In this document: in pieces, positions 1-64,000 of the stretch
How positions within the stretch are numbered: position 1 is the stretch's first letter
Layout of the letters: each line of letters opens with the position of its first letter
Assembly: GCA_009885845.1 (NCBI GenBank)
Contig: VFJW01000133.1
Location: 1 to 64,000 of the forward strand
Direction: 5' to 3'
Length of the DNA stretch: 64,000 bases
Source of the DNA: Geobacter sp.
Lineage (GTDB): Bacteria; Desulfobacterota; Desulfuromonadia; Geobacterales; Pseudopelobacteraceae
The notes under the pieces: model-generated
Database searches by the model: none
Told to the model about the DNA's origin: nothing
Seen by the model: the letters and a program-made list of their open reading frames with translations, nothing else
Program-made: the position numbers and the translations under genes

Positions 1-107
1 CCATCAAACTGATCACCCCGATCGCAATGGATGATGGCTTGCGCTTTGCTATCCGTGAGGGTGGCCGTACTGTCGGCGCTGGTGTCGTCGCTTCAATTAT
101 TGAATAA
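1..107 (+). CDS. tuf: Elongation factor Tu, C-terminal end (partial)
   Basis: The window opens inside a coding frame whose last 34 residues read [12 protein letters not shown]...[15 protein letters not shown], the characteristic C-terminus of EF-Tu (domain 3), ending in TAA at 105-107. EF-Tu carries aminoacyl-tRNA to the ribosome as a GTP complex. Its place just before rpsJ is the usual junction of the str and S10 operons. The 5' part lies outside the window. Confidence 0.95.
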
Positions 108-130
108 ATAGATTCGTAACGAGGTATTTA

Positions 131-439
131 ATGCAGAGCCAGAAGATAAGAATTCGACTAAAAGCATACGATCATAAGCTACTTGATGTTTCAGTGGGTG
201 AAATCGTTGATACTGCAAAAAGAACAGGTGCGCGTGTTGCCGGGCCTATTCCTCTGCCGACGGTTATTAATAAATATTGTGTTCTTCGTGGACCACATGT
301 TGACAAGAAATCCCGTGACCAGTTTGAAATTAGAACTCATAAGCGTTTGATTGATATACTAGACCCTACACAGCAGACAGTTGATGCCCTCATGAAGCTG
401 GATTTATCTGCCGGCGTTGATGTTGAAATAAAACTGTAA
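131..439 (+). CDS. rpsJ: Ribosomal protein S10
   Basis: The 102-residue product is full length and begins [16 protein letters not shown], the conserved S10 start. S10 is a 30S head protein and, as NusE, a partner of NusB in antitermination. It opens the S10 operon 23 nt after the tuf stop. The ATG has a GAGG-type ribosome site ('aacgaggtattt') upstream. Confidence 0.97.
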
Positions 440-467
440 CTGCTACTACGACTGAATAGGACTGAAT

Positions 468-1097
468 ATGATGAAAGGTATTATCGGAAAAAAACTGGGC
501 ATGACTCAGATATTTCTTGAAGACGGAACAAGAGTACCGGTAACTGTAATTCAAGCCGGTCCCTGTTATGTTGTTCAGAAAAAATCTGCTGAAAGCGATG
601 GATATTCAGCAGTGCAGGTTGGTTTTGAATCGGTCGTTGCCGCTAATGTAAATAAGCCATACCTTGGTCACTGTACTAAATCGGGCCATGGCGTTTTCAG
701 ACATTTACGTGAATTTAAAAATGATCAGGTTGACTCAATGAATGTCGGTGACGTAATCACTGTCGACGAATTTTCGGTTGACGATGTGATTGATGTGACC
801 GGTACGAGCATTGGAAAAGGTTTTCAGGGTGTCATAAAACGTTATAATTTTAAAGGTGGTCGTGCTTCCCATGGGTCACGTTTCCATAGAGCTCCTGGAT
901 CTATCGGCGCATCTGCAACACCATCACATGTCTTTAAAAACAAGAAAATGCCCGGCCAGATGGGCAATGCAAAAGTTACTGTCCAGCGACTTAAAATTAT
1001 CCGGATTGACGCTGCTGAGAATCTGCTTCTAATTAAAGGTGCTGTCCCTGGACACAAGAATTCGATTGTAATGATTAAAAAGAGTGTCAAAGCTTAG
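468..1097 (+). CDS. rplC: Ribosomal protein L3
   Basis: The product has the L3 hallmarks: the N-terminal [14 protein letters not shown] segment and the central [16 protein letters not shown] loop that reaches the peptidyl-transferase centre, followed by the GSIG and MPGQMG segments. Two ATG codons lie in tandem at 468 and 471. AGGA at 458-461 is closer to ideal spacing for 471, so the mature start may be MKGIIG. L3 is one of the first proteins in 50S assembly. Length 209 (or 208) residues, normal. Confidence 0.97.
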
Positions 1098-1115
1098 TAT
1101 TTCAGGAGTTTGTAT

Positions 1116-1739
1116 ATGCCTTCAATTGCAGTTTACAATATGAACAAACAACAGGTCGGTGAAGTACAGCTCTCCGATGACGTGTTTGATGTTGAAGTAA
1201 GAGAGAGTCTTATTCATCAAGCCCTTCGTATTCAGCTCGCAAATCGTAGAGCTGGAACTGTGGCTGTTAAAAATCGTTCTGCTGTTCGTGGTGGTGGTAA
1301 AAAGCCCTTCAAGCAGAAAGGAACAGGCAATGCACGTCAAGGCTGCAGTCGTGCGCCTCAATATCCCGGAGGCGGCGTCGCTTTCGGCCCACAGCAGAAG
1401 ACATATAACCTCAGTATGAATAAGAAAGCCAGGGCTGCGGCCCTTTGTTCTGTTCTTACGTATAAGCTGCAGACTGAAAATATTACTGTGCTTGATAAAA
1501 TTGAATTCGAAAAAATATCAACTCAGGATTTTGTGGGTTTTTTAAGCAACTTTGATCTAAAGAAATCATTAATTGTAACAGACGATTTTAATAACAATTT
1601 GTTTCTATCCGCTCGTAATGTGCCGCATATAAAAATGCTGAAACATGATGCACTTAATATTCATGACATGCTCAAATACAAGCACATTATTTTTACTCAG
1701 GACTCTGTACTATCAACCGAAGGAGTATTGCAAAAATGA
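1116..1739 (+). CDS. rplD: Ribosomal protein L4
   Basis: A 207-residue L4 with the conserved internal arm ([18 protein letters not shown]) that lines the exit tunnel. I start it at the ATG at 1116, giving MPSIAVYN, because AGGAG at 1104-1108 is seven bases upstream. An in-frame TTG at 1110 is too close to that site. The stop overlaps the rplW start (ATGA), so the two are translationally coupled. In E. coli L4 also represses its own operon; nothing here shows whether that holds. Confidence 0.96.
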
Positions 1740-2020
1740 ATATTTACTCCGTTATCAAAAAACCGCATGTTACCGAAAAAACATCTTTAGGTTCTGACAC
1801 AACCAATACTGTTGCGATTATAGTTGATAAAGACGCAAATAAGATTGAAATCAAGCAGGCTGTAGAGAATCTGTTTAAAGTTAAAGTTTCTAATGTTCGC
1901 ACGGTAACAGTAGCCGGCAAGGTAAAACGTTCTGGCAAAACTTTAGGCAAACGTTCCAACTGGAAAAAAGCATATGTTACGCTCCAGGAAGGGCAATCAA
2001 TAGATTTCTTTGAAGTCTAA
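1736..2020 (+). CDS. rplW: Ribosomal protein L23
   Basis: A 94-residue L23 beginning [16 protein letters not shown], with the KVSNVRT and [13 protein letters not shown] segments typical of the family. L23 sits at the tunnel exit and is the docking site for trigger factor and SRP. It overlaps the rplD stop by four bases. No abnormality seen. Confidence 0.96.
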
Positions 2021-2041
2021 CTAATACGTTTGGGGTTCACA

Positions 2042-2866
2042 ATGGCAATTAAAAGCTATAATCCAACTTCAGCTGGACGCAGACATCAAACCTGTTCTAC
2101 GTTCGAAGAGATTACTAAAACTACTCCTGAAAAATCTCTGCTGGTCTCTCTTAAAAAAAGCGGCGGCAGAAATTCCAACGGTCGTATTACTTCCCGTCAT
2201 CAGGGCGGTGGTCACAAACAGAAATATCGTATTATTGATTTTCGTCGTGATAAGCGCAGCATTCCTGCTACGGTAGCAAGTATTGAGTATGATCCGAATC
2301 GTAGTGCTCGTATTGCGCTGTTAAACTATGTTGACGGCGAGAAACGCTATATTCTTGCTCCTCTGGATTTGAAAGTTGGTGACGTTGTAATCAGCGGTCC
2401 TGAGGCTGATATAAAACCAGGTAATTCGTTGCCTCTGCGTTCGATTCCTCTTGGTACAGTTATCCACAATATTGAACTTAAGATCGGTAAAGGGGCACAG
2501 TTGGCCAGAAGCGCCGGTACCTTTGCCCAGCTTATGTCCAAAGAAGGAAAGTATTCTCAAGTCAAGCTCCCTTCAGGCGAAGTTCGCTTGGTTCTCCAGG
2601 ATTGTTATGCAACCATTGGGCAAGTTGGCAATACGGACCATGAAAACGTAAATATTGGTAAGGCCGGCCGTTCACGTTGGCTTGGCAGACGTCCTAAGGT
2701 TCGTGGTGTTGCAATGAACCCTGTTGACCATCCACATGGTGGTGGTGAAGGACGCACTTCAGGTGGGCGCCACCCGGTAACTCCATGGGGTATTCCTACA
2801 AAGGGATATAAAACTCGTACTAACAAGACTTCTGACCGTTTCATTGTTAAAAAGCGTAGTAAATAA
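2042..2866 (+). CDS. rplB: Ribosomal protein L2
   Basis: A 274-residue L2 starting [14 protein letters not shown]. The C-terminal segment with [12 protein letters not shown] carries the conserved histidine near the peptidyl-transferase centre. L2 is needed for subunit joining. The upstream TTG at 2030 would add four non-conserved residues, so the ATG at 2042 is preferred, with a GGGG-type ribosome site just before it. Confidence 0.96.
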
Positions 2867-2888
2867 TTCGTTGAGAGGCTGAGATATT

Positions 2889-3167
2889 ATGGCACGTTCT
2901 ATTAAAAAAGGTCCATTTATTGATGACCACCTGAACAAGAAAGTTCTGGCTGAAGGTCCTAATTCCAAAAAAATTATTAAGACCTGGTCCCGTCGTTCAA
3001 CGATCAGTCCTGATTTTATTGGCTGTAGTTTTGCGGTTCATAATGGTAAAAAATTCATTCCTGTTTTTGTTACTGAAAACATGGTTGGCCATAAAATGGG
3101 TGAATTTGCACCAACAAGAACTTTTCATGGTCATGCCGCTGATAAAAAGAGCAAAGTCAAAAAGTAG
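2889..3167 (+). CDS. rpsS: Ribosomal protein S19
   Basis: A 92-residue S19 beginning [15 protein letters not shown] and containing the KTWSRRSTI and [17 protein letters not shown] segments. S19 is in the 30S head and contacts S13 and the A-site tRNA region. Normal length and position between rplB and rplV. Confidence 0.97.
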
Positions 3168-3182
3168 TAAGGGAGCTTTTAC

Positions 3183-3518
3183 ATGGAATCAAACGCTAAA
3201 CTTTCATCTGTACGCCTTTCGCCTCGCAAAACTCGACTTGTAGTTGATCTTGTGCGTGGAAAGGGCATTCAGGATGCGCTGAATATTTTGCGGTTTATGC
3301 CTCAGCCTTCTGCCAAGTTAGTATCTAAACTTCTTAAGTCTGCTGTAGCTAACGCTGAACAAAAAGGTGTGTCTGATGTTGATCGCCTGGTTGTAAAAAC
3401 AATTTTTGTTGATGGCGGGGCTGCACTGAAACGTTTTGTACCTCGTGCAATGGGGCGTGCCAGCAAAATACGTAAGCCTACTAGTCATATTGCTGTAACC
3501 CTTTCAGACTCGAAATAG
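3183..3518 (+). CDS. rplV: Ribosomal protein L22
   Basis: A 111-residue L22 with [15 protein letters not shown] near the start and the C-terminal beta-hairpin segment ([19 protein letters not shown]) that lines the exit tunnel and is the usual site of macrolide-resistance changes. GGGAG precedes the ATG by about seven bases. No anomaly. Confidence 0.97.
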
Positions 3519-3540
3519 TTTTATTACGTGGAGGTGTAGG

Positions 3541-4173
3541 TTGGGACAAAAAATTAATCCGATTGGCTTCAGGCTCGGTGTAACAAAAACTTGGGATTCC
3601 AAGTGGTATGCTGAAGCAGATTATGCAAAGTTGCTACATGAAGATTTGGCAATTCGTAAATTCCTTAAAAAACGCTTGTACAGTTCAGGTGTTTCTAAAA
3701 TAGAGATCGAGCGTGCTGCTAACAAGTGCAAGATCAATATTTTTACTGCAAGACCAGGTCTTATTATTGGTAAGAAGGGGTCTGAAGTTGAAACAATCAA
3801 GAAAGAGCTTGCTCTGATTTCAACAAAAGAGATCTTTATAACCATAAATGAAGTCCGTAAGCCTGAGCTTGACGCTCAGCTGGTTGCTGAAAATGTTGCT
3901 TTGCAGTTAGAGCGTCGTATTGCTTTCAGAAGAGCCATGAAGAAAAGCGTTACTTCAACACTTAAATTCGGCGCAAAAGGGATTCGTATTACCTGCTCTG
4001 GCCGTTTAGGTGGTGCAGAAATGTCACGAACTGAGTGGTACCGTGAGGGCAGGGTCCCTCTGCACACATTACGTGCTGATATCGATTATGGTTTTGCAGA
4101 AGCAAAGACAACATATGGCCTTATCGGTATTAAGGTGTTGATTTTTAAGGGCGAAATTCTGCCCGGTAAGTAA
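3541..4173 (+). CDS. rpsC: Ribosomal protein S3 (TTG start)
   Basis: A 210-residue S3 with the N-terminal [13 protein letters not shown], a KH domain with the GLIIGKKG motif at about residues 77-84, and the conserved C-terminal domain ([26 protein letters not shown] broken over the S3 signature). S3 lines the mRNA entry channel. The start codon is TTG, directly after a strong GGAGG site; no ATG precedes the conserved first residues, so TTG is the only sensible start. Confidence 0.96.
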
Positions 4174-4206
4174 TTTCTTTATATTGCACAATAGGAGCAT
4201 GTATCA

Positions 4207-4629
4207 ATGTTAATGCCGAAACGGGTAAAACATAGAAAGCAGATGAAGGGGCGTATGTCCGGTAAGCCTTGTAGAGGAATTGAGCTCTCTTTTGGCGAAT
4301 TTGGATTACAGGCAACAGAGTGCGGATGGCTTGACTCACGTCAGATTGAGGCAGCTCGTATTGCTATGACCCGTTATATTAAAAGGGGAGGTAAAATATG
4401 GATTCGTATTTTCCCCGACAAACCACTTACTGCTAAGCCGGCTGAAACCAGGATGGGTAAAGGCAAAGGTTCTCCTGATTCATGGGTCTGTGTTATAAAG
4501 CCGGGCGTCGTGTTGTATGAAATGGAAGGCGTGACAGAGGAAATTGCGCGTGAAGCATTCAGGCTCGCAGCTCACAAACTGCCCCTTTCTACAAAGTTTA
4601 TTTCCAGGGGAGATGTTCATGAAGCCTAA
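4207..4629 (+). CDS. rplP: Ribosomal protein L16
   Basis: A 140-residue L16 starting [16 protein letters not shown] with the family segments GRGIEL-like ([15 protein letters not shown]) and RMGKGKG. L16 shapes the A-site on the 50S subunit. Its 3' end overlaps the rpmC start by 11 bases, implying translational coupling. Confidence 0.97.
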
Positions 4630-4822
4630 TGACCTCAGAAAAATATCAGCTGAAGATCTTATTAAAAAGCAGACTGAATCTACTCAGGAACTTTTTAATC
4701 TAAAATTCCAGCTTCATACAGGCAGATTAGAAAATACTTCCAAGCTGAAGAACCTTCGGAAGGATATTGCCAGAATTAATACCATTCTCACCGAGAGCAA
4801 GGCAGGGGGAGTATCTAAATGA
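4619..4822 (+). CDS. rpmC: Ribosomal protein L29
   Basis: A 67-residue L29 beginning [14 protein letters not shown] and ending in the helical segment [14 protein letters not shown] typical of L29. The start at 4619 has CAGGGGAG six bases upstream and lies inside the end of rplP. A longer in-frame open frame from 4544 is only read-through into the rplP-overlapping region. The stop overlaps the rpsQ start (ATGA). Confidence 0.95.
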
Positions 4823-5076
4823 GTGAACGCGGTCACAGAAAAACTCAAGTAGGTGTTGTTGTGAGTGATAAGATGGAAAAGACAGTAGTTGTTAAAGTCG
4901 ACCGTCTTGTAAAGCACAGTGTCTACAGTAAATATATAAAGCGCAGTGTAAAGTATAAGGTTCACGATGAACTCAACAGTTCAAAAGTCGGAGATCGTGT
5001 TCAGATTATTGAATGCCGTCCGTTAAGTAAAGACAAACGTTGGAGCCTTAAGCAGATAATTGAAAGCATCTCTTAG
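4819..5076 (+). CDS. rpsQ: Ribosomal protein S17
   Basis: An 85-residue S17 (OB fold) with [14 protein letters not shown] near the start and the conserved [15 protein letters not shown] segment. It binds 16S rRNA early in assembly. It overlaps rpmC by four bases and is normal in length. Confidence 0.96.
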
Positions 5077-5094
5077 CATAGGGAGTAACATCTA

Positions 5095-5463
5095 ATGATT
5101 CAAATGCAGACAGTACTGGATGTAGCCGACAACTCAGGTGCAAAAAAATTATTTTGTATCAAAGTGCTTGGCGGCTCTAAAAGAAAATATGCAAGTGTAG
5201 GTGACATTATTGTTGCTTCTGTGCGTGAAGCTATGCCTAATTCAAAGGTTAAAAAAGGCGATGTTGTTAAGGCGGTTGTTGTCAGAACTGCCAAAGCTCT
5301 GGGCCGTCCAGACGGTTCTTATATTCGTTTTGATGATAATTCAGGTGTTGTTATCAACAATGCCAAGGAACCGGTTGGTACTCGTATCTTCGGTCCGGTT
5401 GCCAGAGAATTACGCGCTAAAAAGTTCATGAAAATTATTTCTCTTGCACCGGAAGTACTATAA
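5095..5463 (+). CDS. rplN: Ribosomal protein L14
   Basis: A 122-residue L14 with the signature segments [30 protein letters not shown] and [14 protein letters not shown]14 forms an intersubunit bridge and is the binding site of the silencing factor RsfS. Normal. Confidence 0.97.
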
Positions 5464-5481
5464 AAATATCGGAGAATGATG

Positions 5482-5802
5482 ATGCAAGTCACAAAACCTC
5501 ATGTTAACAAGGGTGATACCGTAATGGTGATTGCCGGTAAGGAAAAAAACAAGACAGGCAAAATTCTTCAGTTGCTGCCCAAGAAAAATGGCGTCATTGT
5601 TGAAGGGCTTAATTTAATTAAACGTCATGTTAAAGCTAAAGGTAACGAAGCAGGTGAGATTAAGGAGAAGGAAGCACGCATTCATATCTCCAATGTTATG
5701 CCATACTGCGCAAAGTGCTCTAAGCCTGTAAGAACAACCAAGAAGTTTTTAGAAAATGGCGAAAAACAACGTGTATGTGTAAAGTGTGGCACAACGCTTT
5801 AG
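5482..5802 (+). CDS. rplX: Ribosomal protein L24
   Basis: A 106-residue L24 with the KOW motif ([22 protein letters not shown] region). Three ATG codons stand in a row at 5476, 5479 and 5482. GGAG at 5471-5474 fits only the last one, giving [12 protein letters not shown]. The C-terminus has a CAKC...CVKC pair (residues about 77-103), which may bind zinc, as in many bacterial L24 proteins. Confidence 0.94.
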
Positions 5803-5824
5803 AATACTTTGGAGGAAATGATTA

Positions 5825-6364
5825 ATGTCTCGTTTAAAAGATATATACACATCAGAAATAGTTCCCAAGCTTCGTAATGACTTCAGTTACAAGTCTTCTA
5901 TGCAGGTACCGCAGATCAAGAAGATTGTGGTTAATATGGGGTTGGGTGAAGCCATTCAGAATGTCAAGATACTTGATTCGGCAACCACCGAGCTTGGTTT
6001 AATCACCGGACAAAAATCCGTCATTACGAAAGCCAAGAAGTCTATTGCGACTTTTAAACTACGTGAAGGTATGCCAATTGGTTGTATGGTAACTCTTCGC
6101 CGTGATCGCATGTACGAATTTCTTGATCGTTTGGTGAATGTTTCACTTGCCAGGGTACGTGATTTTAAAGGTGTGTCGGGTAAAGCTTTTGATGGCAAAG
6201 GCAACTACACTCTTGGTATCAAGGATCAGCTTATTTTTCCTGAAATCAATTATGATAATGTAGACAAAATCAAGGGAATGAATATTACGATTGTAACAAG
6301 TGCTAAAACAGACGAAGAAGGTAAAGCACTTCTCAAGTACCTGGGCATGCCGTTTAGGAACTAA
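5825..6364 (+). CDS. rplE: Ribosomal protein L5
   Basis: A 179-residue L5 with the conserved [15 protein letters not shown] segment, [14 protein letters not shown] and the P-site loop region. L5 carries 5S rRNA in the central protuberance. GGAGG precedes the ATG. Normal length. Confidence 0.97.
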
Positions 6365-6381
6365 GATATCTGGAGGATTCA

Positions 6382-6567
6382 GTGGCAAAAGTATCAATGA
6401 TTATTAAGTCTCAACGTCCACCAAAATTTAAGGTTCGGCAGCACAATCGTTGCCCAATCTGCGGTCGTCCAAAAGCGTTTTATCGCAAGTTCGAGATGTG
6501 CAGAATTTGTCTGCGCAAGTATGCCTCGTCCGGCCAGATTCCCGGAGTGATAAAATCGAGCTGGTAG
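6382..6567 (+). CDS. rpsN: Ribosomal protein S14, zinc-binding type Z (GTG start)
   Basis: A 61-residue short-form S14. The two pairs CPICGR and CRICLR (residues about 24-43) form the zinc ribbon of the C+ type, as opposed to the roughly 100-residue zinc-free form. The start is GTG after a GGAGG site. S14 binds in the 30S head. The CXXC form often has a zinc-independent second copy elsewhere; none is in this window. Confidence 0.96.
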
Positions 6568-6608
6568 CTAACAGTTACAATAGATAAAGAGACAGGAGCA
6601 CATTCATA

Positions 6609-7007
6609 ATGTCCATGACAGACCCGATTGCTGACATGCTTACCAGAATCAGAAATGCAAACATGGTTAAGCACCAGAAAGTAGATATTCCATCATCCAA
6701 CATGAAAGTCAGTATTGCTAACGTATTAAAGCAAGAAGGCTTCATTAAAAACTATAAGGTTATTTCTGATAATCTTCAGGGTGTTTTGCGTGTCTACTTG
6801 AAGTACATTGATGAAAAAGATAGCGTAATAAACGAGATCAAGCGAATCAGCAAACCGGGTGGAAGAGTGTATGTCAAGTCTGAGGATATCCCGTTAGTGA
6901 AGAGCGGACTCGGAATTGCGATTCTTTCAACGTCAAAGGGTATCATCGCTGATAATGTTGCTCGTAAGTCTGGAGTTGGCGGCGAACTGATCTGTACGGT
7001 CTGGTAA
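6609..7007 (+). CDS. rpsH: Ribosomal protein S8
   Basis: A 132-residue S8 beginning [18 protein letters not shown] and ending with the STSKGI...[11 protein letters not shown] signature. S8 binds the central domain of 16S rRNA and in E. coli represses the spc operon. CAGGAG precedes the ATG at 6609. An alternative ATG at 6615 would give MTDPIADML. Confidence 0.97.
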
Positions 7008-7032
7008 TAATTGCGACAAGGAGTACTTTTAG

Positions 7033-7572
7033 ATGTCTAGAATAGGTAAAATGCCAATTGAAATACCAAAGGGTGTAAAAATATCTTTTACCGATTCAGT
7101 GCTTTCGGTACAAGGCCCAATCGGTTCTTTAACACGTAACATTATGTCTGTAGTTACTCTTGATATTCGTGATACAGCTATCGAAGTAGCGCGATGTGAT
7201 GATTCAACAGCCGCACGAGCCGCACATGGCCTTACGCGCACTTTGATTAATAACATGGTTGTTGGTGTCACGAAGGGGTTTCAGAGAGATCTTGAGATCA
7301 ACGGAGTTGGCTATAGAGCCGAAGTAAAGGGTGCTGAGCTGGTGCTTGCTCTTGGTTATTCTCATCCGGTAAACTTTCCGATCCCTACAGGAATATCAAT
7401 CGATGTTGAAAAAATGACTAAGCTGTCTGTTAAGGGGTTTGATAAAGAATTAGTTGGGCAGACCGCTGCAAAAATTAGATCGTTCCGTAGACCTGAGCCG
7501 TACAAGGGCAAAGGAATCAAATATGCTGACGAGACTATACTGAGAAAAGCTGGGAAGACCGGCAAGAAATAG
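7033..7572 (+). CDS. rplF: Ribosomal protein L6
   Basis: A 179-residue L6 starting [15 protein letters not shown], with the C-terminal signature [16 protein letters not shown] at about residues 153-168. L6 lies near the GTPase centre. AAGGAG site upstream. Normal. Confidence 0.97.
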
Positions 7573-7590
7573 TCTTTATAAGGAGATTTT

Positions 7591-7956
7591 GTGGCTAAGA
7601 CAGCAATTAAGAAAATTACTCGACTTAAACGTCAAGTCCGGGTTAGAAAAAAGGTTCGCGGAACAACTGAACGTCCACGCCTTAATGTATTTAAGAGCGC
7701 ACGTCATATTTATGCCCAGTTAATTGACGACTCGAATGGTACGACTTTGGTTGCAGCATCTACTTTATCTGAGGCTGTAAAGGGCCTTTCAAATTCTGGC
7801 AATATCACGGCAGCAACACAAGTGGGCAAAGAAGTCGCTAAGCTTGCTCTTGCTAAAGGTTTTTCGTCTGTAGTTTTCGACCGCAATGGTTTTCTCTATC
7901 ACGGCAGGATTAAAGCTCTTGCAGATTCCGCCCGCGAGTCAGGGTTGATTTTTTAA
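7591..7956 (+). CDS. rplR: Ribosomal protein L18 (GTG start)
   Basis: A 121-residue L18 with [20 protein letters not shown] and the C-terminal segment [18 protein letters not shown]18 binds 5S rRNA together with L5. The start is GTG after AAGGAG. No anomaly. Confidence 0.96.
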
Positions 7957-7974
7957 GAGTATAGGAGGTTTTCT

Positions 7975-8463
7975 TTGAGTAGGATTAATCCAGCAGAACT
8001 AAATCTAACCGACAAAGTAGTTCATATCAGTCGTGTTGCCAAAGTAGTTAAAGGTGGTCGCCGGTTCAGTTTTTCAGCATTGATAGTTGTCGGTGACGGC
8101 AACGGTTATGTTGGATATGGTCTTGGTAAGGCTAATGAGGTTCCTGAAGCCATCAGGAAGGGCGTAGAACAGGCTAAAAAGAACCTTATTAAAGTGCCCG
8201 TTAATTCAAGTCAAACGATTCCTTTTGAAATTGAAGGTAAGTTTGGTGCCGGACGTCTTCTTATGAAGCCAGCTTCTGCTGGTACTGGCGTGATCGCCGG
8301 TGGGGCCGCACGTGCAATTTTTGAAGCGGCAGGCATTAACAATATTCTCTCCAAATGTTTAGGATCAAATAATCCTCATAACGTTATAAAAGCAGCTTTT
8401 CAGGGTCTTCAACGTCTTAAGACACCCGAAGAAATTGCCGCTCGTCGTGGTATCACTGAATAA
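7975..8463 (+). CDS. rpsE: Ribosomal protein S5 (TTG start)
   Basis: A 162-residue S5. It has the double-stranded RNA-binding-like N-terminal domain ([16 protein letters not shown]...[17 protein letters not shown]) and the C-terminal domain with [16 protein letters not shown]5 affects decoding accuracy and mRNA helicase activity. The start is TTG with AGGAGG upstream; no ATG fits the conserved beginning [16 protein letters not shown]. Confidence 0.96.
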
Positions 8464-8484
8464 TTTTTTACGGGGAACTAAATT

Positions 8485-8661
8485 ATGAGCAGTTTACTTA
8501 AGATAACGCTTACAAAAAGTACTATATGTACTCCAAAAAAGCATCGCGCTGTAGTTGCAGGTCTTGGTCTGTCAAAGCTAAATCAAACCGTCCAGCGTCA
8601 AGACAACCCACAAATCAGGGGTATGATCAATAAAGTTGGTCATCTATTGACCGTTGAATAG
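8485..8661 (+). CDS. rpmD: Ribosomal protein L30
   Basis: A 58-residue protein found by reading between rpsE and rplO. It contains LKITLTKSTICTPKKHRAVV-type L30 start, then GLGLSKLNQTVQRQDNPQIRGMI and VGHLLTVE at the end, all typical of bacterial L30. Its weak ribosome site (ACGGGGAAC) and position between S5 and L15 are standard for the spc operon. Confidence 0.95.
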   Translation: MSSLLKITLTKSTICTPKKHRAVVAGLGLSKLNQTVQRQDNPQIRGMINKVGHLLTVE

Positions 8662-8679
8662 ATAAAGGGGTTTATTTCC

Positions 8680-9123
8680 ATGGAACTGAATAATCTGAGA
8701 CCTTCTATCGGCTCAACAAAAAACAGAAAACGCATTGGTCGTGGTACCGGATCTGGTCACGGGAAAACTGCTACTAAGGGCCATAAAGGCCAAAAAGCCC
8801 GTTCAGGCGGCAGCATTAAGGCAGGTTTTGAAGGTGGCCAGATGCCTCTGCAGCGTCGATTGCCAAAGCGTGGTTTCACACCGCTTGACCGCGTTGTGTA
8901 TTCACTTGTAAACATTAGTCAACTTGACGTATTTGATGTCGGTTCAGTTATTGATGTTGCGGCGCTTGTGTCTAAAGGTCTTATTAAATCAGATCGTTAT
9001 TCTGTTAAAATTCTTGGCAGTGGTGACATCGCAAAGTCGGTAAAAGTGTCTGCGAATAAGTTCAGCCAGTCAGCAAAAGATAAAATTATTGCCGCTGGTG
9101 GTAGTGTTGAGGAGATCGCATAG
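8680..9123 (+). CDS. rplO: Ribosomal protein L15
   Basis: A 147-residue L15 with the basic Gly-rich N-terminal extension ([19 protein letters not shown]) that winds through 23S rRNA, then [18 protein letters not shown]. The stop shares one base with the secY start, so the pair is probably translationally coupled. Confidence 0.97.
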
Positions 9124-10430
9124 TGTTTGAAGCTCTCCAGAATATATTCAAGATTCCTGAGTTAAAAAAGCGTGTTTTGTTTTCTTTGGGAATGCTTGCC
9201 GTGTATCGTGTTGGTTGTCACATCCCAACTCCTGGAATTGACCGGATTGCTCTTTCACACTTTTTTAAACAATCTCAAGGGACTTTATTAGGTCTTTTTG
9301 ACATGTTTTCTGGTGGTGCATTGGAGAGACTTACCGTGTTTGCGCTTGGCATTATGCCATATATCTCCTCTTCAATTATCTTCCAACTTCTTACAGTTGT
9401 CATTCCTGCAATAGAAAAACTGTCAAAAGAAGGTGAGGCAGGACGCAAAAAAATTATTCAATATACGAGGTACGGTACTGTTGTTTTAAGTATTGTGCAG
9501 GGCATGGGCGTTGCCGTAGGCCTAGAGAGTATGCGTGGTCCTGCCGGTGAGTTAGTTGTACCAAGTCCAGGATGGGGCTTTAGGGTATTGACGGTAATAA
9601 CGTTGACTGCCGGAACAGCCTTTGTAATGTGGTTAGGTGAGCAAATGTCTGAAAAGGGCATTGGCAATGGGATCTCGTTAATTATTTTTGCCGGCATAGT
9701 TGTTAATATCCCGTCAGCACTTAATAATACTGTAAAACTTGTAAATGCTGGCCAGCTTTCACTTTTTGTTCTTATTTTTGTATTGGCAATCATGTTTGCC
9801 GTGATTGCTGTTATTGTTTTTGTTGAAAGAGGTCAAAGAAGATTATCAATTCATTATGCAAAAAGAGTGGTCGGACTTAAGACATTTAATGCTCAGACAT
9901 CTCATTTACCTTTAAAAATTAATATGGCGGGCGTAATTCCACCTATATTTGCTTCTTCAATTATTATGTTTCCTGCAACTATTGCAAATTTCATTGATAT
10001 CCCATGGGTTCAAACTGCAGCTAAAAGTTTGTCGCCTGGAAATCTTGTGTATAATATCTTTTTCGTTGCTTTTATTGTGTTCTTCTGTTATTTCTACACG
10101 GCTGTGACTTTTAACCCTATTGATGTTGCGGATAACATTAAAAAACAGGGTGGCTACATTCCGGGCATTCGTCCAGGAAAAGAGACTTCTGATTTTATTG
10201 ACACCGTGCTCACCAGATTAACCTTTGCTGGTGCAGTTTATATTTCGATTGTTTGCATTTTGCCATCGATATTAATCGGTAAATTTAATCTTCCTTTTTA
10301 TTTTGGTGGTACAGCTCTTTTGATTGCAGTAGGCGTTGGAATGGACACGGTATCTCAGATTGAATCACATCTCATCACCCGGAACTATGAGGGTTTTCTT
10401 AAGGGTGTGCGTATCAAAGGGAGACGGTAG
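9123..10430 (+). CDS. secY: Protein translocase subunit SecY (GTG start)
   Basis: A 435-residue SecY, the channel subunit of the SecYEG translocon. Ten membrane segments are recognisable, with the plug region ([25 protein letters not shown] split around residue 65-85) and the cytosolic loop carrying RGQRRL and YAKR needed for SecA/ribosome docking. It starts with GTG, overlapping the rplO stop by one base. Full length for the family. Confidence 0.97.
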
Positions 10431-10433
10431 TAA

Positions 10434-11099
10434 GTGAATGTCGTGCTTTTTGGTCCTCCTGGTTCTGGAAAAGGAACTCAGGCACAATTTATAGTTGGCA
10501 AGTATGGTATACCGCAGATATCAACCGGTGATATGCTGAGGTCGGCTGTAAAGGCTAAAACGTCTCTTGGTGATGTGGCTAAAGCTATTATGGATGCAGG
10601 TGGACTTGTTTCCGATGAGATTGTACTTGGCTTGGTTAAGGAAAGAGTCTCTCGGGAAGACTGTGTGTCTGGTTTCATTTTAGATGGTTTCCCTCGTACT
10701 ATACCTCAGGCTGATGAGCTTATCTCACTTTTAGATAGTATTGGCAAAAAGATTGATGTTGTTATTGCATTAGAAGTTGATAGTCATGAATTAATTGTTC
10801 GGTTATCTGGAAGAAGAACCTGTCCAGCGTGCGGGAGGGGTTTTCATGTTTTATTTGATAAACCGGATCGAGAAGGTGTCTGTAATTCATGTGGTACCCT
10901 TCTCGTGCAGCGTGACGATGATTCCGAGATTACGGTAAAAAACCGGCTTAAAGTGTATGGAGACCAAACTTCTTCTCTTAAATCCTATTTTAGTGATTTA
11001 GGATTGCTTTGCAATGTATCAGGCAGTGGTTCTATCAGTGATATCCAGACACGAATCAGTCGTATTATAGACGCAGGCGGTATTGGTGATAATTCTTAA
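10434..11099 (+). CDS. adk: Adenylate kinase, zinc-lid type (GTG start)
   Basis: A 221-residue adenylate kinase (ATP + AMP = 2 ADP). The P-loop GPPGSGKGTQ is at residues 7-16, the AMP-site segment ISTGDMLR follows, and DGFPRT lies near residue 84. The lid domain carries CPAC...CNSC (about residues 126-154), i.e. four Cys as in zinc-binding adenylate kinases. The ending is overlapped by map. The secY-adk-map order is typical of many bacteria. Confidence 0.97.
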   Translation: MNVVLFGPPGSGKGTQAQFIVGKYGIPQISTGDMLRSAVKAKTSLGDVAKAIMDAGGLVSDEIVLGLVKERVSREDCVSGFILDGFPRTIPQADELISLLDSIGKKIDVVIALEVDSHELIVRLSGRRTCPACGRGFHVLFDKPDREGVCNSCGTLLVQRDDDSEITVKNRLKVYGDQTSSLKSYFSDLGLLCNVSGSGSISDIQTRISRIIDAGGIGDNS

Positions 11100-11832
11100 A
11101 TCTCGACGTGAGATCGATAGAATGAGATCTGCTGGCTGTATTGTTGCTGAAGTACTTGATGAGTTGCAATCGTTAGTATGCCCTGGGATCACAACGCATG
11201 AACTTGAGTTGTTTGCCTCCGCCAGAGCTCACAAACTTAATGCAAAGTGTGCGTTTCGTGGCTACAACAAGTATCCAAGCTCTTTATGCTGTTCACCAAA
11301 TAATCAGGTTGTTCACGGTCTTCCTAACAAGGATCCATTGAGATCTGGAGATATACTTAGCCTGGATTTTGGGGTTTTCTACGATAATTTTTTTGGTGAT
11401 GCTGCGATAACGATTCCCGTTGGTGTCATCTCTGATGATGCTTTAAAACTGATTTCTGTAACTGAACAGTCTTTATATGCAGCCATTGAAATGGCGATTC
11501 CAGGAAACAGGTTAGGGGATATTTCTTCTGCCATTCAGAGTTTTGTTGAATGTAGAGGTTATTCAGTCGTAAGAGATTTTGTTGGGCATGGTATTGGAAA
11601 AAACCTACACGAAGATCCGCAGATACCAAATTACGGTTTTTCAGGTAAGGGAATTTTGCTTAAGCCGGGAATGGTGTTGGCTATTGAGCCAATGATTAAT
11701 GAAAAATCTCACGAAGTTAAAGTTTTAAATGATAACTGGACCGTTGTGACATGTGATGGTGGTTTGTCAGCTCATTTTGAACACACCGTTGCAATCACTG
11801 AGAACGGACCTGAAATATTAACCCGGATATGA
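11086..11832 (+). CDS. map: Methionine aminopeptidase, type I
   Basis: About 248 residues. Removes the N-terminal Met from new proteins. Metal ligands are visible in order: LDFGVFYDN (Asp), FFGDAA (Asp), [12 protein letters not shown] (His), AIEPMI (Glu) and FEHTVAI (Glu). I choose GTG at 11086 ([11 protein letters not shown]); a TTG three bases earlier is the alternative. The start lies inside the end of adk. Only 28 bases separate it from rpmJ, so infA is not in its frequent position here. Confidence 0.95.
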
Positions 11833-11860
11833 TTTATACATTCCGTGCATGGGGAGTTTT

Positions 11861-11974
11861 ATGAAAGTACGTGCCTCTGTAAAAAAGATTTGTGACAAAT
11901 GTAAAATTGTTAAGCGTAAAGGTGTGGTTCGAGTTATCTGCGATATCCCTAAGCATTCTCAACGCCAGGGATAA
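11861..11974 (+). CDS. rpmJ: Ribosomal protein L36, zinc-binding
   Basis: A 37-residue L36, [19 protein letters not shown] onward, with the C-x2-C...C...H zinc knuckle (Cys11, Cys14, Cys27, His32). This is the zinc-containing (C+) form. GGGGAG precedes the ATG. Last protein of the spc cluster. Confidence 0.96.
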
Positions 11975-11996
11975 GTAATTAAAGGGGGAATTTCCA

Positions 11997-12365
11997 TTGG
12001 CACGTATTTCAGGTATTGATTTACCAAAAAACAAACGAATTGTTATCGCATTGACGTATATTTACGGTATAGGCAATTCTTCTGCTGAGCGTATTGTTGC
12101 TGCGAGTCAGATTAATCCGGATACACGTACTGATAAACTTACCGAGACAGAAGTTGCTAAGCTTCGTGACGAGATTGATCGTAATTGCAAGGTTGAGGGT
12201 GATTTGCGCCGCGAGATATCGATGAATATCAAGCGTCTTATGGATCTCGGATGTTATAGAGGTTTGCGTCATCGTAAAGGTCTTCCTTGCAATGGTCAAC
12301 GCACAAAAACAAATGCACGCACACGTAAAGGTCCTGCGCGCACTGTTGCTGGTAAGAAGAAATAA
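11997..12365 (+). CDS. rpsM: Ribosomal protein S13 (TTG start)
   Basis: A 122-residue S13 beginning [14 protein letters not shown] with the family motif [28 protein letters not shown] split near the C-terminus, and a basic tail. S13 contacts the P-site tRNA and 23S helix 38. The start is TTG after AAAGGGGGAA. First gene of the alpha operon, which in E. coli is repressed by S4 binding at this leader. Confidence 0.96.
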
Positions 12366-12390
12366 TTAAACGAGCTCTGGAGAATACAGA

Positions 12391-12786
12391 ATGGCGAGTC
12401 CAACCAAAAAGGTAGTTCGAAAGAAAAAAGAACGTAAAAATATTACAAATGGTGTTGCTCATATTCAAGCGACTTTCAACAACACCATTATTACTATTAC
12501 CGATCCTGTTGGAAATGTTGTTGCGTGGTCGACAGCAGGTGCCAAGGGTTTTAAGGGCTCGCGCAAAAGTACTCCATTTGCAGCTCAAATAGCTGCGGAA
12601 GATTGTGCTAAAAAAGCACAGGAGCATGGAATGCGTACGGTTGAAGTGTATGTTAAAGGTCCCGGTTCCGGGCGTGAGTCCGCTCTCCGTGCTCTTCAGG
12701 CAGCTGGCTTCAGTATCAGTTTTATTAAGGATGTGACTCCGATTCCTCATAACGGATGCCGTCCACCAAAGAGAAGAAGAGTTTGA
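12391..12786 (+). CDS. rpsK: Ribosomal protein S11
   Basis: A 131-residue S11 with [13 protein letters not shown], the [20 protein letters not shown] segment, and the C-terminal [14 protein letters not shown] signature. S11 lies on the 30S platform near the Shine-Dalgarno duplex. CTGGAG upstream. Normal length. Confidence 0.97.
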
Positions 12787-12819
12787 TTTTATTCGTAACA
12801 ACTTTCAAGGGGGTTTTCA

Positions 12820-13446
12820 TTGGCTCGATATACAGGACCTTCATGCCGTTTGTGCAGAAGAGAAAACACAGAACTGTTTTTAAAGGGTGACCGTTGCTAC
12901 ACTGATAAGTGTGCAATTAAGCGTCGCAATTATGCTCCTGGCCAGCATGGACAAGGCAGGACTAAAGTATCTGCATACGGAACTCAGCTTCGTGAAAAGC
13001 AAAAAGTTCGCCGTATTTATTGTATTCTTGAGAAACAGTTTCGCAGCTACTTCAAGTTAGCTGACCGGATGAAAGGCGTTACTGGCGAGAATCTTCTCTC
13101 ATTACTTGAGCGTAGATTTGACAATGTTGCGTATCGACTTGGCTTTGCCTCTTCGCGTTCGGAATCAAGACAACTTGTTCGTCACGGTCACTTCACCATT
13201 AACGGACGAAGAGTTGATATTCCATCTATTCAGCTTAAAGCAGGCGATGTAATTGAATTGCGTGAGAAAAGCCGCAAAGTTGTTGCTATCAGCGATGCTC
13301 TTGAAGCGGTTGTACGTCGTGGGATTCCACAGTGGTTAGAGCTAGATCGTGATTCCTTCAAAGGCACCCTTAGAGGTGTTCCTACTCGTGAGGACATCAC
13401 AACTCCTATCCAGGAACAGCTCATTGTTGAGCTTTATTCGAAGTAA
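12820..13446 (+). CDS. rpsD: Ribosomal protein S4, zinc-type (TTG start)
   Basis: A 208-residue S4 with four cysteines near the start (CRLCRREN...CYTDKC, about residues 8-31), i.e. the zinc-knuckle variant, followed by the S4 RNA-binding domain ([10 protein letters not shown]-like segment at about 90-155). S4 is a primary 16S assembly protein and the usual autogenous repressor of this operon. The start is TTG after GGGGG. Confidence 0.96.
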
Positions 13447-13511
13447 TTTCTGGAAGCTGCTGATTCTAGTTTTTAACTACAACCGGTTTTCTATTTCCGG
13501 AGGAGGTAGCA

Positions 13512-14534
13512 ATGTATAAAAACTGGCGGGATCTTATAAAACCTAAACAACTTCAGGTTGAGAAGAATACTCTCACATCTACTTACGGTAAGTTTTATGC
13601 CGAACCATTTGAACGAGGATTTGGGACTACTTTGGGGAATTCACTCAGACGAGTTTTGCTTTCATCCCTTCAAGGTGCGGCAATTACGTCACTCCGCATT
13701 AAAGGTGTTTTGCATGAATTCTCTGTGATTCAGGGAGTTACAGAGGATGTTACAGATATAATCCTGAATCTTAAAGGTGTCAGATTAAAATTACATTCAT
13801 CCGATCAGGCCGTGATTCACTTTAAACATAAAGGAGTTGGTATTATTACTGCCGGAGATATTATTGTTGGTCATAATGTTGAAGTAATGAATCCTGAACT
13901 CTATATTGCTACATGTGGGAAAGATGCTAATCTTGATGTAGAGATGACAGTAAAAATGGGTAAAGGTTACGTTTCAGCTGATCGTAATCGTGATGAAAAG
14001 TCTCCAGTCGGGACTATTCCAATTGACTCAATTTACACACCAATTAAAAAAGTGAATTTTTCTGTTACGAATGCGCGCGTTGGGCAAATGACTGATTATG
14101 ATAAGCTTAATCTTGAAATATGGACGGATGGAAGTGTAAAACCTGAAGATGCTGTGGCTTATTCTGCTAAAATCCTGAAAGAGCAGCTTTCGATATTCAT
14201 AAATTTCGATGAAGAATTTGAACCTGAGGTTGATGAAGAATCTCAGGAGGATAAAGATAAGGTTAATGAAAACCTTTATCGTACGGTTGAAGAGTTGGAG
14301 CTGTCTGTTCGCTCGGCGAATTGTCTGAAAAACGCCGGTATCAAACTTATTGGTGAGTTGGTTACGAAATCCGAGTCTGAAATGCTCAAAACTCAGAACT
14401 TTGGTCGTAAATCACTCAATGAAATTAAAGATATTCTTTCTGATATGGGTCTTACATTTGGAATGAAAATCGATAGTTTTCCAGATCCAGATCTTATGAT
14501 TCGTCTACGTGGTGAGCAGAAGGAAGAAGAATAG
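13512..14534 (+). CDS. rpoA: RNA polymerase alpha subunit
   Basis: A 340-residue alpha subunit. The N-terminal dimerisation domain has [18 protein letters not shown] (about residues 33-50); an acidic linker ([16 protein letters not shown], about 235-250) joins it to the C-terminal domain with [15 protein letters not shown] and [11 protein letters not shown], which contacts DNA UP elements and activators. AGGAGG precedes the ATG. Standard gene order rpsD-rpoA-rplQ. Confidence 0.98.
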
Positions 14535-14567
14535 TTTAATAACTGGTCTCGTTTAGAAAGGATATAT

Positions 14568-15023
14568 ATGCGTCACGGTAAAGCGGGTAGAAGATTAGGT
14601 AGAAAGACAAGTCATCGAGTAGCTATGTTCAGGAATATGGTCACTTCCCTTCTGGATCACGGGAAAATTACCACTACTGATGCCAAAGCTAAAGAAATAC
14701 GCGTTGTTGCGGAACGGATGATTACGCTTGGTAAACGAGGTGATCTCCATTCGATGCGTTTAGCTGCTTCTGTAATTCGTGAAAAATCAGTTGTTTCTAA
14801 ATTGTTTTCAACAATAGCCCCTCGATACAAAGAACGTCTTGGAGGATATACCAGAATTATCAAACTCGGTATCCGCCAGGGAGATGCTGCCCCGATTTCT
14901 TTGATTGAGCTTGTTGAAGAGGAAATTAAAACGGGCAAGGTTAAGTCAAGTCCGGTTAAAGTAAAAGCGATTCAGCCAGTTTCTCCTGTATTGGTTACAG
15001 AATCGTCTGAAGTTACTGTCTAA
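14568..15023 (+). CDS. rplQ: Ribosomal protein L17
   Basis: L17 of 151 residues beginning [17 protein letters not shown]. The core (to about residue 120, [12 protein letters not shown]...APISLIELV) is typical. The last 30 residues ([17 protein letters not shown]...) are a low-complexity tail beyond the usual length of about 115-130. Last gene of the superoperon, followed by a hairpin terminator. Confidence 0.96.
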
Positions 15024-15047
15024 AGTCTATAAAGTTTTATTGTAATT

Positions 15048-15086
15048 ACAGAAACGGCGTGGATATCTTATCCGCGCCGTTTCTGT
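15048..15086. terminator. Strong hairpin between convergent rplQ and merR
   Basis: ACAGAAACGGCG (15048-15059) pairs perfectly with CGCCGTTTCTGT (15075-15086). The stem continues inward (GGAT/ATCC with one G-T pair), giving about 17 pairs with a five-base loop. There is no long T-run on either side, so it could be a bidirectional stop or need Rho. Its place after the ribosomal operon and facing the end of the - strand gene supports a terminator role. Confidence 0.75.
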
Positions 15087-15142
15087 GTCTGGAGTGTAGA
15101 TATTGATCAGATCTCCAGATATGTTTGAAGTATCTTGATCAG

Positions 15143-15547
15143 TTACAGTGCATTTGAATTTAGTTTTGAATTCATACGCTGCCTATATTCGACAATATCT
15201 CTTCTTAGCGAAGCCATACGAGCCATTTTTTCATCAACAAGATTAATGTGTTTGTCTAGGACTTGAATAAGCGCCGGAATCATCCGATCAGTTCTTTTTA
15301 CTTCGCCGTATGCCTTATATAGATCCTGCAATTCCTGAATCGTAAGTCCAAGTTCTTTAAGTTTAATAATAAAACGTACTCTTTTGGCGATATCTTGTGT
15401 GTAAAAACGATTACTCCCATCTGACCGGGGAGTTGCTTCAATTATTCCGGATTCTTCCCAATAGCGCAAGGTCCTAGTTGTAAGGCCAAGGCTTTTTGCA
15501 AGGTCACCAATTGAAATAAGTTCATCATTTCCAGATAGAATGTTCAT
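15143..15547 (-). CDS. MerR-family transcriptional regulator, LiuR-like candidate
   Basis: 134 residues. The N-terminal MerR winged helix is clear: ISIGDLAKSLGLTTRTLRYWEE (residues 11-32, split) with the RFYTQDI wing, followed by a long dimerisation helix. There are no cysteines and no large effector domain, so it is not a metal or redox sensor of the classic type. It is the last gene of the - strand liv/acyl-CoA synthetase cluster. MerR proteins called LiuR control leucine/isovalerate (liu) genes in several proteobacteria; the neighbouring liu genes make that role plausible here, but it is inference. Repeated ACGTAAG boxes in the divergent promoter region are candidate targets. Confidence 0.85.
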   Translation of the reverse strand: MNILSGNDELISIGDLAKSLGLTTRTLRYWEESGIIEATPRSDGSNRFYTQDIAKRVRFIIKLKELGLTIQELQDLYKAYGEVKRTDRMIPALIQVLDKHINLVDEKMARMASLRRDIVEYRQRMNSKLNSNAL

Positions 15548-15575
15548 AGCTCTCTTGTGTGGTGCAACATAAATT

Positions 15576-16385
15576 TTAATGTGACATAAGAACTGGCATG
15601 GTTAAATGTCTTAGGATGTGATTAGCAACCGGACTTAAGGTGAGAGTTCCTCTTCTTGAATGGACATAAGCTCCCATTACCAGCAAGTCGACTGTTTTTT
15701 CGCAGGCAAGGTTGAGAATTGTGTCACCAACAGTAAAATCTCCCGCAAAAACTTGTTCAGTACGTGCATGTATATTGTGCCGGGCAATAAAGTCCCGAAC
15801 ATGTATGATATGGTCATTGCTCTCGGAAGGGATCGCTTCTTCACTAACTTCAATAACAGAAACGACATGTGACTTTTCAATACATGGCATCGCGTCATTT
15901 ACGCTTCTTACTGATTCGCGTCCCGCCCGCCAGGCGATCATGATTCGATCCCCAGCTGTCTCAAAGGTCCCGGCGTATGGGACGACAAGGACAGGTCGCC
16001 CGCATAGCAATACGAGCTTTTCAGGGAGCTCTGGCTGAATATTCAAATTAGGTGGTTTGAAGTTTGGTTGTCCGACAATGACCATATCGGTGTAATAGGC
16101 GTGTGTCGTCATTATATCCATTATGTTGACGCCACTGCTCGAACGTCCCGGTCGGATCCACTCCGCAGCAATTCCAGCGGCACCAGATTTTTCTCGAAAC
16201 ATAGTTTCAACCCGGTCATAATTGGATTGCTCCAGACTGTTGCGAGGTTCGAAAAATGTGCTTGTAGCAAGATACAGACCCCTGAGATTGGCATCATGTT
16301 TCCGGGCATAGTTAATAGCCAATTCCAGCCGGATATCTGTTGCGGCGAGATTGTCAAGATGTACTAAAATATCCTTGATTGCCAT
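15576..16385 (-). CDS. Universal stress protein, two UspA domains
   Basis: 269 residues, twice the length of a single Usp domain. The N-terminal half begins IKDILVHLDNL; the C-terminal half begins GDRIMIAWRAG and ends MGAYVHSRRG...ANHILRHLTMPVLMSH. The nucleotide loop is the variant GAYxHSRRG rather than classic G-x2-G-x9-GS, as seen in proteobacterial tandem Usp proteins. The ATG at 16385 has AAGGAG seven bases upstream; a GTG three bases earlier also exists. It lies between livF and merR in the same direction, so it is probably co-transcribed. Function beyond nucleotide-binding stress protein is unknown. Confidence 0.88.
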   Translation of the reverse strand: MAIKDILVHLDNLAATDIRLELAINYARKHDANLRGLYLATSTFFEPRNSLEQSNYDRVETMFREKSGAAGIAAEWIRPGRSSSGVNIMDIMTTHAYYTDMVIVGQPNFKPPNLNIQPELPEKLVLLCGRPVLVVPYAGTFETAGDRIMIAWRAGRESVRSVNDAMPCIEKSHVVSVIEVSEEAIPSESNDHIIHVRDFIARHNIHARTEQVFAGDFTVGDTILNLACEKTVDLLVMGAYVHSRRGTLTLSPVANHILRHLTMPVLMSH

Positions 16386-16434
16386 CACATTACTCCTTAC
16401 GTGTTACTACTAGCATTTCCGCAAAATATACTAG

Positions 16435-17226
16435 TTACAGCCACCGCTTACGCCGTTTATAACTCTTTAAATCACGGTAGTTTTTCTTTTCTTTGCCTTC
16501 ACCCATACCCAGATAAAACTCTTTAACATCATCATTTGATTTCATTTGTTCGGCTGTGCCGCTCATGGCAACCCGCCCACCTTCCATAATATAGGCATGA
16601 TCGCAGATGCTGAACGCTACGTTCGCGTTTTGTTCAACCAGGAGTATAGTAGTCTTTTCCTCGGTGTTAATTTTTTTGATCAGCTGAAAGATCTCCTGAA
16701 CAAGCAGTGGGGCTATGCCAAGTGACGGCTCATCAAGCAGCATCAACTTTGGTCGTGCCATAAGTGCCCTGCCGATGGCAAGCATCTGCTGCTCGCCACC
16801 ACTCAGGAAACCCGATAACTGGTTGCTTCGTTCACGAAGACGGGGGAAGTAATCATATACAAGATCTTTATCGCGTTTGAATCCGGCAGAATCTTTACGA
16901 GTATGCCCACCAACTATGAGATTTTCATCTACGGTCAGGTCATCGAAAACCCTGCGACCTTCCATGACCTGGAAGATGCCTTTTCGTACAATGTCTTCCG
17001 GATCCATATTATTGATTTGCTCTCCCATAAATTCGATAGAACCGGCAGAAACCTCGCCTTCCTCAGATTTAAGCAGACCGGATATCGCTTTAAGGGTTGT
17101 GCTTTTTCCAGCGCCATTCGCACCAAGAAGAGCAACTATCTTGCCTTCGGGCACATGGAGCGAAAGCCCTTTAAGGACAAGAATGACGCGGTTATAAATG
17201 ACTTCAGCATTACTGATGGTAAGCAT
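16435..17226 (-). CDS. livF: Branched-chain-type ABC transporter ATPase LivF
   Basis: 263 residues. Walker A GANGAGKST at about residues 36-44, signature LSGGEQQMLAIGRAL, Walker B LMLLDEPSLGIAP and the H-loop-like region LLVEQN define the LivF branch of the HAAT family. The C-terminal tail (GKEKKNYRDLKSYKRRKRWL, last 20 residues) is a basic extension beyond the ATPase core. It works with LivG, LivH, LivM and the binding protein encoded upstream in the same direction. The substrate cannot be read from sequence; the linked acyl-CoA synthetase suggests an organic acid rather than an amino acid. Confidence 0.93.
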   Translation of the reverse strand: MLTISNAEVIYNRVILVLKGLSLHVPEGKIVALLGANGAGKSTTLKAISGLLKSEEGEVSAGSIEFMGEQINNMDPEDIVRKGIFQVMEGRRVFDDLTVDENLIVGGHTRKDSAGFKRDKDLVYDYFPRLRERSNQLSGFLSGGEQQMLAIGRALMARPKLMLLDEPSLGIAPLLVQEIFQLIKKINTEEKTTILLVEQNANVAFSICDHAYIMEGGRVAMSGTAEQMKSNDDVKEFYLGMGEGKEKKNYRDLKSYKRRKRWL

Positions 17227-17248
17227 GGTTTCTGAGCCTCGTCAGGAT

Positions 17249-17274
17249 AAAGGGGGACCGTAAAGTCCCCCTTT
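17249..17274 (-). terminator. Attenuator-like hairpin between livK and livF
   Basis: AAAGGGGGAC (17249-17258) pairs with GTCCCCCTTT (17265-17274), a perfect ten-pair G/C-rich stem with a six-base loop, lying in the gap after the livK stop on the - strand. In the transcript the stem is followed by TTT. Such hairpins after binding-protein genes usually reduce downstream expression or protect the upstream mRNA, giving excess binding protein over transporter. Confidence 0.65.
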
Positions 17275-17291
17275 AAGTAGTTTGTAAACTG

Positions 17292-18527
17292 TTATAGACC
17301 CAGCCATTCTTTTTTACGTGCGGTTTCCATTTCTTGAACTTTGGTCATTTTTCCATCCTTGATAACGTAGATAGTGGTCTTGGTGGTCGGTCTGTGGTCA
17401 GTAGCTGTGTAGGTGATTGGAGGAACAAGACCGCCGGTATCAAAGTCTTTGAGGGTTTCAAGCGCTTTCTTTATACCTTCTCCGTTCAATTGCTTGTTCT
17501 TGTCAGCAATTTTTAAACCTTCGGCCCATACTACCCCATAGGTCCAGCCACGTACATAGACGGTGTCACGCACAGCGTTGGGGTGGTATTTTTTGTTCCA
17601 GTCAAGCAGAGTTTTCATTCCCTTTACGTTTTCACCATATGCAGCATGAGTAGCCATACCATAGACTCCTTCAGCCGCTTCTTTCGCCAGCAGCGGGAGT
17701 GCTTCCGTCATGCCGTAGTTACCCAGAAAAAATTTTGTTGTGATGCCAAGTTTTTTGGCGTCTTTAAGAAGCACAGCACACCATGAAACGGTTGTCTGGA
17801 CATACGCGTAATCGGGGGCTTTTTTCTGCATGTTGAGTAGATTAGAGGTTACGTCCTGAAAACTGGCCGGAATGACTTCCTCATGAACAAGATCAATGCC
17901 CAGCTCTTTGGCATATTGCTTTCCAGCTTCAATGGGAGCCTTGCCAAAACCATGATTGGGATAGATAAAGGCGACTTTGGGTGCGCCGGTTCCTTTGAAA
18001 TCTTTTTTCACGAACTGAAGGAAACCGCGAATCTGGTCGGAATAGCTGGCGCCGACAAAGAAGTTGTACGGAGTTTTAGACGGATCGGTCAGGTGACCTG
18101 AATATGAGGCTGAGAAATAGGGAATTTTATCTTTCGTGATTATCTCCTTAAGAGCCTCAGTATCCCCTGTTCCCCATCCATTTATCATGACAACCTTGTC
18201 CGACTCGATGAACTTTTTGTAGGCGGCGTTAGCCTGGGGCATCTTGTACGCGTAGTCCACGTTGACAAGTTCAATCTGCTTGCCATTGACCCCTCCCTTG
18301 TCGTTGATGTAGGTGATGGCGTCCTGAACCCCCTCGGCGAAGGGTTTGCCAACGTCAGCCGTTACGCCGGTCAAGTCCCACAGGCCGCCTACCATAATTG
18401 TCTGCGCTGTTTTGGCAGTTTTCTTCGCCTTGGTGGCCTTTGCCGCCTTGGGGGTCTCCGCTGCAAATGATGTTGATGCAAATGCAATTACTGCCGCCAC
18501 TGCTGCCAGAATTTTTCCGAATTTCAT
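17292..18527 (-). CDS. livK: Branched-chain-type ABC transporter substrate-binding protein
   Basis: 411 residues. A Sec signal peptide (MKFGKILAAVAAVIAFASTSFA) is followed by an unusual Lys/Ala-rich stretch (PKAAKATKAKKTAKTA) and then a type-I periplasmic binding fold: IMVGGLWDLTGVTADVGKPFAEGV, INDKGGVNGK, MINGWGTGDTEALK. The start is the ATG at 18527 with GGGAGG upstream; an open frame extends 64 codons further but lacks conserved sequence and would hide the signal peptide. It captures the transported compound for LivHMGF. The repeated lysines between signal and domain probably form a flexible linker. Confidence 0.93.
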   Translation of the reverse strand: MKFGKILAAVAAVIAFASTSFAAETPKAAKATKAKKTAKTAQTIMVGGLWDLTGVTADVGKPFAEGVQDAITYINDKGGVNGKQIELVNVDYAYKMPQANAAYKKFIESDKVVMINGWGTGDTEALKEIITKDKIPYFSASYSGHLTDPSKTPYNFFVGASYSDQIRGFLQFVKKDFKGTGAPKVAFIYPNHGFGKAPIEAGKQYAKELGIDLVHEEVIPASFQDVTSNLLNMQKKAPDYAYVQTTVSWCAVLLKDAKKLGITTKFFLGNYGMTEALPLLAKEAAEGVYGMATHAAYGENVKGMKTLLDWNKKYHPNAVRDTVYVRGWTYGVVWAEGLKIADKNKQLNGEGIKKALETLKDFDTGGLVPPITYTATDHRPTTKTTIYVIKDGKMTKVQEMETARKKEWLGL

Positions 18528-18654
18528 ACCTACCTCCCTTTCTGAGTTTGTGCTGCTCCAATAACAATTAATCTTCCCGGTTGATACAAATAACAAAGTG
18601 TTACCGATGATGTTGAAGTGAGTTAATATCACCTCCCTTAGAAATAATCCAAAA

Positions 18655-19698
18655 TCAGTGAGAAAACGGGTAAAGCTTCCAGTAGTTTTTGATGCTGTGC
18701 CAGCGGGATGCCATACCATTAGGTTCGAAGATCAGGAAGATTATCACTAATAGACCGAAAACCAGCTCCTTCATAGCTGCCAGCTTGTTTATAAGGTCGG
18801 GAAAGGAGCCAGAAAGTGCGCTTGTTCCCATCCTCAGCAGCTCCGGAAGCAGCGTAATGAAGATTGCACCATAGATTGAACCGAGAATGCTACCGAGACC
18901 GCCGATAATTATCATACCAAGATAATCGATAGCTATCGTGATAGGAAAGGTTTCCGGGGAGATGATTTTGGCTTGGTAAGCCATAAGCGCCCCGGCTACC
19001 CCAACATAAAAGGAGCTTATCCCGAATGAGAGCAGCTTGTATTTTAAGAGATTAACTCCCATGACTTCCGCCGAGACAGCCTGATCACGTATTGCGACAA
19101 AAGCCTTGCCCACTTTAGTGCGAAACAGATTTTTAGCGAACAATACCGCAATGATTGCAACGATGAAAATAAGAAAGAATATACTTTTGTCAGTATCAAT
19201 AACGAAGCTTCCCAGTTTGGGCGCAGGAATTGAAAGTCCGGCCACGCCTCCGGTAACCGATTCCCACTTGACGATCAGAAACTCGACTATGAAATGTGCC
19301 GCCAGAGTAGCCATCGCCAGATAAAGCCCCTTGATACGCAAAGACGGAATGCCGACGAACATGCCGAAAAAGGCTGTGATCAGACCTGCCAGCGGGATAC
19401 AGAGATAAAACGGCAATCCAAACTTTGTCCCGAGATAACCGCACGAGAAAGCACCAATGGCCATGAAAGCGGCATTGCCAAGTGATATTTGACCAGTAAA
19501 TCCTGTCAGGATGTTGAGTCCGATGGCACCAATAATGGCGATACCGATTCGATTAACAATATCAAGTAGATAGCCGGGGACATACAACGGCAAAGAAAAC
19601 AGCAAACATAAAAAAAGACCCAGCATGACCCGGGCAAAGCCGGATTCAAAAATAGTCATGTCTGACGCATAGGAAGTTTTGAAATCACCACACCGCAT
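18655..19698 (-). CDS. livM: Branched-chain-type ABC transporter permease LivM
   Basis: 347 residues with about nine hydrophobic segments, including the LivM signatures GLNILTGFTGQISLGNAAFMAIGA (split, about residues 57-80) and the EAA-like loop VAIRDQAVSAEVMGVNLLKYKLLSFGIS. The start at 19698 has GAGAGG upstream; an internal Met (MTIFESGF) 13 codons in is possible. Pairs with LivH to form the membrane channel. Confidence 0.92.
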   Translation of the reverse strand: MRCGDFKTSYASDMTIFESGFARVMLGLFLCLLFSLPLYVPGYLLDIVNRIGIAIIGAIGLNILTGFTGQISLGNAAFMAIGAFSCGYLGTKFGLPFYLCIPLAGLITAFFGMFVGIPSLRIKGLYLAMATLAAHFIVEFLIVKWESVTGGVAGLSIPAPKLGSFVIDTDKSIFFLIFIVAIIAVLFAKNLFRTKVGKAFVAIRDQAVSAEVMGVNLLKYKLLSFGISSFYVGVAGALMAYQAKIISPETFPITIAIDYLGMIIIGGLGSILGSIYGAIFITLLPELLRMGTSALSGSFPDLINKLAAMKELVFGLLVIIFLIFEPNGMASRWHSIKNYWKLYPFSH

Positions 19699-19724
19699 AA
19701 AACCTCTCTCGTAGTACGTTAAGA

Positions 19725-20618
19725 TTACACCCGTTCAATTTTTTTCTTGCCGAACAGACCGTAGGGTTTGAACATCAGAATCAGAATAAGGGCAATATAC
19801 GGGGCAACTTCCTTTGCTCCACCACCTACGAGTGGATCAATAAAACCGCCAGAAAGGTTTTCCAGAACGCCGATGATAATACCGCCCACGATGGCTCCGA
19901 GAATGCTGTCAAGACCCCCCAGGATGACAACCGGCAGCACCTTAAGTCCCATGAAGCTCAGCGACATGTCAATTCCGCCCCTGATAGTACCGAGCAGAAC
20001 TCCGCCTACTGAAGAGACTATTGCGGCAATGGCCCAGGATATTGCAAACATCTTCTTGACACTTATACCCATGGAGAGAGCAACCTGTTGGTTTGAAGCT
20101 GTTGCCCGCATGGCCACCCCAATTTTAGAGTACTTGAAAAACGAAGTCAGGATTACTACCAGAATAGAGACACAACCAATTGCATACAGATATCCCTGCG
20201 AAACCGGAATCGGACCGATCTGGACAGGGGCGCTTGGAAAAACCTCGGGAAAAGGGATCGTATCGGTGCCGTAGGCCAGTTGGATAAGTGCCTTGAGAAT
20301 GCTTGAAAGGCCGAGCGTGACCATTATGACGGAAATCAAGTGAGAGCCGATCAGAGGACGCAGGATGAGGCGCTCTATTGCCATGCCGAGAACAGCTGAA
20401 AAAAGGAATGTGATTAAAATCGCCTGCCAGAATGGCAGGTTGTATTTGGAGAGCAGGTTAAGGCAGATGTACGCACCTACCATCAGAAACTCGCCCTGAG
20501 CCAGGTTGAGGGCGCTGGTTGCCTTGTAGATTATGACAAAACCGGTTGCTACGAGAGCGTAGATGCTACCTACGACAAGACCGTTTATGATGAGCTGCAG
20601 GAGAAATGTAATGTCCAT
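19725..20618 (-). CDS. livH: Branched-chain-type ABC transporter permease LivH
   Basis: 297 residues, about eight membrane segments. Typical LivH sequences are GLVVGSIYALVATGFVIIYKA near the start, LNLAQGEFLMVGAY, and ATASNQQVALSMGISVKKMF as the coupling loop. It directly precedes livM in transcription order and follows an acyl-CoA synthetase gene. Normal length. Confidence 0.93.
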   Translation of the reverse strand: MDITFLLQLIINGLVVGSIYALVATGFVIIYKATSALNLAQGEFLMVGAYICLNLLSKYNLPFWQAILITFLFSAVLGMAIERLILRPLIGSHLISVIMVTLGLSSILKALIQLAYGTDTIPFPEVFPSAPVQIGPIPVSQGYLYAIGCVSILVVILTSFFKYSKIGVAMRATASNQQVALSMGISVKKMFAISWAIAAIVSSVGGVLLGTIRGGIDMSLSFMGLKVLPVVILGGLDSILGAIVGGIIIGVLENLSGGFIDPLVGGGAKEVAPYIALILILMFKPYGLFGKKKIERV

Positions 20619-20707
20619 GTTCTAAGTGCTCCGCCTTGGAAAGTTCGAAATTATTTCTGCATTTTTAGGGAAATAATTTGTAAACGCAGATATTCAGCTC
20701 AACGGAT

Positions 20708-22615
20708 CTAGATCGTTATTATCGAAACAGTTGTTTGTATATGTCCGGTTTTGCCATCTGGAAAGACGATGTTGGTGTCAATGTTGATCTTGTCATGACC
20801 AGCGTGAAGAGCTTCTATAAGATCACTGTAAATAGAACTCACCGCTTCACGCCTCATTTTACCGGTTCGCGTCAACTCCCCTTCATCTGCATCCAGTTCC
20901 TTGTAGATGATAGCAAATCGGGTAATCCGCGCCTGCTCGGGAAGTGTCTGGTTTACTCTGACAACCTCTCTCGTAATCAGGTCGTTAATCTCCTGTTTGG
21001 CAGTCAGATCCGCAAAAGTCATGTATGAAAGCTTGTTGTCGCCGGCCCACTTGCCAACTACCCGACTATTAATGCCGATGAGTGCAACCAGCCGGGATGA
21101 ACTCCTGCCATGTACCAGGGCTTCAGCAATGTAGGGAGAAAACCGGAGGCTGTTTTCGATGAATTGAGCGGAATATCGGGTTCCATCGGGCAGTGTTAGG
21201 ACATCGTCAATCCGGTCTATAACGGTGAGATGGCCATTGGCATCCAGATATCCGGTATCGCCGGAACGCAGCCAGCCGTCAGCGGTTAAGACCCGATCGG
21301 TAGCTTCCTTGTCGCCATAATACCCACTGAAAAGTCCGGTGCTTCTCGAAAGAATTTCGCCGCTGTCGTCAATCCTGATTTCGGTACCCGACAACGGAAG
21401 GCCTACAGTGGTGCCATTCACTCCGCCGTTCCGGTGCATACAAGTTATACCTGCGATTTCCGTCTGGCCGTAGAGCTGTTTTAAATTGACGCCGATGGCG
21501 TGAAAAAAGCGGAAAACGTCCGTCCCGAGTGAGGCCCCGCCGGTTAGGGCAGAGCGGATGTGTGAAAGGCCGAGTCGATCATTGAGTGCCCTGAAAAGCA
21601 GAATATGGGCGAAAAAACGACTTATTCTGAGGATTAGAGAGGGAGAAGATCCGGACAGTATGCAATCGGCATACTTCTCACCTATCGGCATCAGGCTATT
21701 GAACATGAACTTTTTGAACGGAGTAGAATCCATCATTCTGACCCGGACCGTGGTTGCGATCGATTCCCATACTTTGGGAGGAGAGAGCATGATGTGTGGT
21801 CCGATTTCGCGCATGTCAGTCATTGCTGTTTCTGGTTTCTCCGGAAAGTTGACCGTATATCCGACTATCAGAGGGGCTGAGATCGACATCATTTGTTCAC
21901 CGAACCAAGCCAGCGGGAGTAGCGATACATATTCGTCATCTTCATTCTTCGGGTCAGCCTCATTGAAAGCGAGGCACATGCTGATCAGGTTTTTAAAGGT
22001 AAGTATTGCACCTTTGGGTTCGCCGGTTGTTCCCGATGTCAAACAGATAATGGCAGTATCGTCACCCTTCCCGGTAGTAACAAAGGAATCAAAAAGATCC
22101 GGGTGCAATTCATGATGCGCTTTGCCGGTTTCCTGAACTTTTTCAAAGCTCGTCAGAATTTCATCACGGTACTTTCGCATGCCGCGATTCTGAATGTAGA
22201 TAACCTGGCGAAGGTCATTCAGTCGACCCCTCTGTTCAAGGAGTTTATCGACCTGTTCCTGATCTTCTGCGATGACAAATGTGGCGTCAAACTGCTGAAT
22301 TGCGTTGGCTGCCTCAAGTTGAGTGGCATCGTGATAAAAACAGATTGCGATACCACCAACAGCCTGAGCAGCAAGTTCGGCGAAGAGCAATTCCGGGCGG
22401 TTATTTCCGATAATGGCTAGCTTGTCACCTGTTTTAAAACCGAGTAAATGAAGGCCAAGCGCCAGATTGCGTACGTTTTCATAGTACTGCTGCCAACTAA
22501 AGGTCTGCCAGATGCCGAGGCCTTTTTGACGGAGTGCGACCTTGTTAACACCATATTTGTTTGCGTGTTGTTTGAGAAGTTTTGGAAAGGTTGATACGTT
22601 TATATCTATATGCAC
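20708..22615 (-). CDS. AMP-forming acyl-CoA synthetase, long-chain type
   Basis: 635 residues of the ANL family; activates a carboxylic acid with ATP and CoA. The P-loop-like A3 motif LTSGTTGEPKGAILT is at about residue 180, the A5 motif YGQTEIAG and the A7/A8 motifs RSGDTGYLDANGHLTVIDR follow; KMRREAV near the C-terminus carries the probable catalytic Lys. It lies inside the liv operon, one base from livG, an arrangement in which import and activation of an organic acid are coupled. The acid is unknown. Confidence 0.9.
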   Translation of the reverse strand: MHIDINVSTFPKLLKQHANKYGVNKVALRQKGLGIWQTFSWQQYYENVRNLALGLHLLGFKTGDKLAIIGNNRPELLFAELAAQAVGGIAICFYHDATQLEAANAIQQFDATFVIAEDQEQVDKLLEQRGRLNDLRQVIYIQNRGMRKYRDEILTSFEKVQETGKAHHELHPDLFDSFVTTGKGDDTAIICLTSGTTGEPKGAILTFKNLISMCLAFNEADPKNEDDEYVSLLPLAWFGEQMMSISAPLIVGYTVNFPEKPETAMTDMREIGPHIMLSPPKVWESIATTVRVRMMDSTPFKKFMFNSLMPIGEKYADCILSGSSPSLILRISRFFAHILLFRALNDRLGLSHIRSALTGGASLGTDVFRFFHAIGVNLKQLYGQTEIAGITCMHRNGGVNGTTVGLPLSGTEIRIDDSGEILSRSTGLFSGYYGDKEATDRVLTADGWLRSGDTGYLDANGHLTVIDRIDDVLTLPDGTRYSAQFIENSLRFSPYIAEALVHGRSSSRLVALIGINSRVVGKWAGDNKLSYMTFADLTAKQEINDLITREVVRVNQTLPEQARITRFAIIYKELDADEGELTRTGKMRREAVSSIYSDLIEALHAGHDKINIDTNIVFPDGKTGHIQTTVSIITI

Positions 22616-23392
22616 CTAGGGTTCCTCCGGGTCTTCTTCGCCAAGATAAGCCTTGATAACATGCGGGTCCTGCTGCACTTCCTCAGGAGTCCCGCCGGCG
22701 ATCTTCTTGCCGAAATCGAGCACACAGACGGTATTGGAAATATCCATAACGACCCCCATGTCATGCTCGATCATGATGATCGTGATGCCACGTGCTTCAT
22801 TAGTTTCGAGGATGAAGCGGACCATGTCCTCGGTCTCTTCATGATTCATCCCGGCCATTGGTTCATCAAGGAGAAGAAGTCTGGGCTCAAGAGCAAGAGC
22901 ACGTGCCAGTTCGACTCTTTTTTGAAAACCGTATGCAAGAGTCCCGACAATTGCTTTACGAATACTCTGTATCTCAAGAAATTCGATGATTTCTTCACAA
23001 TATTTGCGATGTCTGGTCTCTTCTGCTTGTGCCGGGCCGTAATAAAACCCTCCTGAAATCAAGCCTGAGTGTTGATGGAGATGACGTCCGATCATCAGGT
23101 TGTCGATGACACTCATTCCTTTGAACAAGGCAATATTCTGGAATGATCGAGCCATGCCCCGCTTGGTCCTTTCATACGGTGGGAGCCTTGTAACATCCTG
23201 ATTTTCATAAATTACCGTGCCTTGCTGCGGGTGGTACAGGCCGCTGATACAGTTGAGCATTGACGATTTTCCCGCTCCGTTCGGCCCGATGATAGAAAAA
23301 ACCTCACCTTGCTGGACTTCGAAGGATACTCCCGATAGGGCACGTACGCCGCCAAAATTGAGCTGGATGTCACTGCATGAAAGCTGAACCAT
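22616..23392 (-). CDS. livG: Branched-chain-type ABC transporter ATPase LivG
   Basis: 258 residues from the ATG at 23392, which has AAGGAG eight bases upstream; the longer open frame starts in the divergent promoter region. Walker [10 protein letters not shown], then QNIALFKGMSVIDNLMIGRH, Walker B LLLLDEPMAGMNHEE and the C-terminal VIKAYLGEE typical of LivG. It is the first gene of the - strand operon running livG to merR. Confidence 0.93.
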   Translation of the reverse strand: MVQLSCSDIQLNFGGVRALSGVSFEVQQGEVFSIIGPNGAGKSSMLNCISGLYHPQQGTVIYENQDVTRLPPYERTKRGMARSFQNIALFKGMSVIDNLMIGRHLHQHSGLISGGFYYGPAQAEETRHRKYCEEIIEFLEIQSIRKAIVGTLAYGFQKRVELARALALEPRLLLLDEPMAGMNHEETEDMVRFILETNEARGITIIMIEHDMGVVMDISNTVCVLDFGKKIAGGTPEEVQQDPHVIKAYLGEEDPEEP

Positions 23393-23475
23393 CGAAACAA
23401 CTCCTTGTGCTGGTGATTCTCTAGAACGACGGTATGTATAAATTTGAATCCAAATCGTCGTGAAAAAATATGTCA

Positions 23476-23485
23476 TTGACGTAAG
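23476..23485. promoter_or_regulatory. ACGTAAG box in the divergent livG/hydratase promoter region
   Basis: TTGACGTAAG at 23476-23485, 84 bases upstream of the livG start. The core ACGTAAG occurs again at 23642-23648 and 24747-24753 in front of two divergently oriented genes. Possible half-site of the MerR-type regulator encoded at the end of the livG operon. Confidence 0.4.
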
Positions 23486-23632
23486 GCCGTATAGGCCAGT
23501 TCGTCGAACCGGTTAAAGCGTTTACATGGTTGTCAATAACAGTCTGGAGAGCTTGTTGTTAACGAAATATCACTGTTAGAGTTCTGCTGTCAAACAAAAT
23601 ATTGACGATACAAAAAAATGTTTTATTTTGTG

Positions 23633-23662
23633 TTGACATAAACGTAAGCTCAACGATACATT
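23633..23662 (+). promoter_or_regulatory. Sigma-70-like promoter with overlapping operator, upstream of the first enoyl-CoA hydratase
   Basis: -35 TTGACA (23633-23638) and -10 TACATT (23657-23662) are separated by 18 bases. TTGACATAAACGTAAG (23633-23648) inside it is an imperfect inverted repeat and fits what I recall of LiuR boxes (ACGT in both halves). A wider GTTGA-N13-TCAAC repeat encloses it. Promoter placement downstream of the longest open-frame start also supports beginning the hydratase at 23713. Confidence 0.6.
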
Positions 23663-23712
23663 TTGTTTGTAATCACATAAATGCTGTCAATTTGTTGCGG
23701 GAGAAAACTGAA

Positions 23713-24525
23713 ATGAAAAAACCTGTTCTAAAAGAATCTGCACTTGAAATAGTTGGTCGTGTAGCTGTGATCACGCTTGGTCGTGATGATGTACGTAATG
23801 CCCTGACAGGCACCTGTCTTGTTGAGGATCTTCTGGATACACTTGAATGGGCAAATACCACCGAGGAAATCTCGGTACTTGTCCTGACTGGTGCGGGGTC
23901 TGCCTTCTCATCTGGTGGGAACGTGCGGGATATGGGGAAAAAAAGTGGAATATTCAGTGGATCGGTTCTGCAGATTCAGGATCAGTACCGTCGCGGTATT
24001 CAGAGGATTCCACTTGCCATGGAAGCAGCAGAAGTGCCGATTATTGCCGCAATGAACGGTCCGGCAATCGGAGCCGGGTTTGATCTTGCCTGCATGTGCG
24101 ATTTGCGACTAGCTTCACGCACAGCGGTCATGGGAGAAACTTTTCTTAATTTCGGCATTACCCCTGGCGATGGCGGAGCCTGGTTTCTTCAGCGCCTGAT
24201 CGGATATCAGCGGGCCGCAGAACTTACTTTGACGGGGAGGATTATCACAGCATCGGAAGCGCTCAACTTTGGAATTGTATTAGAAGTGACAGAACCGGAC
24301 CAGCTTCTCAACCGGGCTTTGGAACTCGCCAATCAGATTGCATCAAAACCACCTCGAGCTGTTCGTTTGACCAAGAGACTTCTCAAGCATGCTCAGCGTG
24401 GCAGTCTTTCGGACTTTCTAGATTTATGTGCCTGCTTTCAGGGAATGGCTCATCATACTGATGACCACGCTGAAGCCATTAAAGCCTTTGTTGAAAAGCG
24501 CCAAGGAATATATTCAGGCACTTGA
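23713..24525 (+). CDS. Enoyl-CoA hydratase/isomerase (crotonase family)
   Basis: 270 residues from the ATG at 23713 (MKKPVLKESAL), with GGGAG nine bases upstream. The two oxyanion-hole segments are present: AGSAFSSGGNVRDM (about residues 66-79) and GPAIGAGFDLACMCDLRLAS (split, about 112-132). The position of the second catalytic acid reads PGDGGAW, Asp where many hydratases have other residues. It is the first gene divergent from livG. A second crotonase (28478) is the better candidate for the methylglutaconyl-CoA step, so this one may serve another acyl-CoA or a beta-oxidation-like step. Confidence 0.88.
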   Translation: MKKPVLKESALEIVGRVAVITLGRDDVRNALTGTCLVEDLLDTLEWANTTEEISVLVLTGAGSAFSSGGNVRDMGKKSGIFSGSVLQIQDQYRRGIQRIPLAMEAAEVPIIAAMNGPAIGAGFDLACMCDLRLASRTAVMGETFLNFGITPGDGGAWFLQRLIGYQRAAELTLTGRIITASEALNFGIVLEVTEPDQLLNRALELANQIASKPPRAVRLTKRLLKHAQRGSLSDFLDLCACFQGMAHHTDDHAEAIKAFVEKRQGIYSGT

Positions 24526-24711
24526 ACCACCTGTTCCTTCAAGTCGTGTCGAACGAATCAACTTTGTGGAACGGGATTATATCATGTGCCAGAATCGGAA
24601 TATTGTCTGGTAAGTTGCTTAAATAACTTCATTTGTGTGTAGCTGGGACCCAATATGTTGTGATATTGCTGCAATTGTAAGTAGCTCTATTTGAAATAAT
24701 CAAAATATTGT

Positions 24712-24753
24712 TTGACAGATATTGAATCCTCTATTATGTTACCTTTACGTAAG
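24712..24753 (+). promoter_or_regulatory. Promoter and operator-like box before isovaleryl-CoA dehydrogenase
   Basis: TTGACA (24712-24717), 17-base spacer, TATGTT (24735-24740). An imperfect palindrome GTTACCT-TT-ACGTAAG (24738-24753; 5 of 7 pairs) overlaps the -10 and expected start point, a repressor-like position. It shares ACGTAAG with the boxes at 23479 and 23642. Confidence 0.6.
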
Positions 24754-24799
24754 ATGCAGCAGTATATGCGTAATGCTTGTTTTTCATGGGAGGTCGCAG

Positions 24800-25969
24800 A
24801 TGAGTTCATATCCGACATTAAATTTTGATCTGGGCGATACCGCTGATTTGTTGAGAGATACGGTTAAAGCGTTTGCCCAGGCAGAAATAGCTCCCCGTGC
24901 TGCCGATATTGATCATGAAAATCACTTTCCGATGGATCTCTGGCGCAAGATGGGAGATCTCGGGTTACATGGTATTACTGTTTCCGAAGAGTATGGCGGC
25001 GCCGGAATGACGTATCTGGAGCACGTTGTGGCCATTGAGGAAATCAGTCGGGCTTCGGCCGCAGTTGCCCTTGCGTACGGCGCACATTCAAATCTCTGTA
25101 TCAACCAGATTTATCGAAATGCCAGTGAAGAACAGAAGCAGCGTTATCTGCCCAGACTGATCAGTGGGGAGCATGTCGGTGCTCTTGCAATGAGTGAGGC
25201 CGGAGCTGGCTCGGATGTTGTGAGTATGCGCCTGAGAGCCGATCGCAAGGGGGATTTATTCATCCTGAATGGCACTAAAATGTGGATAACTAACGGTCCT
25301 CATGCCAACACACTTCTGGTATATGCAAAAACCGATGTCAACGCCGGCTCAAAAGGGATTACCGCCTTCCTGATCGAGAAGGGATTCAAAGGTTTCTCTA
25401 CCGCCCAGAAACTTGATAAACTCGGCATGAGAGGTTCAGATACCTGTGAACTGGTCTTCGAGGATTGCGAAGTGCCGGTTGAAAATGTCATGGGCAACAT
25501 CGGTGACGGAGTCAAGATACTTATGAGCGGCCTGGATTATGAACGGGCGGTTCTGGCAGCCGGGCCTATCGGTATCATGAGAGCCTGCATGGATGTTGTT
25601 ATCCCCTATATTCACGAACGAAGGCAGTTCGGGAAGGCTATCGGCGAATTCCAGTTGATGCAGGGTAAAATTGCCGATATGTACAGCACTATGAATGCCT
25701 GTCGGGCTTACGTGTACGCAGTAGCACATGCCTGCAGCGGTAAAAATGCGATCAGGAAAGATGCTGCCGGAGCAATTCTGTATGCGGCAGAAAAGGCTAC
25801 CTGGATGGCGCTTGAAGCGATCCAGATCCTGGGTGGGAACGGCTATATTAATGAATATCCGACGGGACGATTGCTGCGCGACGCGAAACTGTACGAGATC
25901 GGGGCCGGTACCAGCGAGATACGGCGGATGCTGATCGGGCGGGAACTTTTCAGTGAGACGGCGTCATAG
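24800..25969 (+). CDS. liuA: Isovaleryl-CoA dehydrogenase
   Basis: 389 residues, FAD acyl-CoA dehydrogenase; oxidises isovaleryl-CoA to 3-methylcrotonyl-CoA and passes electrons to ETF. The residue equal to the usual catalytic Glu near the C-terminus is Ala ([10 protein letters not shown]), while a Glu stands in [13 protein letters not shown] (Glu248). That swap is the hallmark of isovaleryl-CoA dehydrogenases. The start at 24800 has GGGAGG six bases upstream; the open frame extends 26 codons into the promoter. It begins the leucine/isovalerate catabolic run completed by the carboxylase, hydratase and lyase genes downstream. Confidence 0.92.
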
Positions 25970-26021
25970 TTTTGGATATATCTTCGTTATAGATCAGATG
26001 GTTACATGAATTGAGCTGTAT

Positions 26022-26819
26022 ATGGGCCACGCCGAAAAAACATTTTACCTTCAAGCGGCCGGGCATCGGCTGCGGGTACGAACCATCATACCGGCAGGGG
26101 GAGATCTGCAGGCATCACCGGTTCTGGTTTTTTTGCATGAGGGTCTTGGCTGTATCGAAATATGGCGCACGTTCCCGGCTATGCTTTCTCAGAAGGTAGG
26201 ACTTCCGGCTTTGATCTATGACCGTTATGGTTCCGGTGGATCTGATCCTCTTCAAGGTGTGTATAGCGGAAATCCGTTCTGCCGGGAAGCTGAAGTTGTT
26301 CTCCCGGAGATTCTATCCGCGTGCGGCATTGAAAATCCGATTTTGATCGGCCACAGCGATGGCGGCAGTATCGCCTTGCAGTACGCGTCTCGTTACCCCG
26401 GGAGTCCAACGGCAATTATCGCGGAAGCAGCGCACGTGTTTGCTGAAGAGTTGACCCTGAGCAGTATCCGTAAAGCGGTTACTGCTTTTAAAGAGGGAAG
26501 CCTGAGGGAAAAACTTGCCAGATATCATGGCGACCGGACCGATGCCATGTTTCGCAACTGGGCTGATATCTGGTTATTACCGGAAAGCCGAAAATGGAAT
26601 ATGCAGGCGTTTCTTCCAGAGATTACCTGCCCACTGTTGGTTGTTCAGGGTGAAAAGGATGAATACGGAACCATGGCTCAGGTTGATGCGATTGTCAGCG
26701 GTGTTTCCGGGCGAACGGAAAAACTGATCATACCGGATTGTGCCCATTCACCGCACATCCAGGCAACAGAGGCAACACTTGAAGGGATGGCTGCATTTAT
26801 ACGGTTATTACCCAGATAA
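26022..26819 (+). CDS. Alpha/beta hydrolase
   Basis: 265 residues with an alpha/beta-hydrolase fold: oxyanion region FLHEGLGCIEIW (about 36-47), nucleophile elbow GHSDGG (Ser at about 108), acid in GEKDEYG and His in CAHSPH near the end. No signal peptide, so cytosolic. It sits between isovaleryl-CoA dehydrogenase and the carboxyltransferase, 52 bases after the former. A CoA-ester or ester hydrolase role in the pathway is possible; the substrate is unknown. Confidence 0.85.
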   Translation: MGHAEKTFYLQAAGHRLRVRTIIPAGGDLQASPVLVFLHEGLGCIEIWRTFPAMLSQKVGLPALIYDRYGSGGSDPLQGVYSGNPFCREAEVVLPEILSACGIENPILIGHSDGGSIALQYASRYPGSPTAIIAEAAHVFAEELTLSSIRKAVTAFKEGSLREKLARYHGDRTDAMFRNWADIWLLPESRKWNMQAFLPEITCPLLVVQGEKDEYGTMAQVDAIVSGVSGRTEKLIIPDCAHSPHIQATEATLEGMAAFIRLLPR

Positions 26820-26865
26820 CGAACTGATTTCGATTTGATTTATCTCCAGGGAGTACAACGACATT

Positions 26866-28473
26866 ATGACTACCTTGAAAACAGCACTTAACGTACATTC
26901 CAAAGAATTCCGGACAAATGTTGATTCAATGGCCGCAATAGTGGCAGATCTGCGGGAGAAAGCGTCAGAAATCCGCCTCGGTGGCGACCAGCGTTCACGT
27001 GCCAAGCATCTTGAACGTGGCAAGCTTCTGCCACGGGAACGTGTCAGGCAACTGCTTGATGTCGGTGCGCCGTTTCTTGAGTTGTCCCAGTTTGCTGCCT
27101 ATAATGTGTACGGAGAAGATGTGCCGGCCGCCGGCATCATCACCGGCATCGGCCGGGTCATGGGACAGGAATGTATGATCTTTGCAAATGATGCAACAGT
27201 GAAAGGAGGTACGTATTATCCGCTTACGGTAAAAAAACATCTGCGCGCTCAGGAGATTGCGGAAGCCAACCATCTTCCCTGTATTTATCTGGTCGATTCC
27301 GGCGGAGTGTTTCTTCCCCGGCAGGAGGAGGTTTTTCCTGATCGGGATCATTTTGGCAGAATTTTTTATAATCAGGCGAATATGTCCGGCAAGGGAATTC
27401 CCCAGATTGCGGCAGTGATGGGTTCCTGTACCGCCGGCGGAGCCTATATGCCGGCGATGTCGGATGAAAGTATAATTGTCCGTCGACAAGGGACCATCTT
27501 TCTGGCTGGACCGCCGCTGGTGAAAGCCGCCATAGGTGAAGTGGTCAGCGCAGAGGATCTGGGCGGCGCTGAAGTTCACTGTCGCACTTCAGGAGTTACC
27601 GATCACTATGCGACGAATGACGGCCACGCGCTTTCAATAGCCAGAAGGATTGTGGGAAATCTCAACAGGGTCAAAAAACAGCCGCTTGCCGTTCGGGAAC
27701 CGGTTGAGCCGCTCTATGACCCCTCTGAAATACATGGCGTCATCACGACCGATACCCGCAAGCCGTACGATGTGCATGAGGTGATCGCACGAATAGTCGA
27801 CGGCTCCGAATTTGATGAATTCAAACAGCTCTACGGAACGACACTGGTGTGCGGATTTGCTCATATCTGGGGCTATCCGGTCGGTATCGTGGCAAACAAC
27901 GGCATTCTTTTCTCCGAGTCGGCCCTCAAAGGAGCCCATTTTATTGAACTTTGCAGTCAACGCGGAATTCCGCTCATATTTCTTCAGAATGTCACCGGTT
28001 TCATGGTTGGGAGCAAGTATGAAGCGGGCGGCATTGCCAAAGACGGCGCGAAAATGGTTACCGCAGTCGCCTGCGCCAATGTTCCCAAGTTTACGGTTAT
28101 TACCGGCGGCAGTTACGGAGCCGGAAATTACGGTATGTGCGGCCGCGCTTTCAGCCCCCGGTTCCTCTGGATCTGGCCCAACGCTCGGGTCTCTGTCATG
28201 GGTGGCGAGCAGGCGGCCAGCGTTCTTGCCACAGTAAAACGGGACGGTATGGAGGCCAGGGGAGAAACCTGGAGCGCAGAAGAGGAAGAGCTGTTCAGAA
28301 AACCGGTTCGTGACATGTATGAACACCAGGGGCATCCCTACTATGCCAGCGCACGGCTGTGGGATGATGGCATCATCGATCCGGCCGATACCCGCATGGT
28401 GCTTGGACTGGGTATTTCGGCAACAATGAACGCGCCCGTAGGAAAAACTAAATTCGGCATATTCAGGATGTGA
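26866..28473 (+). CDS. liuB: Methylcrotonyl-CoA carboxylase, carboxyltransferase (beta) subunit
   Basis: 535 residues, the standard size of MCC beta. Transfers CO2 from carboxybiotin to 3-methylcrotonyl-CoA. It has the N-terminal acyl-CoA site region ([46 protein letters not shown]) and the C-terminal carboxybiotin region ([29 protein letters not shown]). CAGGGAG precedes the ATG. Propionyl-CoA carboxylase is the main alternative; context and sequence favour MCC. Confidence 0.92.
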
Positions 28474-28477
28474 TCCA

Positions 28478-29269
28478 ATGAACGACGCTGTTATTCTTAC
28501 CGGTATTGATTCAGCTGGCAGGGCAATAGTAACCATGAACCGCCCCGAACTGCACAACGCCTTTAACGAGAATCTTGTTGCCTCCTTGACTGAATCGTTG
28601 CGGCAGCTTGATGACGATCCTGCGGTGCGTCTGGTTATTCTTGCCGCAAACGGGAAAAGCTTTTCCGCCGGCGCTGATCTGAATGATATGCGGCGGATGG
28701 CCGACAATTCCCGTGAACAAAATCTGGCCGATGCCAAAGGGATTGCCGAGTTGATGCGGACTCTCAACACCCTCACCAAGCCAACTGTGGCACTGGTGCA
28801 AGGTGCGGCCTACGGGGGCGGAGTCGGTCTGACAGCCTGTTGTGATATCGCTATTGCCACTGCTCGGGCAACATTCTGTGTGTCCGAGGTCAAACTCGGG
28901 CTTATACCGGCGGTTATCTCTCCTTATGTGATTGCTGCAATCGGTCCCCGTGCGGCGCGGCGCTATTTTCAGACGGCGGAAATAATATCGGCGGTTGAGG
29001 CACACCGGATCTGCCTTGTTCATGAGGTGGTTGCCGACGATTCTGAACTTGCCGCCGCCGCCGACCGGATTACGATCCAACTCCTGAAAAACGGTCCGAG
29101 CGCTATGGTTGCTGCCAAAAAACTAATTACAACGATTACCGGACGGCTCGTGGATGACGCACTTATCGCCAATACGGCCGGACTGATGGCCGATCGGCGT
29201 GCCTCCTCTGAATGCCGCGAGGGTCTCTCCGCTTTTCTGGAAAAGCGGAAGCCTTACTGGCAGAAGTGA
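28478..29269 (+). CDS. liuC: Methylglutaconyl-CoA hydratase (crotonase family)
   Basis: 263 residues. Oxyanion-hole segments NGKSFSAGADLNDMRRMA (split, about 57-74) and GAAYGGGVGLTACCDIAIAT (about 107-126) are clear, with LGLIPAVISPYVIAAIG typical of the methylglutaconyl-CoA hydratase group (AUH/LiuC). It lies four bases after liuB and before liuD, the usual liuB-C-D order. Converts 3-methylglutaconyl-CoA to HMG-CoA. Confidence 0.9.
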   Translation: MNDAVILTGIDSAGRAIVTMNRPELHNAFNENLVASLTESLRQLDDDPAVRLVILAANGKSFSAGADLNDMRRMADNSREQNLADAKGIAELMRTLNTLTKPTVALVQGAAYGGGVGLTACCDIAIATARATFCVSEVKLGLIPAVISPYVIAAIGPRAARRYFQTAEIISAVEAHRICLVHEVVADDSELAAAADRITIQLLKNGPSAMVAAKKLITTITGRLVDDALIANTAGLMADRRASSECREGLSAFLEKRKPYWQK

Positions 29270-29336
29270 TTTTGACGCACATAAGTGAATCGATCTGAAC
29301 GGACTACTTTGATATAAAAGCAAAGGACACATAACT

Positions 29337-31346
29337 ATGTTCGATAAAATTCTGATTGCCAATCGCGGTGAAATAGCCTGCCGGGTCATTCGAACCGCCA
29401 AACGCCTTGGTGTACGTACCGTTGCGGTTTACTCCGACGCTGATGCTGATGCTCTCCACGTTGCCCTTGCTGATGAAGCCTATCATATCGGTCCGTCTCC
29501 CGCCCGGGAAAGTTATCTGCTGAGTGATGTTATTCTCGATGTGGCGGTCCGGAGCGGAGCACAAGCGGTCCACCCCGGATACGGTTTTCTCTCAGAAAAC
29601 GCCGGGTTCGCAGAGGCTTGTGCCACAGCCGGAATCGTTTTTATCGGACCGCCCTGCGCAGCGATCCGGGCCATGGGATCGAAGAGTGCGGCAAAAGATA
29701 TCATGGGTGCGGCCGGTGTCCCGCTGGTTCCCGGATATCACGGGCAGGAGCAGGGAACGGATTTCCTGCAGACAGAGGCCGACCGGATCGGTTATCCGCT
29801 GCTGATCAAGGCCAGTGCCGGCGGCGGCGGCAAGGGGATGCGCGTAGTTGCCCGCAGCGCCGATTTTGGAGAAGCACTCGCTGGTGCCCGGCGGGAAGCG
29901 ATGTCCGGTTTCGGCGACGATCACGTCCTGCTTGAACGGTACCTGACCAAGCCGCGCCATATCGAAATCCAGGTGTTTGCCGATAGTCAGGGTAATGCCC
30001 TGCATCTTTTTGAACGGGACTGTTCGATTCAGCGTCGACACCAGAAGGTTATTGAAGAGGCTCCGGCATCAGGCATGACCACCTCGCTCAGGGGACAGAT
30101 GGGCGCTGCTGCTGTTGCAGCGGCCCGCGCCATCAATTATGTCGGTGCCGGCACGGTCGAATTTCTGCTTGACGAGGATGGGTCATTCTACTTCATGGAG
30201 ATGAATACCCGACTCCAGGTTGAGCATCCGGTGACCGAGATGATTACCGGTCTTGATCTGGTTGAGTGGCAGTTGCTGGTGGCGTCGGGTGAACCGATGC
30301 CCCGTGCTCAGGAACAACTTGAAATCAGCGGCCATGCCATTGAAGCCCGTATATATGCCGAAGACCCGCTCCGGGAATTTCTTCCGTCCATAGGCAAGTT
30401 GCGACATCTTCGCACTCCGGCAGAGAGCACCCATGTCCGGATTGACTCCGGGGTACGTCAGAACGATGAAGTCAGCATGCATTACGATCCGATGATCGCC
30501 AAGCTGGTCGTGTGGGACTGTGATCGGAGTTCGGCAATCCGGCGGTTGCGTCAGGCGCTGGCAGAATTCCAGGTTGTTGGAGTGACTACCAATACGGTAT
30601 TTCTAGGGAGTGTTGCCGCCCATCCGGCTTTTGCTGCCGGGGAAATTGACACAGGTTTTATTGAACGGCACCGCACCGCCTTGTTTCCCGAAGCTGTTCC
30701 CGCTTCCGACCGTATTCTGGCGTTGGCTTCACTTGATCTTATGCTGGAACGGGAGGTTGAAGCCGGGCAAAGAGCACATTCTTCATCTGATCCCTACTCC
30801 CCCTGGCATCAAACGAGTGGATGGCGGCTCAATTTTGATAACCATCATGACCTTCACTTTATTGATGGTGAACAAGCCGTCACAGTGGTGGTACATTATC
30901 GTCCCGGCGGCTACCTGCTTGATCTGCCGGGGGGAAGTCTCTTCGTTCGCGGAGAGGGGAATGCGGGAGGTGAACTTCTGGCCGATCTTGGCGGTATGCG
31001 GGTGAAGGCGACTGTTGTACGTAGCGGCAATATGCTTACTGTTCTGGATCAAGGCAAAAGTCACCTTCTCATCAGACATGATCCCGGTGCGGCGGGCGAT
31101 GAGGATGAGGCGGCTGCCGGCCGACTGACCGCCCCGATGCCGGGCAAGGTGGTCGCAATTCTTGTCGAGGTCGGAACCCGGGTTGAACGGGGAACTCCTT
31201 TGCTCATCATGGAGGCGATGAAGATGGAGCACACCATCAATGCTCCTTGTGACGGTGCCGTGGCTGAATTCCATTTCGAGGTTGGCGGTGTGGTCAATGA
31301 AGGTGCTGAACTACTTGACTTCACCGCTGAAGTTACATCGATATAA
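29337..31346 (+). CDS. liuD: Methylcrotonyl-CoA carboxylase, biotin carboxylase/carrier (alpha) subunit
   Basis: 669 residues. Biotin carboxylase domain: FDKILIANRGEIACRVIRTA start, ATP-grasp GGGGKGMRVV, HIEIQVFAD, QRRHQKVIEEAP and MEMNTRLQVEHPVTE. A middle linker region follows and the C-terminal biotinyl domain has the EAMKMEH motif with biotinyl Lys629. With liuB it forms the carboxylase that makes 3-methylglutaconyl-CoA. The adjacent beta subunit and full BCCP domain rule out acetyl-CoA carboxylase AccC alone. Confidence 0.93.
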   Translation: MFDKILIANRGEIACRVIRTAKRLGVRTVAVYSDADADALHVALADEAYHIGPSPARESYLLSDVILDVAVRSGAQAVHPGYGFLSENAGFAEACATAGIVFIGPPCAAIRAMGSKSAAKDIMGAAGVPLVPGYHGQEQGTDFLQTEADRIGYPLLIKASAGGGGKGMRVVARSADFGEALAGARREAMSGFGDDHVLLERYLTKPRHIEIQVFADSQGNALHLFERDCSIQRRHQKVIEEAPASGMTTSLRGQMGAAAVAAARAINYVGAGTVEFLLDEDGSFYFMEMNTRLQVEHPVTEMITGLDLVEWQLLVASGEPMPRAQEQLEISGHAIEARIYAEDPLREFLPSIGKLRHLRTPAESTHVRIDSGVRQNDEVSMHYDPMIAKLVVWDCDRSSAIRRLRQALAEFQVVGVTTNTVFLGSVAAHPAFAAGEIDTGFIERHRTALFPEAVPASDRILALASLDLMLEREVEAGQRAHSSSDPYSPWHQTSGWRLNFDNHHDLHFIDGEQAVTVVVHYRPGGYLLDLPGGSLFVRGEGNAGGELLADLGGMRVKATVVRSGNMLTVLDQGKSHLLIRHDPGAAGDEDEAAAGRLTAPMPGKVVAILVEVGTRVERGTPLLIMEAMKMEHTINAPCDGAVAEFHFEVGGVVNEGAELLDFTAEVTSI

Positions 31347-31349
31347 CGT

Positions 31350-32276
31350 ATGAAATTCCCAAAACAGGTAAAAATAGTAGAGGTTGGTCCCCGGGACGGG
31401 TTGCAGAATGAAGCGGCCATTGTTCCGACCGAAGTAAAAATTGAATTGATCAACCGGCTCTCGGCAACCGGCCTCAGCGCTATCGAAGCAACCAGTTTTG
31501 TCTCGCCAAAATGGGTGCCGCAGATGGCGGACAACGCCCAGGTAATGCTAGGCATCACACGTCGCCCAGGCGTCAGCTATCCGGTGCTGGTGCCGGGCAT
31601 GCAGGGTTTTGAGGCGGCAGTTGCGGCCGGTGCAGAGGAAATTGCCGTGTTCGGTGCGGCTTCTGAGGCGTTTTCGCAGCGTAACATCAACTGCTCGATT
31701 GCCGAAAGCCTCGAGCGATTCGCCCCGGTAATTGTTGCCGCCCGGCAGCGTAACATCAAGGTTCGCGGCTATGTGTCCTGCGTTCTGGGATGCCCGTATC
31801 AGGGTGATGTTGCTCCTGAAATCGTTGCTCAAGTCGCCCTGCGTCTGCTGGAGATGGGCTGTTATGAAATATCTCTGGGTGACACGATGGGGTTTGCCAC
31901 CCCTGCCAAAGCGCAGGCGATGGTGAGGAAAGTTATGGCAGTTGTACCGCGCTACCGTTTGGCGGTTCACTTCCACGATACCTACGGTCAGGCGTTGGCC
32001 AATATCCTGGCGGTTCTGGAGCTGGGCATTTCGACCGTGGACAGTTCTGTTGCCGGTCTTGGCGGGTGCCCCTATGCCAAAGGCGCGGCCGGAAATGTTG
32101 CCAGTGAGGATCTGCTCTGCATGTTGAACGGAATGGGTATCGAAACCGGTGTTGATCTGACCGGACTGGTCGCTGCCGGACTGTATATTTCCAGTTATCT
32201 TGGTCGGCCGTCCGGCTCCAAGGTTGCACGCGCCCTCGGGCCTAAAATTGAACAGGAATCGAAGCTGACTGTTTGA
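31350..32276 (+). CDS. liuE: Hydroxymethylglutaryl-CoA lyase
   Basis: 308 residues, TIM-barrel lyase splitting HMG-CoA into acetoacetate and acetyl-CoA. Seen: [12 protein letters not shown] at the start (metal-binding Asp and catalytic Arg), HFHDTYGQ (two His metal ligands), and [14 protein letters not shown] with the catalytic Cys and the metal-binding Asn. It follows liuD by three bases. The next enzyme for acetoacetate (CoA transferase) is not in the window. Confidence 0.94.
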
Positions 32277-32313
32277 ATCTATATTAAATATAAAATAGAA
32301 GGAGATTACACCG

Positions 32314-33441
32314 ATGACCGAATACGATTACTGGAAGATTTTTCCCCGCATGCCGAAAAAAATTACCATTGGCGACATAACGGTACGAGACGGTTTTCAG
32401 CACGAGGAGAAATTTGTCTCTACCCAGGCCAAGATTTATTACCTTGAAGAGTTGATTTTTGCAGGTTGCCGCAATATTGAGGTGACAAACCTTGGAAATC
32501 CGTCCTCCATGCCCCAGTTCCGTGATGCCGAAATTCTCCTGGCTCACTTGCGAAGTGATGATTTCAGAAAAAGATGTGCAAAACGTGGCATTAATTATGA
32601 CGACATCTGCCTGACGGCCATCACGATTCGCGAAACAGCCGTAGATCGGGCCATAGAGCTTTACCGGAAAGGGGTTGGCCCCGATCGTCTGCTGATGATG
32701 GTTTCCACCGAGGAACGGCACCATTTTGCCAATTCCGGTTGCACCCTTCCACAGTACTGGAAAGAAGCTGAACGGAGCATCCAGAAGTGCAATGACGCCG
32801 GAATGAAGATGTGCGGCACTGTCAGCACCATCTGGGGTAGCCCGATCGGCGGAGCAACCTGTATGAAGGATGCTGTTGAATTTACCAGACGCTGGCTTGA
32901 TATCGGCGCCCATGACGTGGAACATGCCGACCACGATGGCAGCGCTTCGGCCCCGGATGTTTATCGTTATTTTTCGATGGTTCTTGACGAACTGCCGGAT
33001 ACGAATCTGCATATTGCGCACTTCCATGAAACCAAGCGGGTGGCTTCAGCCTCGGTGCTGGCCGCATTGCAGGCCGGAATTACTCACTTTGAGGCCACTC
33101 TGGGTGGTTTGGGCGGTCAGCCGGCCAACTTCCTTGATGATTGCCCGGTCAAGGGAACCGGCGAATACTATTACAAGGACCCTCGCTATGTCGGTTTGGT
33201 AACGCTTGAGGACACCCTTGTGCAGATCGACGAAATGGGAATTGAGCATGGCTGGGATGTAGACCGGGTGCTTAAGCTTGGGGCGCAGCTCGAAAAAACA
33301 TTTGGCAGACGGCTTCGTTCGGAAGCGATTATGAACGGCAGAACTGCCAAAGAAGGGCACCTGGAGTACGCTCGACCGGGATTGGCTGAATTGAAAAAGA
33401 AACTGGGTGAAGCGCCTGATCAAAAATTGCCGGTAAATTGA
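32314..33441 (+). CDS. HMG-CoA-lyase-like protein of unknown reaction
   Basis: 375 residues, HMGL-like TIM barrel. The Asp/Arg pair (GDITVRDGFQHEEK) and the metal-binding HFHETK are kept, but the place of the catalytic Cys reads GLGGQPANFLDD, with Gln for Cys and no GN metal ligand. It therefore should not be an HMG-CoA lyase; it may be a condensing or lyase enzyme on a related acid. It follows liuE by 37 bases with AAGGAG upstream, so it is probably co-expressed with the leucine pathway. I do not recognise a characterised relative. Confidence 0.75.
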   Translation: MTEYDYWKIFPRMPKKITIGDITVRDGFQHEEKFVSTQAKIYYLEELIFAGCRNIEVTNLGNPSSMPQFRDAEILLAHLRSDDFRKRCAKRGINYDDICLTAITIRETAVDRAIELYRKGVGPDRLLMMVSTEERHHFANSGCTLPQYWKEAERSIQKCNDAGMKMCGTVSTIWGSPIGGATCMKDAVEFTRRWLDIGAHDVEHADHDGSASAPDVYRYFSMVLDELPDTNLHIAHFHETKRVASASVLAALQAGITHFEATLGGLGGQPANFLDDCPVKGTGEYYYKDPRYVGLVTLEDTLVQIDEMGIEHGWDVDRVLKLGAQLEKTFGRRLRSEAIMNGRTAKEGHLEYARPGLAELKKKLGEAPDQKLPVN

Positions 33442-33473
33442 TAGGTACAAACAACAAATCAAAAAACACATTT

Positions 33474-33556
33474 ACATGGATGGACAAGATGAACAGGATG
33501 TATTAAAAGATAGTTCTATTTTTGATTCTATCCCTGTATATCCTGTCCATCCATGT
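33474..33556. repeat. REP-like imperfect long inverted repeat
   Basis: ACATGGATGGACA (33474-33486) is exactly complementary to TGTCCATCCATGT (33544-33556). The match continues with interruptions through GATnnACAGG for about 27 bases per arm, and an inner GATAG/CTATC pair closes the loop. The 'ggatggacaagatgaacaggat' style sequence resembles dispersed intergenic repeats in Geobacter-like genomes, which is memory, not a search. It lies just upstream of an AMP-ligase gene. Confidence 0.7.
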
Positions 33557-33579
33557 TCAATTAAATTTTGGAGGTTTTC

Positions 33580-35238
33580 ATGTCGCAGCAACTCACTCAC
33601 ACCGTTGGCTCACTTCTGGACGACATGGCTCGTCGCTATCCTGACAACGAAGCGCTGGTCTATCCTGAGCGGGGTATCCGATACAGCTATAAACAGTTCA
33701 ACGACCTTTGCCGTCAGATCGCCAAAGGCCTTCTCCGTCTCGGCATCAAAAAAGGGGATAACATCGCCATCTGGGCCTACAACGTTCCCGAATGGGTACT
33801 GCTGCAGTTCGCTTCAGCCAAAATCGGCGCCATCCTCGTCACCGTCAATACCAGCTACAAATCAGCCGAGCTCGAATATATCCTGGAACAATCTGATTCC
33901 ACCTCACTCTTCATGGTCGGCTCCTTCAAAGACACCAATTATGTCGAAACCTTAAACAGTGTCGTTCCCGAATTGGCGACATCTACGCCGGGCACCCTTA
34001 ACACCGCCAAGCTGCCATTCCTGAAGAACGTCATCTACATCGGCGGGGAAACCCCTGCCGGCATGATCAACTTCGACAGTATCGTCAAAATGGGTGAGGA
34101 AATACCGGACGAATGCCTTAACGCCATAGAAGCCTCTCTCGACTGTCACGAAACCATCAACATGCAGTACACCTCCGGCACCACCGGCTTCCCCAAAGGG
34201 GTCATGCTGACCCACTACAACATTGTCAACAACGGTTTTAACATTGGCGAGTGTATGAAACTCACCGAAAAAGACCGTCTTTGCATCCCGGTCCCCTTCT
34301 TCCATTGTTTTGGCTGTGTTCTCGGTGTCATGGCCTGCGTCACCCACGGGACCACCATGGTCCCCGTAGAAATATTCGATCCGCTCAAAGTTCTGCAGAC
34401 TGTGGAAAAAGAAAAATGCACCGCAGTCCACGGCGTTCCCACCATGTTCATCGCTGAACTTGAACACCCCGACTTTAAAAAATTCGATCTTTCCACTCTA
34501 CGCACCGGCATCATGGCCGGTTCCAACTGCCCCATCGAAGTCATGAAAAAAGTCAATAGCGACATGCATGCCTCAGAAATCACCATTGCCTACGGCCAGA
34601 CTGAATCCTCCCCCGTCATTACCCAGACTCGTACCGATGACGCCCTGGAATTGCGCGTCGCCACCGTCGGAAGATCACTACCCGACGTCGAAACCAAAAT
34701 AGTTGACATCGAAACCGGCGCAACTCTCCCTCCTGGCAAACAGGGAGAACTCTGCACCCGTGGCTACCACGTCATGAAAGGGTACTATAAAATGCCCGAA
34801 GAAACCGCCCGTGCCATCGATCCGGATAACTGGCTGCATACCGGCGACCTCGCTATCATGGATGAAAACGGCTACTGCAAGATCACCGGACGCATTAAGA
34901 ACATGATCATTCGTGGCGGCGAAAATATATACCCGCGGGAAATCGAAGAATTCCTCTATACCCACCCAAAAGTCTCCGACATTCAGGTGTACGGCGTTCC
35001 GGACAAGAAATACGGCGAACAGGTCATGGCTGCCGTCATCCTTAAAAAGGGGATGACGATGACCGAAGATGAAGTTCGTGACTTCTGCCGGGACAAAATA
35101 GCAAACTACAAGATTCCGAAATACGTCACCTTCGTCGACGGCTATCCGATGACCGCTTCCGGCAAGATCCAGAAATTCAAAATGAGAGAAATGGCTATCA
35201 AGGAACTGCAGTTGGAGGATATGGGCGAAACGGCGTGA
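33580..35238 (+). CDS. AMP-forming acyl-CoA synthetase, short/medium-chain type
   Basis: 552 residues, ANL family. A3 YTSGTTGFPKGVML at about residue 190, A5 AYGQTESSPV, A7-A8 LHTGDLAIMDENGYCKITGR, and the C-terminal TASGKIQKFK with the catalytic Lys. The start is the ATG at 33580 with GGAGG before it; a TTG 12 bases earlier overlaps that site. Codon choice is strikingly biased to C in the third position (ATC, GTC, ACC, AAC), unlike the genes on either side. The stop overlaps the start of the MFS gene (GTGA). Substrate unknown; could activate the acid entering the pathway. Confidence 0.88.
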   Translation: MSQQLTHTVGSLLDDMARRYPDNEALVYPERGIRYSYKQFNDLCRQIAKGLLRLGIKKGDNIAIWAYNVPEWVLLQFASAKIGAILVTVNTSYKSAELEYILEQSDSTSLFMVGSFKDTNYVETLNSVVPELATSTPGTLNTAKLPFLKNVIYIGGETPAGMINFDSIVKMGEEIPDECLNAIEASLDCHETINMQYTSGTTGFPKGVMLTHYNIVNNGFNIGECMKLTEKDRLCIPVPFFHCFGCVLGVMACVTHGTTMVPVEIFDPLKVLQTVEKEKCTAVHGVPTMFIAELEHPDFKKFDLSTLRTGIMAGSNCPIEVMKKVNSDMHASEITIAYGQTESSPVITQTRTDDALELRVATVGRSLPDVETKIVDIETGATLPPGKQGELCTRGYHVMKGYYKMPEETARAIDPDNWLHTGDLAIMDENGYCKITGRIKNMIIRGGENIYPREIEEFLYTHPKVSDIQVYGVPDKKYGEQVMAAVILKKGMTMTEDEVRDFCRDKIANYKIPKYVTFVDGYPMTASGKIQKFKMREMAIKELQLEDMGETA

Positions 35239-36539
35239 ATCCCTACAGCCAATCGCGCTTCCTGCTGGCGCGCTGGTCAATTTACGCAATTCTGGTTGCC
35301 GTCTATATGCTTGCCTTTTTTCACCGCATGGCTCCAGCGGTGATTTCATCCGATCTGATGAAGGCCTTCAGTACTTCCGGTGCGGCCCTGGGGTCACTGG
35401 CGGCGATGTATTTCTACATCTACACCGCCATGCAGATTCCTGCCGGAGTGCTGGCTGATACTCTGGGAGCGCGGGTTACTGTCACTGCCGGTTCTCTGAT
35501 TGCCGGCTGCGGTTCGATCATATTTGGTCTGGCCGGGACATTTGCCGGTGCTTCAGTGGGCCGCGCATTGGTCGGTCTGGGTGTTTCAGTGGTATTTGTA
35601 GGACTTTTCAAGAGTAACAGCGTCTGGTTCAGCGAGCGTAACTTCGGTATGATCAGCGGCCTGACTGTACTGTTGGGAAATGTAGGGGCAATGGCTTCCG
35701 CAGGCCCCTTAGCTGTGGTACTGAAAAGCTATTCCTGGCGATCAGTATTCATGGCTCTGGGGGGGATTACCCTGCTGCTTGCGCTGCTGACTGCTCTGTT
35801 TGTGCGCAACCGTCCTGAGGATATGGGTTTCCCCTCCATGCGTCAAATGGAGGGGAAGACAAGCCATTCTTCCAGTAACCATAGTTGGTGGGATGACCTA
35901 AAGAGTGTTGTCGGAACCAGATCTGCCTGGCCAGGACTGTGGGTTGGTCTAGGGATGGTCGGCAGTATGCTCGCTTTTGTAGGGTTGTGGGCGATTCCGT
36001 TTCTGCGTGACGTTCACGGTCTTGCTCGCTCCGCTGCCTCAGCCTATACAACCTCAGCTCTGGCTGGATTTGCAGTCGGTTCAATGCTGGGCGGTTGGTT
36101 TTCTGATCGTATCGGGCGACGCAAGCCGATTATTCTGGGAGGTACGCTTCTTTACGCCACCGCCTGTGTCGGCCTGGCCTATCTGCCCTGGAATCCGGGC
36201 CCGATCGGTATTGTCCAGTTTGCCGTTCTTGGCCTCAGCTCAGGCGGTTTTATAGTGATTTTTGCCAACGCCAAGGAAGTTGTTGCGCCGGCATTATCCG
36301 GCATGGCGGTCGGATTGGTGAATACGGGGTTATTCTTCGGAGCTGCCGTGATGCAGCCACTGTTCGGGTGGGCGATGGATTTCAGCTGGAATGGCCGGAT
36401 AGAAAATGGATTACGGGTATATGCACCTTCAGATTACCACACCGGATTTTTGATCATGCTTGCCTTTTCGGTTATTGCTGTTGCTGGAGCCAGTAGAATC
36501 AAGGAAACGAACTGCCGCAATATAACAATTGAAAGTTGA
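35235..36539 (+). CDS. Major facilitator superfamily transporter (GTG start)
   Basis: 434 residues with about 12 membrane segments. Loop motifs LADTLGARVTV (between segments 2 and 3) and GGWFSDRIGRRKP (after segment 8) are MFS motif A variants. A hydrophilic central loop (about residues 200-225) separates the halves. It overlaps the upstream ligase by four bases, so transport and CoA activation of one compound are probably coupled. Substrate unknown; an organic acid is the natural guess. Confidence 0.87.
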   Translation: MNPYSQSRFLLARWSIYAILVAVYMLAFFHRMAPAVISSDLMKAFSTSGAALGSLAAMYFYIYTAMQIPAGVLADTLGARVTVTAGSLIAGCGSIIFGLAGTFAGASVGRALVGLGVSVVFVGLFKSNSVWFSERNFGMISGLTVLLGNVGAMASAGPLAVVLKSYSWRSVFMALGGITLLLALLTALFVRNRPEDMGFPSMRQMEGKTSHSSSNHSWWDDLKSVVGTRSAWPGLWVGLGMVGSMLAFVGLWAIPFLRDVHGLARSAASAYTTSALAGFAVGSMLGGWFSDRIGRRKPIILGGTLLYATACVGLAYLPWNPGPIGIVQFAVLGLSSGGFIVIFANAKEVVAPALSGMAVGLVNTGLFFGAAVMQPLFGWAMDFSWNGRIENGLRVYAPSDYHTGFLIMLAFSVIAVAGASRIKETNCRNITIES

Positions 36540-36563
36540 GTTGAAGATGTTAAGGAGTTTGAG

Positions 36564-37370
36564 ATGGCCGATGTTTACAGCACCATAGCAGAAGCAGAAA
36601 CCGAAGTTCAGGAACGTCTGGCGAGTGTGTTGGAACTCCGGGCGGCGGATCTTCAGCAGCGTGATATGCTCAAAACATATCTTGCCGATATTGAACTTCC
36701 GAAAGACGCGGAACTTCTTGATATAGGATGCGGAACCGGGGCGGTAAGCAGGGAACTGGCAAAGCATCCATCTGCTGGCCGGGTCATCGGGATTGATCCG
36801 TCCCCCGTATTTTTGTCAACCGCACGTAAGCTTGCAGTTGATTATACCAATCTTAGTTTTGTGGAAGGAGATGGTCGTTTGCTTCCCTTTGAAGGAGAAA
36901 GTTTTGACGCGGTCTTTTTTCACACAACGCTCAGCCACGTTCCCCGTTCTGAAGATGCCCTGAGTGAGGCCTGTCGTGTCCTTCGCCCTGGCGGTGTCCT
37001 GGCTGTTTTTGAAGGAAACTACACGTCGACGACTCTGGCCAATGGTGACTTTGATCCTCTGCAGGCCTGTGCTGATGCTGCCATGGCTGCTCTTGTACAT
37101 GACCGCTGGCTGATTCAGCGTCTGCCGGTTCTTGTCCGTGCTGCAGGGTTCTCAATTGTGAAGCAGCGCAGTCTGGGCATTGTTGAAACGAATGAACCCG
37201 ACTACATGCTTACCATTGCTGATCGTGGTGCAAATGTACTCGCTGCAAGTGGCAGAATCGGGGCAGATCTGGCCCAGGCTCTTAAAAACGAAGCCCGCCG
37301 GCGTGTGGCCTCCGGGTGCTTTTTTGGTTCAATTGCCTACGGAAGTCTTGTTGCAATCAAACAAATGTAG
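36564..37370 (+). CDS. Class I SAM-dependent methyltransferase
   Basis: 268 residues. Motif I LLDIGCGTGAVSREL (about 51-65), Asp in IGIDPSP (motif II), GDGRLLPFEGESFDAVF (motif III/post) and RVLRPGGVLAVFEGN define a UbiE/BioC-like methyltransferase. TTAAGGAG precedes the ATG. It lies between an MFS gene and a thioesterase. Substrate not evident. Confidence 0.85.
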   Translation: MADVYSTIAEAETEVQERLASVLELRAADLQQRDMLKTYLADIELPKDAELLDIGCGTGAVSRELAKHPSAGRVIGIDPSPVFLSTARKLAVDYTNLSFVEGDGRLLPFEGESFDAVFFHTTLSHVPRSEDALSEACRVLRPGGVLAVFEGNYTSTTLANGDFDPLQACADAAMAALVHDRWLIQRLPVLVRAAGFSIVKQRSLGIVETNEPDYMLTIADRGANVLAASGRIGADLAQALKNEARRRVASGCFFGSIAYGSLVAIKQM

Positions 37371-37428
37371 AAGGGACAGAATGAAATTGTTTTCATGTGT
37401 ACCCCGATTGCCATGAAGAGGTGTTTGC

Positions 37429-37863
37429 ATGCCCCGTTTTACCCGTTCTTATAAAGTCCGTTTTGAAGATTGTGATTCAGCCGGAATAGTCTTTTACCCC
37501 AACTATTTTCTGATGCTCAACCGTTTGATTGAAGATTGGTTTGCTGATGCTCTGGGGGTTCCTTGGGGCATTTTGCATCATGAACGGAAACTCGGAGTCC
37601 CGACCGTCAGCATGCAGGTAGCTTTCAAAAATGCAAGCCGGCTCGATGAAGTACTGGAATGGTCTCTGGAAGTCCTAAAACTAGGGACGAGATCATTCAC
37701 ACTGGGTGTCAGTGCAAGTTGTAAAGGGGAGGAACGTCTCACAATCGAAACAGTTCTTGTGTCTGCAAGTCTTGCCGGCGGTGGAGTCGCTGCCGGTGTT
37801 ATGCCGCCCGATATCCGGGCCGGAATAACACGTTTTCTTGCTGATTCAGCTGCATCAGGGTGA
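37429..37863 (+). CDS. 4-hydroxybenzoyl-CoA-thioesterase-like acyl-CoA thioesterase
   Basis: 144 residues, hotdog fold. The segment RFEDCDSAGIVFYPNYF (about residues 10-26) carries the conserved Asp of the Pseudomonas 4-hydroxybenzoyl-CoA thioesterase subfamily. It hydrolyses acyl- or aroyl-CoA esters. Small cytosolic protein; starts at ATG 37429 after GAGG. Together with the upstream ligases it could balance CoA ester pools; the actual substrate is unknown. Confidence 0.86.
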   Translation: MPRFTRSYKVRFEDCDSAGIVFYPNYFLMLNRLIEDWFADALGVPWGILHHERKLGVPTVSMQVAFKNASRLDEVLEWSLEVLKLGTRSFTLGVSASCKGEERLTIETVLVSASLAGGGVAAGVMPPDIRAGITRFLADSAASG

Positions 37864-37886
37864 GCGGCCGGAAGGAATAAGCACCA

Positions 37887-39470
37887 ATGGAAGCTTATCA
37901 GAATCATAAGATAAAAGAAGTCGCCCTAATAGACCGACTGAAGTTTGAAGCCCTTCTTTCCGACTTGTCGGCGGCCTTTATAAATGTGCCTGTCAGCGAG
38001 GTTGACGGCAAAATTGAGCAGGGGCTGCAAAGAATTGTTGAATTCCTTGGAGTTGACCGGAGCACGGTTTGGAAAGTCAGTCCCGATGGCGAGATGCTCT
38101 GTACTCACTCTTTTGCTTTGCCGGGAATACAACCTCCTCCGGCTGTTATTGCGAATCTTGTCCCGGTGTGGGAATCAATGGTTCTTCATGGCGAAATATT
38201 CGAAATATCTGATGTTGACGAACTTCCTGAATCTCAGTGGAGAGAAAAAGAGTACTGCCGTGATCAGGGTGGCATCAAGTCGATAATGTTTATTCCCGCA
38301 AGCGTTGGAGGAGTCGTTGGCGGGTTTATTACATTTGTTTCCTACAGTGTTAAACAGGCCTGGCCAGAAGAACTTATCAACCGCCTCCGATTATTGTGGG
38401 ATGTTTTTACCAATGCTGTGGAACGTAAGCGCGCCGACCAAAAGATTCAAAAAGCTCTCGTTGAAATCGAGATACTGAAAGATCGTCTGGAAGCAGAAAA
38501 TCTTTATTTGAAGGATCAGATCGATATTGAGTACAAACATGAAGAGATTATAGGCAGGAGTGATGTTATTCAGAGAGTCCTGCTGCGGGTGGAACAGGTC
38601 GCGGCAACCGACTCCACTGTCCTTATCCTGGGTGAAACCGGTACAGGAAAGGAGCTTATTGCCAGAGCGATTCACCGTTCCGGTTCGCGCAGGAACCGTG
38701 CAATGATAAAAGTGAATTGTGCGGCTCTGCCGGCTGCTCTTATTGAGTCTGAACTGTTCGGACGTGAAAAAGGAGCATACACGGGAGCTGTTTCAAGGCA
38801 GATCGGCCGTTTTGAAGCTGCCAATGGATCAACAATTTTTCTGGATGAGATCGGTGATCTGCCTCTTGAATTACAATCAAAGCTGCTGCGAGTCATTCAA
38901 GAGGGGCAGTTTGAAAGGTTGGGTAATCCCCATCCGGTTGATGTTGATGTCCGTGTCATCGCGGCAACCAATAGAAATCTTGCACTTGCAGTCAAAGAAG
39001 GCCGATTTAGAGAGGATCTGTATTACCGTTTGAATGTGTTTCCGATTTCTGTACCTCCGCTGCGAGACCGGCGTGAAGATATTCCGCTGCTTGTCTGGGC
39101 AATGGTTGAGGAATTCAGCAGGAGTTTCGATAAGAAAATTGAACGGATTCCCAAAAAAAGTATGGATGCCATGGAGCTGTACCAGTGGCCGGGTAATATC
39201 AGGGAATTGCGCAACGTTGTGGAAAGGGCCATGATTCTCAGTAGTGGGCCAAGCCTGATTGTTGATGTGCCGGATATCTCCGCCGCCGTATCTGCACCGT
39301 CACTTTTTATCTCTGATATGGAGCGAAATCATATTATTTCAGTTCTGGATCGGACTCGATGGCGTGTGCGCGGCACACATGGCGCCGCTGAGATCCTTGG
39401 ACTCAAGCCGACAACGCTGGAGTCGAAAATGAAAAAACTTTGCATCAGGAAAAGCGATAGTACCTCCTAA
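37887..39470 (+). CDS. Sigma-54-dependent activator with GAF sensor domain
   Basis: 527 residues. N-terminal GAF domain (about 20-175), a helical linker (about 178-215), AAA+ domain with Walker A GETGTGKE (249-256), the sigma-54 contact loop GAYTGA (Tyr in place of the more common Phe), Walker B IFLDEIGDL, arginine finger region RFREDLYYRL, and a Fis-type helix-turn-helix at the C-terminus (GAAEILGLKPTTLESKMKK). The GAF domain probably senses a small molecule. Two inverted-repeat motifs and a -24/-12 promoter lie directly downstream in front of the next operon, so that operon is the likely target. Confidence 0.93.
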   Translation: MEAYQNHKIKEVALIDRLKFEALLSDLSAAFINVPVSEVDGKIEQGLQRIVEFLGVDRSTVWKVSPDGEMLCTHSFALPGIQPPPAVIANLVPVWESMVLHGEIFEISDVDELPESQWREKEYCRDQGGIKSIMFIPASVGGVVGGFITFVSYSVKQAWPEELINRLRLLWDVFTNAVERKRADQKIQKALVEIEILKDRLEAENLYLKDQIDIEYKHEEIIGRSDVIQRVLLRVEQVAATDSTVLILGETGTGKELIARAIHRSGSRRNRAMIKVNCAALPAALIESELFGREKGAYTGAVSRQIGRFEAANGSTIFLDEIGDLPLELQSKLLRVIQEGQFERLGNPHPVDVDVRVIAATNRNLALAVKEGRFREDLYYRLNVFPISVPPLRDRREDIPLLVWAMVEEFSRSFDKKIERIPKKSMDAMELYQWPGNIRELRNVVERAMILSSGPSLIVDVPDISAAVSAPSLFISDMERNHIISVLDRTRWRVRGTHGAAEILGLKPTTLESKMKKLCIRKSDSTS

Positions 39471-39482
39471 ATAAAGTATATT

Positions 39483-39496
39483 CTACGAAATATCGT
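39483..39496 (+). promoter_or_regulatory. Upstream activator motif, copy 1
   Basis: CTACGAAATATCGT, an inverted repeat (ACGA-AATA-TCGT) starting 12 bases after the stop of the sigma-54 activator gene. The same 14 bases recur at 39605. Candidate enhancer site for that activator. Confidence 0.65.
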
Positions 39497-39604
39497 GCTT
39501 TATGATTTTGCCACTGTCCCGCATCTCTTCTCCCTATTCCCGTTCGTTTTTCAGTCAGTTAGGCCGGTTGCACCCTTAGTGTCGTGTGTGGCGGCAATGA
39601 TGAG

Positions 39605-39620
39605 CTACGAAATATCGTAG
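39605..39620 (+). promoter_or_regulatory. Upstream activator motif, copy 2
   Basis: CTACGAAATATCGTAG: perfect six-base arms CTACGA/TCGTAG around AATA. It ends 94 bases before the -24 element at 39715, a usual enhancer distance. Identical to copy 1 over 14 bases. Confidence 0.7.
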
Positions 39621-39714
39621 TTTGTTTCAATTACATAGGAAAGAAAAAAACGTTTTAAAAATAAATATGATAAATACCGGATAGTTAAGAGCTATTATCT
39701 GGGTAATGTATATA

Positions 39715-39730
39715 TGGCATGTTACATGCA
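39715..39730 (+). promoter_or_regulatory. Sigma-54 (-24/-12) promoter
   Basis: TGGCATGTTACATGCA matches the consensus TGGCAC-N5-TTGCW at 14 of 16 counted positions, with GG and GC exactly ten bases apart. It lies 137 bases upstream of the acyl-CoA dehydrogenase start. With the two upstream motifs and the sigma-54 activator gene next door, it is the likely promoter of the 39.9-48.3 kb operon. Confidence 0.75.
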
Positions 39731-39867
39731 AAACAGTGTAGCATAATATATTTGCTTTTCCGCAGCATGCAGCCATACAAATGAATTAGTACTTGATCAT
39801 CAAGAGGTTAATAAGATATTTATGGTCAAAAGTAGTTTTAAAAGAGCAAGTGTTCGGGAGCGGCACC

Positions 39868-41628
39868 ATGGAAGATAAGCTGGCGCAAGGTGGCGAATTT
39901 CTGCTAACCGGTACTGCTATGAAGAGTTTTTTTTCGCCGGAGGACTTCTCTGTTGAGCAGCGTCAGTTTGCTGATACCACAGATGAATTCATAAAAAAGG
40001 AGGTACTGCCTGATCTTGACAGAATGGAACAGCAGGATTTTGAACTTGTCGTCGCCAAATTACGCAGGTGTGCCGAGTTGGGACTTTTCCTTGTCGACGT
40101 GCCGGAGGATTTCGGCGGTATGGAGCTTGATAAGGTTACCAGTATGCTGCTGGCGGAAAAAATTGCTCCGGGGGGTTCTTTTTCCATAACGTACGGAGGC
40201 CAGACAGGCATTGGGCTTCTTCCCCTCGTCTACTACGGAACAAACGATCAAAAGCGGCGTTATCTCGATAAACTTACCTCCGGGGCCTGGATTGCGGCAT
40301 ATGCGTTGACCGAGCCGAATAGCGGCAGTGATGCTCTGAGTGCCCGGACGACGGCGGTTCTGACGCCTGACGGCCGGCATTATGTCCTGAACGGAGTTAA
40401 ACAGTTCATTACCAATGCCGGCTTCGCAGATCTTTTCACTGTTTTTGCCAAGATTGACGGAACACACTTTTCTGCCTTTCTTGTCGAGAAAGGGTTTGCC
40501 GGGTTTTCTGTTGGTGAAGAGGAACATAAAATGGGGTTGAAAGGCTCCTCTACTGCCCAGATATTTCTCGATCACGTCAAGGTACCGGTGGACAATCTTC
40601 TCGGGGAACCGGGCAAGGGTCATAAGATCGCCTTCAATGTTCTTAATATCGGACGCCTGAAAGTTGCAGCAACTGCCGGTGGCATGGCCAAGGGCGCTTT
40701 TGCCGAGGCGGCTGTCTACGTGACTGAACGAAAACAGTTTGGCCGAATGATTGGTGACTTCGGTGCCATCAAGGAAAAACTGGCGGATATGTCGGCAGCC
40801 ATCTTTACCTCGGATTCCGTCGTGTACCGTGTAGCTGGAATGCTTGACACCAGAATTGCTTCTCTGGACCGGAACGGAACCGATTATTATGAGCGGTATC
40901 AGAAGGCAATCGAGGAATATGCCATTGAATGTGCCATAGCAAAGGTCTTCTGTACCGATATGCTCGCGGGAGTAGTCGACGAGGTTGTGCAAATTCATGG
41001 TGGGTATGGCTATATCTGCGATTATGCTGCCGAGCGCTATTACCGTGATGAGAGGATCCAGCGGATTTTCGAAGGGACCAATGAGATCAACAGAATACTT
41101 ATCCCGACATTGTTGCTTCGCAGGTCTGAAAGCGGGATATTTAGTCTCCACGAACATGTAGAGGCGGCCCGGGTTGAAATCCGGTATGGAGAAGCCTCCT
41201 GTATCTTTGATGAATTGTTTCCTCTGGAGTTCAGGCTGTTGGCCAACCTGAAAAATCTTTTTCTCACTCTGCTTGGAATCTCCGAACCATGCAAGGATGT
41301 TCAGGAAATCATGCTGGCGGTGGCTGATATGAGTATCAGCATTTTTGCACTGGAAAGCGTTCTCCTGAGAGGGAAAAAAGGTTTTACCGCCGCCAGCTCA
41401 CGCAGAAAGGAACTTCTCTCTGCAGTGCTTAAGGTGGTCTCCTTTGAACAGGCATCCCGGTTTAATCTGGCGGCCGGTCGTTGTTCCGCTTACCTCATGA
41501 AAGGAGAAGCGATTATTGAACAGCACATGATTGCAGCCAGATTAACCGCCTATCCGGTTGAAGGGCTGCTTGACGCCAAACAGCTGCTGGCAGAAACGGC
41601 AAAGGAATCGGGAAAATATAATGTATAA
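39868..41628 (+). CDS. Acyl-CoA dehydrogenase, long (VLCAD-like) type
   Basis: 586 residues, clearly longer than the usual 380-400, with an extra C-terminal helical domain of about 170 residues as in VLCAD-like enzymes. FAD site ALTEPNSGSDA and the catalytic Glu in RIFEGTNEINR are present. The ATG at 39868 has GGGAG seven bases upstream; the open frame extends 25 codons but lacks family sequence. First gene of the putative sigma-54 operon with an acyl-CoA synthetase and an ABC importer. Confidence 0.9.
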   Translation: MEDKLAQGGEFLLTGTAMKSFFSPEDFSVEQRQFADTTDEFIKKEVLPDLDRMEQQDFELVVAKLRRCAELGLFLVDVPEDFGGMELDKVTSMLLAEKIAPGGSFSITYGGQTGIGLLPLVYYGTNDQKRRYLDKLTSGAWIAAYALTEPNSGSDALSARTTAVLTPDGRHYVLNGVKQFITNAGFADLFTVFAKIDGTHFSAFLVEKGFAGFSVGEEEHKMGLKGSSTAQIFLDHVKVPVDNLLGEPGKGHKIAFNVLNIGRLKVAATAGGMAKGAFAEAAVYVTERKQFGRMIGDFGAIKEKLADMSAAIFTSDSVVYRVAGMLDTRIASLDRNGTDYYERYQKAIEEYAIECAIAKVFCTDMLAGVVDEVVQIHGGYGYICDYAAERYYRDERIQRIFEGTNEINRILIPTLLLRRSESGIFSLHEHVEAARVEIRYGEASCIFDELFPLEFRLLANLKNLFLTLLGISEPCKDVQEIMLAVADMSISIFALESVLLRGKKGFTAASSRRKELLSAVLKVVSFEQASRFNLAAGRCSAYLMKGEAIIEQHMIAARLTAYPVEGLLDAKQLLAETAKESGKYNV

Positions 41629-41659
41629 GCCTCAGCAGACAGCAGGAGGAGAACAGATT

Positions 41660-43507
41660 ATGCATCAGACCGAGTTTGTACCGATCGACTTTGCGCCGGC
41701 ATTAGTCAACGTCGAAGAGACGCCGGATGGTGGTTATATTCTCAGTTCGCCTATGCCGCTTGAACCATACGAGGACAGTTTGGGAGTGCTGCTGCGCTAC
41801 TGGGCGGAAGAAACTCCCGACAGAATATTCATCGGCGAACGAAATCCTTCAGGAGAATGGAATCTTCTGACGTACCGTGAAACGGCCTGTCGGGCTGATT
41901 CAATAGCCCAGGCACTGATTGACCGGAAACTTGGACCGGAGCGACCGGTCATGATTCTATCCGGCAATTCCATCAGCCATGCTCTCCTCATGCTTGGATG
42001 TTTTATTGCGGGAGTTCCGGTGGCTCCTGTTTCGGTCGCCTATTCGCTTTTGAGTGATGACTTCTTCAAACTGAAGGCAATTTTTTCGGAAGTCAAACCG
42101 GCACTGATCTTCACTGAAAACGGTACGATGTTTTCGCGTGTCCTTCATGCTCTGGACCTCGCCGGAGTAGAGGTTGTCATAAAGGAGGGGCAGGTCGATA
42201 ACGTTGCAGCATCTTCTTTTGCGAATCTGCTTGAAACCCCTGCCACCAGCGAGGTGGAGCAGGCTTTTGCGAAAGTCAACTCCGGGACAATTGCAAAAAT
42301 TCTGTTTTCCTCCGGTTCCACCGGACAACCGAAAGGGATTCTCAACACACACGGGATGCTCTGCGCAAATCAGCAGATGTTGGCGCAATTATGGCCGTTT
42401 ACGAAGGTTACTCCACCGGTGCTTGTAGACTGGCTCCCCTGGAATCACACCTTTGGAGGGAATCACAACTTCAATCTGGTTCTCAAGAGCGGCGGAACCC
42501 TGTATATAGATGATGGGAAACCGGTGCCTGCATTGGTATTGAAAACCGTGAACAATCTTGCGGATATTTCACCGACAATATATTTTAATGTCCCGTCCGG
42601 TTTTGCCATGCTGCTTCCTCACCTTGAGCGAGATGAAGAACTGCGGAACAATTTTTTCAAAAAGCTGCAACTCATTTTTTATGCCGGAGCTGCGTTGCCG
42701 CAAGATCTGTGGCAGAGGCTGGAAGCTGTTGCCATTCAGGCTACCGGACGCAAAGTGCCGATGACATCGTCCTGGGGTTCAACCGAGACCTCTCCGCTTG
42801 CAACATCGGCTCACTTTCCTATTGACAGAGCCGGAGTAATCGGGCTTCCCTGCCCGGGAGTCACTTTGAAGATGGTTCCGAGTGATGAAAAGTTCGAATT
42901 ACGGGTCAAAGGACCACATGTTACTCCCGGTTACCTGAACCGTCCTGATCTGACCAGAGATGCATTTGATGCCGATGGATTCTACAAGATCGGTGATGCC
43001 GGTATGTTTGCCGATCCGACTGATCCGAGAAAGGGCATTTCATTTGCCGGGAGAATTGCAGAGGATTACAAGCTCACGACCGGAACCTGGGTACATGTCG
43101 GAAAAACCAGGCTGGAAGTATTGACCGCGGCGGCCCCGCTTCTTCAGGATGCGCTTGTAACAGGTCACGATCGGGAATTTGTCGGGATACTTGCCTGGCC
43201 GAACATCGCCGGATGCAGAGAACTCTGTCGTGACAGCGAGGCCGCCCTGTCAATTGAAAAGCTTGTAATGAGCAAGGAAGTGGTTGATTATCTGCGTACG
43301 GCGATGTCAACATACAACGGGACGCACACGGGATCGGCAACCCGGGTCTGCCGGATTATGTTGATGACCGAGCCGCCTTCGATTGATGCCAACGAAATTA
43401 CCGATAAAGGGTATATTAATCAGAGAGCTGCTCTGGAACGGCGGGATAAACTTGTTGCCCGGTTATACTTGGCGACCCCGGGACCGGATGTAATTATTGT
43501 TTCCTGA
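41660..43507 (+). CDS. AMP-forming ligase, feruloyl-CoA-synthetase-like
   Basis: 615 residues from the ATG at 41660, preceded by AGGAGG. An earlier ATG at 41621 overlaps the preceding stop by eight bases. A3 motif LFSSGSTGQPKGIL at about residue 210; A5 SSWGSTETSPLA. The overall arrangement (HTFGGNHNFN, GAALPQDLWQRLE) resembles feruloyl-CoA synthetases, so an aromatic or other bulky carboxylic acid is a fair guess. The C-terminal domain lacks the standard SGKIQ-like Lys motif and ends differently, as in that subfamily. Next to livH, consistent with import then activation. Confidence 0.85.
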   Translation: MHQTEFVPIDFAPALVNVEETPDGGYILSSPMPLEPYEDSLGVLLRYWAEETPDRIFIGERNPSGEWNLLTYRETACRADSIAQALIDRKLGPERPVMILSGNSISHALLMLGCFIAGVPVAPVSVAYSLLSDDFFKLKAIFSEVKPALIFTENGTMFSRVLHALDLAGVEVVIKEGQVDNVAASSFANLLETPATSEVEQAFAKVNSGTIAKILFSSGSTGQPKGILNTHGMLCANQQMLAQLWPFTKVTPPVLVDWLPWNHTFGGNHNFNLVLKSGGTLYIDDGKPVPALVLKTVNNLADISPTIYFNVPSGFAMLLPHLERDEELRNNFFKKLQLIFYAGAALPQDLWQRLEAVAIQATGRKVPMTSSWGSTETSPLATSAHFPIDRAGVIGLPCPGVTLKMVPSDEKFELRVKGPHVTPGYLNRPDLTRDAFDADGFYKIGDAGMFADPTDPRKGISFAGRIAEDYKLTTGTWVHVGKTRLEVLTAAAPLLQDALVTGHDREFVGILAWPNIAGCRELCRDSEAALSIEKLVMSKEVVDYLRTAMSTYNGTHTGSATRVCRIMLMTEPPSIDANEITDKGYINQRAALERRDKLVARLYLATPGPDVIIVS

Positions 43508-43525
43508 TACAAAAGAAAGGTTCCC

Positions 43526-44563
43526 ATGGATTTTCAGACACTTCTGATCCTTGCCCAGGACGCAGTTACCAACAGCGCGATTTATGCACTGTTGGCACTG
43601 TCGTTGATACTTGTATTCGGAGTAACGCGAGTGATTTTTGTCGCACAGGGGGAGTTTGTGTCCTATGGAGCACTGACTCTTGCGAGCCTGCAGATGGGCG
43701 TTATGCCCGGTACAGTGTGGCTGCTGCTGATGCTGGCAGGTATTGCTGCCGTAATGGAAACCTTCAGACTGCTTACGTCCGGAGCGGGACAGGAATTGCC
43801 CAGATCCCTCGCTACCGTGCTTGTGCCGCCACTCGTCATTGCCGGTCTGGTAAAAGTGTGCACTCCGTTGCACCTCCCGCTTGGCTGGCAGGTGCTTCTG
43901 ACGATGTTGATTGTCATGCCGATGGGGCCGCTCCTCTATCGAGTTGCATTCCGACCGCTTGCGGATGCGACCGTTCTGGTGCTTCTTATTGCAGCAGTGG
44001 CGGTTCACTTTGTTCTGGTCGGACTGGGCCTTCTATTTTTTGGAGCAGAAGGGGTACGCACTCCACCGTTCTCAGATGCCCAGTTCCAGTTCGGTTTCCT
44101 TTCTGTCTCCGGACAGAGTCTCTGGGTCTATGTGGCCAGTTCGGTTTTTATTGCACTTCTGGCCTGGTTTTTTAACAAAACGTTGTATGGAAAAGCATTA
44201 CGTGCGGTCGCATTCAACCGAAACGGAGCGCGTCTGGTCGGCATCAGCCCTCATCTCGCCGGTACCTTTTCGTTTGCACTGGCGTCAGCAATCGGTTGTC
44301 TGTCAGGGGTTCTTATCGGTCCGGTCACAACGCTCTATTATGATTCCGGGTTTCTGATCGGTCTTAAAGGTTTTGTCGGTGCGATTGTCGGTGGTATGGC
44401 CAGTTATCCGTTAGCCGCATTCGGTGCCCTGATAGTAGGTTTCTCGGAATCGTTCTCGTCTTTCTGGCTGAGCGGTTATAAGGATGTTGTCGTGTTTACG
44501 ATGATTATCCCGGTCCTGCTGTGGCGCTCACTATCCACTGTTCACTATGAGGAAGAGGAATGA
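43526..44563 (+). CDS. livH: ABC transporter permease, LivH type
   Basis: 345 residues, longer than the usual 290-300 because of extra sequence between the first membrane segments (about residues 75-130). LivH features: [29 protein letters not shown] at the start (split), and the coupling loop [29 protein letters not shown] lies upstream. The stop overlaps the following gene by four bases. Confidence 0.9.
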
Positions 44564-46311
44564 TTCGCCGATTCGGTTATATGCTGTTTCTGCTGCTGTT
44601 GCTGATCATTCCGATGTTCCCTTCATTCTACCTTACCATGGGAAGTTACATCGGACTTTACAGTATTGTCGCAATAGGTCTGGTTCTGCTGACCGGGGTC
44701 GCCGGATTGACATCGTTTGGGCAGGCTGCGTTTATGGGACTCGGGGCCTATACGTCAGCGGTGCTTACCACGCATCTTGCCTGGTCTCCCTGGCTGGCTC
44801 TTTTTGTCGCAATAGCGTTGACGGTGACGGTTGCATTTATTCTCGGAGCGATTACATTGCGAATGGGTGGCCATTATCTCCCGTTGGCCACGATAGCCTG
44901 GGGAATCAGCCTCTATTTTCTGTTCGGCACCATCCCGATTCTGGGAGGTTCAAACGGGATTTCCGATATTCAGGCTCTGCGGCTGTTTGGCATGGAGCTG
45001 ACGGATGAAAAAATCTTTTACTACCTTATCTGGGGTGTCTGTCTCGTTGCGTTATGGATATCGACAAATCTGCTCGACTCCCGCGAGGGGCGTGCGATCA
45101 GGGCACTCAAGGGCGGGGTTTCAATGGTGGAAGCGTTCGGAGCCAGTGGCCTCCGGCTGAAAAACGTTGTATTCATCTATTCGGCTGTTCTTGCCTGCCT
45201 GGCCGGATGGCTCTATGCTCATATGCAGCGATTTGTGAACCCGTCGCCGTTCGGGCTTAACCAGGGAATCGAATTCCTCTTTATGATAACCATCGGAGGG
45301 GCTTTCAGCTTCTGGGGGGCTATAACCGGCGCCACGGTCATTACTCTCCTCAAAACGGTTCTGCAGGGGATTCTGCCGAAACTGATCAGTCAATCCGGGA
45401 ATTTTGAGATAATTGTTTTCGGAATTATGATAGTTGTGGTGCTCCAGTGGATGAGGGGAGGTATCTGGGCCTTCGTAGAACGGCTGCTGCCGCAGAAAGC
45501 GGCGCGGCCTGTCGCCAGATCATCCGATCTTGACATGCGAATTCAGCCGATGAAGGGTACTCCTCTGCTCAAGGTGACTGATGTAACAAAAGCGTATGGT
45601 GGACTGATAGCGGTAAAAGGAATGAATTTTGATATCTCATCAGGTGAGATTGTCGGCTTGATCGGGCCTAATGGAGCCGGCAAATCAACCATGTTTAACC
45701 TGATCAGCGGTGAGGTGCCTCACACGGCCGGAGACATAACTTTCGGTAATCACATTATCAGTGGCCTGCGTCCTCCCAGGATCGCAAAGCTTGGACTCAG
45801 CCGCACCTTTCAACATGTCCGCCTGATTCCAGGGATGTCAACGATCGAAAATGTCATGATCGGCGCTTATCTCCGTACGCACGATGGAATCTTTTCTGCC
45901 GGATTGAGCCTGAACCGGGCATCGGATGAACGTGTGCGGGCAGAAGCAGCCCGGCAGCTTCGAAGGGTAGGGCTTGAAGGCAGTATGTTCGATCCAGCCG
46001 GCAGTCTGTCTCTCGGCAATCAGCGTGTGGTTGAAATAGCCCGGGCTCTCTGTGCTGATCCTCTTTTACTCCTTCTTGACGAGCCGGCAGCCGGCCTGCG
46101 CCATCTCGAGAAGAAGGAATTGGCTAACCTGCTGTCAGATCTGAGAAAAGAAGGGTTAAGCGTCCTGATTGTCGAGCATGATATGGACTTTCTGATGAAT
46201 CTTGTTGACCGGTTTGTCGTTATGGAATTCGGCGAAAAGCTGGCTGAAGGGCTGCCGCAGGAAATCAGGTCAAATCCGGCGGTTCTTGAAGCGTATCTGG
46301 GAGGGGTATAA
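44560..46311 (+). CDS. Fused ABC permease-ATPase, LivM-LivG
   Basis: 583 residues in one frame. Residues 1 to about 315 form a LivM permease ([46 protein letters not shown]). A short basic linker (about 316-335) leads to a LivG ATPase with Walker [10 protein letters not shown], signature [15 protein letters not shown] and Walker [16 protein letters not shown]. The normally separate subunits are covalently joined, so the complex has a fixed LivM:LivG stoichiometry. It overlaps livH and livF at either end, indicating tight coupling. Similar fusions exist in other proteobacteria. Confidence 0.92.
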
Positions 46312-47057
46312 TGTCGGAACGACTTCTCACCGTGAACGACCTGAATGTCCGCTACGGAAAGGTTGAGGCACTCTACGGCGCATCCCTCAGCGTTGACCGC
46401 GGCACGATCGTCAGCGTTATCGGACCGAACGGTGCCGGAAAATCGACCCTGCTGAATGCTGTCATGGGTGTGCTTCCCTCGCGGGGAATAATTGAATTCT
46501 GCGGAAACAATATGGGGAACGTCAGTATTGAACGCCGGGTTGCACAAGGACTTTGCCTGGTTCCCGAAACACGGGAACTTTTTTCACAGATGTCAGTGGA
46601 AGACAATCTTGAACTCGGAGCGTTTACCCGTTACCGGCGGGGCGACAAAGGGATCAGGGCAACTCTGGATTCTGTATTCAAACTGTTCCCCCGTCTGGAA
46701 CAGCGGCGAAGCCAGATGGCAGGAAGTCTCTCCGGCGGTGAGCGACAGATGCTTGCTCTTGGTCGTGCCCTCATGTGCCAACCGACTCTGCTGATGCTTG
46801 ATGAGCCAAGTCTGGGGCTTGCGCCGCTGATAGTCAAAGAAATCCTGAATAATATTAGCAGCCTGCGTTCCACTGGTGTCAGCATTCTGCTGATCGAACA
46901 GAATGCGCGGGCGGCACTTCAGATATCTGATTACGGCTACGTCCTTGAAAACGGTGAAATTGCCCTTGAGGGTCCAAGCAGAGAACTGGCAAACAATCCG
47001 CGGGTTATCGAAAGTTACCTCGGGATTGGAGGGGTTGAGGCTAAGATTGAGTGTTGA
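46311..47057 (+). CDS. livF: ABC transporter ATPase LivF
   Basis: 248 residues. Walker [10 protein letters not shown] at about 38-46, signature LSGGERQMLALGRAL and Walker B LMLDEPSLGLAP. Shares one base with the upstream fusion gene. The final codons (IEC) and the stop lie within a seven-base tandem repeat, so the C-terminus could vary by repeat-number change. Confidence 0.92.
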   Translation: MSERLLTVNDLNVRYGKVEALYGASLSVDRGTIVSVIGPNGAGKSTLLNAVMGVLPSRGIIEFCGNNMGNVSIERRVAQGLCLVPETRELFSQMSVEDNLELGAFTRYRRGDKGIRATLDSVFKLFPRLEQRRSQMAGSLSGGERQMLALGRALMCQPTLLMLDEPSLGLAPLIVKEILNNISSLRSTGVSILLIEQNARAALQISDYGYVLENGEIALEGPSRELANNPRVIESYLGIGGVEAKIEC

Positions 47058-47088
47058 GTGTTGAGTGTTGAGTGTTGAGTGTTGAGTG
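47047..47088 (+). repeat. Heptanucleotide tandem repeat, six TTGAGTG units
   Basis: Six exact copies of TTGAGTG run from 47047 to 47088, spanning the livF stop (47055-47057) and half of the gap before livK. Unit number changes would alter the distance between livF and livK; the stop falls in the second unit so the LivF end is nearly insulated. Confidence 0.95.
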
Positions 47089-47142
47089 AAGTCAATAAAC
47101 CGGTGTGCACTTGGCGGCCACCTAAAAACAGGGAGGTAATGT

Positions 47143-48300
47143 ATGAAACAGTTTGTGGCAGGTATCAGTATGTTTGCAGTTATGGCAATTGGTGCAGCAG
47201 CTCAGGCGGAAATCACGATAGGTGTCAACCTGTCCTCGACCGGACCGGCGGCTTCGCTCGGCATCGCTGAGAAGAATGCCATCTCGTTCGGCCCTTCGAC
47301 CATAGCCGGACAAAAAGTCCGCTATGTCATTTATGATGATGCCACCGATACCACGACCGCTGTTCAGAACATAAAGCGCCTGGTTTCGGAGGAGAAGGTC
47401 GACGTTCTGATCGGGCCCACGACATCACCCACGTCTGCGGCAGTGATTGAGGCGGTAGCAGCGTCAAAAACCCCTATGATCCAGCTTTCACCCGGCCCGG
47501 CTACTATCTCTGCCACCGACGAAAAACGCAAATGGATATTCAGTGCCCCTGCCAACACCACCATTTACGGGACCGCAATGATCAATCACATGGTCAAGAA
47601 AGGGGTAAAAACGGTTTCGGTAATTGCGGTGGATGACGCCTATGGAGAGGTCAGTACTGTGGCGTATAAAGCCCTTTCCGAGCCGAAAGGGATCAAAACG
47701 CTGACGATCGAAAAATACAAGCGTACCGACACCAGCGCCACTGCACAGGTATTGAAGGCAATGCAGGGAAATCCGGATGCAATTTTCATTGCATCATCCG
47801 GTACTCCGGCGGCTCTTCCTCACGTTGCCCTGATCGAGCGTGGCTACAAAGGGAAGATCTACCAGTCGGGCGGGGCAGCCAATGCTGAATTTCTCCGCAT
47901 CGGTGGAAAAGCGCTGGAGGGTTCGTTTATGCTTGCGCCACCGGTTGTTGTTGGAGAGCAGTTGCCTGATGGATATCCGACTAAGGTCGAAGCACTCAAA
48001 TTCATAAAAGCTTATGAGGCCAAATTCGGGCCTCGTTCCATGTTCGCTTCTCTCGCCTGGGATGCACTGAAAATTGTTGAAGCAGCAGTACCCAAGGCTC
48101 TGAAAAGCGGCCAGCCAGGTACGGAGAAGTTCCGGGCTGCCTTGCGTGATGCCATTGAAGGAACCAAGGGTCTTAAAGGTGCCGGTTCGGTATTTACGAT
48201 GTCTCCTACGGATCATTCGGGCGTAAACCAACTCGGCATGTCTCTCATGAAGGTTGAAAACGGCAAGTGGAAGCTGGAAGATCACGCCGAATTTAAATAG
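47143..48300 (+). CDS. livK: ABC transporter substrate-binding protein
   Basis: 385 residues with a signal peptide (MKQFVAGISMFAVMAIGAAAQA) and a type-I periplasmic binding fold (ITIGVNLSSTGPAASLG, YVIYDDATDTTTAVQNIKRLV, IGPTTSPTSAAV). GGGAGG precedes the ATG at 47143. It is the ligand-capturing part of the transporter encoded just upstream. It differs strongly from the LivK at 17292, suggesting a different ligand. Confidence 0.92.
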   Translation: MKQFVAGISMFAVMAIGAAAQAEITIGVNLSSTGPAASLGIAEKNAISFGPSTIAGQKVRYVIYDDATDTTTAVQNIKRLVSEEKVDVLIGPTTSPTSAAVIEAVAASKTPMIQLSPGPATISATDEKRKWIFSAPANTTIYGTAMINHMVKKGVKTVSVIAVDDAYGEVSTVAYKALSEPKGIKTLTIEKYKRTDTSATAQVLKAMQGNPDAIFIASSGTPAALPHVALIERGYKGKIYQSGGAANAEFLRIGGKALEGSFMLAPPVVVGEQLPDGYPTKVEALKFIKAYEAKFGPRSMFASLAWDALKIVEAAVPKALKSGQPGTEKFRAALRDAIEGTKGLKGAGSVFTMSPTDHSGVNQLGMSLMKVENGKWKLEDHAEFK

Positions 48301-48322
48301 AATCCATTCGAATAAAACAAAA

Positions 48323-48376
48323 CCACCCCTCACCTTTTCTGCCCGCTATAAACGGGATACGGAGGTGTTGGGGTGG
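48323..48376. terminator. Structured hairpin after livK
   Basis: CCACCCC (48323-48329) pairs with GGGGTGG (48370-48376), then CACCT with AGGTG, then CCCG with CGGG around a small loop. It begins 22 bases after the livK stop, with no T-run following. Probably a terminator or mRNA-stabilising stem. Confidence 0.55.
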
Positions 48377-48395
48377 TAATTGTTCAGAACGGTGT

Positions 48396-48480
48396 GGCAG
48401 TTGACCTGTCCGGGCAGTCTTTCCGCCCGGTCAGCGTCTAACTGCCTGGTTGGGACTTCGCCTTTATATTAGGTTTTTTT
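48396..48480. terminator. Second two-tier hairpin with T-run between convergent genes
   Basis: Outer stem GGCAGTTGAC (48396-48405) with GTCTAACTGCC (48436-48446, one bulge), inner stem CCGGGC/GCCCGG (48410-48415 and 48425-48430). Seven T residues at 48474-48480 follow 27 bases later, just before the stop of the convergent - strand gene. Likely part of a bidirectional terminator region; the bulged two-tier shape could also be a small structured RNA. Confidence 0.5.
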
Positions 48481-48927
48481 CTAGTTGCACTCGTTTGACT
48501 CAAGAGCTTCCTTGAAAAGTTTTTGATCATCGATGATTCGGAATGTTGGCCCCTTTATATGCTCGATGACCTCCAGTGTGCCATTCACTCGAACATATAC
48601 GTAATGAGGATAGCTATCTGGATCAAGACCTCCATATTTATTCCGTTTTTTCTTCGTTTCCGGATGCCAGCACGTCTTCCCAGTTGCTTTCATGAGTAAC
48701 TTGTCGTTCTGGTCGGTTAACTCAAAAACAGCATTATCAACCGGGAACGGCGATGAATAATAATATGACTTCACAGTTACTGCATCTCTTGTATACCCTG
48801 TTGGTAGCGGAAACCATTTAGGAAGTCTGGATTCAGGGGTCAAGGTGAAAGACGACTCCATGCATCCTCGGATGGGACTGCAGGAAACTAATAATAGAAC
48901 AGCTATGAAAAGTAATTTCGGTTTCAT
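48481..48927 (-). CDS. Small predicted lipoprotein, unknown function
   Basis: 148 residues from MKPKLLFIAVLLLVSCSP at 48927. The signal has a lipobox (LVSC, Cys at about 16), so it should be lipid-anchored. The mature part has a single-domain look (FELTDQNDKLLMKATGKTCWHP, YVYVRVNGTLEVIE) and ends in ESNECN. I do not recognise the family. Two tandem palindromes lie 40-100 bases upstream, so it is probably specifically regulated. Confidence 0.75.
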   Translation of the reverse strand: MKPKLLFIAVLLLVSCSPIRGCMESSFTLTPESRLPKWFPLPTGYTRDAVTVKSYYYSSPFPVDNAVFELTDQNDKLLMKATGKTCWHPETKKKRNKYGGLDPDSYPHYVYVRVNGTLEVIEHIKGPTFRIIDDQKLFKEALESNECN

Positions 48928-48966
48928 GATGACATCTCGTCCCAACTCGTTAATCACCGGTTTCCG

Positions 48967-48992
48967 TATATAAGGAACATGTTCCTTATATA
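48967..48992. promoter_or_regulatory. Perfect 26-bp palindrome (operator-like)
   Basis: The sequence is its own reverse complement over 26 bases, core GGAACATGTTCC flanked by TATATAA/TTATATA. It starts 40 bases upstream of the lipoprotein gene on the - strand. A diverged second copy follows at 49005-49043. Confidence 0.75.
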
Positions 48993-49004
48993 AGTAATCG
49001 GCTA

Positions 49005-49043
49005 GCTATATAGGGAACATGTTTGTTCCTCATATAGGTAGCT
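49005..49043. promoter_or_regulatory. Second, diverged GGAACA...TGTTCC palindrome
   Basis: GGAACA-TGTT-TGTTCC lies within wider imperfect arms (GCTATATA on one side, TATAGGTAGC on the other). It repeats the core of the palindrome 30 bases away, spacing of about four helical turns between centres. Suggests cooperative binding of a dimeric regulator. Confidence 0.6.
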
Positions 49044-49161
49044 TTTACCGGTTTTTTTATTTCAATGGTGCGTACTGGCAGCATATATAACGGTATCTTA
49101 TTAAAAATCCAACAGAAATGTGAGTTGATTAACGGAATAAGTGTGCTGGTTAGATACGCGC
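49044..49161. other. Short gene-free stretch
   Basis: Between the second palindrome and the M23 peptidase stop I see no open frame with a plausible ribosome site and no clear terminator. Confidence 0.5.
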
Positions 49162-49941
49162 TCAATTGTGCGAAAGCTGGCTTCCGGCTTGTCGCAGTTC
49201 ACGGTAGACCGGCACCGGTACCGGTTTGCCCTCTATTATCCGGAGCACGCTGAAGTGCAGATGTGTCGGTGAGCGACGCTTTGCGGCGTTAAGGCCGCTG
49301 CGACCCATGGTTGCCAGCAGATCGCCCGGCTTTACTATTGCTCCCAATTCAACAAACAGCTCTTCAATATGAGCGTAGTATACCAGCAGTTCGTTCGCGG
49401 GATCGTAGATCCAGATATATTTGCCGCCGCGCAGTTTGCTCCCCGGCTGCCATTCATTTTCGAGCGCTACAACGACTCCGGCGGTCATGGATACGATCTG
49501 AACGGTTTTGCCGGTGCGGTCATCGCGGCTGTCCTGGTTCCGGTCGCGAATAAAGATGTCGTACGCCGGATGGCCGCCGTGGCGATTGCCGCTGAAGAAG
49601 TCGTAGCCGCCCGGTACGAAACCGTGGTTTTTCCCTTTGTCGATGGCAGCGGCGGTGTAGCCTGCCACCGGAAACACCCAGCCGGTTGATGGATAGTCGC
49701 TGCCGCCGCGCTGGTAGTATTCCGTGCGAATCCGGGCGAGTTTTACCGGCAGTTCAGAACGGGCCGCAGCTTTGCTGATGCGGCCGTCGCGGATGGCGCT
49801 GTTGATTTCATTGAAATCGGAGCAGAGAGTGCGTATATCCTTCGCGTCCAATGCTGGTGCGGTTACTGTCGCAGCTGCCGGTGAAAATTGCAGCATCAGG
49901 CAGAATAGCAGAGACGGCAGCAAACGGCCGGGATGATTCAT
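49162..49941 (-). CDS. Exported M23-family (LytM-type) metallopeptidase
   Basis: 259 residues with a signal peptide (about 1-24, ending PAAA). A helical N-terminal part (about 30-75) precedes the catalytic domain. Zinc-site sequences are visible: GHPAYDIF (His and Asp) and THLHFSV (the HxH), plus YAHIEEL. M23 enzymes cut peptidoglycan cross-links or act as regulators of amidases; with both His motifs intact it is probably active. AAAGGAT precedes the ATG. Separated from the metal cluster upstream by a terminator. Confidence 0.85.
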   Translation of the reverse strand: MNHPGRLLPSLLFCLMLQFSPAAATVTAPALDAKDIRTLCSDFNEINSAIRDGRISKAAARSELPVKLARIRTEYYQRGGSDYPSTGWVFPVAGYTAAAIDKGKNHGFVPGGYDFFSGNRHGGHPAYDIFIRDRNQDSRDDRTGKTVQIVSMTAGVVVALENEWQPGSKLRGGKYIWIYDPANELLVYYAHIEELFVELGAIVKPGDLLATMGRSGLNAAKRRSPTHLHFSVLRIIEGKPVPVPVYRELRQAGSQLSHN

Positions 49942-50002
49942 GGTTTAATCCTTTGGTGAATTGAGCTAATTCACAGGAAATGAACAATACATCAAAATGC
50001 GG

Positions 50003-50036
50003 ATGAGCCGGCAGAAAGTTTTTTCTGCCGGCTCAT
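50003..50036 (-). terminator. Terminator hairpin after the NosL-like genes
   Basis: ATGAGCCGGCAGAAA (50003-50017) and TTTCTGCCGGCTCAT (50022-50036) form a perfect 15-pair stem with a four-base loop. It lies 22 bases beyond the stop of the last gene of the - strand cluster, marking its end. Confidence 0.8.
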
Positions 50037-50057
50037 TCAACACAGGGTTTGCGGTAT

Positions 50058-50552
50058 TTATATCTTGTGGTTGCCATGTCCTTTATGGTCATGCGGCTTC
50101 ATGCTTTTTGCCCGGTCTGCTGCATCCATTTCGGCCGCCTTGAGCACCTCGTCAAAAGTGGCAAGCGTGCCGCCGTTAGACTTTATAAAGGCTGCTGCGT
50201 CTGCTTTTTCGGCAAACGCCCATTTGGCAGTTTTGGTCATGACGCCTTTCTTGCTGCCGCCAATGGCCCAGACCGCTGTTTTTGCATCGCTCAGTTTTCT
50301 ACTGTTATAATCAGCGACCTGAAAGGATTTGACCTCTTTTTTACTCTCTTTCAGGTCTGTTACCACACAGTTGATGCTGCAGGTGCCGGTGCTGCTGCCG
50401 TCGGTATAGGAGACAACCATGCGGCTATGGGAAAATATTGTGCGATCCATACCGCAATGTTTACAGGAGTCCGGTGCTTCGACTTTTTCGGCGGCCAGAC
50501 AGACGGCGGCGAGTGAGAGTGCGAGCAACAGTGCGATCCAGATTTTTTTCAT
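50058..50552 (-). CDS. NosL-like exported metal-binding protein, His-rich tail
   Basis: 164 residues from MKKIWIALLLALSLAAVCLA (signal peptide). The mature part has the NosL-type site SCKHCGMDR, and CSINC about 35 residues later, both in positions matching NosL, which binds Cu(I) for nitrous oxide reductase maturation. The C-terminus is His-rich (MKPHDHKGHGNHKI). No nosZ is in the window, so the client is unknown. Last gene of the cluster; shares the pattern CGMDR...GTCSxxC...WxIGG with the next gene upstream, its paralogue. Confidence 0.83.
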   Translation of the reverse strand: MKKIWIALLLALSLAAVCLAAEKVEAPDSCKHCGMDRTIFSHSRMVVSYTDGSSTGTCSINCVVTDLKESKKEVKSFQVADYNSRKLSDAKTAVWAIGGSKKGVMTKTAKWAFAEKADAAAFIKSNGGTLATFDEVLKAAEMDAADRAKSMKPHDHKGHGNHKI

Positions 50553-50581
50553 GGTGGTGATCTCCTTTATGCTTGAGTTGT

Positions 50582-51055
50582 TTATCTCAGTTTCGGTGCG
50601 GCATCTACTCTGGCTGCAGCCAGCGCTTCGTTCCAGGTTACAACAGTCCCGCCGTAGGAATCCAAAAATTTCTGTGCTGCTTCTCTGGTGGCAAAGGCCC
50701 ATTTTGCACGCATTGTCATGACGCCGCGCTTTGTACCTCCAATGGTCCAGACAGCCTTTTCTGCATCAATTAATTGCCGTGTATTGCGATCAGCGACTTT
50801 GAATGTTATCACCGCTTCGTTTTTTTTGCTGTTCAATTCAGTTGCTACACAGTGCAGCGAACAGGTGCCGATCTGTGTTTCGTTTTTATATTCCACCAGC
50901 ATCCTGCTGTAGCCGTACGCTTTTCGATCCATGCCGCAGTGTGCGCAGTCGCGGTGGTTGTCAATGTCAGTCCCGGCAAAAGCGGTAATGCCAAGAAGAA
51001 ACAGCAGCAGTAATGTCGTTACCGCTGAAAAGACCGCAAGTTTTATCTGTTTCAT
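50582..51055 (-). CDS. NosL-like exported metal-binding protein
   Basis: 157 residues, signal peptide or anchor at about 5-28 (AVTTLLLLFLLGITAFA). DCAHCGMDRKAYGYSRM is the NosL-type metal site; GTCSLHCVA is the second Cys pair. About half identical by eye to the 50058 gene over the core (VADxNTRxLxDAxxAVWxIGG, KRGVMTxRAKWAFA), so the two are tandem duplicates that have diverged in their tails. Lies 29 bases upstream of it. Confidence 0.83.
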   Translation of the reverse strand: MKQIKLAVFSAVTTLLLLFLLGITAFAGTDIDNHRDCAHCGMDRKAYGYSRMLVEYKNETQIGTCSLHCVATELNSKKNEAVITFKVADRNTRQLIDAEKAVWTIGGTKRGVMTMRAKWAFATREAAQKFLDSYGGTVVTWNEALAAARVDAAPKLR

Positions 51056-51082
51056 ACAAACTCCTTGAATTACCTTAAATTA

Positions 51083-51625
51083 CTACGGCAGAGCGGTAAG
51101 GATCGTACGAAGGTTTGTACCATCACGGTAGTCTTCGTTCATCCTGACGATGCCGGCACTGTCGACAACCACGGTTGTCCCCATGGTCCCATTGAAGTTG
51201 CTGGTCAGGGTATGGTTTATATCAACAAGTGTCGTGAACACCCCACCGGCATAGCCATTTGCTGAGGCAGATGCCGCGGATTCGGCGACGCTGCCGGAGA
51301 GATAATCTACCAGGAAAAAATTGACATCAGAAAATGACGGGATTATCGAAGTGCGCATGCTGCTCATGTGACTGTCGCAGACCGGGCACCACATGGTGAA
51401 GTAAATGACAGCCCCTTTTTTTCCGGATAAGGAAGACGCTAGTGTAACGGTTGCGTAGTTGGTATCTGAAACCGAAAAATCGGGTGCTTTCTGGGTGACG
51501 CTGCTGCCGCTGCTGCCGGACTGGATCACCGGGCGCTTGTCTGTACCGGAAGGAAACATGTTGTCACCGCAGGCGGTCAAGCCGACGAGGAACAACAGGA
51601 GTGCTGCTGATTTACAGGAAAACAT
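51083..51625 (-). CDS. Thioredoxin-like (TlpA/redoxin) lipoprotein
   Basis: 180 residues from MFSCKSAALLLFLVGLTACGD at 51625; lipobox LTAC. The domain has QKAPDFSVSD and the active-site-like MWCPVCDSH (CxxC) in the TlpA/redoxin position, then VVVDSAGIVRMNED. Membrane-anchored thiol-disulfide protein, possibly reducing Cys in neighbouring metal-binding proteins or moving copper as Sco proteins do. Its start overlaps the end of the barrel gene by 14 bases. The open frame extends 49 codons upstream without conserved sequence. Confidence 0.8.
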   Translation of the reverse strand: MFSCKSAALLLFLVGLTACGDNMFPSGTDKRPVIQSGSSGSSVTQKAPDFSVSDTNYATVTLASSLSGKKGAVIYFTMWCPVCDSHMSSMRTSIIPSFSDVNFFLVDYLSGSVAESAASASANGYAGGVFTTLVDINHTLTSNFNGTMGTTVVVDSAGIVRMNEDYRDGTNLRTILTALP

Positions 51626-52592
51626 AGCGCACCCCCACTGATAGCACGTTTGTTGTCGGAAAATTTTGTCCCCAGCCGTTCTGTTTGACAGCATGGTTCC
51701 AACCGGTTCTGATGCTCCAGTTACTGTCGTTGTTAGAATAGGTAACGGCAAGGCCAAGAGACTGCTTGTCAAAACCGCTGCCGGAGTCCCGTTTTCCGTT
51801 GAAACTGGCGTCGGCTTCTTTCATGTATGTGTAGGAAACGCTGCCGGCTATACTGTCACCGCCGGTGCCAAGTATGTAGGTATACCCGGTGGAAAGTGAC
51901 GCAGAGAAGCGATCGCCCAGATCTTTTTTGTATGGCTCCACATATTTCCCATACTCACGGTTGATGGATCGTTCAAGGTAGGTGCCGTAGGCAAGAGCAA
52001 GAGAAATATTCCAGGGGCGGATGGTTTTTTCAATCAGCAGCGTACCGTCTAACCGATAAAAGCCGCGTCCGGTAATATCAAAACTGCTCTCCTGGTTGTC
52101 ATACGGAGAAAGGCCGGTGGGAAGCAGGAACGATAATCCCAGGGATACCCCCGGGATCATATCGCCGATATCCCGCACTTTCCAGGCACTGTTGTCGTCC
52201 GACAGTTCATAAGTCAGCGAAACGGTCATATCTCCAAGCCCGTTTGTCTGTGAGGAAACGCCGGAATATTTATTGTCGTTCCAGATATACGGCAGTGAAA
52301 TGCTTGTCTGCCAATCAGTCGCAAAACGATATCCCGCCCCCATGTTCATCCGATACTGCTTAAGATCAGAACCGGAAGGGTCGGCGATATGCTTCCTGTT
52401 TTGATTCCAGTAGCCGTCATACAGTTCCGCATCAAAGGAGAGGTCAGCAACTGCGGTGGCATATTTGGGAACGGTGAGCGATGCCGCTGAACCGCCGCCG
52501 CAGCAGGATGCGGCCTGCGATTGAGCAGGGAAAAGGGTGGCAGCCCCCGCGAGGAGGGCTGCCGTAATGATTGAAAGGGTTTCCTGTTTCAT
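51612..52592 (-). CDS. Outer-membrane beta-barrel protein with CCGGG N-terminus
   Basis: 326 residues from MKQETLSIITAALLAG (52592). A signal peptide ends AQSQA, immediately followed by ASCCGGGSA, so the mature protein begins with a Cys-Cys pair. The rest is alternating amphipathic strands (GAGYRFATDWQTSISLPYIW, GLGDMTVSLTYEL, FSASLSTGYTYILG) ending in VRYVFL with a terminal aromatic pattern, as in outer-membrane barrels related to the phenol-degradation MetA transporter family. Lies seven bases after the lipoprotein gene. Its cargo is unknown. Confidence 0.78.
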   Translation of the reverse strand: MKQETLSIITAALLAGAATLFPAQSQAASCCGGGSAASLTVPKYATAVADLSFDAELYDGYWNQNRKHIADPSGSDLKQYRMNMGAGYRFATDWQTSISLPYIWNDNKYSGVSSQTNGLGDMTVSLTYELSDDNSAWKVRDIGDMIPGVSLGLSFLLPTGLSPYDNQESSFDITGRGFYRLDGTLLIEKTIRPWNISLALAYGTYLERSINREYGKYVEPYKKDLGDRFSASLSTGYTYILGTGGDSIAGSVSYTYMKEADASFNGKRDSGSGFDKQSLGLAVTYSNNDSNWSIRTGWNHAVKQNGWGQNFPTTNVLSVGVRYVFL

Positions 52593-52599
52593 AGCCGTG

Positions 52600-54195
52600 C
52601 TACATTCCGGCGACAACGGTAAATGTCGCGAAATCGTTTGTTCCGGTAACGGCTACTGTGCCGTCGGTCGTTTTTTGTTCGCCGTCTATAATTACCCGTA
52701 CCCAGACCGTTCCGCCAGCGGCCAGCCCGGTTAATCCTGAAACGGACCAGTGACCTGAACCAGTGGCAGTCAGGCTGCTCCAGGTGGAACCATTATCAGT
52801 AGAAGCATCGATGGCCATGCTTGCTACTGTCCTGGCGACGTTCATCTCGTTATGCAGTGTGCTGCCGATCGAAACGGCTGGAAACTTCATCATCATGCTG
52901 TCATCGGCTGCTGCTATGAACAACTTGAGGGCACTGCTCATTCCGAAGGTAGAGCTGTCATTGAAGAGATAATAGGTGCGTTTGGAGGTTACCATTCCCA
53001 TCATGGAGCCAATAACGTCACTTACCCCCTTGAGAGTCACCCGGTTTGTCGTGCCCATGGACATTGCAACAGGTGGATAAAATGTTGCGGACTCCATGCC
53101 GACCATCACCTTCAGTTCCCAGATGCCCATGCCGGGACCGGATGCCATCAGATAATAAACAGAACAGTCATACGTGCCCGGTGTGGAAGATTCCACGACG
53201 GTATCAACGGGAGTTGAGTGGGACATACTGGCCATATACATTTTTGGCATCAGGGTAATGGTTTTTCCGGTTGCAGCAGAACCATCAAGGTTGCTGAGCT
53301 TTATTTGGAAGGTCGATTTTCCCTGGGTAGCTGCCATCATGCCCGGGACATATTCGACAATGTAACTGGCTGTCACAACCTTTTTTGCAAAGGGGGGCGC
53401 CCCTATCCTGTCAGGCGTCAATCTGGATTTATTGCCACTGCTCATTTGGAAATTCATCAGCGCCTGAGCGAATTTGCTGCACAAATCTACCGGCATGGTT
53501 TTGGTAGCCACTATATAGCCGCCATCAAGTGTCCCGTCTGCAAGGTCGGCAGCTATGGCGTTGATCAGAGCAAACTGATCGCCTGGAGAAAGCGTCAGAT
53601 CCATTGCCAACTGGCTGAATGCCGCAGCTCGAAGTCCTGCAAGACGCTGGGGAGTTGTTGAGGCGCTGGACATTCCTGCGAAAGCGGGTTTGATCGAGCT
53701 GTCCGGGGTGTAGCCAAATGCCGCAAGAAATGTACTTTCTGCCACAGCCTTGGTTTTTCCTCCTGCAATCAGCTTTTGAATGATTGTTGAAGATGGATCG
53801 ATGGCGACGGTAGCTCCGGAAGCGAGGCTGCCGGCAGCGGCATGGCTGGTAAGTGTCCCCATTGTCACGCCGCTGGTTGCTGTCGCTTCATCAGAAAAAG
53901 TCCCGCCGCTCGCGTCAAAAACGAGATCGCCGGTGAGAGCCGAGTTTGGAATTGATATTGAGTATGAACCATCTGCCCCGGTAGTAACCGGTCCGGCGAC
54001 AACCGTACCGGAGGTTGTTTTTACGGTTACTGATGTGCCGCTGGCCGGCCCTGCCATGACGACACCGGACACTGATGTCGTCGTCGATGGGGTAATACTA
54101 CTGGTATTGCTGCTGGAGCTGCTGCAGCCGGATGAGATGATTGAGAGGCAGACGATTACTGCCGCTTTGGAAAGGATATATGCCGATGACTTCAT
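52600..54195 (-). CDS. Met-rich lipoprotein with FixH/YtkA-like region
   Basis: 531 residues from MKSSAYILSKAAVIVCLSIISSGCSS (lipobox SSGC). The first third has a carboxypeptidase-regulatory-like beta repeat (SVSGVVMAGPASGTSVTVKT...GADGSYSISIP) and a helical part. The centre (about 290-390) resembles FixH/YtkA domains (LMPKMYMASMSHSTPV, YLMASGPGMGIWELKV). Methionines are unusually dense there (KMYMASM, AMSMG, SMMGM, DDSMMMK), a pattern of Cu(I)-binding Mets. It precedes the barrel gene with GGAG upstream of its start and an inverted repeat at 54235 in its promoter region. Confidence 0.78.
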   Translation of the reverse strand: MKSSAYILSKAAVIVCLSIISSGCSSSSSNTSSITPSTTTSVSGVVMAGPASGTSVTVKTTSGTVVAGPVTTGADGSYSISIPNSALTGDLVFDASGGTFSDEATATSGVTMGTLTSHAAAGSLASGATVAIDPSSTIIQKLIAGGKTKAVAESTFLAAFGYTPDSSIKPAFAGMSSASTTPQRLAGLRAAAFSQLAMDLTLSPGDQFALINAIAADLADGTLDGGYIVATKTMPVDLCSKFAQALMNFQMSSGNKSRLTPDRIGAPPFAKKVVTASYIVEYVPGMMAATQGKSTFQIKLSNLDGSAATGKTITLMPKMYMASMSHSTPVDTVVESSTPGTYDCSVYYLMASGPGMGIWELKVMVGMESATFYPPVAMSMGTTNRVTLKGVSDVIGSMMGMVTSKRTYYLFNDSSTFGMSSALKLFIAAADDSMMMKFPAVSIGSTLHNEMNVARTVASMAIDASTDNGSTWSSLTATGSGHWSVSGLTGLAAGGTVWVRVIIDGEQKTTDGTVAVTGTNDFATFTVVAGM

Positions 54196-54234
54196 ATAAA
54201 AGGTCTCCTTGATTGAGAGTGCAACACAAGTACA

Positions 54235-54254
54235 GCACACGTGTCAACGTGCGC
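54235..54254. promoter_or_regulatory. Operator-like inverted repeat upstream of the Met-rich lipoprotein gene
   Basis: On the - strand GCGCACGT-TGAC-ACGTGTGC, arms matching at seven of eight positions. It contains TTGACA, a consensus -35, about 40 bases before the start codon. A regulator bound here would compete with RNA polymerase. No convincing -10 with standard spacing is visible. Confidence 0.6.
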
Positions 54255-54327
54255 AGCCTTAACCGGCGGCGCAACAGAGCGACCAGAAGGGTGCTATCCT
54301 TTGGAAAAGGTGTGGAAATACGTTGAA

Positions 54328-54918
54328 TCAGGAAGCGGAAGAAATTATCGGGGGTGGATCAGGTGGATCGACGTAACGCGATGTCAGGCGATCCGGTATA
54401 ATGGCGGCAAGAGGAATTTGCTCCGGAGAAAGCAGCTCTCCGGAAAAGAAATACGGCAGATGCTGGGTGGTTTCAATAGATAACAGTGTGAACAACTTGC
54501 CACCACTGCAGGGGGGATTGCCGATAGTGACCGGTTTTGATTTGTGAGGTGCAGGCGTGGAAGCGGCCGTCGTTTCAGCACTCTTTTCATGTGAGGCATG
54601 AGCAGGCGCATCACAACAGTCGGCTCTCTTTTCTGAGGATTCAACTACCGGTGCAGGCGGTATGCTGCAGACATCTGAAGCAGAAGGAAGGTGGGCATCA
54701 CCGGCATCGTACTTTTTTTTCTGCCAGCAGCAGCAGGTATGGGCGGCACTCCGCTCCAGTGAACAGCCGTCCACCTTACAGTCACCCGAACACTCCCCGG
54801 TAACGGCATGGGCGATGGCCTTCGACTGCATGGCAAGCGGTACCAGAGGAGTGACAACGATCAACAGGTAGATCGTTGTCATGAGCAGTGAAGTAATATA
54901 GCGATGTGACGTTGTCAT
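54328..54918 (-). CDS. Cys-rich membrane-anchored protein, unknown function
   Basis: 196 residues from MTTSHRYITSLLMTTIYLL (54918), with CAGGAG four bases upstream. An N-terminal membrane segment (about 8-32) is followed by Cys-dense sequence: GECSGDCKVDGCSLER and HTCCCWQKK (about 40-65), then ADCCDAPAHASHEK. A Pro/Ser/Thr-rich C-terminal half ends YVDPPDPPPIISS. The Cys spacing suggests metal binding. I do not recognise a characterised family. Lies 132 bases upstream of the lipoprotein gene, same strand. Confidence 0.75.
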   Translation of the reverse strand: MTTSHRYITSLLMTTIYLLIVVTPLVPLAMQSKAIAHAVTGECSGDCKVDGCSLERSAAHTCCCWQKKKYDAGDAHLPSASDVCSIPPAPVVESSEKRADCCDAPAHASHEKSAETTAASTPAPHKSKPVTIGNPPCSGGKLFTLLSIETTQHLPYFFSGELLSPEQIPLAAIIPDRLTSRYVDPPDPPPIISSAS

Positions 54919-55032
54919 GCTGCTCCTGAAGAAACCGGAGACGGTTAATTCATCAGGCAACTTCCTGATCGCCTCTTTCGTCGCATGGTACTCAATTTGA
55001 CTAATCGGGAACGATGTCTGAATCCACAGAAA

Positions 55033-55058
55033 TTGTATACGCCCGGATATTTGTATAC
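55033..55058. promoter_or_regulatory. Direct repeat of TTGTATAC, operator-like
   Basis: TTGTATAC at 55033-55040 and again at 55051-55058, 18 bases apart; each holds the palindrome GTATAC. They lie 115-140 bases upstream of the Cys-rich gene at 54918. A weak hairpin CCGATA-TTTT-TATCGG adjoins at 55072. Confidence 0.45.
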
Positions 55059-55140
55059 TATCGGCGAATGTCCGATATTTTTATCGGCAGATATGTATGA
55101 ACAGGCAGGACTCTGTCCTAAGGTAATTGAAACCGGCTTG

Positions 55141-55509
55141 CTACGGGACCTTCATCATTTCAGTCCCGCAGCTGCAACTGCCCGGTTTCTGGCTGATGGT
55201 GCCGCAGTTGCAGCCGTCACCGCAGCCACAGGCATACTTGGCTGTGGTAATGAAGTTCAACTCTTTGCCGTCAACGGTAACAACCGCCTTATCGCCTGCA
55301 ACTTTGCTGACGACTCCTTTACCAAGCGCATTGCCGCAGGAACACTTTCCCGCATTGCGCGACATGGTCTTGCAGTCGCAGCTATCGCCGCAGGTACACA
55401 CATAGACACTGTCCCCTTTTTTGTACACAGGAAGGGTCTTGTCAGCAAACGCGACAATTGCCACCAGCAACAGACTTGCAGCTAACAGAGCGATAAGGAT
55501 CTTTTTCAT
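55141..55509 (-). CDS. Exported CxCG-repeat Cys-rich protein (metallothionein-like)
   Basis: 122 residues with a signal peptide (MKKILIALLAASLLLVAIVAFA). The mature part has two copies of the same Cys array: CTCGDSCDCKTMSRNAGKCSCG and ACGCGDGCNCGTISQKPGSCSCG (each about 22 residues, quoted here as CTCGDSCDC...GKCSCG and CGCGDGCNC...GSCSCG), separated by a KOW-like stretch (GDKAVVTVDGKEL). Fourteen cysteines in about 98 mature residues imply soft-metal or Fe-S binding outside the cytoplasm. AAAAAGGAG precedes the ATG. Its own promoter-like TTGTAT-N16-TACAAT is present. Confidence 0.82.
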   Translation of the reverse strand: MKKILIALLAASLLLVAIVAFADKTLPVYKKGDSVYVCTCGDSCDCKTMSRNAGKCSCGNALGKGVVSKVAGDKAVVTVDGKELNFITTAKYACGCGDGCNCGTISQKPGSCSCGTEMMKVP

Positions 55510-55555
55510 TGGCGGTCTCCTTTTTCATAATTGGGTTAACTCCGAATCAGTTGAT

Positions 55556-55583
55556 ATTGTATCCAGATTTCAGAAAAATACAA
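55556..55583 (-). promoter_or_regulatory. Promoter-like sequence for the CxCG-repeat protein
   Basis: On the - strand TTGTAT (55583-55578), a 16-base spacer and TACAAT (55561-55556), about 47 bases upstream of the start. It partly separates this gene from cbiD upstream on the same strand. Confidence 0.45.
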
Positions 55584-55591
55584 ATATGAAT

Positions 55592-56662
55592 TTATCGTAC
55601 AACCGTCCCATCGTACCCGCAGAGCAACGGATGTGCGAGCATTCCGGGTACATGAACTGCAGCGGCTTCTCTTGCCCGATCGGCTACAAGTTCCATAAGT
55701 ATCCGGTCAAAGCCAGTTGCAACTGCAATTTCGCGGGCGGTGTTGGCGTGCGAAATAATAGACAGATATTCGGAGGATACTCGAGCTGACTCCGCCCATC
55801 CGAGCAACACGGCCAGATCAAGTTCTGATGCCGCCGCGTGGGTGTTTTGATAGCCGCAGGCTATTTTGAGCAGTTTGGCAAACTGGCAGGCGATGACCGG
55901 TTGGTTGAAGCCGCGCCTGGCGCAGGCTTGCAGCGCATAGGCCACATGATCGCCCATCATGACATAGGATTCATCAGGCAGATTCGGAAGATGTTGCTGT
56001 GCCGCCATCTCACTGCTGCGCCCGGTGGAGAGGACAACCGACGGGCAGCCGCAGGCTCTGGCAACGTCCAGGGCGGCATCGATGGTGTCGGTCCAGGCTT
56101 TGGCTGATATGGGGCGGACAATGCCGGTAGTGCCGAGAATTGAAAGTCCACCGATGATTCCCAGGCGTGCGTTGAGGGTTTTTTTTGCACGTTCTTCGCC
56201 GTCGGGGATTGAAACTTCAATTTTGAATGTTGAATTTTGAATTTTGGATTCAGGCAGGACAGCTTCGACCGATTCAGTAATCATCCGGCGCGGTACCGGA
56301 TTTATGGCCCATTCTCCCGGGGGAATTGCCAGGCCCGGTTTGGTGACTTTCCCGATGCCGATGCCGCCGGTGATCAGAATTATTCTCTGAGCGGAATCGC
56401 AGGGAGTCACTGATATCCGCGCATGCAGTTCTGCCCCGTTGGTTATATCCGGGTCATCTCCGGCATCCTTAATCACGAAACAGCTCGCCTTGTCTTTTGA
56501 AAATGACTGACCATGCAGCGCAAATAGGGCGCTTGTTCCGGTCGGGAGGACAATGCTGATCTCGGAGACGTACGTCTGCTGCGCAAGCATCAAGGCCGCA
56601 CCTTTCGCGGCTGCTGCGGCACAGGCTCCGGTGGTATATCCTGAGCGCAACTTTGTTTTCAT
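55592..56662 (-). CDS. cbiD: Cobalt-precorrin-5B C1-methyltransferase
   Basis: 356 residues. RSGYTTGACAAAAAKGAA at the start, GGIGIGKVTKPGL, NPVPRRMI, LGTTGIVRPIS and GDHVAYAL are family signatures of CbiD, which acts in the anaerobic corrin pathway. An in-frame block of extra residues (ESKIQNSTFK, about 137-146) is encoded by a four-unit seven-base repeat. The start overlaps the cbiC stop (ATGA). Confidence 0.93.
   Translation of the reverse strand: MKTKLRSGYTTGACAAAAAKGAALMLAQQTYVSEISIVLPTGTSALFALHGQSFSKDKASCFVIKDAGDDPDITNGAELHARISVTPCDSAQRIILITGGIGIGKVTKPGLAIPPGEWAINPVPRRMITESVEAVLPESKIQNSTFKIEVSIPDGEERAKKTLNARLGIIGGLSILGTTGIVRPISAKAWTDTIDAALDVARACGCPSVVLSTGRSSEMAAQQHLPNLPDESYVMMGDHVAYALQACARRGFNQPVIACQFAKLLKIACGYQNTHAAASELDLAVLLGWAESARVSSEYLSIISHANTAREIAVATGFDRILMELVADRAREAAAVHVPGMLAHPLLCGYDGTVVR
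56221..56248. repeat. Heptanucleotide repeat inside cbiD
   Basis: TTTTGAA-TGTTGAA-TTTTGAA-TTTTGGA: four units of seven bases (56221-56248) within coding sequence, giving a short low-complexity insert in CbiD between two conserved blocks. Flanking bases extend the pattern on both sides. Confidence 0.85.
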
Positions 56663-57297
56663 TGCGGTGAGGTGGCCAGGATTGCCAGGGCATTTACCAC
56701 GGCGGCCGCTACATTTGAGCCGCCCTTGCGCCCGATGTTGGTGATAAACGGGATGTCATGAGTGCCGGATGCCAGAGCATTTTTACTCTCTTCAGCCCCG
56801 ACAAAACCGACCGGCAGACCGATGATGAGGGACGGCTTTGCAGTACCTGTTTCAGCCAGCCGGAGCAGTTCAAAGAGTGCGGTTGGAGCGTTGCCGATGA
56901 CAAAGATGCGATTATCCGGATTGGCAACCGCTTTGCGCATGGCGGCGATGGAGCGGGTGATTCCCTCGTTTTTAGCCAGTTTGGCGACATCCGGATCAGC
57001 GACATGGCAGGAGACCCGGCAGCCGAGAGGGGTCAGACGGGGTTTGCTGATTCCGGAAAGCGCCATGTTAGTGTCGGTAACAATGCCGGCACCGCTCCGG
57101 AGCGCCTCGATCGCTTGTTCGACGACGTCCTCCGACAGTACCATTGATTGGGCGTATTCAAAGTCGGCGCTGGTATGGATCGCGCGGCGGACAATCTGCC
57201 ATTCCGCCCGGGGCCAGCCATGATCACCCGCCTCGACATCGATGATGCGAAATGATTCGGTTTCAATCTCTTCAGGTCTCATACTCAACGAATCCAT
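56659..57297 (-). CDS. cbiC: Precorrin-8X methylmutase
   Basis: 212 residues from the ATG at 57297, which overlaps the cbiX stop (TGATG). Contains EIETESFRIID, RRAIHTSADFEYA with the catalytic His, TDTNMALSGIS, and LIIGLPVGFVGAEESK (the segment PVGFVGAEESK is highly typical of CbiC/CobH). Moves the C11 methyl group to make hydrogenobyrinate or its cobalt form. Confidence 0.94.
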   Translation of the reverse strand: MDSLSMRPEEIETESFRIIDVEAGDHGWPRAEWQIVRRAIHTSADFEYAQSMVLSEDVVEQAIEALRSGAGIVTDTNMALSGISKPRLTPLGCRVSCHVADPDVAKLAKNEGITRSIAAMRKAVANPDNRIFVIGNAPTALFELLRLAETGTAKPSLIIGLPVGFVGAEESKNALASGTHDIPFITNIGRKGGSNVAAAVVNALAILATSPQ

Positions 57298-57680
57298 CAG
57301 TGCCACCCCAGTCTTTCCAGTGCTTCGCCGATTCGTTCGGCTTCGATTTCCGCCAGCTTCCGGTGTACACCCAGATGCCCGCCCATTTCCATAATCAGGC
57401 CGGGATACCGTTTCTGCGCCTCAGCGATCTCTTCCGGCAGGTCATGCTGAACATGAGCCCCCATGAAGAGGAAATAGGGCATCAGCAGGATGCGCTTTGC
57501 ACCCTTCGCCACACAGGCATCGATCCCTTTTTGGATATCCGGTTCGTGCAGTTCGCGGAACGAGACTTCGACGATCCCGAAGCCGGTCATCTCCTGTACC
57601 ATTGCCGCAACGTCACGAGCCGCATCATTAGCCTCGACAATGCGGCTGCCGTGGGCCATTATCAAAATTGCTGTGTTCAT
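57297..57680 (-). CDS. cbiX: Sirohydrochlorin cobaltochelatase, small CbiX type
   Basis: 127 residues, single-domain CbiX(S). The two metal-binding His lie in MAHGSR (His10) and GAHVQHD (about His75). Inserts cobalt into sirohydrochlorin at the start of the anaerobic B12 pathway. It overlaps nuoG (start region at 57677-57680) by four bases, which ties the cobalamin genes to the nuo module upstream. Confidence 0.92.
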   Translation of the reverse strand: MNTAILIMAHGSRIVEANDAARDVAAMVQEMTGFGIVEVSFRELHEPDIQKGIDACVAKGAKRILLMPYFLFMGAHVQHDLPEEIAEAQKRYPGLIMEMGGHLGVHRKLAEIEAERIGEALERLGWH

Positions 57681-59581
57681 GGGCCGTTATTCCTTTCGTA
57701 GATCAAAAATCCGTTACTCTCTGCTTCGAGCAACGTGAGAAATTTCCATGTATCGCCACAACCGGTCAGGTCGGTCCGCTCACTCCCCAAACGCTCCAAC
57801 AGTTGTAACACTATTTCTCCGGTAGGGAGAATATCCCCCCCCGGTGCATCATGACGGTGAATTCGCGGCGGGTGAAGTTCCGGCGACAGCCCCTTGATCG
57901 GCAATCCGGGGTGCATCACCTTTGTGAAGCGCTGGGCGCGCCCTTCATGGTTAATGTAGGTGCCGTCCATTTCAACCCATGAAGTTACCGGCAGGAAAAT
58001 CTCAGTCGCTGCAATCAGCCGTGTCGGCAGCCAGTCAGCGACAGCCAGCACTCTGATCTCCGGTGGCAGCTCTGACGGCAGATCAGCCTCCAGAGTGATG
58101 ATTCCCTTAATCCTGCCGTCTGCCAGAGCTTCGGAGAACGACACCGCTTCCTGTCCCCCGGCAAGTAAAGCGGTGCCGAAAGCGTTCGGGCCGTTCAGGA
58201 CAAGAGCGAGTTTTACTCCTTCAAGAGAAGTACTCCGGATACTGTCAATTCCCTTCCTGTCTGCACCGCAGATTAGTACCGGATTCGTTGCGGAGCTGAA
58301 AGGGATATCAGTAAGTGCGCGGACAGTTTCAAATTCAAACGGCAGGACCTCAACTCCGCTTCTGCCTGAAACATACACCCGTGCACCGTTTCGCCAGGCC
58401 TGACGAACCGCCAGTGCCATCATGGGGGCATCGCTCAGCAGGTCACACTCCATTACGGCTATCAGGTCGGATCGGCGGACATCTTCCTGGGATGCGGCAT
58501 TATCGCGGGTCAACAGGGCAACTGCGGCAGCCGTCGCCGCAGATTGTTCTGCCTCTGCAAAAAAACAGAGTGTGCCGGCACCGGTAATTTCCCGCAGGCG
58601 GGCTGCCATGACGGCGGCTTCCTGGGACATCCGGGGTGAACCGACTATGGCCAGTCCCTCCGGTCCGTCCAGCTCAAGAAAACCCGCCAGGCGTTCCCGC
58701 AGGCAGTCCAGAGCGACATCCATGCTGACCGCTTCACCATCCACCAACGCCAGTCGCGGCCGATCCGGCGAATTGACGGCGGCTTTCGAAAAGCGGCCCC
58801 GATCGCAAATGAACCAGCCATTGACCGCATCGTTGCGACGGGCGGTGGTCTTGAGCAATTCGCGGTACCGGGCCATCGGGACGGTGTTGCATCCTAATGA
58901 ACAACCGGGACAGATTGAGGGGGCCATGTCGTAGTCCCAGTAACGGGCGCGAAACCGGGCGGTTTTGTCGGTAAATACGCCGGTAGGACAGATATCGACC
59001 AGATTGCCGGAAAAGGGTGATTCCAGCTGCCCGTCCTGCTGTCTGCCGAAATAGACGCTGCCGGCCCGGCCGGTGACTCCGAAATCGGTGCCGCCGGCGT
59101 ACTCCTGATAGAAACGGACGCAGCGGTAGCACTGGATACAGCGGTTCATTTCATGTTCGATCTGTTCGCCGAGATACTGATTGACGTGGGTGCGTTTCAG
59201 GCCGTCGTAGCGTCTGATGCTGTGGCCGCCGGCAATGGTGAAGTCCTGCAGCTGACATTCGCCCCCTTCGTCACAGACCGGACAGTCGTGAGGATGGTTG
59301 ATCATCAGCCACTCAATCACCGAGTGGCGCAGGGCGACAGCTTCCGGGTCGCCGGTTGAAACCACCATGCCCTCCTGAGCCGGCAGCATACAGGACATCT
59401 GAATTCCCTTGACCGGCCCCTCCAGCATCATGACCGCACAGGCCCGACAGGCGCCGGCTTTGCCGAGTGCAGGATGCCAGCAGAAATGCGGGATGGTTAT
59501 GCCGATGCTTCGCGCCGCTTCCAGCAGGTTGGTTCCATCCGGAACCTCGACCGGTATGTTGTCAATTATTATCCGGGGCAT
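57677..59581 (-). CDS. nuoG: NADH-dehydrogenase subunit G-like iron-sulfur protein
   Basis: 634 residues, shorter than many NuoG (about 700-900) because of a reduced molybdopterin-type domain. N-terminal [2Fe-2S] domain with CWHP...CRAC...C; His-ligated cluster segment HPHDCPVCDEGGEC; 4Fe-4S segment CIQCYRCV with CPTG further on; then CPGCSLGC. The rest is a molybdopterin oxidoreductase-like fold with few catalytic residues. Electron wire between NuoF and a partner. It could serve a complex I-like or an NAD-linked dehydrogenase. Confidence 0.88.
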   Translation of the reverse strand: MPRIIIDNIPVEVPDGTNLLEAARSIGITIPHFCWHPALGKAGACRACAVMMLEGPVKGIQMSCMLPAQEGMVVSTGDPEAVALRHSVIEWLMINHPHDCPVCDEGGECQLQDFTIAGGHSIRRYDGLKRTHVNQYLGEQIEHEMNRCIQCYRCVRFYQEYAGGTDFGVTGRAGSVYFGRQQDGQLESPFSGNLVDICPTGVFTDKTARFRARYWDYDMAPSICPGCSLGCNTVPMARYRELLKTTARRNDAVNGWFICDRGRFSKAAVNSPDRPRLALVDGEAVSMDVALDCLRERLAGFLELDGPEGLAIVGSPRMSQEAAVMAARLREITGAGTLCFFAEAEQSAATAAAVALLTRDNAASQEDVRRSDLIAVMECDLLSDAPMMALAVRQAWRNGARVYVSGRSGVEVLPFEFETVRALTDIPFSSATNPVLICGADRKGIDSIRSTSLEGVKLALVLNGPNAFGTALLAGGQEAVSFSEALADGRIKGIITLEADLPSELPPEIRVLAVADWLPTRLIAATEIFLPVTSWVEMDGTYINHEGRAQRFTKVMHPGLPIKGLSPELHPPRIHRHDAPGGDILPTGEIVLQLLERLGSERTDLTGCGDTWKFLTLLEAESNGFLIYERNNGP

Positions 59582-59601
59582 TTATCCGTTCAATCCCTGT
59601 T

Positions 59602-60396
59602 TCATTCGATTGTGTCCGGGGTCTTGCGACCTCCGATCCAGTCGGCGATGACCTGAACAACTTTATCTTCAACTCCGAAGAAACCATGAGCGCTCAGGTT
59701 GTCACACGGAGCCGAACGAGGGTAGGCTCCGCCATGGACTTCGGTAAAATTTACCTCTGTCGTAGCGCTCAGTGTAACCTGCGTTATTCTTGCCTCTGCA
59801 AATGAACTGACCCGGCAGGCATCGTTCCGGTGGTGAACCATCAAAACCGGGAGCCGCAACTGTCTGAGCGGAAGCCAGCGCAGGAAGTTTTCGTACTCAA
59901 GTGCCGATGTCAATATGATTCCCTTCACATGACTGTCCGTGAGGCGCGTGCCGAGGTAGGCTGCTGAAAGAGTCCCGCGGCTGTTGCCGACCAGGAAGAT
60001 ACGTTCGTACCCCTGCTTTCCAAGGTAGGCGGTCAGTGATTCAATGTCTTCGGCATGCTCGGGTGATTCGCGAAAACCGGTACTCATGCCGGTAGAGTGA
60101 TCGGATGGCGGGGCAACCGTGAACACTGAAAAACCGCTTTGAGTAAAATTTCCGGCACTCCGTACCAGAAAATTCCAGCCGCTGACGACTCCACCGGCAG
60201 TCACTTTATACGGTCCGGCACCGTTTCCGCCGGGGAAAAGAATCAGAGCATCATGCAGGCCTGTTTTTTCCGGCGTCATGGCAAGAAAATCCATCGTTAC
60301 GCCCGGGCGGGTCGGAATGGTGCGTATCTCGGTGAGGGCAAACGAAGTGTTTGCCAGAGTCAAAACAAGAATGATTATGCGAAGAGCATGAGCCAT
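59602..60396 (-). CDS. Exported alpha/beta hydrolase
   Basis: 264 residues with a signal peptide (MAHALRIIILVLTLANTSFA). Nucleophile elbow GNSRGT (Ser at about 142), LILFPGGNGAG as oxyanion loop and a late HGF/HGG-type His. Resembles dienelactone-hydrolase-like lipases. It sits between nuoF and nuoG on the same strand, its ATG overlapping the nuoF stop (TGATG), yet it should act in the periplasm. Substrate unknown; why it is inserted in a nuo module is unclear. Confidence 0.82.
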   Translation of the reverse strand: MAHALRIIILVLTLANTSFALTEIRTIPTRPGVTMDFLAMTPEKTGLHDALILFPGGNGAGPYKVTAGGVVSGWNFLVRSAGNFTQSGFSVFTVAPPSDHSTGMSTGFRESPEHAEDIESLTAYLGKQGYERIFLVGNSRGTLSAAYLGTRLTDSHVKGIILTSALEYENFLRWLPLRQLRLPVLMVHHRNDACRVSSFAEARITQVTLSATTEVNFTEVHGGAYPRSAPCDNLSAHGFFGVEDKVVQVIADWIGGRKTPDTIE

Positions 60397-61673
60397 CAGC
60401 AGATATAATCTCCTTCCAACGGGCAGCGTCCCGCCGAGATATGTTCCCGCAGTTCATCTCCGAAATGGTTCAAAAGTCCGTCTACCGGACCCATGGCACC
60501 CGGGGCAAGTGCGCAGAAGGCATAATTCAGCATGTTGACATGTTCCTGCAGGATATCAATGTCCCGCGCTTCTCCCCGACCTGATTCGATCCGCTCCAGA
60601 GTGTGCTGCACGAAAGGGAGCCCTTCGCGGCAGGGAGTGCACCAGCCGCACGATTCGCGGGCGAAAAAACGGATCAGATTGAGTGTTACTGCGACCATGC
60701 AGGTAGTGTGATCAAAGACGACAATGCCGCCGGTGCCGAGACGTGACCCCGCTTTGGCCACCGGGTCGAAATCCATCGGCACGGCACGATGCGCGTCCGT
60801 AAAGTATGGTGTAGAGGCTCCACCCGGGATGCAGGCCTTGAAGCGACTGCCGGGGCGCATACCTCCGCAGGGGCCGTCGATGATTTCGCCCAGGGTCATG
60901 CCGAGCGGTAGTTCGAAGCAGTCAGTGTTGACGACATGCCCGCTGATGCAGAACAGCTTGGTGCCGGCGGCTTCAGGAGTGGCTGCCCTGTTTTTCCACA
61001 GGAGCGGTCCATCATTGATGATTGCCGGAATATTGGCGAGGGTCTCAACATTATTGACAACAGTCGGTTGCCCCCACAACCCTTTAACTGCCGGAAAGGG
61101 GGGCTTGGCACGGGGATTAGCGCGTTTTCCTTCCAGTGCGTTGATCAGGGCGGTCTCCTCGCCGCAGATATATCGTCCGGCTGACTGATGGACGTCCAGT
61201 TCCAGGCTGAATCCGCCCCCCAGAATATTTTTGCCGAGATAGCCGGAACGGTGGGCAGCAGCGATCGCATCGCGGAGATTCCCGGCGACCTGCTCATAGC
61301 CGGAGCGGACAAAAATAAAGGCATGCTGTACTCCGAGGGCATAGCACGCCAGAGTCATCCCCTCCACCAGCAGGTGCGGGTTTCGCTCCAGCAGCACGCG
61401 ATCCTTATAGGTACCCGGCTCCATTTCGTCACAGTTGCAGATCAGATAACGGGGACCGGTAAGATCACGCGGTACGAACGACCATTTTCTGCCGGTAGGA
61501 AAGCCGGCTCCGCCACGACCGCGTAAACCGGAATCGATGACGCTCTGCTGAACTTCATCGGGAGTCCAGTTCCTGATCACCTTCACAAGCGCGGCAAAGC
61601 CACCGGTCGAACGGTATTCTTCGAAAGAGAGGCACTGTCCAGCGCGGGTATGTTTGAGCAGGAGCTGTTCCAT
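60396..61673 (-). CDS. nuoF: NADH-dehydrogenase subunit F-like (NADH/FMN site)
   Basis: 425 residues. The Gly-rich NADH/FMN loops GLRGRGGAGFPTGRKW (about residues 48-63) and YICGEETALINALEGK are present, and the 4Fe-4S cluster site SCGWCTPCREG plus a later Cys in YAFCALAPGA. Accepts electrons from NADH. The start lies ten bases after a strong hairpin and lacks a clear ribosome site. Confidence 0.93.
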   Translation of the reverse strand: MEQLLLKHTRAGQCLSFEEYRSTGGFAALVKVIRNWTPDEVQQSVIDSGLRGRGGAGFPTGRKWSFVPRDLTGPRYLICNCDEMEPGTYKDRVLLERNPHLLVEGMTLACYALGVQHAFIFVRSGYEQVAGNLRDAIAAAHRSGYLGKNILGGGFSLELDVHQSAGRYICGEETALINALEGKRANPRAKPPFPAVKGLWGQPTVVNNVETLANIPAIINDGPLLWKNRAATPEAAGTKLFCISGHVVNTDCFELPLGMTLGEIIDGPCGGMRPGSRFKACIPGGASTPYFTDAHRAVPMDFDPVAKAGSRLGTGGIVVFDHTTCMVAVTLNLIRFFARESCGWCTPCREGLPFVQHTLERIESGRGEARDIDILQEHVNMLNYAFCALAPGAMGPVDGLLNHFGDELREHISAGRCPLEGDYIC

Positions 61674-61683
61674 GAATTAAAGA

Positions 61684-61720
61684 CCGTCGGGAAGACAAAC
61701 ATCAGTCGTCTTCCCGACGG
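61684..61720 (-). terminator. Intercistronic terminator-like hairpin between cytochrome c and nuoF
   Basis: CCGTCGGGAAGAC (61684-61696) and GTCTTCCCGACGG (61708-61720) form a perfect 13-pair stem, 11-base loop. On the - strand it follows the cytochrome stop by six bases, then TCTTTAATT and the nuoF ATG. It should cut transcription after the cytochrome gene, leaving partial read-through into nuoF. Confidence 0.75.
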
Positions 61721-61726
61721 AGTCGG

Positions 61727-62026
61727 CTACTTCTTGAAGGTTTTGATGATATAGTCGGCAACCAGCTTTGCGTCAGCATCAGATAGTGCCTTGGCATCAA
61801 ATGCAGCCATGCCGCTGCCACCTGTGCGGATTTTTTTGGTGATCGCCTTGGGGTCTTTCATGTTTTTGAGAGTTTTCTTAGGATTGATGATGTTGCCGCC
61901 ATTAGGGTGGCAGGAAGCACATTTGGCTTTAAAGATCGCCTCACCACCGGTTTCAGCTGCAATAGCAGCTACTGACATCATGCCGATGCTTACTGCAACG
62001 ATGGTCATTGTAATCATTATTTTCAT
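61727..62026 (-). CDS. Monoheme c-type cytochrome
   Basis: 99 residues with a signal peptide (to about residue 24, AAIAA) and one heme site CASCH (36-40). The sixth ligand is probably Met in GGSGMAAF. The layout matches small class-I periplasmic cytochromes (c6/c553-like). AAAAGGAG precedes the ATG. Lies between nuoE and nuoF, so it may exchange electrons with the same metabolism, though on the other side of the membrane. Confidence 0.9.
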   Translation of the reverse strand: MKIMITMTIVAVSIGMMSVAAIAAETGGEAIFKAKCASCHPNGGNIINPKKTLKNMKDPKAITKKIRTGGSGMAAFDAKALSDADAKLVADYIIKTFKK

Positions 62027-62106
62027 CGTACTCTCCTTTTAATACAGGTAGTTGTCCTCTTTGAGGAAGTGTGTTGCGGCACAGCACCATAGCACTCTGG
62101 AAGCAT

Positions 62107-62613
62107 TCAGACAAGTGGTGGTTTTTTGGTGGATCCGGCAGGCGGGTCATCCCGTAATGCAGACATTATCTGTGCGCCGGCTTCCGGAGTCAGGCGGCCA
62201 TACTGTTTTTCCCCGATCATCATGCAGGGGGCTTCGCCGCAGTTACCGAGACAGGAGCAGGGGAGCAGGGTTATCATGCCGTCAGCTGTCGTCGAACCGG
62301 GAGCAATTCCCAGAAGTTGTGCCAGTGATTTCAGCAACGTATCACCGCCAACTGCCCAGCATGAGATCGAATCACAGACATGCACTACATGGCGGCCAAC
62401 CGGGCGCCGATAGATCATTTCATAGAACGTCGCCAGTTCTTCGACCTGGAGTGAAGACAAGCCGAGCAGAACTGAAGCTTCCCCCAGTGCCTCGTCGGTC
62501 AACCAGCCATAATGATGCTGCAGCTCTTTCATCACATCTACAGCCGCCTCACGATTGGTGGCCGCATCTGCAATACGCTGAGCAAGGTTTTCTTTGAGAA
62601 GAGCAGGGATCAT
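62107..62613 (-). CDS. nuoE: NADH-dehydrogenase subunit E-like [2Fe-2S] protein
   Basis: 168 residues. Thioredoxin-like [2Fe-2S] domain with Cys pairs in VCDSISC and CLGNC, plus C in GEAPC; the N-terminal helical part (LQHHYGWLTDEAL) is typical. Works with NuoF as the NADH-oxidising unit. The start codon lies seven bases after a TATAAT box, so the mRNA may be nearly leaderless. Confidence 0.9.
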   Translation of the reverse strand: MIPALLKENLAQRIADAATNREAAVDVMKELQHHYGWLTDEALGEASVLLGLSSLQVEELATFYEMIYRRPVGRHVVHVCDSISCWAVGGDTLLKSLAQLLGIAPGSTTADGMITLLPCSCLGNCGEAPCMMIGEKQYGRLTPEAGAQIMSALRDDPPAGSTKKPPLV

Positions 62614-62620
62614 GGAGGGT

Positions 62621-62648
62621 ATTATAAATGCTTTGTCGGGTGTGGCAA
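62621..62648 (-). promoter_or_regulatory. Sigma-70 promoter of nuoE, almost leaderless
   Basis: On the - strand TTGCCA (62648-62643), a 16-base spacer, and consensus TATAAT (62626-62621). Seven bases (ACCCTCC) remain before the nuoE ATG, with no Shine-Dalgarno, so transcription would begin at or next to the start codon. Confidence 0.65.
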
Positions 62649-62895
62649 GGAGAAAGAGCGATGCAGTGTTGCGCTTGAATTAATTCATTTTATTCGTTTC
62701 ATCTGCAGATTTCTGCCGACACGTTCCGCCGGGCACGGTTTCAGTTGCGCACACGGTGAAAATTGTACCGCCTTTTGTTTGACTTTTTTACTGATTTTAG
62801 TCATTTTATCATACCTCTTTGAGGGGACTTTTTCTCACGCATGCAGAGACGTGAGCCTGTTTGACGTTCTCCAATTCATGAAAAGGAAATGATTG
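62649..62895. other. Intergenic region between nuoE and the deacetylase fusion
   Basis: AT-rich with TTGAC near 62779 and a small stem CTCACG/CGTGAG near 62833-62854. I see no convincing full promoter for the + strand gene and no other gene. Confidence 0.4.
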
Positions 62896-64000
62896 ATGAT
62901 CTGCCCCCTGTCCCCAGCCCATTTTGTTGCTCTGGGTGCTTTTCAACTCTTTATTGTGCTGCTTTTTATGAATGTAAGTCTGGCCGCTCTGCCACTTATT
63001 ATTTTTATTCTCATCTGTTGCATCGCCCCGCTTTTTCCCCGCTTCAGCTTCTTTCTTCCTATTATCAGTCGTGGCGACAAAAGGGTACATGGTGTGTCCC
63101 TGACCTTTGATGACGGCCCCGATCCTGAGGTTACTCCACTGCTTCTGGACCTCCTGAAGCGTCATGGAGTTGCGGCTACTTTTTTCGTGACCGGGGTGCG
63201 GGCAGAGCGCTATCCCGACATTATGAGGGCAATATTGACTGCCGGTCATGCGGTAGGGAATCATTCCTACAGTCACTCACCGCTCCTGATGCTCAAAGGT
63301 CGCAACATCCTGCAGCGGGAAATTGTCTCAGCACAGAGCGTATTCCTCCGCTTTGGTATCGTGCCGCTTGCATTCCGCCCGCCGGTTGGAATTACCAACG
63401 CCCGTCTTTGGCGGATTTTGCTTGAAAACGGTATGTTCTGTGTCAATTTCAGTCGACGTGGTGCGGATTTCGGGAACAGACGGGTAACGGGACTGGCGCG
63501 CAGATTGCTGGCAAAAGTGGTGCCGGGTGACATCATCCTGCTCCACGATGTTGCTCCGCGACAGGGGGACGTGACACATTTGTTACAGGAATTTTCGGTC
63601 ATCATCGAAGGGCTGAAAGAAAAGGGGTTGCCGATCCTTCCTCTGAATCAGCTCATCGGGAAAGAGGTTATGCAGTGGGGCGCCTCCGAATCCGGACCCA
63701 ATCAGGCAGAGCAATTTTACAACGGATTGGCCGCAACCTACGATCAGGAGCAATTTTCCACGACGGTTTCTCTCTCCCGCTCCACTGAATATCGACTTTT
63801 TTCGCGGCAGCTCCCTGTTCTCTTCGCCGGTGCCAATCGTGTGCTCGAAATTGGAGCGGGAACCGGTATATTCACTCTTGATATCGCTCGCAACTGCACC
63901 GAGGTGATTGCTGCGGATATTTCAGGCAACATGCTGGAGCTGCTTGAAAAAAAAGCTGCTGCAGAGAATGTGGGAAATATCCGTACGTTGAAGGGGAATG
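62896..64000 (+). CDS. Polysaccharide deacetylase fused to a SAM-dependent methyltransferase (partial, runs off the window)
   Basis: Read from the ATG at 62896 (MICPLSPAHF), open to the window end (at least 368 codons). Residues about 8-52 are hydrophobic and form one or two membrane segments. A NodB/polysaccharide-deacetylase domain follows: SLTFDDGPDP (catalytic and metal Asp), NHSYSHSPL (metal His pair), FRPPVG and ILLHDVAP, to about residue 258. Then a second domain starts YNGLAATYDQEQF and has methyltransferase motif I VLEIGAGTGIFTLDIA and a motif II Asp (AADISGNM). Joining a carbohydrate deacetylase and a methyltransferase in one membrane-anchored chain is unusual. AAGGA lies eight bases upstream of the ATG. 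Confidence 0.88.
   Translation, partial: MICPLSPAHFVALGAFQLFIVLLFMNVSLAALPLIIFILICCIAPLFPRFSFFLPIISRGDKRVHGVSLTFDDGPDPEVTPLLLDLLKRHGVAATFFVTGVRAERYPDIMRAILTAGHAVGNHSYSHSPLLMLKGRNILQREIVSAQSVFLRFGIVPLAFRPPVGITNARLWRILLENGMFCVNFSRRGADFGNRRVTGLARRLLAKVVPGDIILLHDVAPRQGDVTHLLQEFSVIIEGLKEKGLPILPLNQLIGKEVMQWGASESGPNQAEQFYNGLAATYDQEQFSTTVSLSRSTEYRLFSRQLPVLFAGANRVLEIGAGTGIFTLDIARNCTEVIAADISGNMLELLEKKAAAENVGNIRTLKGN

Follow-up and report, generated by a model that had tools for sequence, protein, structure and literature searches.

A probable local sigma-54 control module at an acyl-CoA dehydrogenase, ligase and Liv transporter operon of Geobacter sp., and the enhancer layout shared by relatives of its activator

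By analyzing a 64,000-nucleotide stretch of Geobacter sp. DNA (the window), we found a locus that with high confidence represents a local sigma-54 control module, in which an activator, palindromic enhancer sites and a -24/-12 promoter would drive a six-gene operon under gating by the GAF domain of the activator. The initial annotation had proposed such a switch from the adjacent activator, the sites, the promoter and the acyl-CoA dehydrogenase/ligase/Liv operon, and it is now strongly supported by conservation and by covariation between activators and sites. Comparative evidence from sequences supports the pairing of the activator with its sites, the geometry of the sites and the promoter as probable features of the locus, while dimer binding, hexamer formation, DNA looping and GAF gating are suggested by analogy with known activators. 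The activator gene and the control elements are as follows.

37887–39470, + strand: sigma-54 enhancer-binding protein (GAF, AAA+, Fis-type helix-turn-helix [HTH]), defined by the open reading frame (ORF), Pfam and an AF2 model
39464–39479, + strand: putative decayed enhancer site 1, CTCCTAAATAAAGTAT, over the activator stop codon and 19 bp upstream of site 2, assigned by comparison
39483–39498, + strand: putative enhancer site 2, CTACGAAATATCGTGC, conserved in orthologues
39605–39620, + strand: putative enhancer site 3, CTACGAAATATCGTAG, with 7/8 palindromic pairs, 122 bp after site 2, conserved in orthologues
39715–39730, + strand: predicted -24/-12 promoter, TGGCATGTTACATGCA, whose first base lies 110 bp beyond that of site 3, an element conserved in relatives
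39727–39735, + strand: -12 element and following bases, TGCAAAACA, an identical string in most orthologues

The ORF and the Pfam domains of the activator (GAF, E = 2.6e-5; Sigma54_activat PF00158, E = 1.2e-70; Fis-type HTH_8, E = 1.6e-7) agree with the gene end at 39470 and the GAF-AAA-Fis order given previously. The protein carries a sigma-54 interaction domain with a GAFTGA-type loop, read from the sequence as GAYTGA, and a C-terminal Fis-type HTH with the recognition helix KPTTLESKMKKL; the GAYTGA variant is listed among loops compatible with function in the accessible part of a published survey (PMC6615313). One rpoN gene and 18 matches to the AAA+ activator family were found in the genome of the window. 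The activator passed the cut-off of none of the listed NCBIfam activator models, AtoC and PrpR included: its top match, FhlA, scored 400 bits against a cut-off of 830, NifA 355 against 529, and NorR (PRK05022) 339 against 476. An AF2 model of residues 10–208 shows a GAF fold (mean pLDDT 86.5), and a fold search with it returned general GAF relatives only (such as phytochromes and 3k2n), from which no ligand could be inferred. The activator is also the last gene of a same-strand cluster (29337–37863) that encodes a biotin-dependent carboxylase subunit, two HMG-CoA-lyase-like proteins, an acyl-CoA ligase, an MFS transporter, a methyltransferase and a thioesterase, and that resembles leucine or acyl-CoA degradation.

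The target operon consists of six genes on the strand of the activator, separated by short gaps or overlapping, the last of which ends at 48300; its products would serve the uptake and degradation of an organic acid.

39868–41628, + strand: acyl-CoA dehydrogenase, FadE type (NF058590, 705 bits, cut-off 600; Pfam acyl-CoA dehydrogenase domains)
41660–43507, + strand: acyl-CoA synthetase, PRK12582 subfamily (NF009232, 859 bits, cut-off 777; an upstream ATG at 41621 is possible)
43526–44563, + strand: LivH-type permease (PF02653)
44560–46311, + strand: LivM-LivG fusion, permease and ATPase (PF02653, PF00005 and PF12399)
46311–47057, + strand: LivF-type ATPase (PF00005; best NCBIfam match LivF)
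47143–48300, + strand: Liv-type periplasmic binding protein (PF13458)

The same dehydrogenase-ligase-Liv order follows 86–88% identical activators in three same-genus relatives, with proteins 77–94% identical; the contig of relative L032 ends after the LivM-LivG fusion gene. Joining of the LivM permease and the LivG ATPase in one ORF was also seen in L032–L034. In the window, the heptamer TTGAGTG is present in 5–6 tandem copies at 47047–47087, a run that spans the livF stop codon and precedes the binding-protein gene.

Scanning of the window located CTACGAAATATCGT exactly at 39483–39496 and 39605–39618, and no further copy with up to two mismatches except the reverse reading of the 39605 copy. 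Few exact 14-mers of the window recur at a distance of 300 bp or less: apart from this one, there is just a pair in coding DNA, 69 bp apart, and a heptamer tandem. The initial annotation was thus right that two identical motifs stand here, both copies being exact, and incomplete in that the family layout comprises three sites, the first of which is lost in the window; the 39605 motif, described there as a full inverted repeat, does extend to CTACGAAATATCGTAG, with seven of the eight pairs palindromic.

The family layout emerged from a search for the activator in about 90 relatives, whose flanking sequences were fetched. Behind activators of 62–88% identity, two NNNCGAAATATCGNNN-type palindromes, spaced at exactly 19 bp, lie at the stop codon or cover it, a third follows 100–129 bp beyond this pair, and after it comes a promoter element with the consensus TGGCAYGN5TGCAAAACA, which starts 110–112 bp after the third site in 25/28 arrays and 120–122 bp after it, one helical turn more, in the remaining 3/28. 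Site 1 at 39464–39479 is recognizable only through this comparison and was missed initially. Where the window has CTCCTAAATAAAGTAT, relatives have CTCCGAAATATCGTAG-like sites, intact at the equivalent place in L033, L034, L045, L047, L049 and other orthologues; many relatives have TCC GAA ATA TCG TAG here, so that their activator ends in S-E-I-S, and the change of GAA to TAA is common to the window and L032. The comparison shows a presumably ancestral enhancer of three palindromes, the first two 19 bp apart, to which site 1 of the window would also have belonged. Because site 1 has decayed, the window retains two of the three sites and its enhancer may be weaker. Helical phasing of the distance between sites 2 and 3 was considered as well, and the signal was weak (R about 0.44–0.51 at 10–10.5 bp, with rows that are not independent).

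Several further observations concern the position of the pair. In L033, L034, L045, L047, L049, L060 and L061, the final codons of the activator are at the same time site 1 (S-E-I-S-stop; H-N-I-stop in the Phe-type L060), so that the DNA site seems to dictate the tail of the protein. In a more distant activator clade (47–51% identity; L062–L067, L126–L130 and L132) the 19-bp pair is kept, usually over the stop codon, and in L062–L067 it is followed by a TTGGCA-N-GG element, in which GG replaces GC at -12, and then by a short gene that by eye looks like an ABM-type monooxygenase domain. In L096 (Bradyrhizobium rifense, activator 52% identical), a 19-bp pair, CTCCGAAGTTTCGGAG and CTCCGAATTCTCGGAG, stands directly after the stop codon.

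The genes behind the arrays of sister activators bear on the inducing signal. In several of these arrays the genes that come first encode an acetyl-CoA hydrolase/transferase with DUF485, an SSF symporter and a thiolase; BcrAD/HGD-D with an acyl-CoA ligase; an acyl-CoA dehydrogenase; a thiolase with a CoA-transferase III; a TRAP binding protein; an AMP-binding ligase; or a 3-hydroxyacyl-CoA dehydrogenase. From these genes, the subfamily seems to control organic-acid/acyl-CoA modules. Induction by a ligand of the GAF domain, as predicted in the initial annotation, is plausible. No Cys or His is kept in the GAF domains of all relatives, which leaves a metal-centre sensor without support. Whether the ligand would be the substrate of the operon itself is a separate matter: across sister activators, the GAF domains have a median identity of 66.5% (minimum 51%), above the 62.7% of the HTH, though the targets range from CoA-transferase/SSF symporter/thiolase and BcrAD/HGD-D/acyl-CoA ligase sets to an acyl-CoA dehydrogenase and a TRAP transporter. 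As the GAF domain is about as conserved as the HTH among sisters whose targets differ, the same switch could sense a signal common to the subfamily, for instance one linked to CoA or to energy; this explanation genuinely competes with a substrate-specific ligand, and we tentatively keep it in view as a sizeable possibility. Against it, a few pocket residues can shift specificity and leave overall identity unaffected, and paralogous activators each adjoin their own module, which fits substrate-specific sensing.

The pairing of activators with their palindromes was evaluated from the recognition helix, which follows the pattern PTTL-x-y, with x-y being E-S in the window. In the loci compared first, CGA cores appeared to accompany y = Ser, and CAA or CCA cores y = Ala or Phe. 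This rule was already on record when 53 additional relatives and three activators from the window's own genome were scanned with palindrome finders blind to base 5. In the discovery set, Ser was found with G at palindrome position 5 in 24/24 loci and Ala/Phe without G in 6/6; in the later set, about half of whose loci gave no confident site pair and were left unscored, Ser occurred with G in 14 of 15 (one mixed) and Ala/Phe/Gly without G (A, C or T) in six of seven (one mixed). Taken together, helix residue y (Ser versus Ala/Phe/Gly) tracks base 5 (G versus not G) in 50/52 loci of a final site list that was merged by hand from three scans; L162 (TLQS), which the script did not parse and which is additional to this count, has G. 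A tree from which the HTH was left out implies at least nine changes of y, and all 7/7 phylogenetically independent pairs on well supported branches agree with the rule (sign test, p = 0.016). Since residue y and base 5 covary, the adjacent activator is very probably the protein that binds these palindromes.

The palindromes might instead serve as operators for another protein, a repressor or a different activator, with only the promoter belonging to sigma-54. They are generic in form, and with 18 AAA+ activator family matches in the genome another activator could in principle use them; however, base 5 tracks the recognition helix of the adjacent activator, and in many genomes the arrays lie on that activator's own stop codon, and we regard this explanation as very improbable. 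In the outer arm of the palindrome, a pyrimidine at base 2 accompanies 27/27 activators with an acidic x and is not found with 14/21 others, a pattern that is suggestive, with few independent pairs. An Asp or Glu at x would probably call for a pyrimidine at base 2, Asn, His or Tyr for G or A there, and Arg for G at base 3.

Targets that do not adjoin the activator gene follow the same layout. Four activators of the first set, with the helix N-S (L037, L039, L041 and L048), have no site downstream of the activator. A search for CGACGAAATATCGTCG, the palindrome carried by the nearest relatives of these activators, located it in all four genomes, each time on the contig of the activator, at about 21 kb (G082), at 24.6 kb (G057) or within 1 kb (G089 and G021). 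In 4/4 of these places there is a pair 19–20 bp apart, a third site 111–122 bp on and a GG-N10-GC promoter 112–113 bp after the third site. The CGACGAAATATCGTCG pattern came from relatives, so this search is more a check on the layout than on the link between residue and base. At L184 (G082:C21:61730), a lone CGACGAAATATCGTCT site precedes a TGGTATCAACTTTGCAAAACA promoter by 111 bp and may mark a second target of the activator with the N-S helix. In the genome of the window, the scan proposed in the initial annotation found no second CTACGA-N4-TCGTAG, and a whole-genome motif scan with up to three mismatches gave nothing above the control pattern (counts were below the control). The regulon therefore looks local, the motif occurring only at the dehydrogenase/ligase/Liv operon; the best outlier for a wider regulon, C84:7451, lies inside a seemingly hipA-like coding region and was rejected.

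For the promoter, a GG-N10-GC element had been placed at 39715; it is present there as TGGCATGTTACATGCA, the sole zero-mismatch match to TGGCAY-N6-TGCW in the window, and falls within the 100–250 bp downstream of enhancer sites expected for such a promoter. A match of this kind is weak evidence on its own, since with one mismatch the pattern occurs at chance level (20 found, 17.7 expected in the window), and scanning of 39300–39900 found no terminator-like site between activator and operon, so that read-through from the activator could contribute. What makes the promoter convincing is its conservation at a fixed distance in relatives, in whose loci a GG-N10-GC of comparable score occurs at about 3.4e-4 per base. 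It is accordingly highly unlikely that the match is a chance one and that the operon is transcribed by read-through or from a sigma-70 promoter: the element with TGCAAAACA recurs at a fixed distance in most relatives, and no sigma-70-type promoter was found in 39300–39900. From the sigma-54 element, the transcription start site is predicted near 39741. A short inverted repeat within the promoter, GCATGT-T-ACATGC, is not conserved in relatives and was therefore taken as chance. That the inverted repeats close the activator gene as RNA hairpins or terminators, as their place directly after or over the stop codon might suggest, is hardly credible, because 39300–39900 contains neither a terminator-like site nor an Rfam match and because arrays and promoter are kept even 21–25 kb from the activator gene.

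The sigma-54 module could then work as follows. Activator dimers would occupy the palindromes at 39483 and 39605, and in the ancestral state the one at 39464 too, and the bound dimers would help to assemble the AAA+ hexamer; by analogy with NorR, its six protomers would come from three dimers on as many sites. Through DNA looping, the hexamer would contact RNA polymerase-sigma54 at 39715–39730 and open the promoter, which would yield a six-gene mRNA for the acyl-CoA dehydrogenase, the acyl-CoA synthetase and the Liv-type transporter, and the GAF domain would gate activation by the hexamer.

AcoR, AtoC and PrpR are sigma-54 activators of organic-acid or acyl catabolism operons. The present activator resembles them in its predicted control of a small organic-acid/acyl catabolic operon and differs in not passing the AtoC and PrpR cut-offs. 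Its AAA+ and HTH are similar to those of E. coli FhlA, whereas its score is well under the FhlA cut-off (400 versus 830 bits); FhlA-type sites were dismissed, as by inspection the E. coli hyc-hyp intergenic region has no CGA-N4-TCG palindrome. The mechanism is of a known, NorR-like kind, and sigma-54 activators that adjoin their targets and have several upstream sites are well described. In E. coli, three essential enhancer sites upstream of the sigma-54 promoter scaffold a higher-order NorR oligomer, most likely a hexamer (PMC2941729). The GAF-AAA+-HTH order is shared with NorR, and relatives of the present activator have three sites, of which the window has two intact and one decayed; unlike NorR, the present activator has a different target and scores below the NorR model cut-off, and its layout places a pair of sites with 19-bp spacing by the 3' end of the activator gene itself, with the third far off. 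Comparative genomics of Clostridiales and Desulfovibrio sigma-54 regulons describes, in the accessible parts of the two studies, activators that adjoin their target operons, multiple sites 100–250 bp upstream of the promoter, and motif similarity that follows HTH similarity (PMC6615313, PMC4641369). The present locus is like these in its adjacent activator and operon and its several upstream sites; this activator group, the layout of a 19-bp pair plus one and the residue-base link are not described in those parts. Neither the subfamily nor its layout nor the residue-base link was found in the literature searched, which took in few subscription papers.

The main interest of the locus is the family-wide rule that it exposes. 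On balance we favour the view that the GAF activators of Geobacterales and relatives include a large subfamily of paralogues with a common enhancer layout and that its members are insulated from each other by a simple helix code, in which y would set base 5 (Ser-G; Ala/Phe-A) and x would probably set the outer arm, many members having site 1 inside the last codons of the activator (S-E-I-S-stop). The assignments link activators to organic-acid/acyl-CoA operons in Geobacter relatives, the regulation of which is little described in the literature searched, and the four predictions away from the activator gene indicate that the rule finds operons not adjoining their activator. If true, the helix code would make activator-operon pairs predictable from protein sequence alone, and a single predicted promoter would lead to a testable family-wide rule on how related sigma-54 activators in one cell keep their own targets.

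Follow-up and report, generated by a model that had tools for sequence, protein, structure and literature searches.

Genes and features of the locus

The window analysed here, a stretch of 64,000 nucleotides, belongs to a Geobacter sp. genome of 3.27 Mb in 179 contigs, in which the cassette lies on contig 39, and the window's relatives are labelled Geobacteraceae or Desulfuromonadaceae. An earlier sequence-only reading had pointed out seven consecutive open reading frames on the minus strand, and all of them were found, running from 55509 down to 50058 in the order CxCG, CCCW, MRLP, OMB, Tlp, NosLa and NosLb. Only the NosL and AhpC-TSA/Redoxin families were matched above the Pfam cut-offs among the seven genes, and OMB, MRLP, CCCW and CxCG were left without a family.

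CxCG (55141..55509, minus strand) encodes an exported accessory protein of 122 amino acids with two repeats, as had been described, and 12 cysteines instead of the 14 first counted. The operon leader CCCW, best read as 54328..54918 (minus strand), encodes 196 amino acids with an N-terminal hydrophobic segment, a GDC..GC..CCC cluster and a proline-rich tail, and has no reliable match in Pfam. It is followed by MRLP (52600..54195, minus strand), a methionine-rich lipoprotein of 531 amino acids with a YtkA-like/filamin-like Ig domain at residues 276–381, and by OMB (51612..52592, minus strand, with its start at 52592), an outer-membrane barrel of 326 amino acids with a FapF/COG4313 fold by prediction. 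The stop of OMB overlaps the start of Tlp by 14 nt (51612..51625, minus strand), and Tlp itself (51083..51625, minus strand) is a TlpA/ResA-like lipoprotein with a TMWCPVC active site. Two NosL-like proteins had been proposed at the end of the set, and both exceed the PF05573 cut-off of 24 bits: the periplasmic, cassette-linked NosLa of the CxxCGMDR type (50582..51055, minus strand; 39.7 bits) and the accessory NosLb with a His-rich tail (50058..50552, minus strand; 51.7 bits). The hairpin said to end the gene set is real (50003..50036, minus strand, 3' of NosLb; -30.8 kcal/mol, z -8.3) and was not listed by a simple terminator scan. Promoter and terminator scans stayed at chance level, and no shared upstream motif in 15 leaders rose above shuffles.

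Conservation of the gene order

The seven genes had been read as one unit, and this was rejected, as the complete set was seen in two genomes only, that of the window and one relative (G105/L027). Linkage across genomes, on which the sequence-only reading had staked its proposal, was very strong for MRLP, OMB and Tlp, whereas the full set of seven is not kept. The conserved core is MRLP-OMB-Tlp, always in this order, with NosL behind it in the clade of the window. CCCW is an addition in front of the core in most Geobacterales, and CxCG and NosLb are accessories that also occur elsewhere.

Searching the order (141 genomes) with OMB brought up 19 strong matches, the window's own and 18 others with 56–79% identity over the alignment, and the distribution was bimodal, with either a close homologue or none. 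In all 18 other Geobacterales loci MRLP, OMB, Tlp and NosL are contiguous, with CCCW ahead of MRLP in most. A broader scan with one genome per species (84,980 species) found 103 OMB relatives in Pseudomonadota (Gamma- and Zetaproteobacteria), Nitrospirota, Nitrospinota, Myxococcota, Thermodesulfobacteriota, Spirochaetota and Acidobacteriota. The cassette thus occurs in at least seven phyla, these being taken from record titles and the NCBI grouping of the tree for what are mostly metagenome bins, so that single assignments may err. Outside Geobacterales, the three core genes are contiguous and on the same strand in 64 of 66 loci; of the two exceptions, one runs into a contig end and the other has MRLP in divergent orientation. 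The coupling of OMB to Tlp is also nearly constant: the 14-nt overlap recurs with an ATG start in the window and all 18 Geobacterales relatives, and 61 of the 66 loci outside the order share this offset, the start codon there being ATG or GTG. One genome carries a decayed cassette, of which CCCW, a truncated Tlp and NosL remain. No OMB copies were found on plasmids.

In the 18 Geobacterales loci Tlp is followed by NosLa, as it is in loci of Nitrospirota, Syntrophaceae and Myxococcota; only some genomes have a further NosL next to the cassette. The loci outside Geobacterales with a core-linked NosL fall into one supported OMB clade (100/99, 23 rows), with the exception of L062, where the NosL match is weak. 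In Gamma- and Zetaproteobacteria, the core lacks NosL and is often followed by a small CxxCH cytochrome c (31 loci) and, in 27 loci, by a second protein, which is ResA-like; the two may serve reduction there. MacB/FtsX permeases recur among the neighbours of the core, and four scanned neighbours, all in Nitrospirota loci, are FtrD-like. CxCG homologues are present in 28 of the 141 genomes of the order and adjoin the cassette in only four (window, L027, L032 and L038); away from the cassette, they sometimes adjoin tandem NosL genes.

The core proteins and NosL

All three core proteins carry invariant soft ligands. OMB had been called an outer-membrane barrel, and its predicted structure agrees (mean pLDDT 86.7, about 12 strands). 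The model has the 12-strand fold of COG4313 and FapF channels, with the closest likeness to FapF (5o65_A; Z 28.0, 261 residues, 2.3 A), followed by COG4313 (4rl8_C; Z 25.6) and clearly lower values of 19–20 for autotransporters. These nearest solved relatives of the barrel move polypeptides or hydrophobic molecules, which speaks against a copper gateway. By sequence, PF13557 (Phenol_MetA_deg/COG4313) matches 18 of 71 OMB members at E up to 1 (best 1.4e-7), and the window's OMB is not among them; against the FapF amyloid transporter model NF058560, OMB reached 20.3 bits compared with a threshold of 700. OMB gave no match to the TonB-dependent receptor sequence of TIGR01778, with its plug and 22-strand barrel, and its model has about 12 strands; a sequence search of the PDB gave nothing significant for OMB, MRLP or NosLa.

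The mature end of OMB had been given as CCGGG and is corrected to a predicted SCCGGG (52491..52508, minus strand) ahead of strand 1. S29, C30, C31 and G32 are invariant in 71 homologues and lie directly after the predicted signal peptide. OMB shares with COG4313 and FapF channels an N-terminal segment before the first strand. The solved COG4313 structure has its first 14 residues tucked into the lumen of the barrel, which they plug from its periplasmic end (PMC4493636). The invariant SCCG sits in the segment corresponding to this plug (residues 29–46), a stretch that the model defines poorly, and by analogy it may be placed in the lumen. OMB differs from these channels by the SCCG itself and by its fixed partners MRLP and Tlp.

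MRLP is modelled with a pLDDT of 92.6 and a filamin-like Ig domain at residues 276–381 (Z about 10). In an alignment of 69 homologues, M319, M321 and M350 (codons within 53146..53241, minus strand) are the sole fully invariant residues, and H326 is conserved in 94%. The soft-metal pattern of MRLP is therefore more than chance, since the only residues kept without exception in 69 relatives are three methionines. A FixH/YtkA-like character, as proposed earlier, holds in part: the window's MRLP matches neither family, whereas 19 of the 69 relatives match YtkA (PF13115) at E up to 1 (best 4.9e-6). MRLP thus resembles the copper-linked YtkA/CtaK domain by its predicted Ig-like domain and by weak profile matches of some relatives, but it is a much larger lipoprotein with extra N- and C-terminal domains.

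The description of Tlp as a CxxC redoxin lipoprotein proved right (AhpC-TSA, 42 bits against a Pfam cut-off of 26). PF00578 matches all 68 Tlp members, and M77, W78, C79 and C82 are invariant in 68 homologues, with H85 conserved in 94% and M147 in 99% (residue numbers start at the second amino acid of the protein). Aligned with thioredoxins of known structure, Tlp has G148 at the position of the cis-proline, directly after the conserved methionine, and none of the 68 Tlp proteins has proline there, in contrast to TlpA and ResA. The ResA-like proteins that neighbour the core in other loci keep this proline in 29 of 29 cases (15 by pattern, 14 by eye). A change of the cis-proline in human TRX1 lets the active-site thiols take up a metal cluster, as PMC6210436 reports, citing Su 2007, and since the cis-proline is lost in Tlp as well, this protein is likely to bind metal. 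Tlp shares the AhpC-TSA fold and the CxxC with the Sco/TlpA/ResA proteins and, like Sco, would hold Cu(I) at its cysteines and a third ligand, but it lacks the CxxxC and distal histidine of Sco and has CxxC together with methionine and glycine in the thioredoxin cis-proline loop.

NosL binds Cu(I) (PMC7558416). The cassette has a gene for a NosL-family Cu(I) chaperone in common with the NosDFY system, and NosL-MacB modules are found beside the cassette in some relatives and elsewhere in the window's genome. In contrast to NosL linked to NosDFY, the cassette NosL has no evident lipobox, and no NosZ of the TIGR04246 type was found in the genome assembly.

Parallel loci with TonB-dependent receptors

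The accessory genes led to a second type of locus in the order. The CCCW family is found in 60 of 141 genomes, and 22 of 60 CCCW sites outside the cassette have a NosL gene no more than 6 kb away, where about 0.3 would be expected. This parallel operon, headed by CCCW, continues with TonB and a TonB-dependent receptor, then in some cases CxCG, followed by NosL in one or two copies and by MacB and ABC genes. Among the 49 CCCW loci read, a TonB-dependent receptor is encoded in 26, and in 23 of those 26 it shows a CxxxM motif; OMB is present in none of the 49. For four such receptors, the best NCBIfam model is TIGR01778 (TonB-copper), matched over the full length with 250–263 bits, which is below the cut-off of 472. 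Each of the four contains a single cysteine, located within CPSRM. OprC binds Cu(I) via CxxxM-HxM (PMC7558416), and the CPSRM of the receptors corresponds to the CxxxM part of this site, linking these loci to copper.

Receptor and cassette occur together in one genome where 4.0 would be expected (141 genomes, P 0.05) and, within the genus, in none where 2.5 would be expected (P 0.03), kinship being ignored in both values, so that the two tend, weakly, to exclude each other. With its accessory genes in common with these loci, the core seems to stand in for a TonB-dependent copper receptor. CCCW, CxCG and NosL adjoin NosA/OprC-like receptors, presumed to be the entry for copper at the outer membrane, in other genomes of the order. 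OMB differs from NosA and OprC by its 12 predicted strands, by having neither a receptor plug domain nor an adjacent TonB gene, by a dithiol N-terminus in place of CxxxM, and by its own MRLP and Tlp.

Proposed function

Since the core takes the receptor's place among shared accessories, it is read as a TonB-free outer-membrane copper gateway. The favoured interpretation, to which a probability of about 0.58 is given, is a TonB-independent gateway by which copper, as Cu(I), crosses the envelope, rather inwards than outwards. Gene order, coupling, invariant residues and the accessory genes in common with TonB copper-receptor-like loci were observed directly, and the folds come from prediction; copper as the substrate is suggested by gene association, and the oxidation state, direction, gating and order of transfer are put forward as proposals. 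OMB would form a dedicated TonB-independent channel in the outer membrane, its lumen plugged on the periplasmic side by its own N-terminal segment, which would place the invariant dithiol of SCCGGG at the channel exit or inner mouth. MRLP might bind Cu(I) through its methionine site at the outer membrane. Coupled to OMB in its synthesis, Tlp, a thioredoxin that lacks the metal-excluding cis-proline, could take Cu(I) from the dithiol or keep the dithiol reduced, via CxxC and methionine. NosL, and elsewhere a NosL-MacB transporter, would pass the metal to the inner membrane, and CCCW and CxCG may anchor or buffer copper. A more far-reaching version, in which OMB is the first TonB-independent, copper-specific import gate of the outer membrane, present in at least seven phyla, with a plug dithiol that a co-translated thioredoxin able to bind metal opens or loads through Cu(I)/disulphide exchange, is possible but doubtful.

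The main rival is export or detoxification of copper (or silver), with the barrel as the exit and the Met- and Cys-rich proteins scavenging and handing out excess periplasmic Cu(I). The Cys-rich CxCG and CCCW do resemble buffers, and FapF, the nearest solved fold to OMB, is an exporter. However, the accessories also accompany copper-receptor-like proteins of the TonB-dependent type, a class of importers, and the neighbour families listed show no recurrent P-type ATPase, RND pump or multicopper oxidase (one RND match), which makes export unlikely. The same accessories argue against a thiol-disulphide or cytochrome-assembly system of Tlp and OMB for the maturation of redox proteins, in which metal would be incidental. 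The cytochrome and the ResA-like protein behind the Gamma- and Zetaproteobacteria core would fit such a system, but the loss of the cis-proline beside a conserved methionine would be odd for a plain reductase, the invariant residues of MRLP are methionines only, and NosL is present in a large clade; redox maturation is therefore considered improbable. Slightly less probable still is a barrel that secretes or displays a protein, for example by exposing MRLP at the surface, as FapF secretes amyloid. The fold comparison and the position of MRLP directly ahead of OMB in nearly all loci would be in line with this, but the sequence of OMB is equally near to COG4313, and secretion would leave SCCG, the metal-type thioredoxin and NosL unexplained.

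The proposed copper gateway would belong to a known kind of process, as copper trafficking in the envelope is established, and as far as could be tested the gateway is new. The earlier proposal, that a previously undescribed set of envelope proteins rich in soft-metal ligands handles a metal, probably copper, is upheld by the strong linkage and by the parallel TonB copper-receptor loci. No paper describing the cassette was found in a literature search that covered few subscription journals. Passage of copper across the outer membrane is poorly known, and a 2020 review gives as established routes only general porins, the TonB-dependent NosA/OprC and chalkophore uptake (PMC7558416). The cassette would add a further route and a testable idea of a redox gate and, if true, would provide a function for four protein families that are now without one. 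Carriers of the module include iron-cycling and sulphur-oxidising groups, and among those open to cultivation are Geomonas silvestris Red330 and Geobacter sp. OR-1.

Copper and respiratory genes

The earlier remark that neither nosZ nor an oxidase lies close by is true of those genes around the cassette that were examined. In the list of protein families encoded next to the core, copper ATPases, CopC and multicopper oxidases do not recur. NosZ of the TIGR04246 type, the only type searched for, was not found in the fragmented assembly of the window's genome, and CopC is absent from this genome. COX2 was not found either, and its absence is not established, since COX1 lies at a contig end. A link to CuA oxidases was rejected, as genomes with the cassette are not enriched for them (14 of 19 against 88 of 141, P 0.2). 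This lack of enrichment, the receptor scores under the TIGR01778 cut-off and the NosL-free core of Gamma- and Zetaproteobacteria, whose listed neighbour families include neither a copper ATPase nor CopC nor a multicopper oxidase, are further observations that stand against a copper gateway. Elsewhere in the window's genome, an aa3-type oxidase (COX1 and COX3, at the contig end) and a cbb3 oxidase are encoded, and HMA domains are also present.

The Cys-rich protein CCCW, which belongs to a protein family without a name, stands at the head of loci L190, L191, L192, L194 and about 20 more, which also encode TonB, a copper-receptor-like TonB-dependent receptor with a CPSRM motif, and a member of the NosL family of Cu(I) chaperones; NosL-MacB-ABC genes often lie downstream. 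In two other loci, the CCCW gene is followed by a gene for a protein of about 960 amino acids with a Met-rich N-terminal start (L157:5945-8836 and L189:4146-7019), which adjoins a TonB-dependent receptor of a second type (CPNHM) and for which Pfam gave no family of note.

A recurrent module combines NosL with a small protein, a MacB-like permease, an ABC ATPase and a multi-TM protein that has no name. It was found in the window's own genome on contig 65 (L124:4699-8384) and additionally in L029, L035 and L036, adjoining the cassette in some cases.

In several Gamma- and Zetaproteobacteria (L105-L108, L110, L112, L097, L072 and L085), the core lies next to genes for a histidine kinase paired with a response regulator. 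In Nitrospirota loci L055, L061, L063, L091 and L092 its neighbour is an FtrD-like protein (PF10080), of a family known from iron uptake in Campylobacter. Downstream of the window's cassette lies an M23 peptidase gene (49162-49941); of the loci in relatives, just L026 and L027 yielded a homologue close to the cassette.

A decayed cassette in L156 (8073-9672) consists of CCCW followed by the TlpA-like lipoprotein devoid of its N-terminal part; the Met-rich lipoprotein and the outer-membrane barrel are missing. Locus L083 carries a pair of barrel genes (4594-5577 and 8037-8828).
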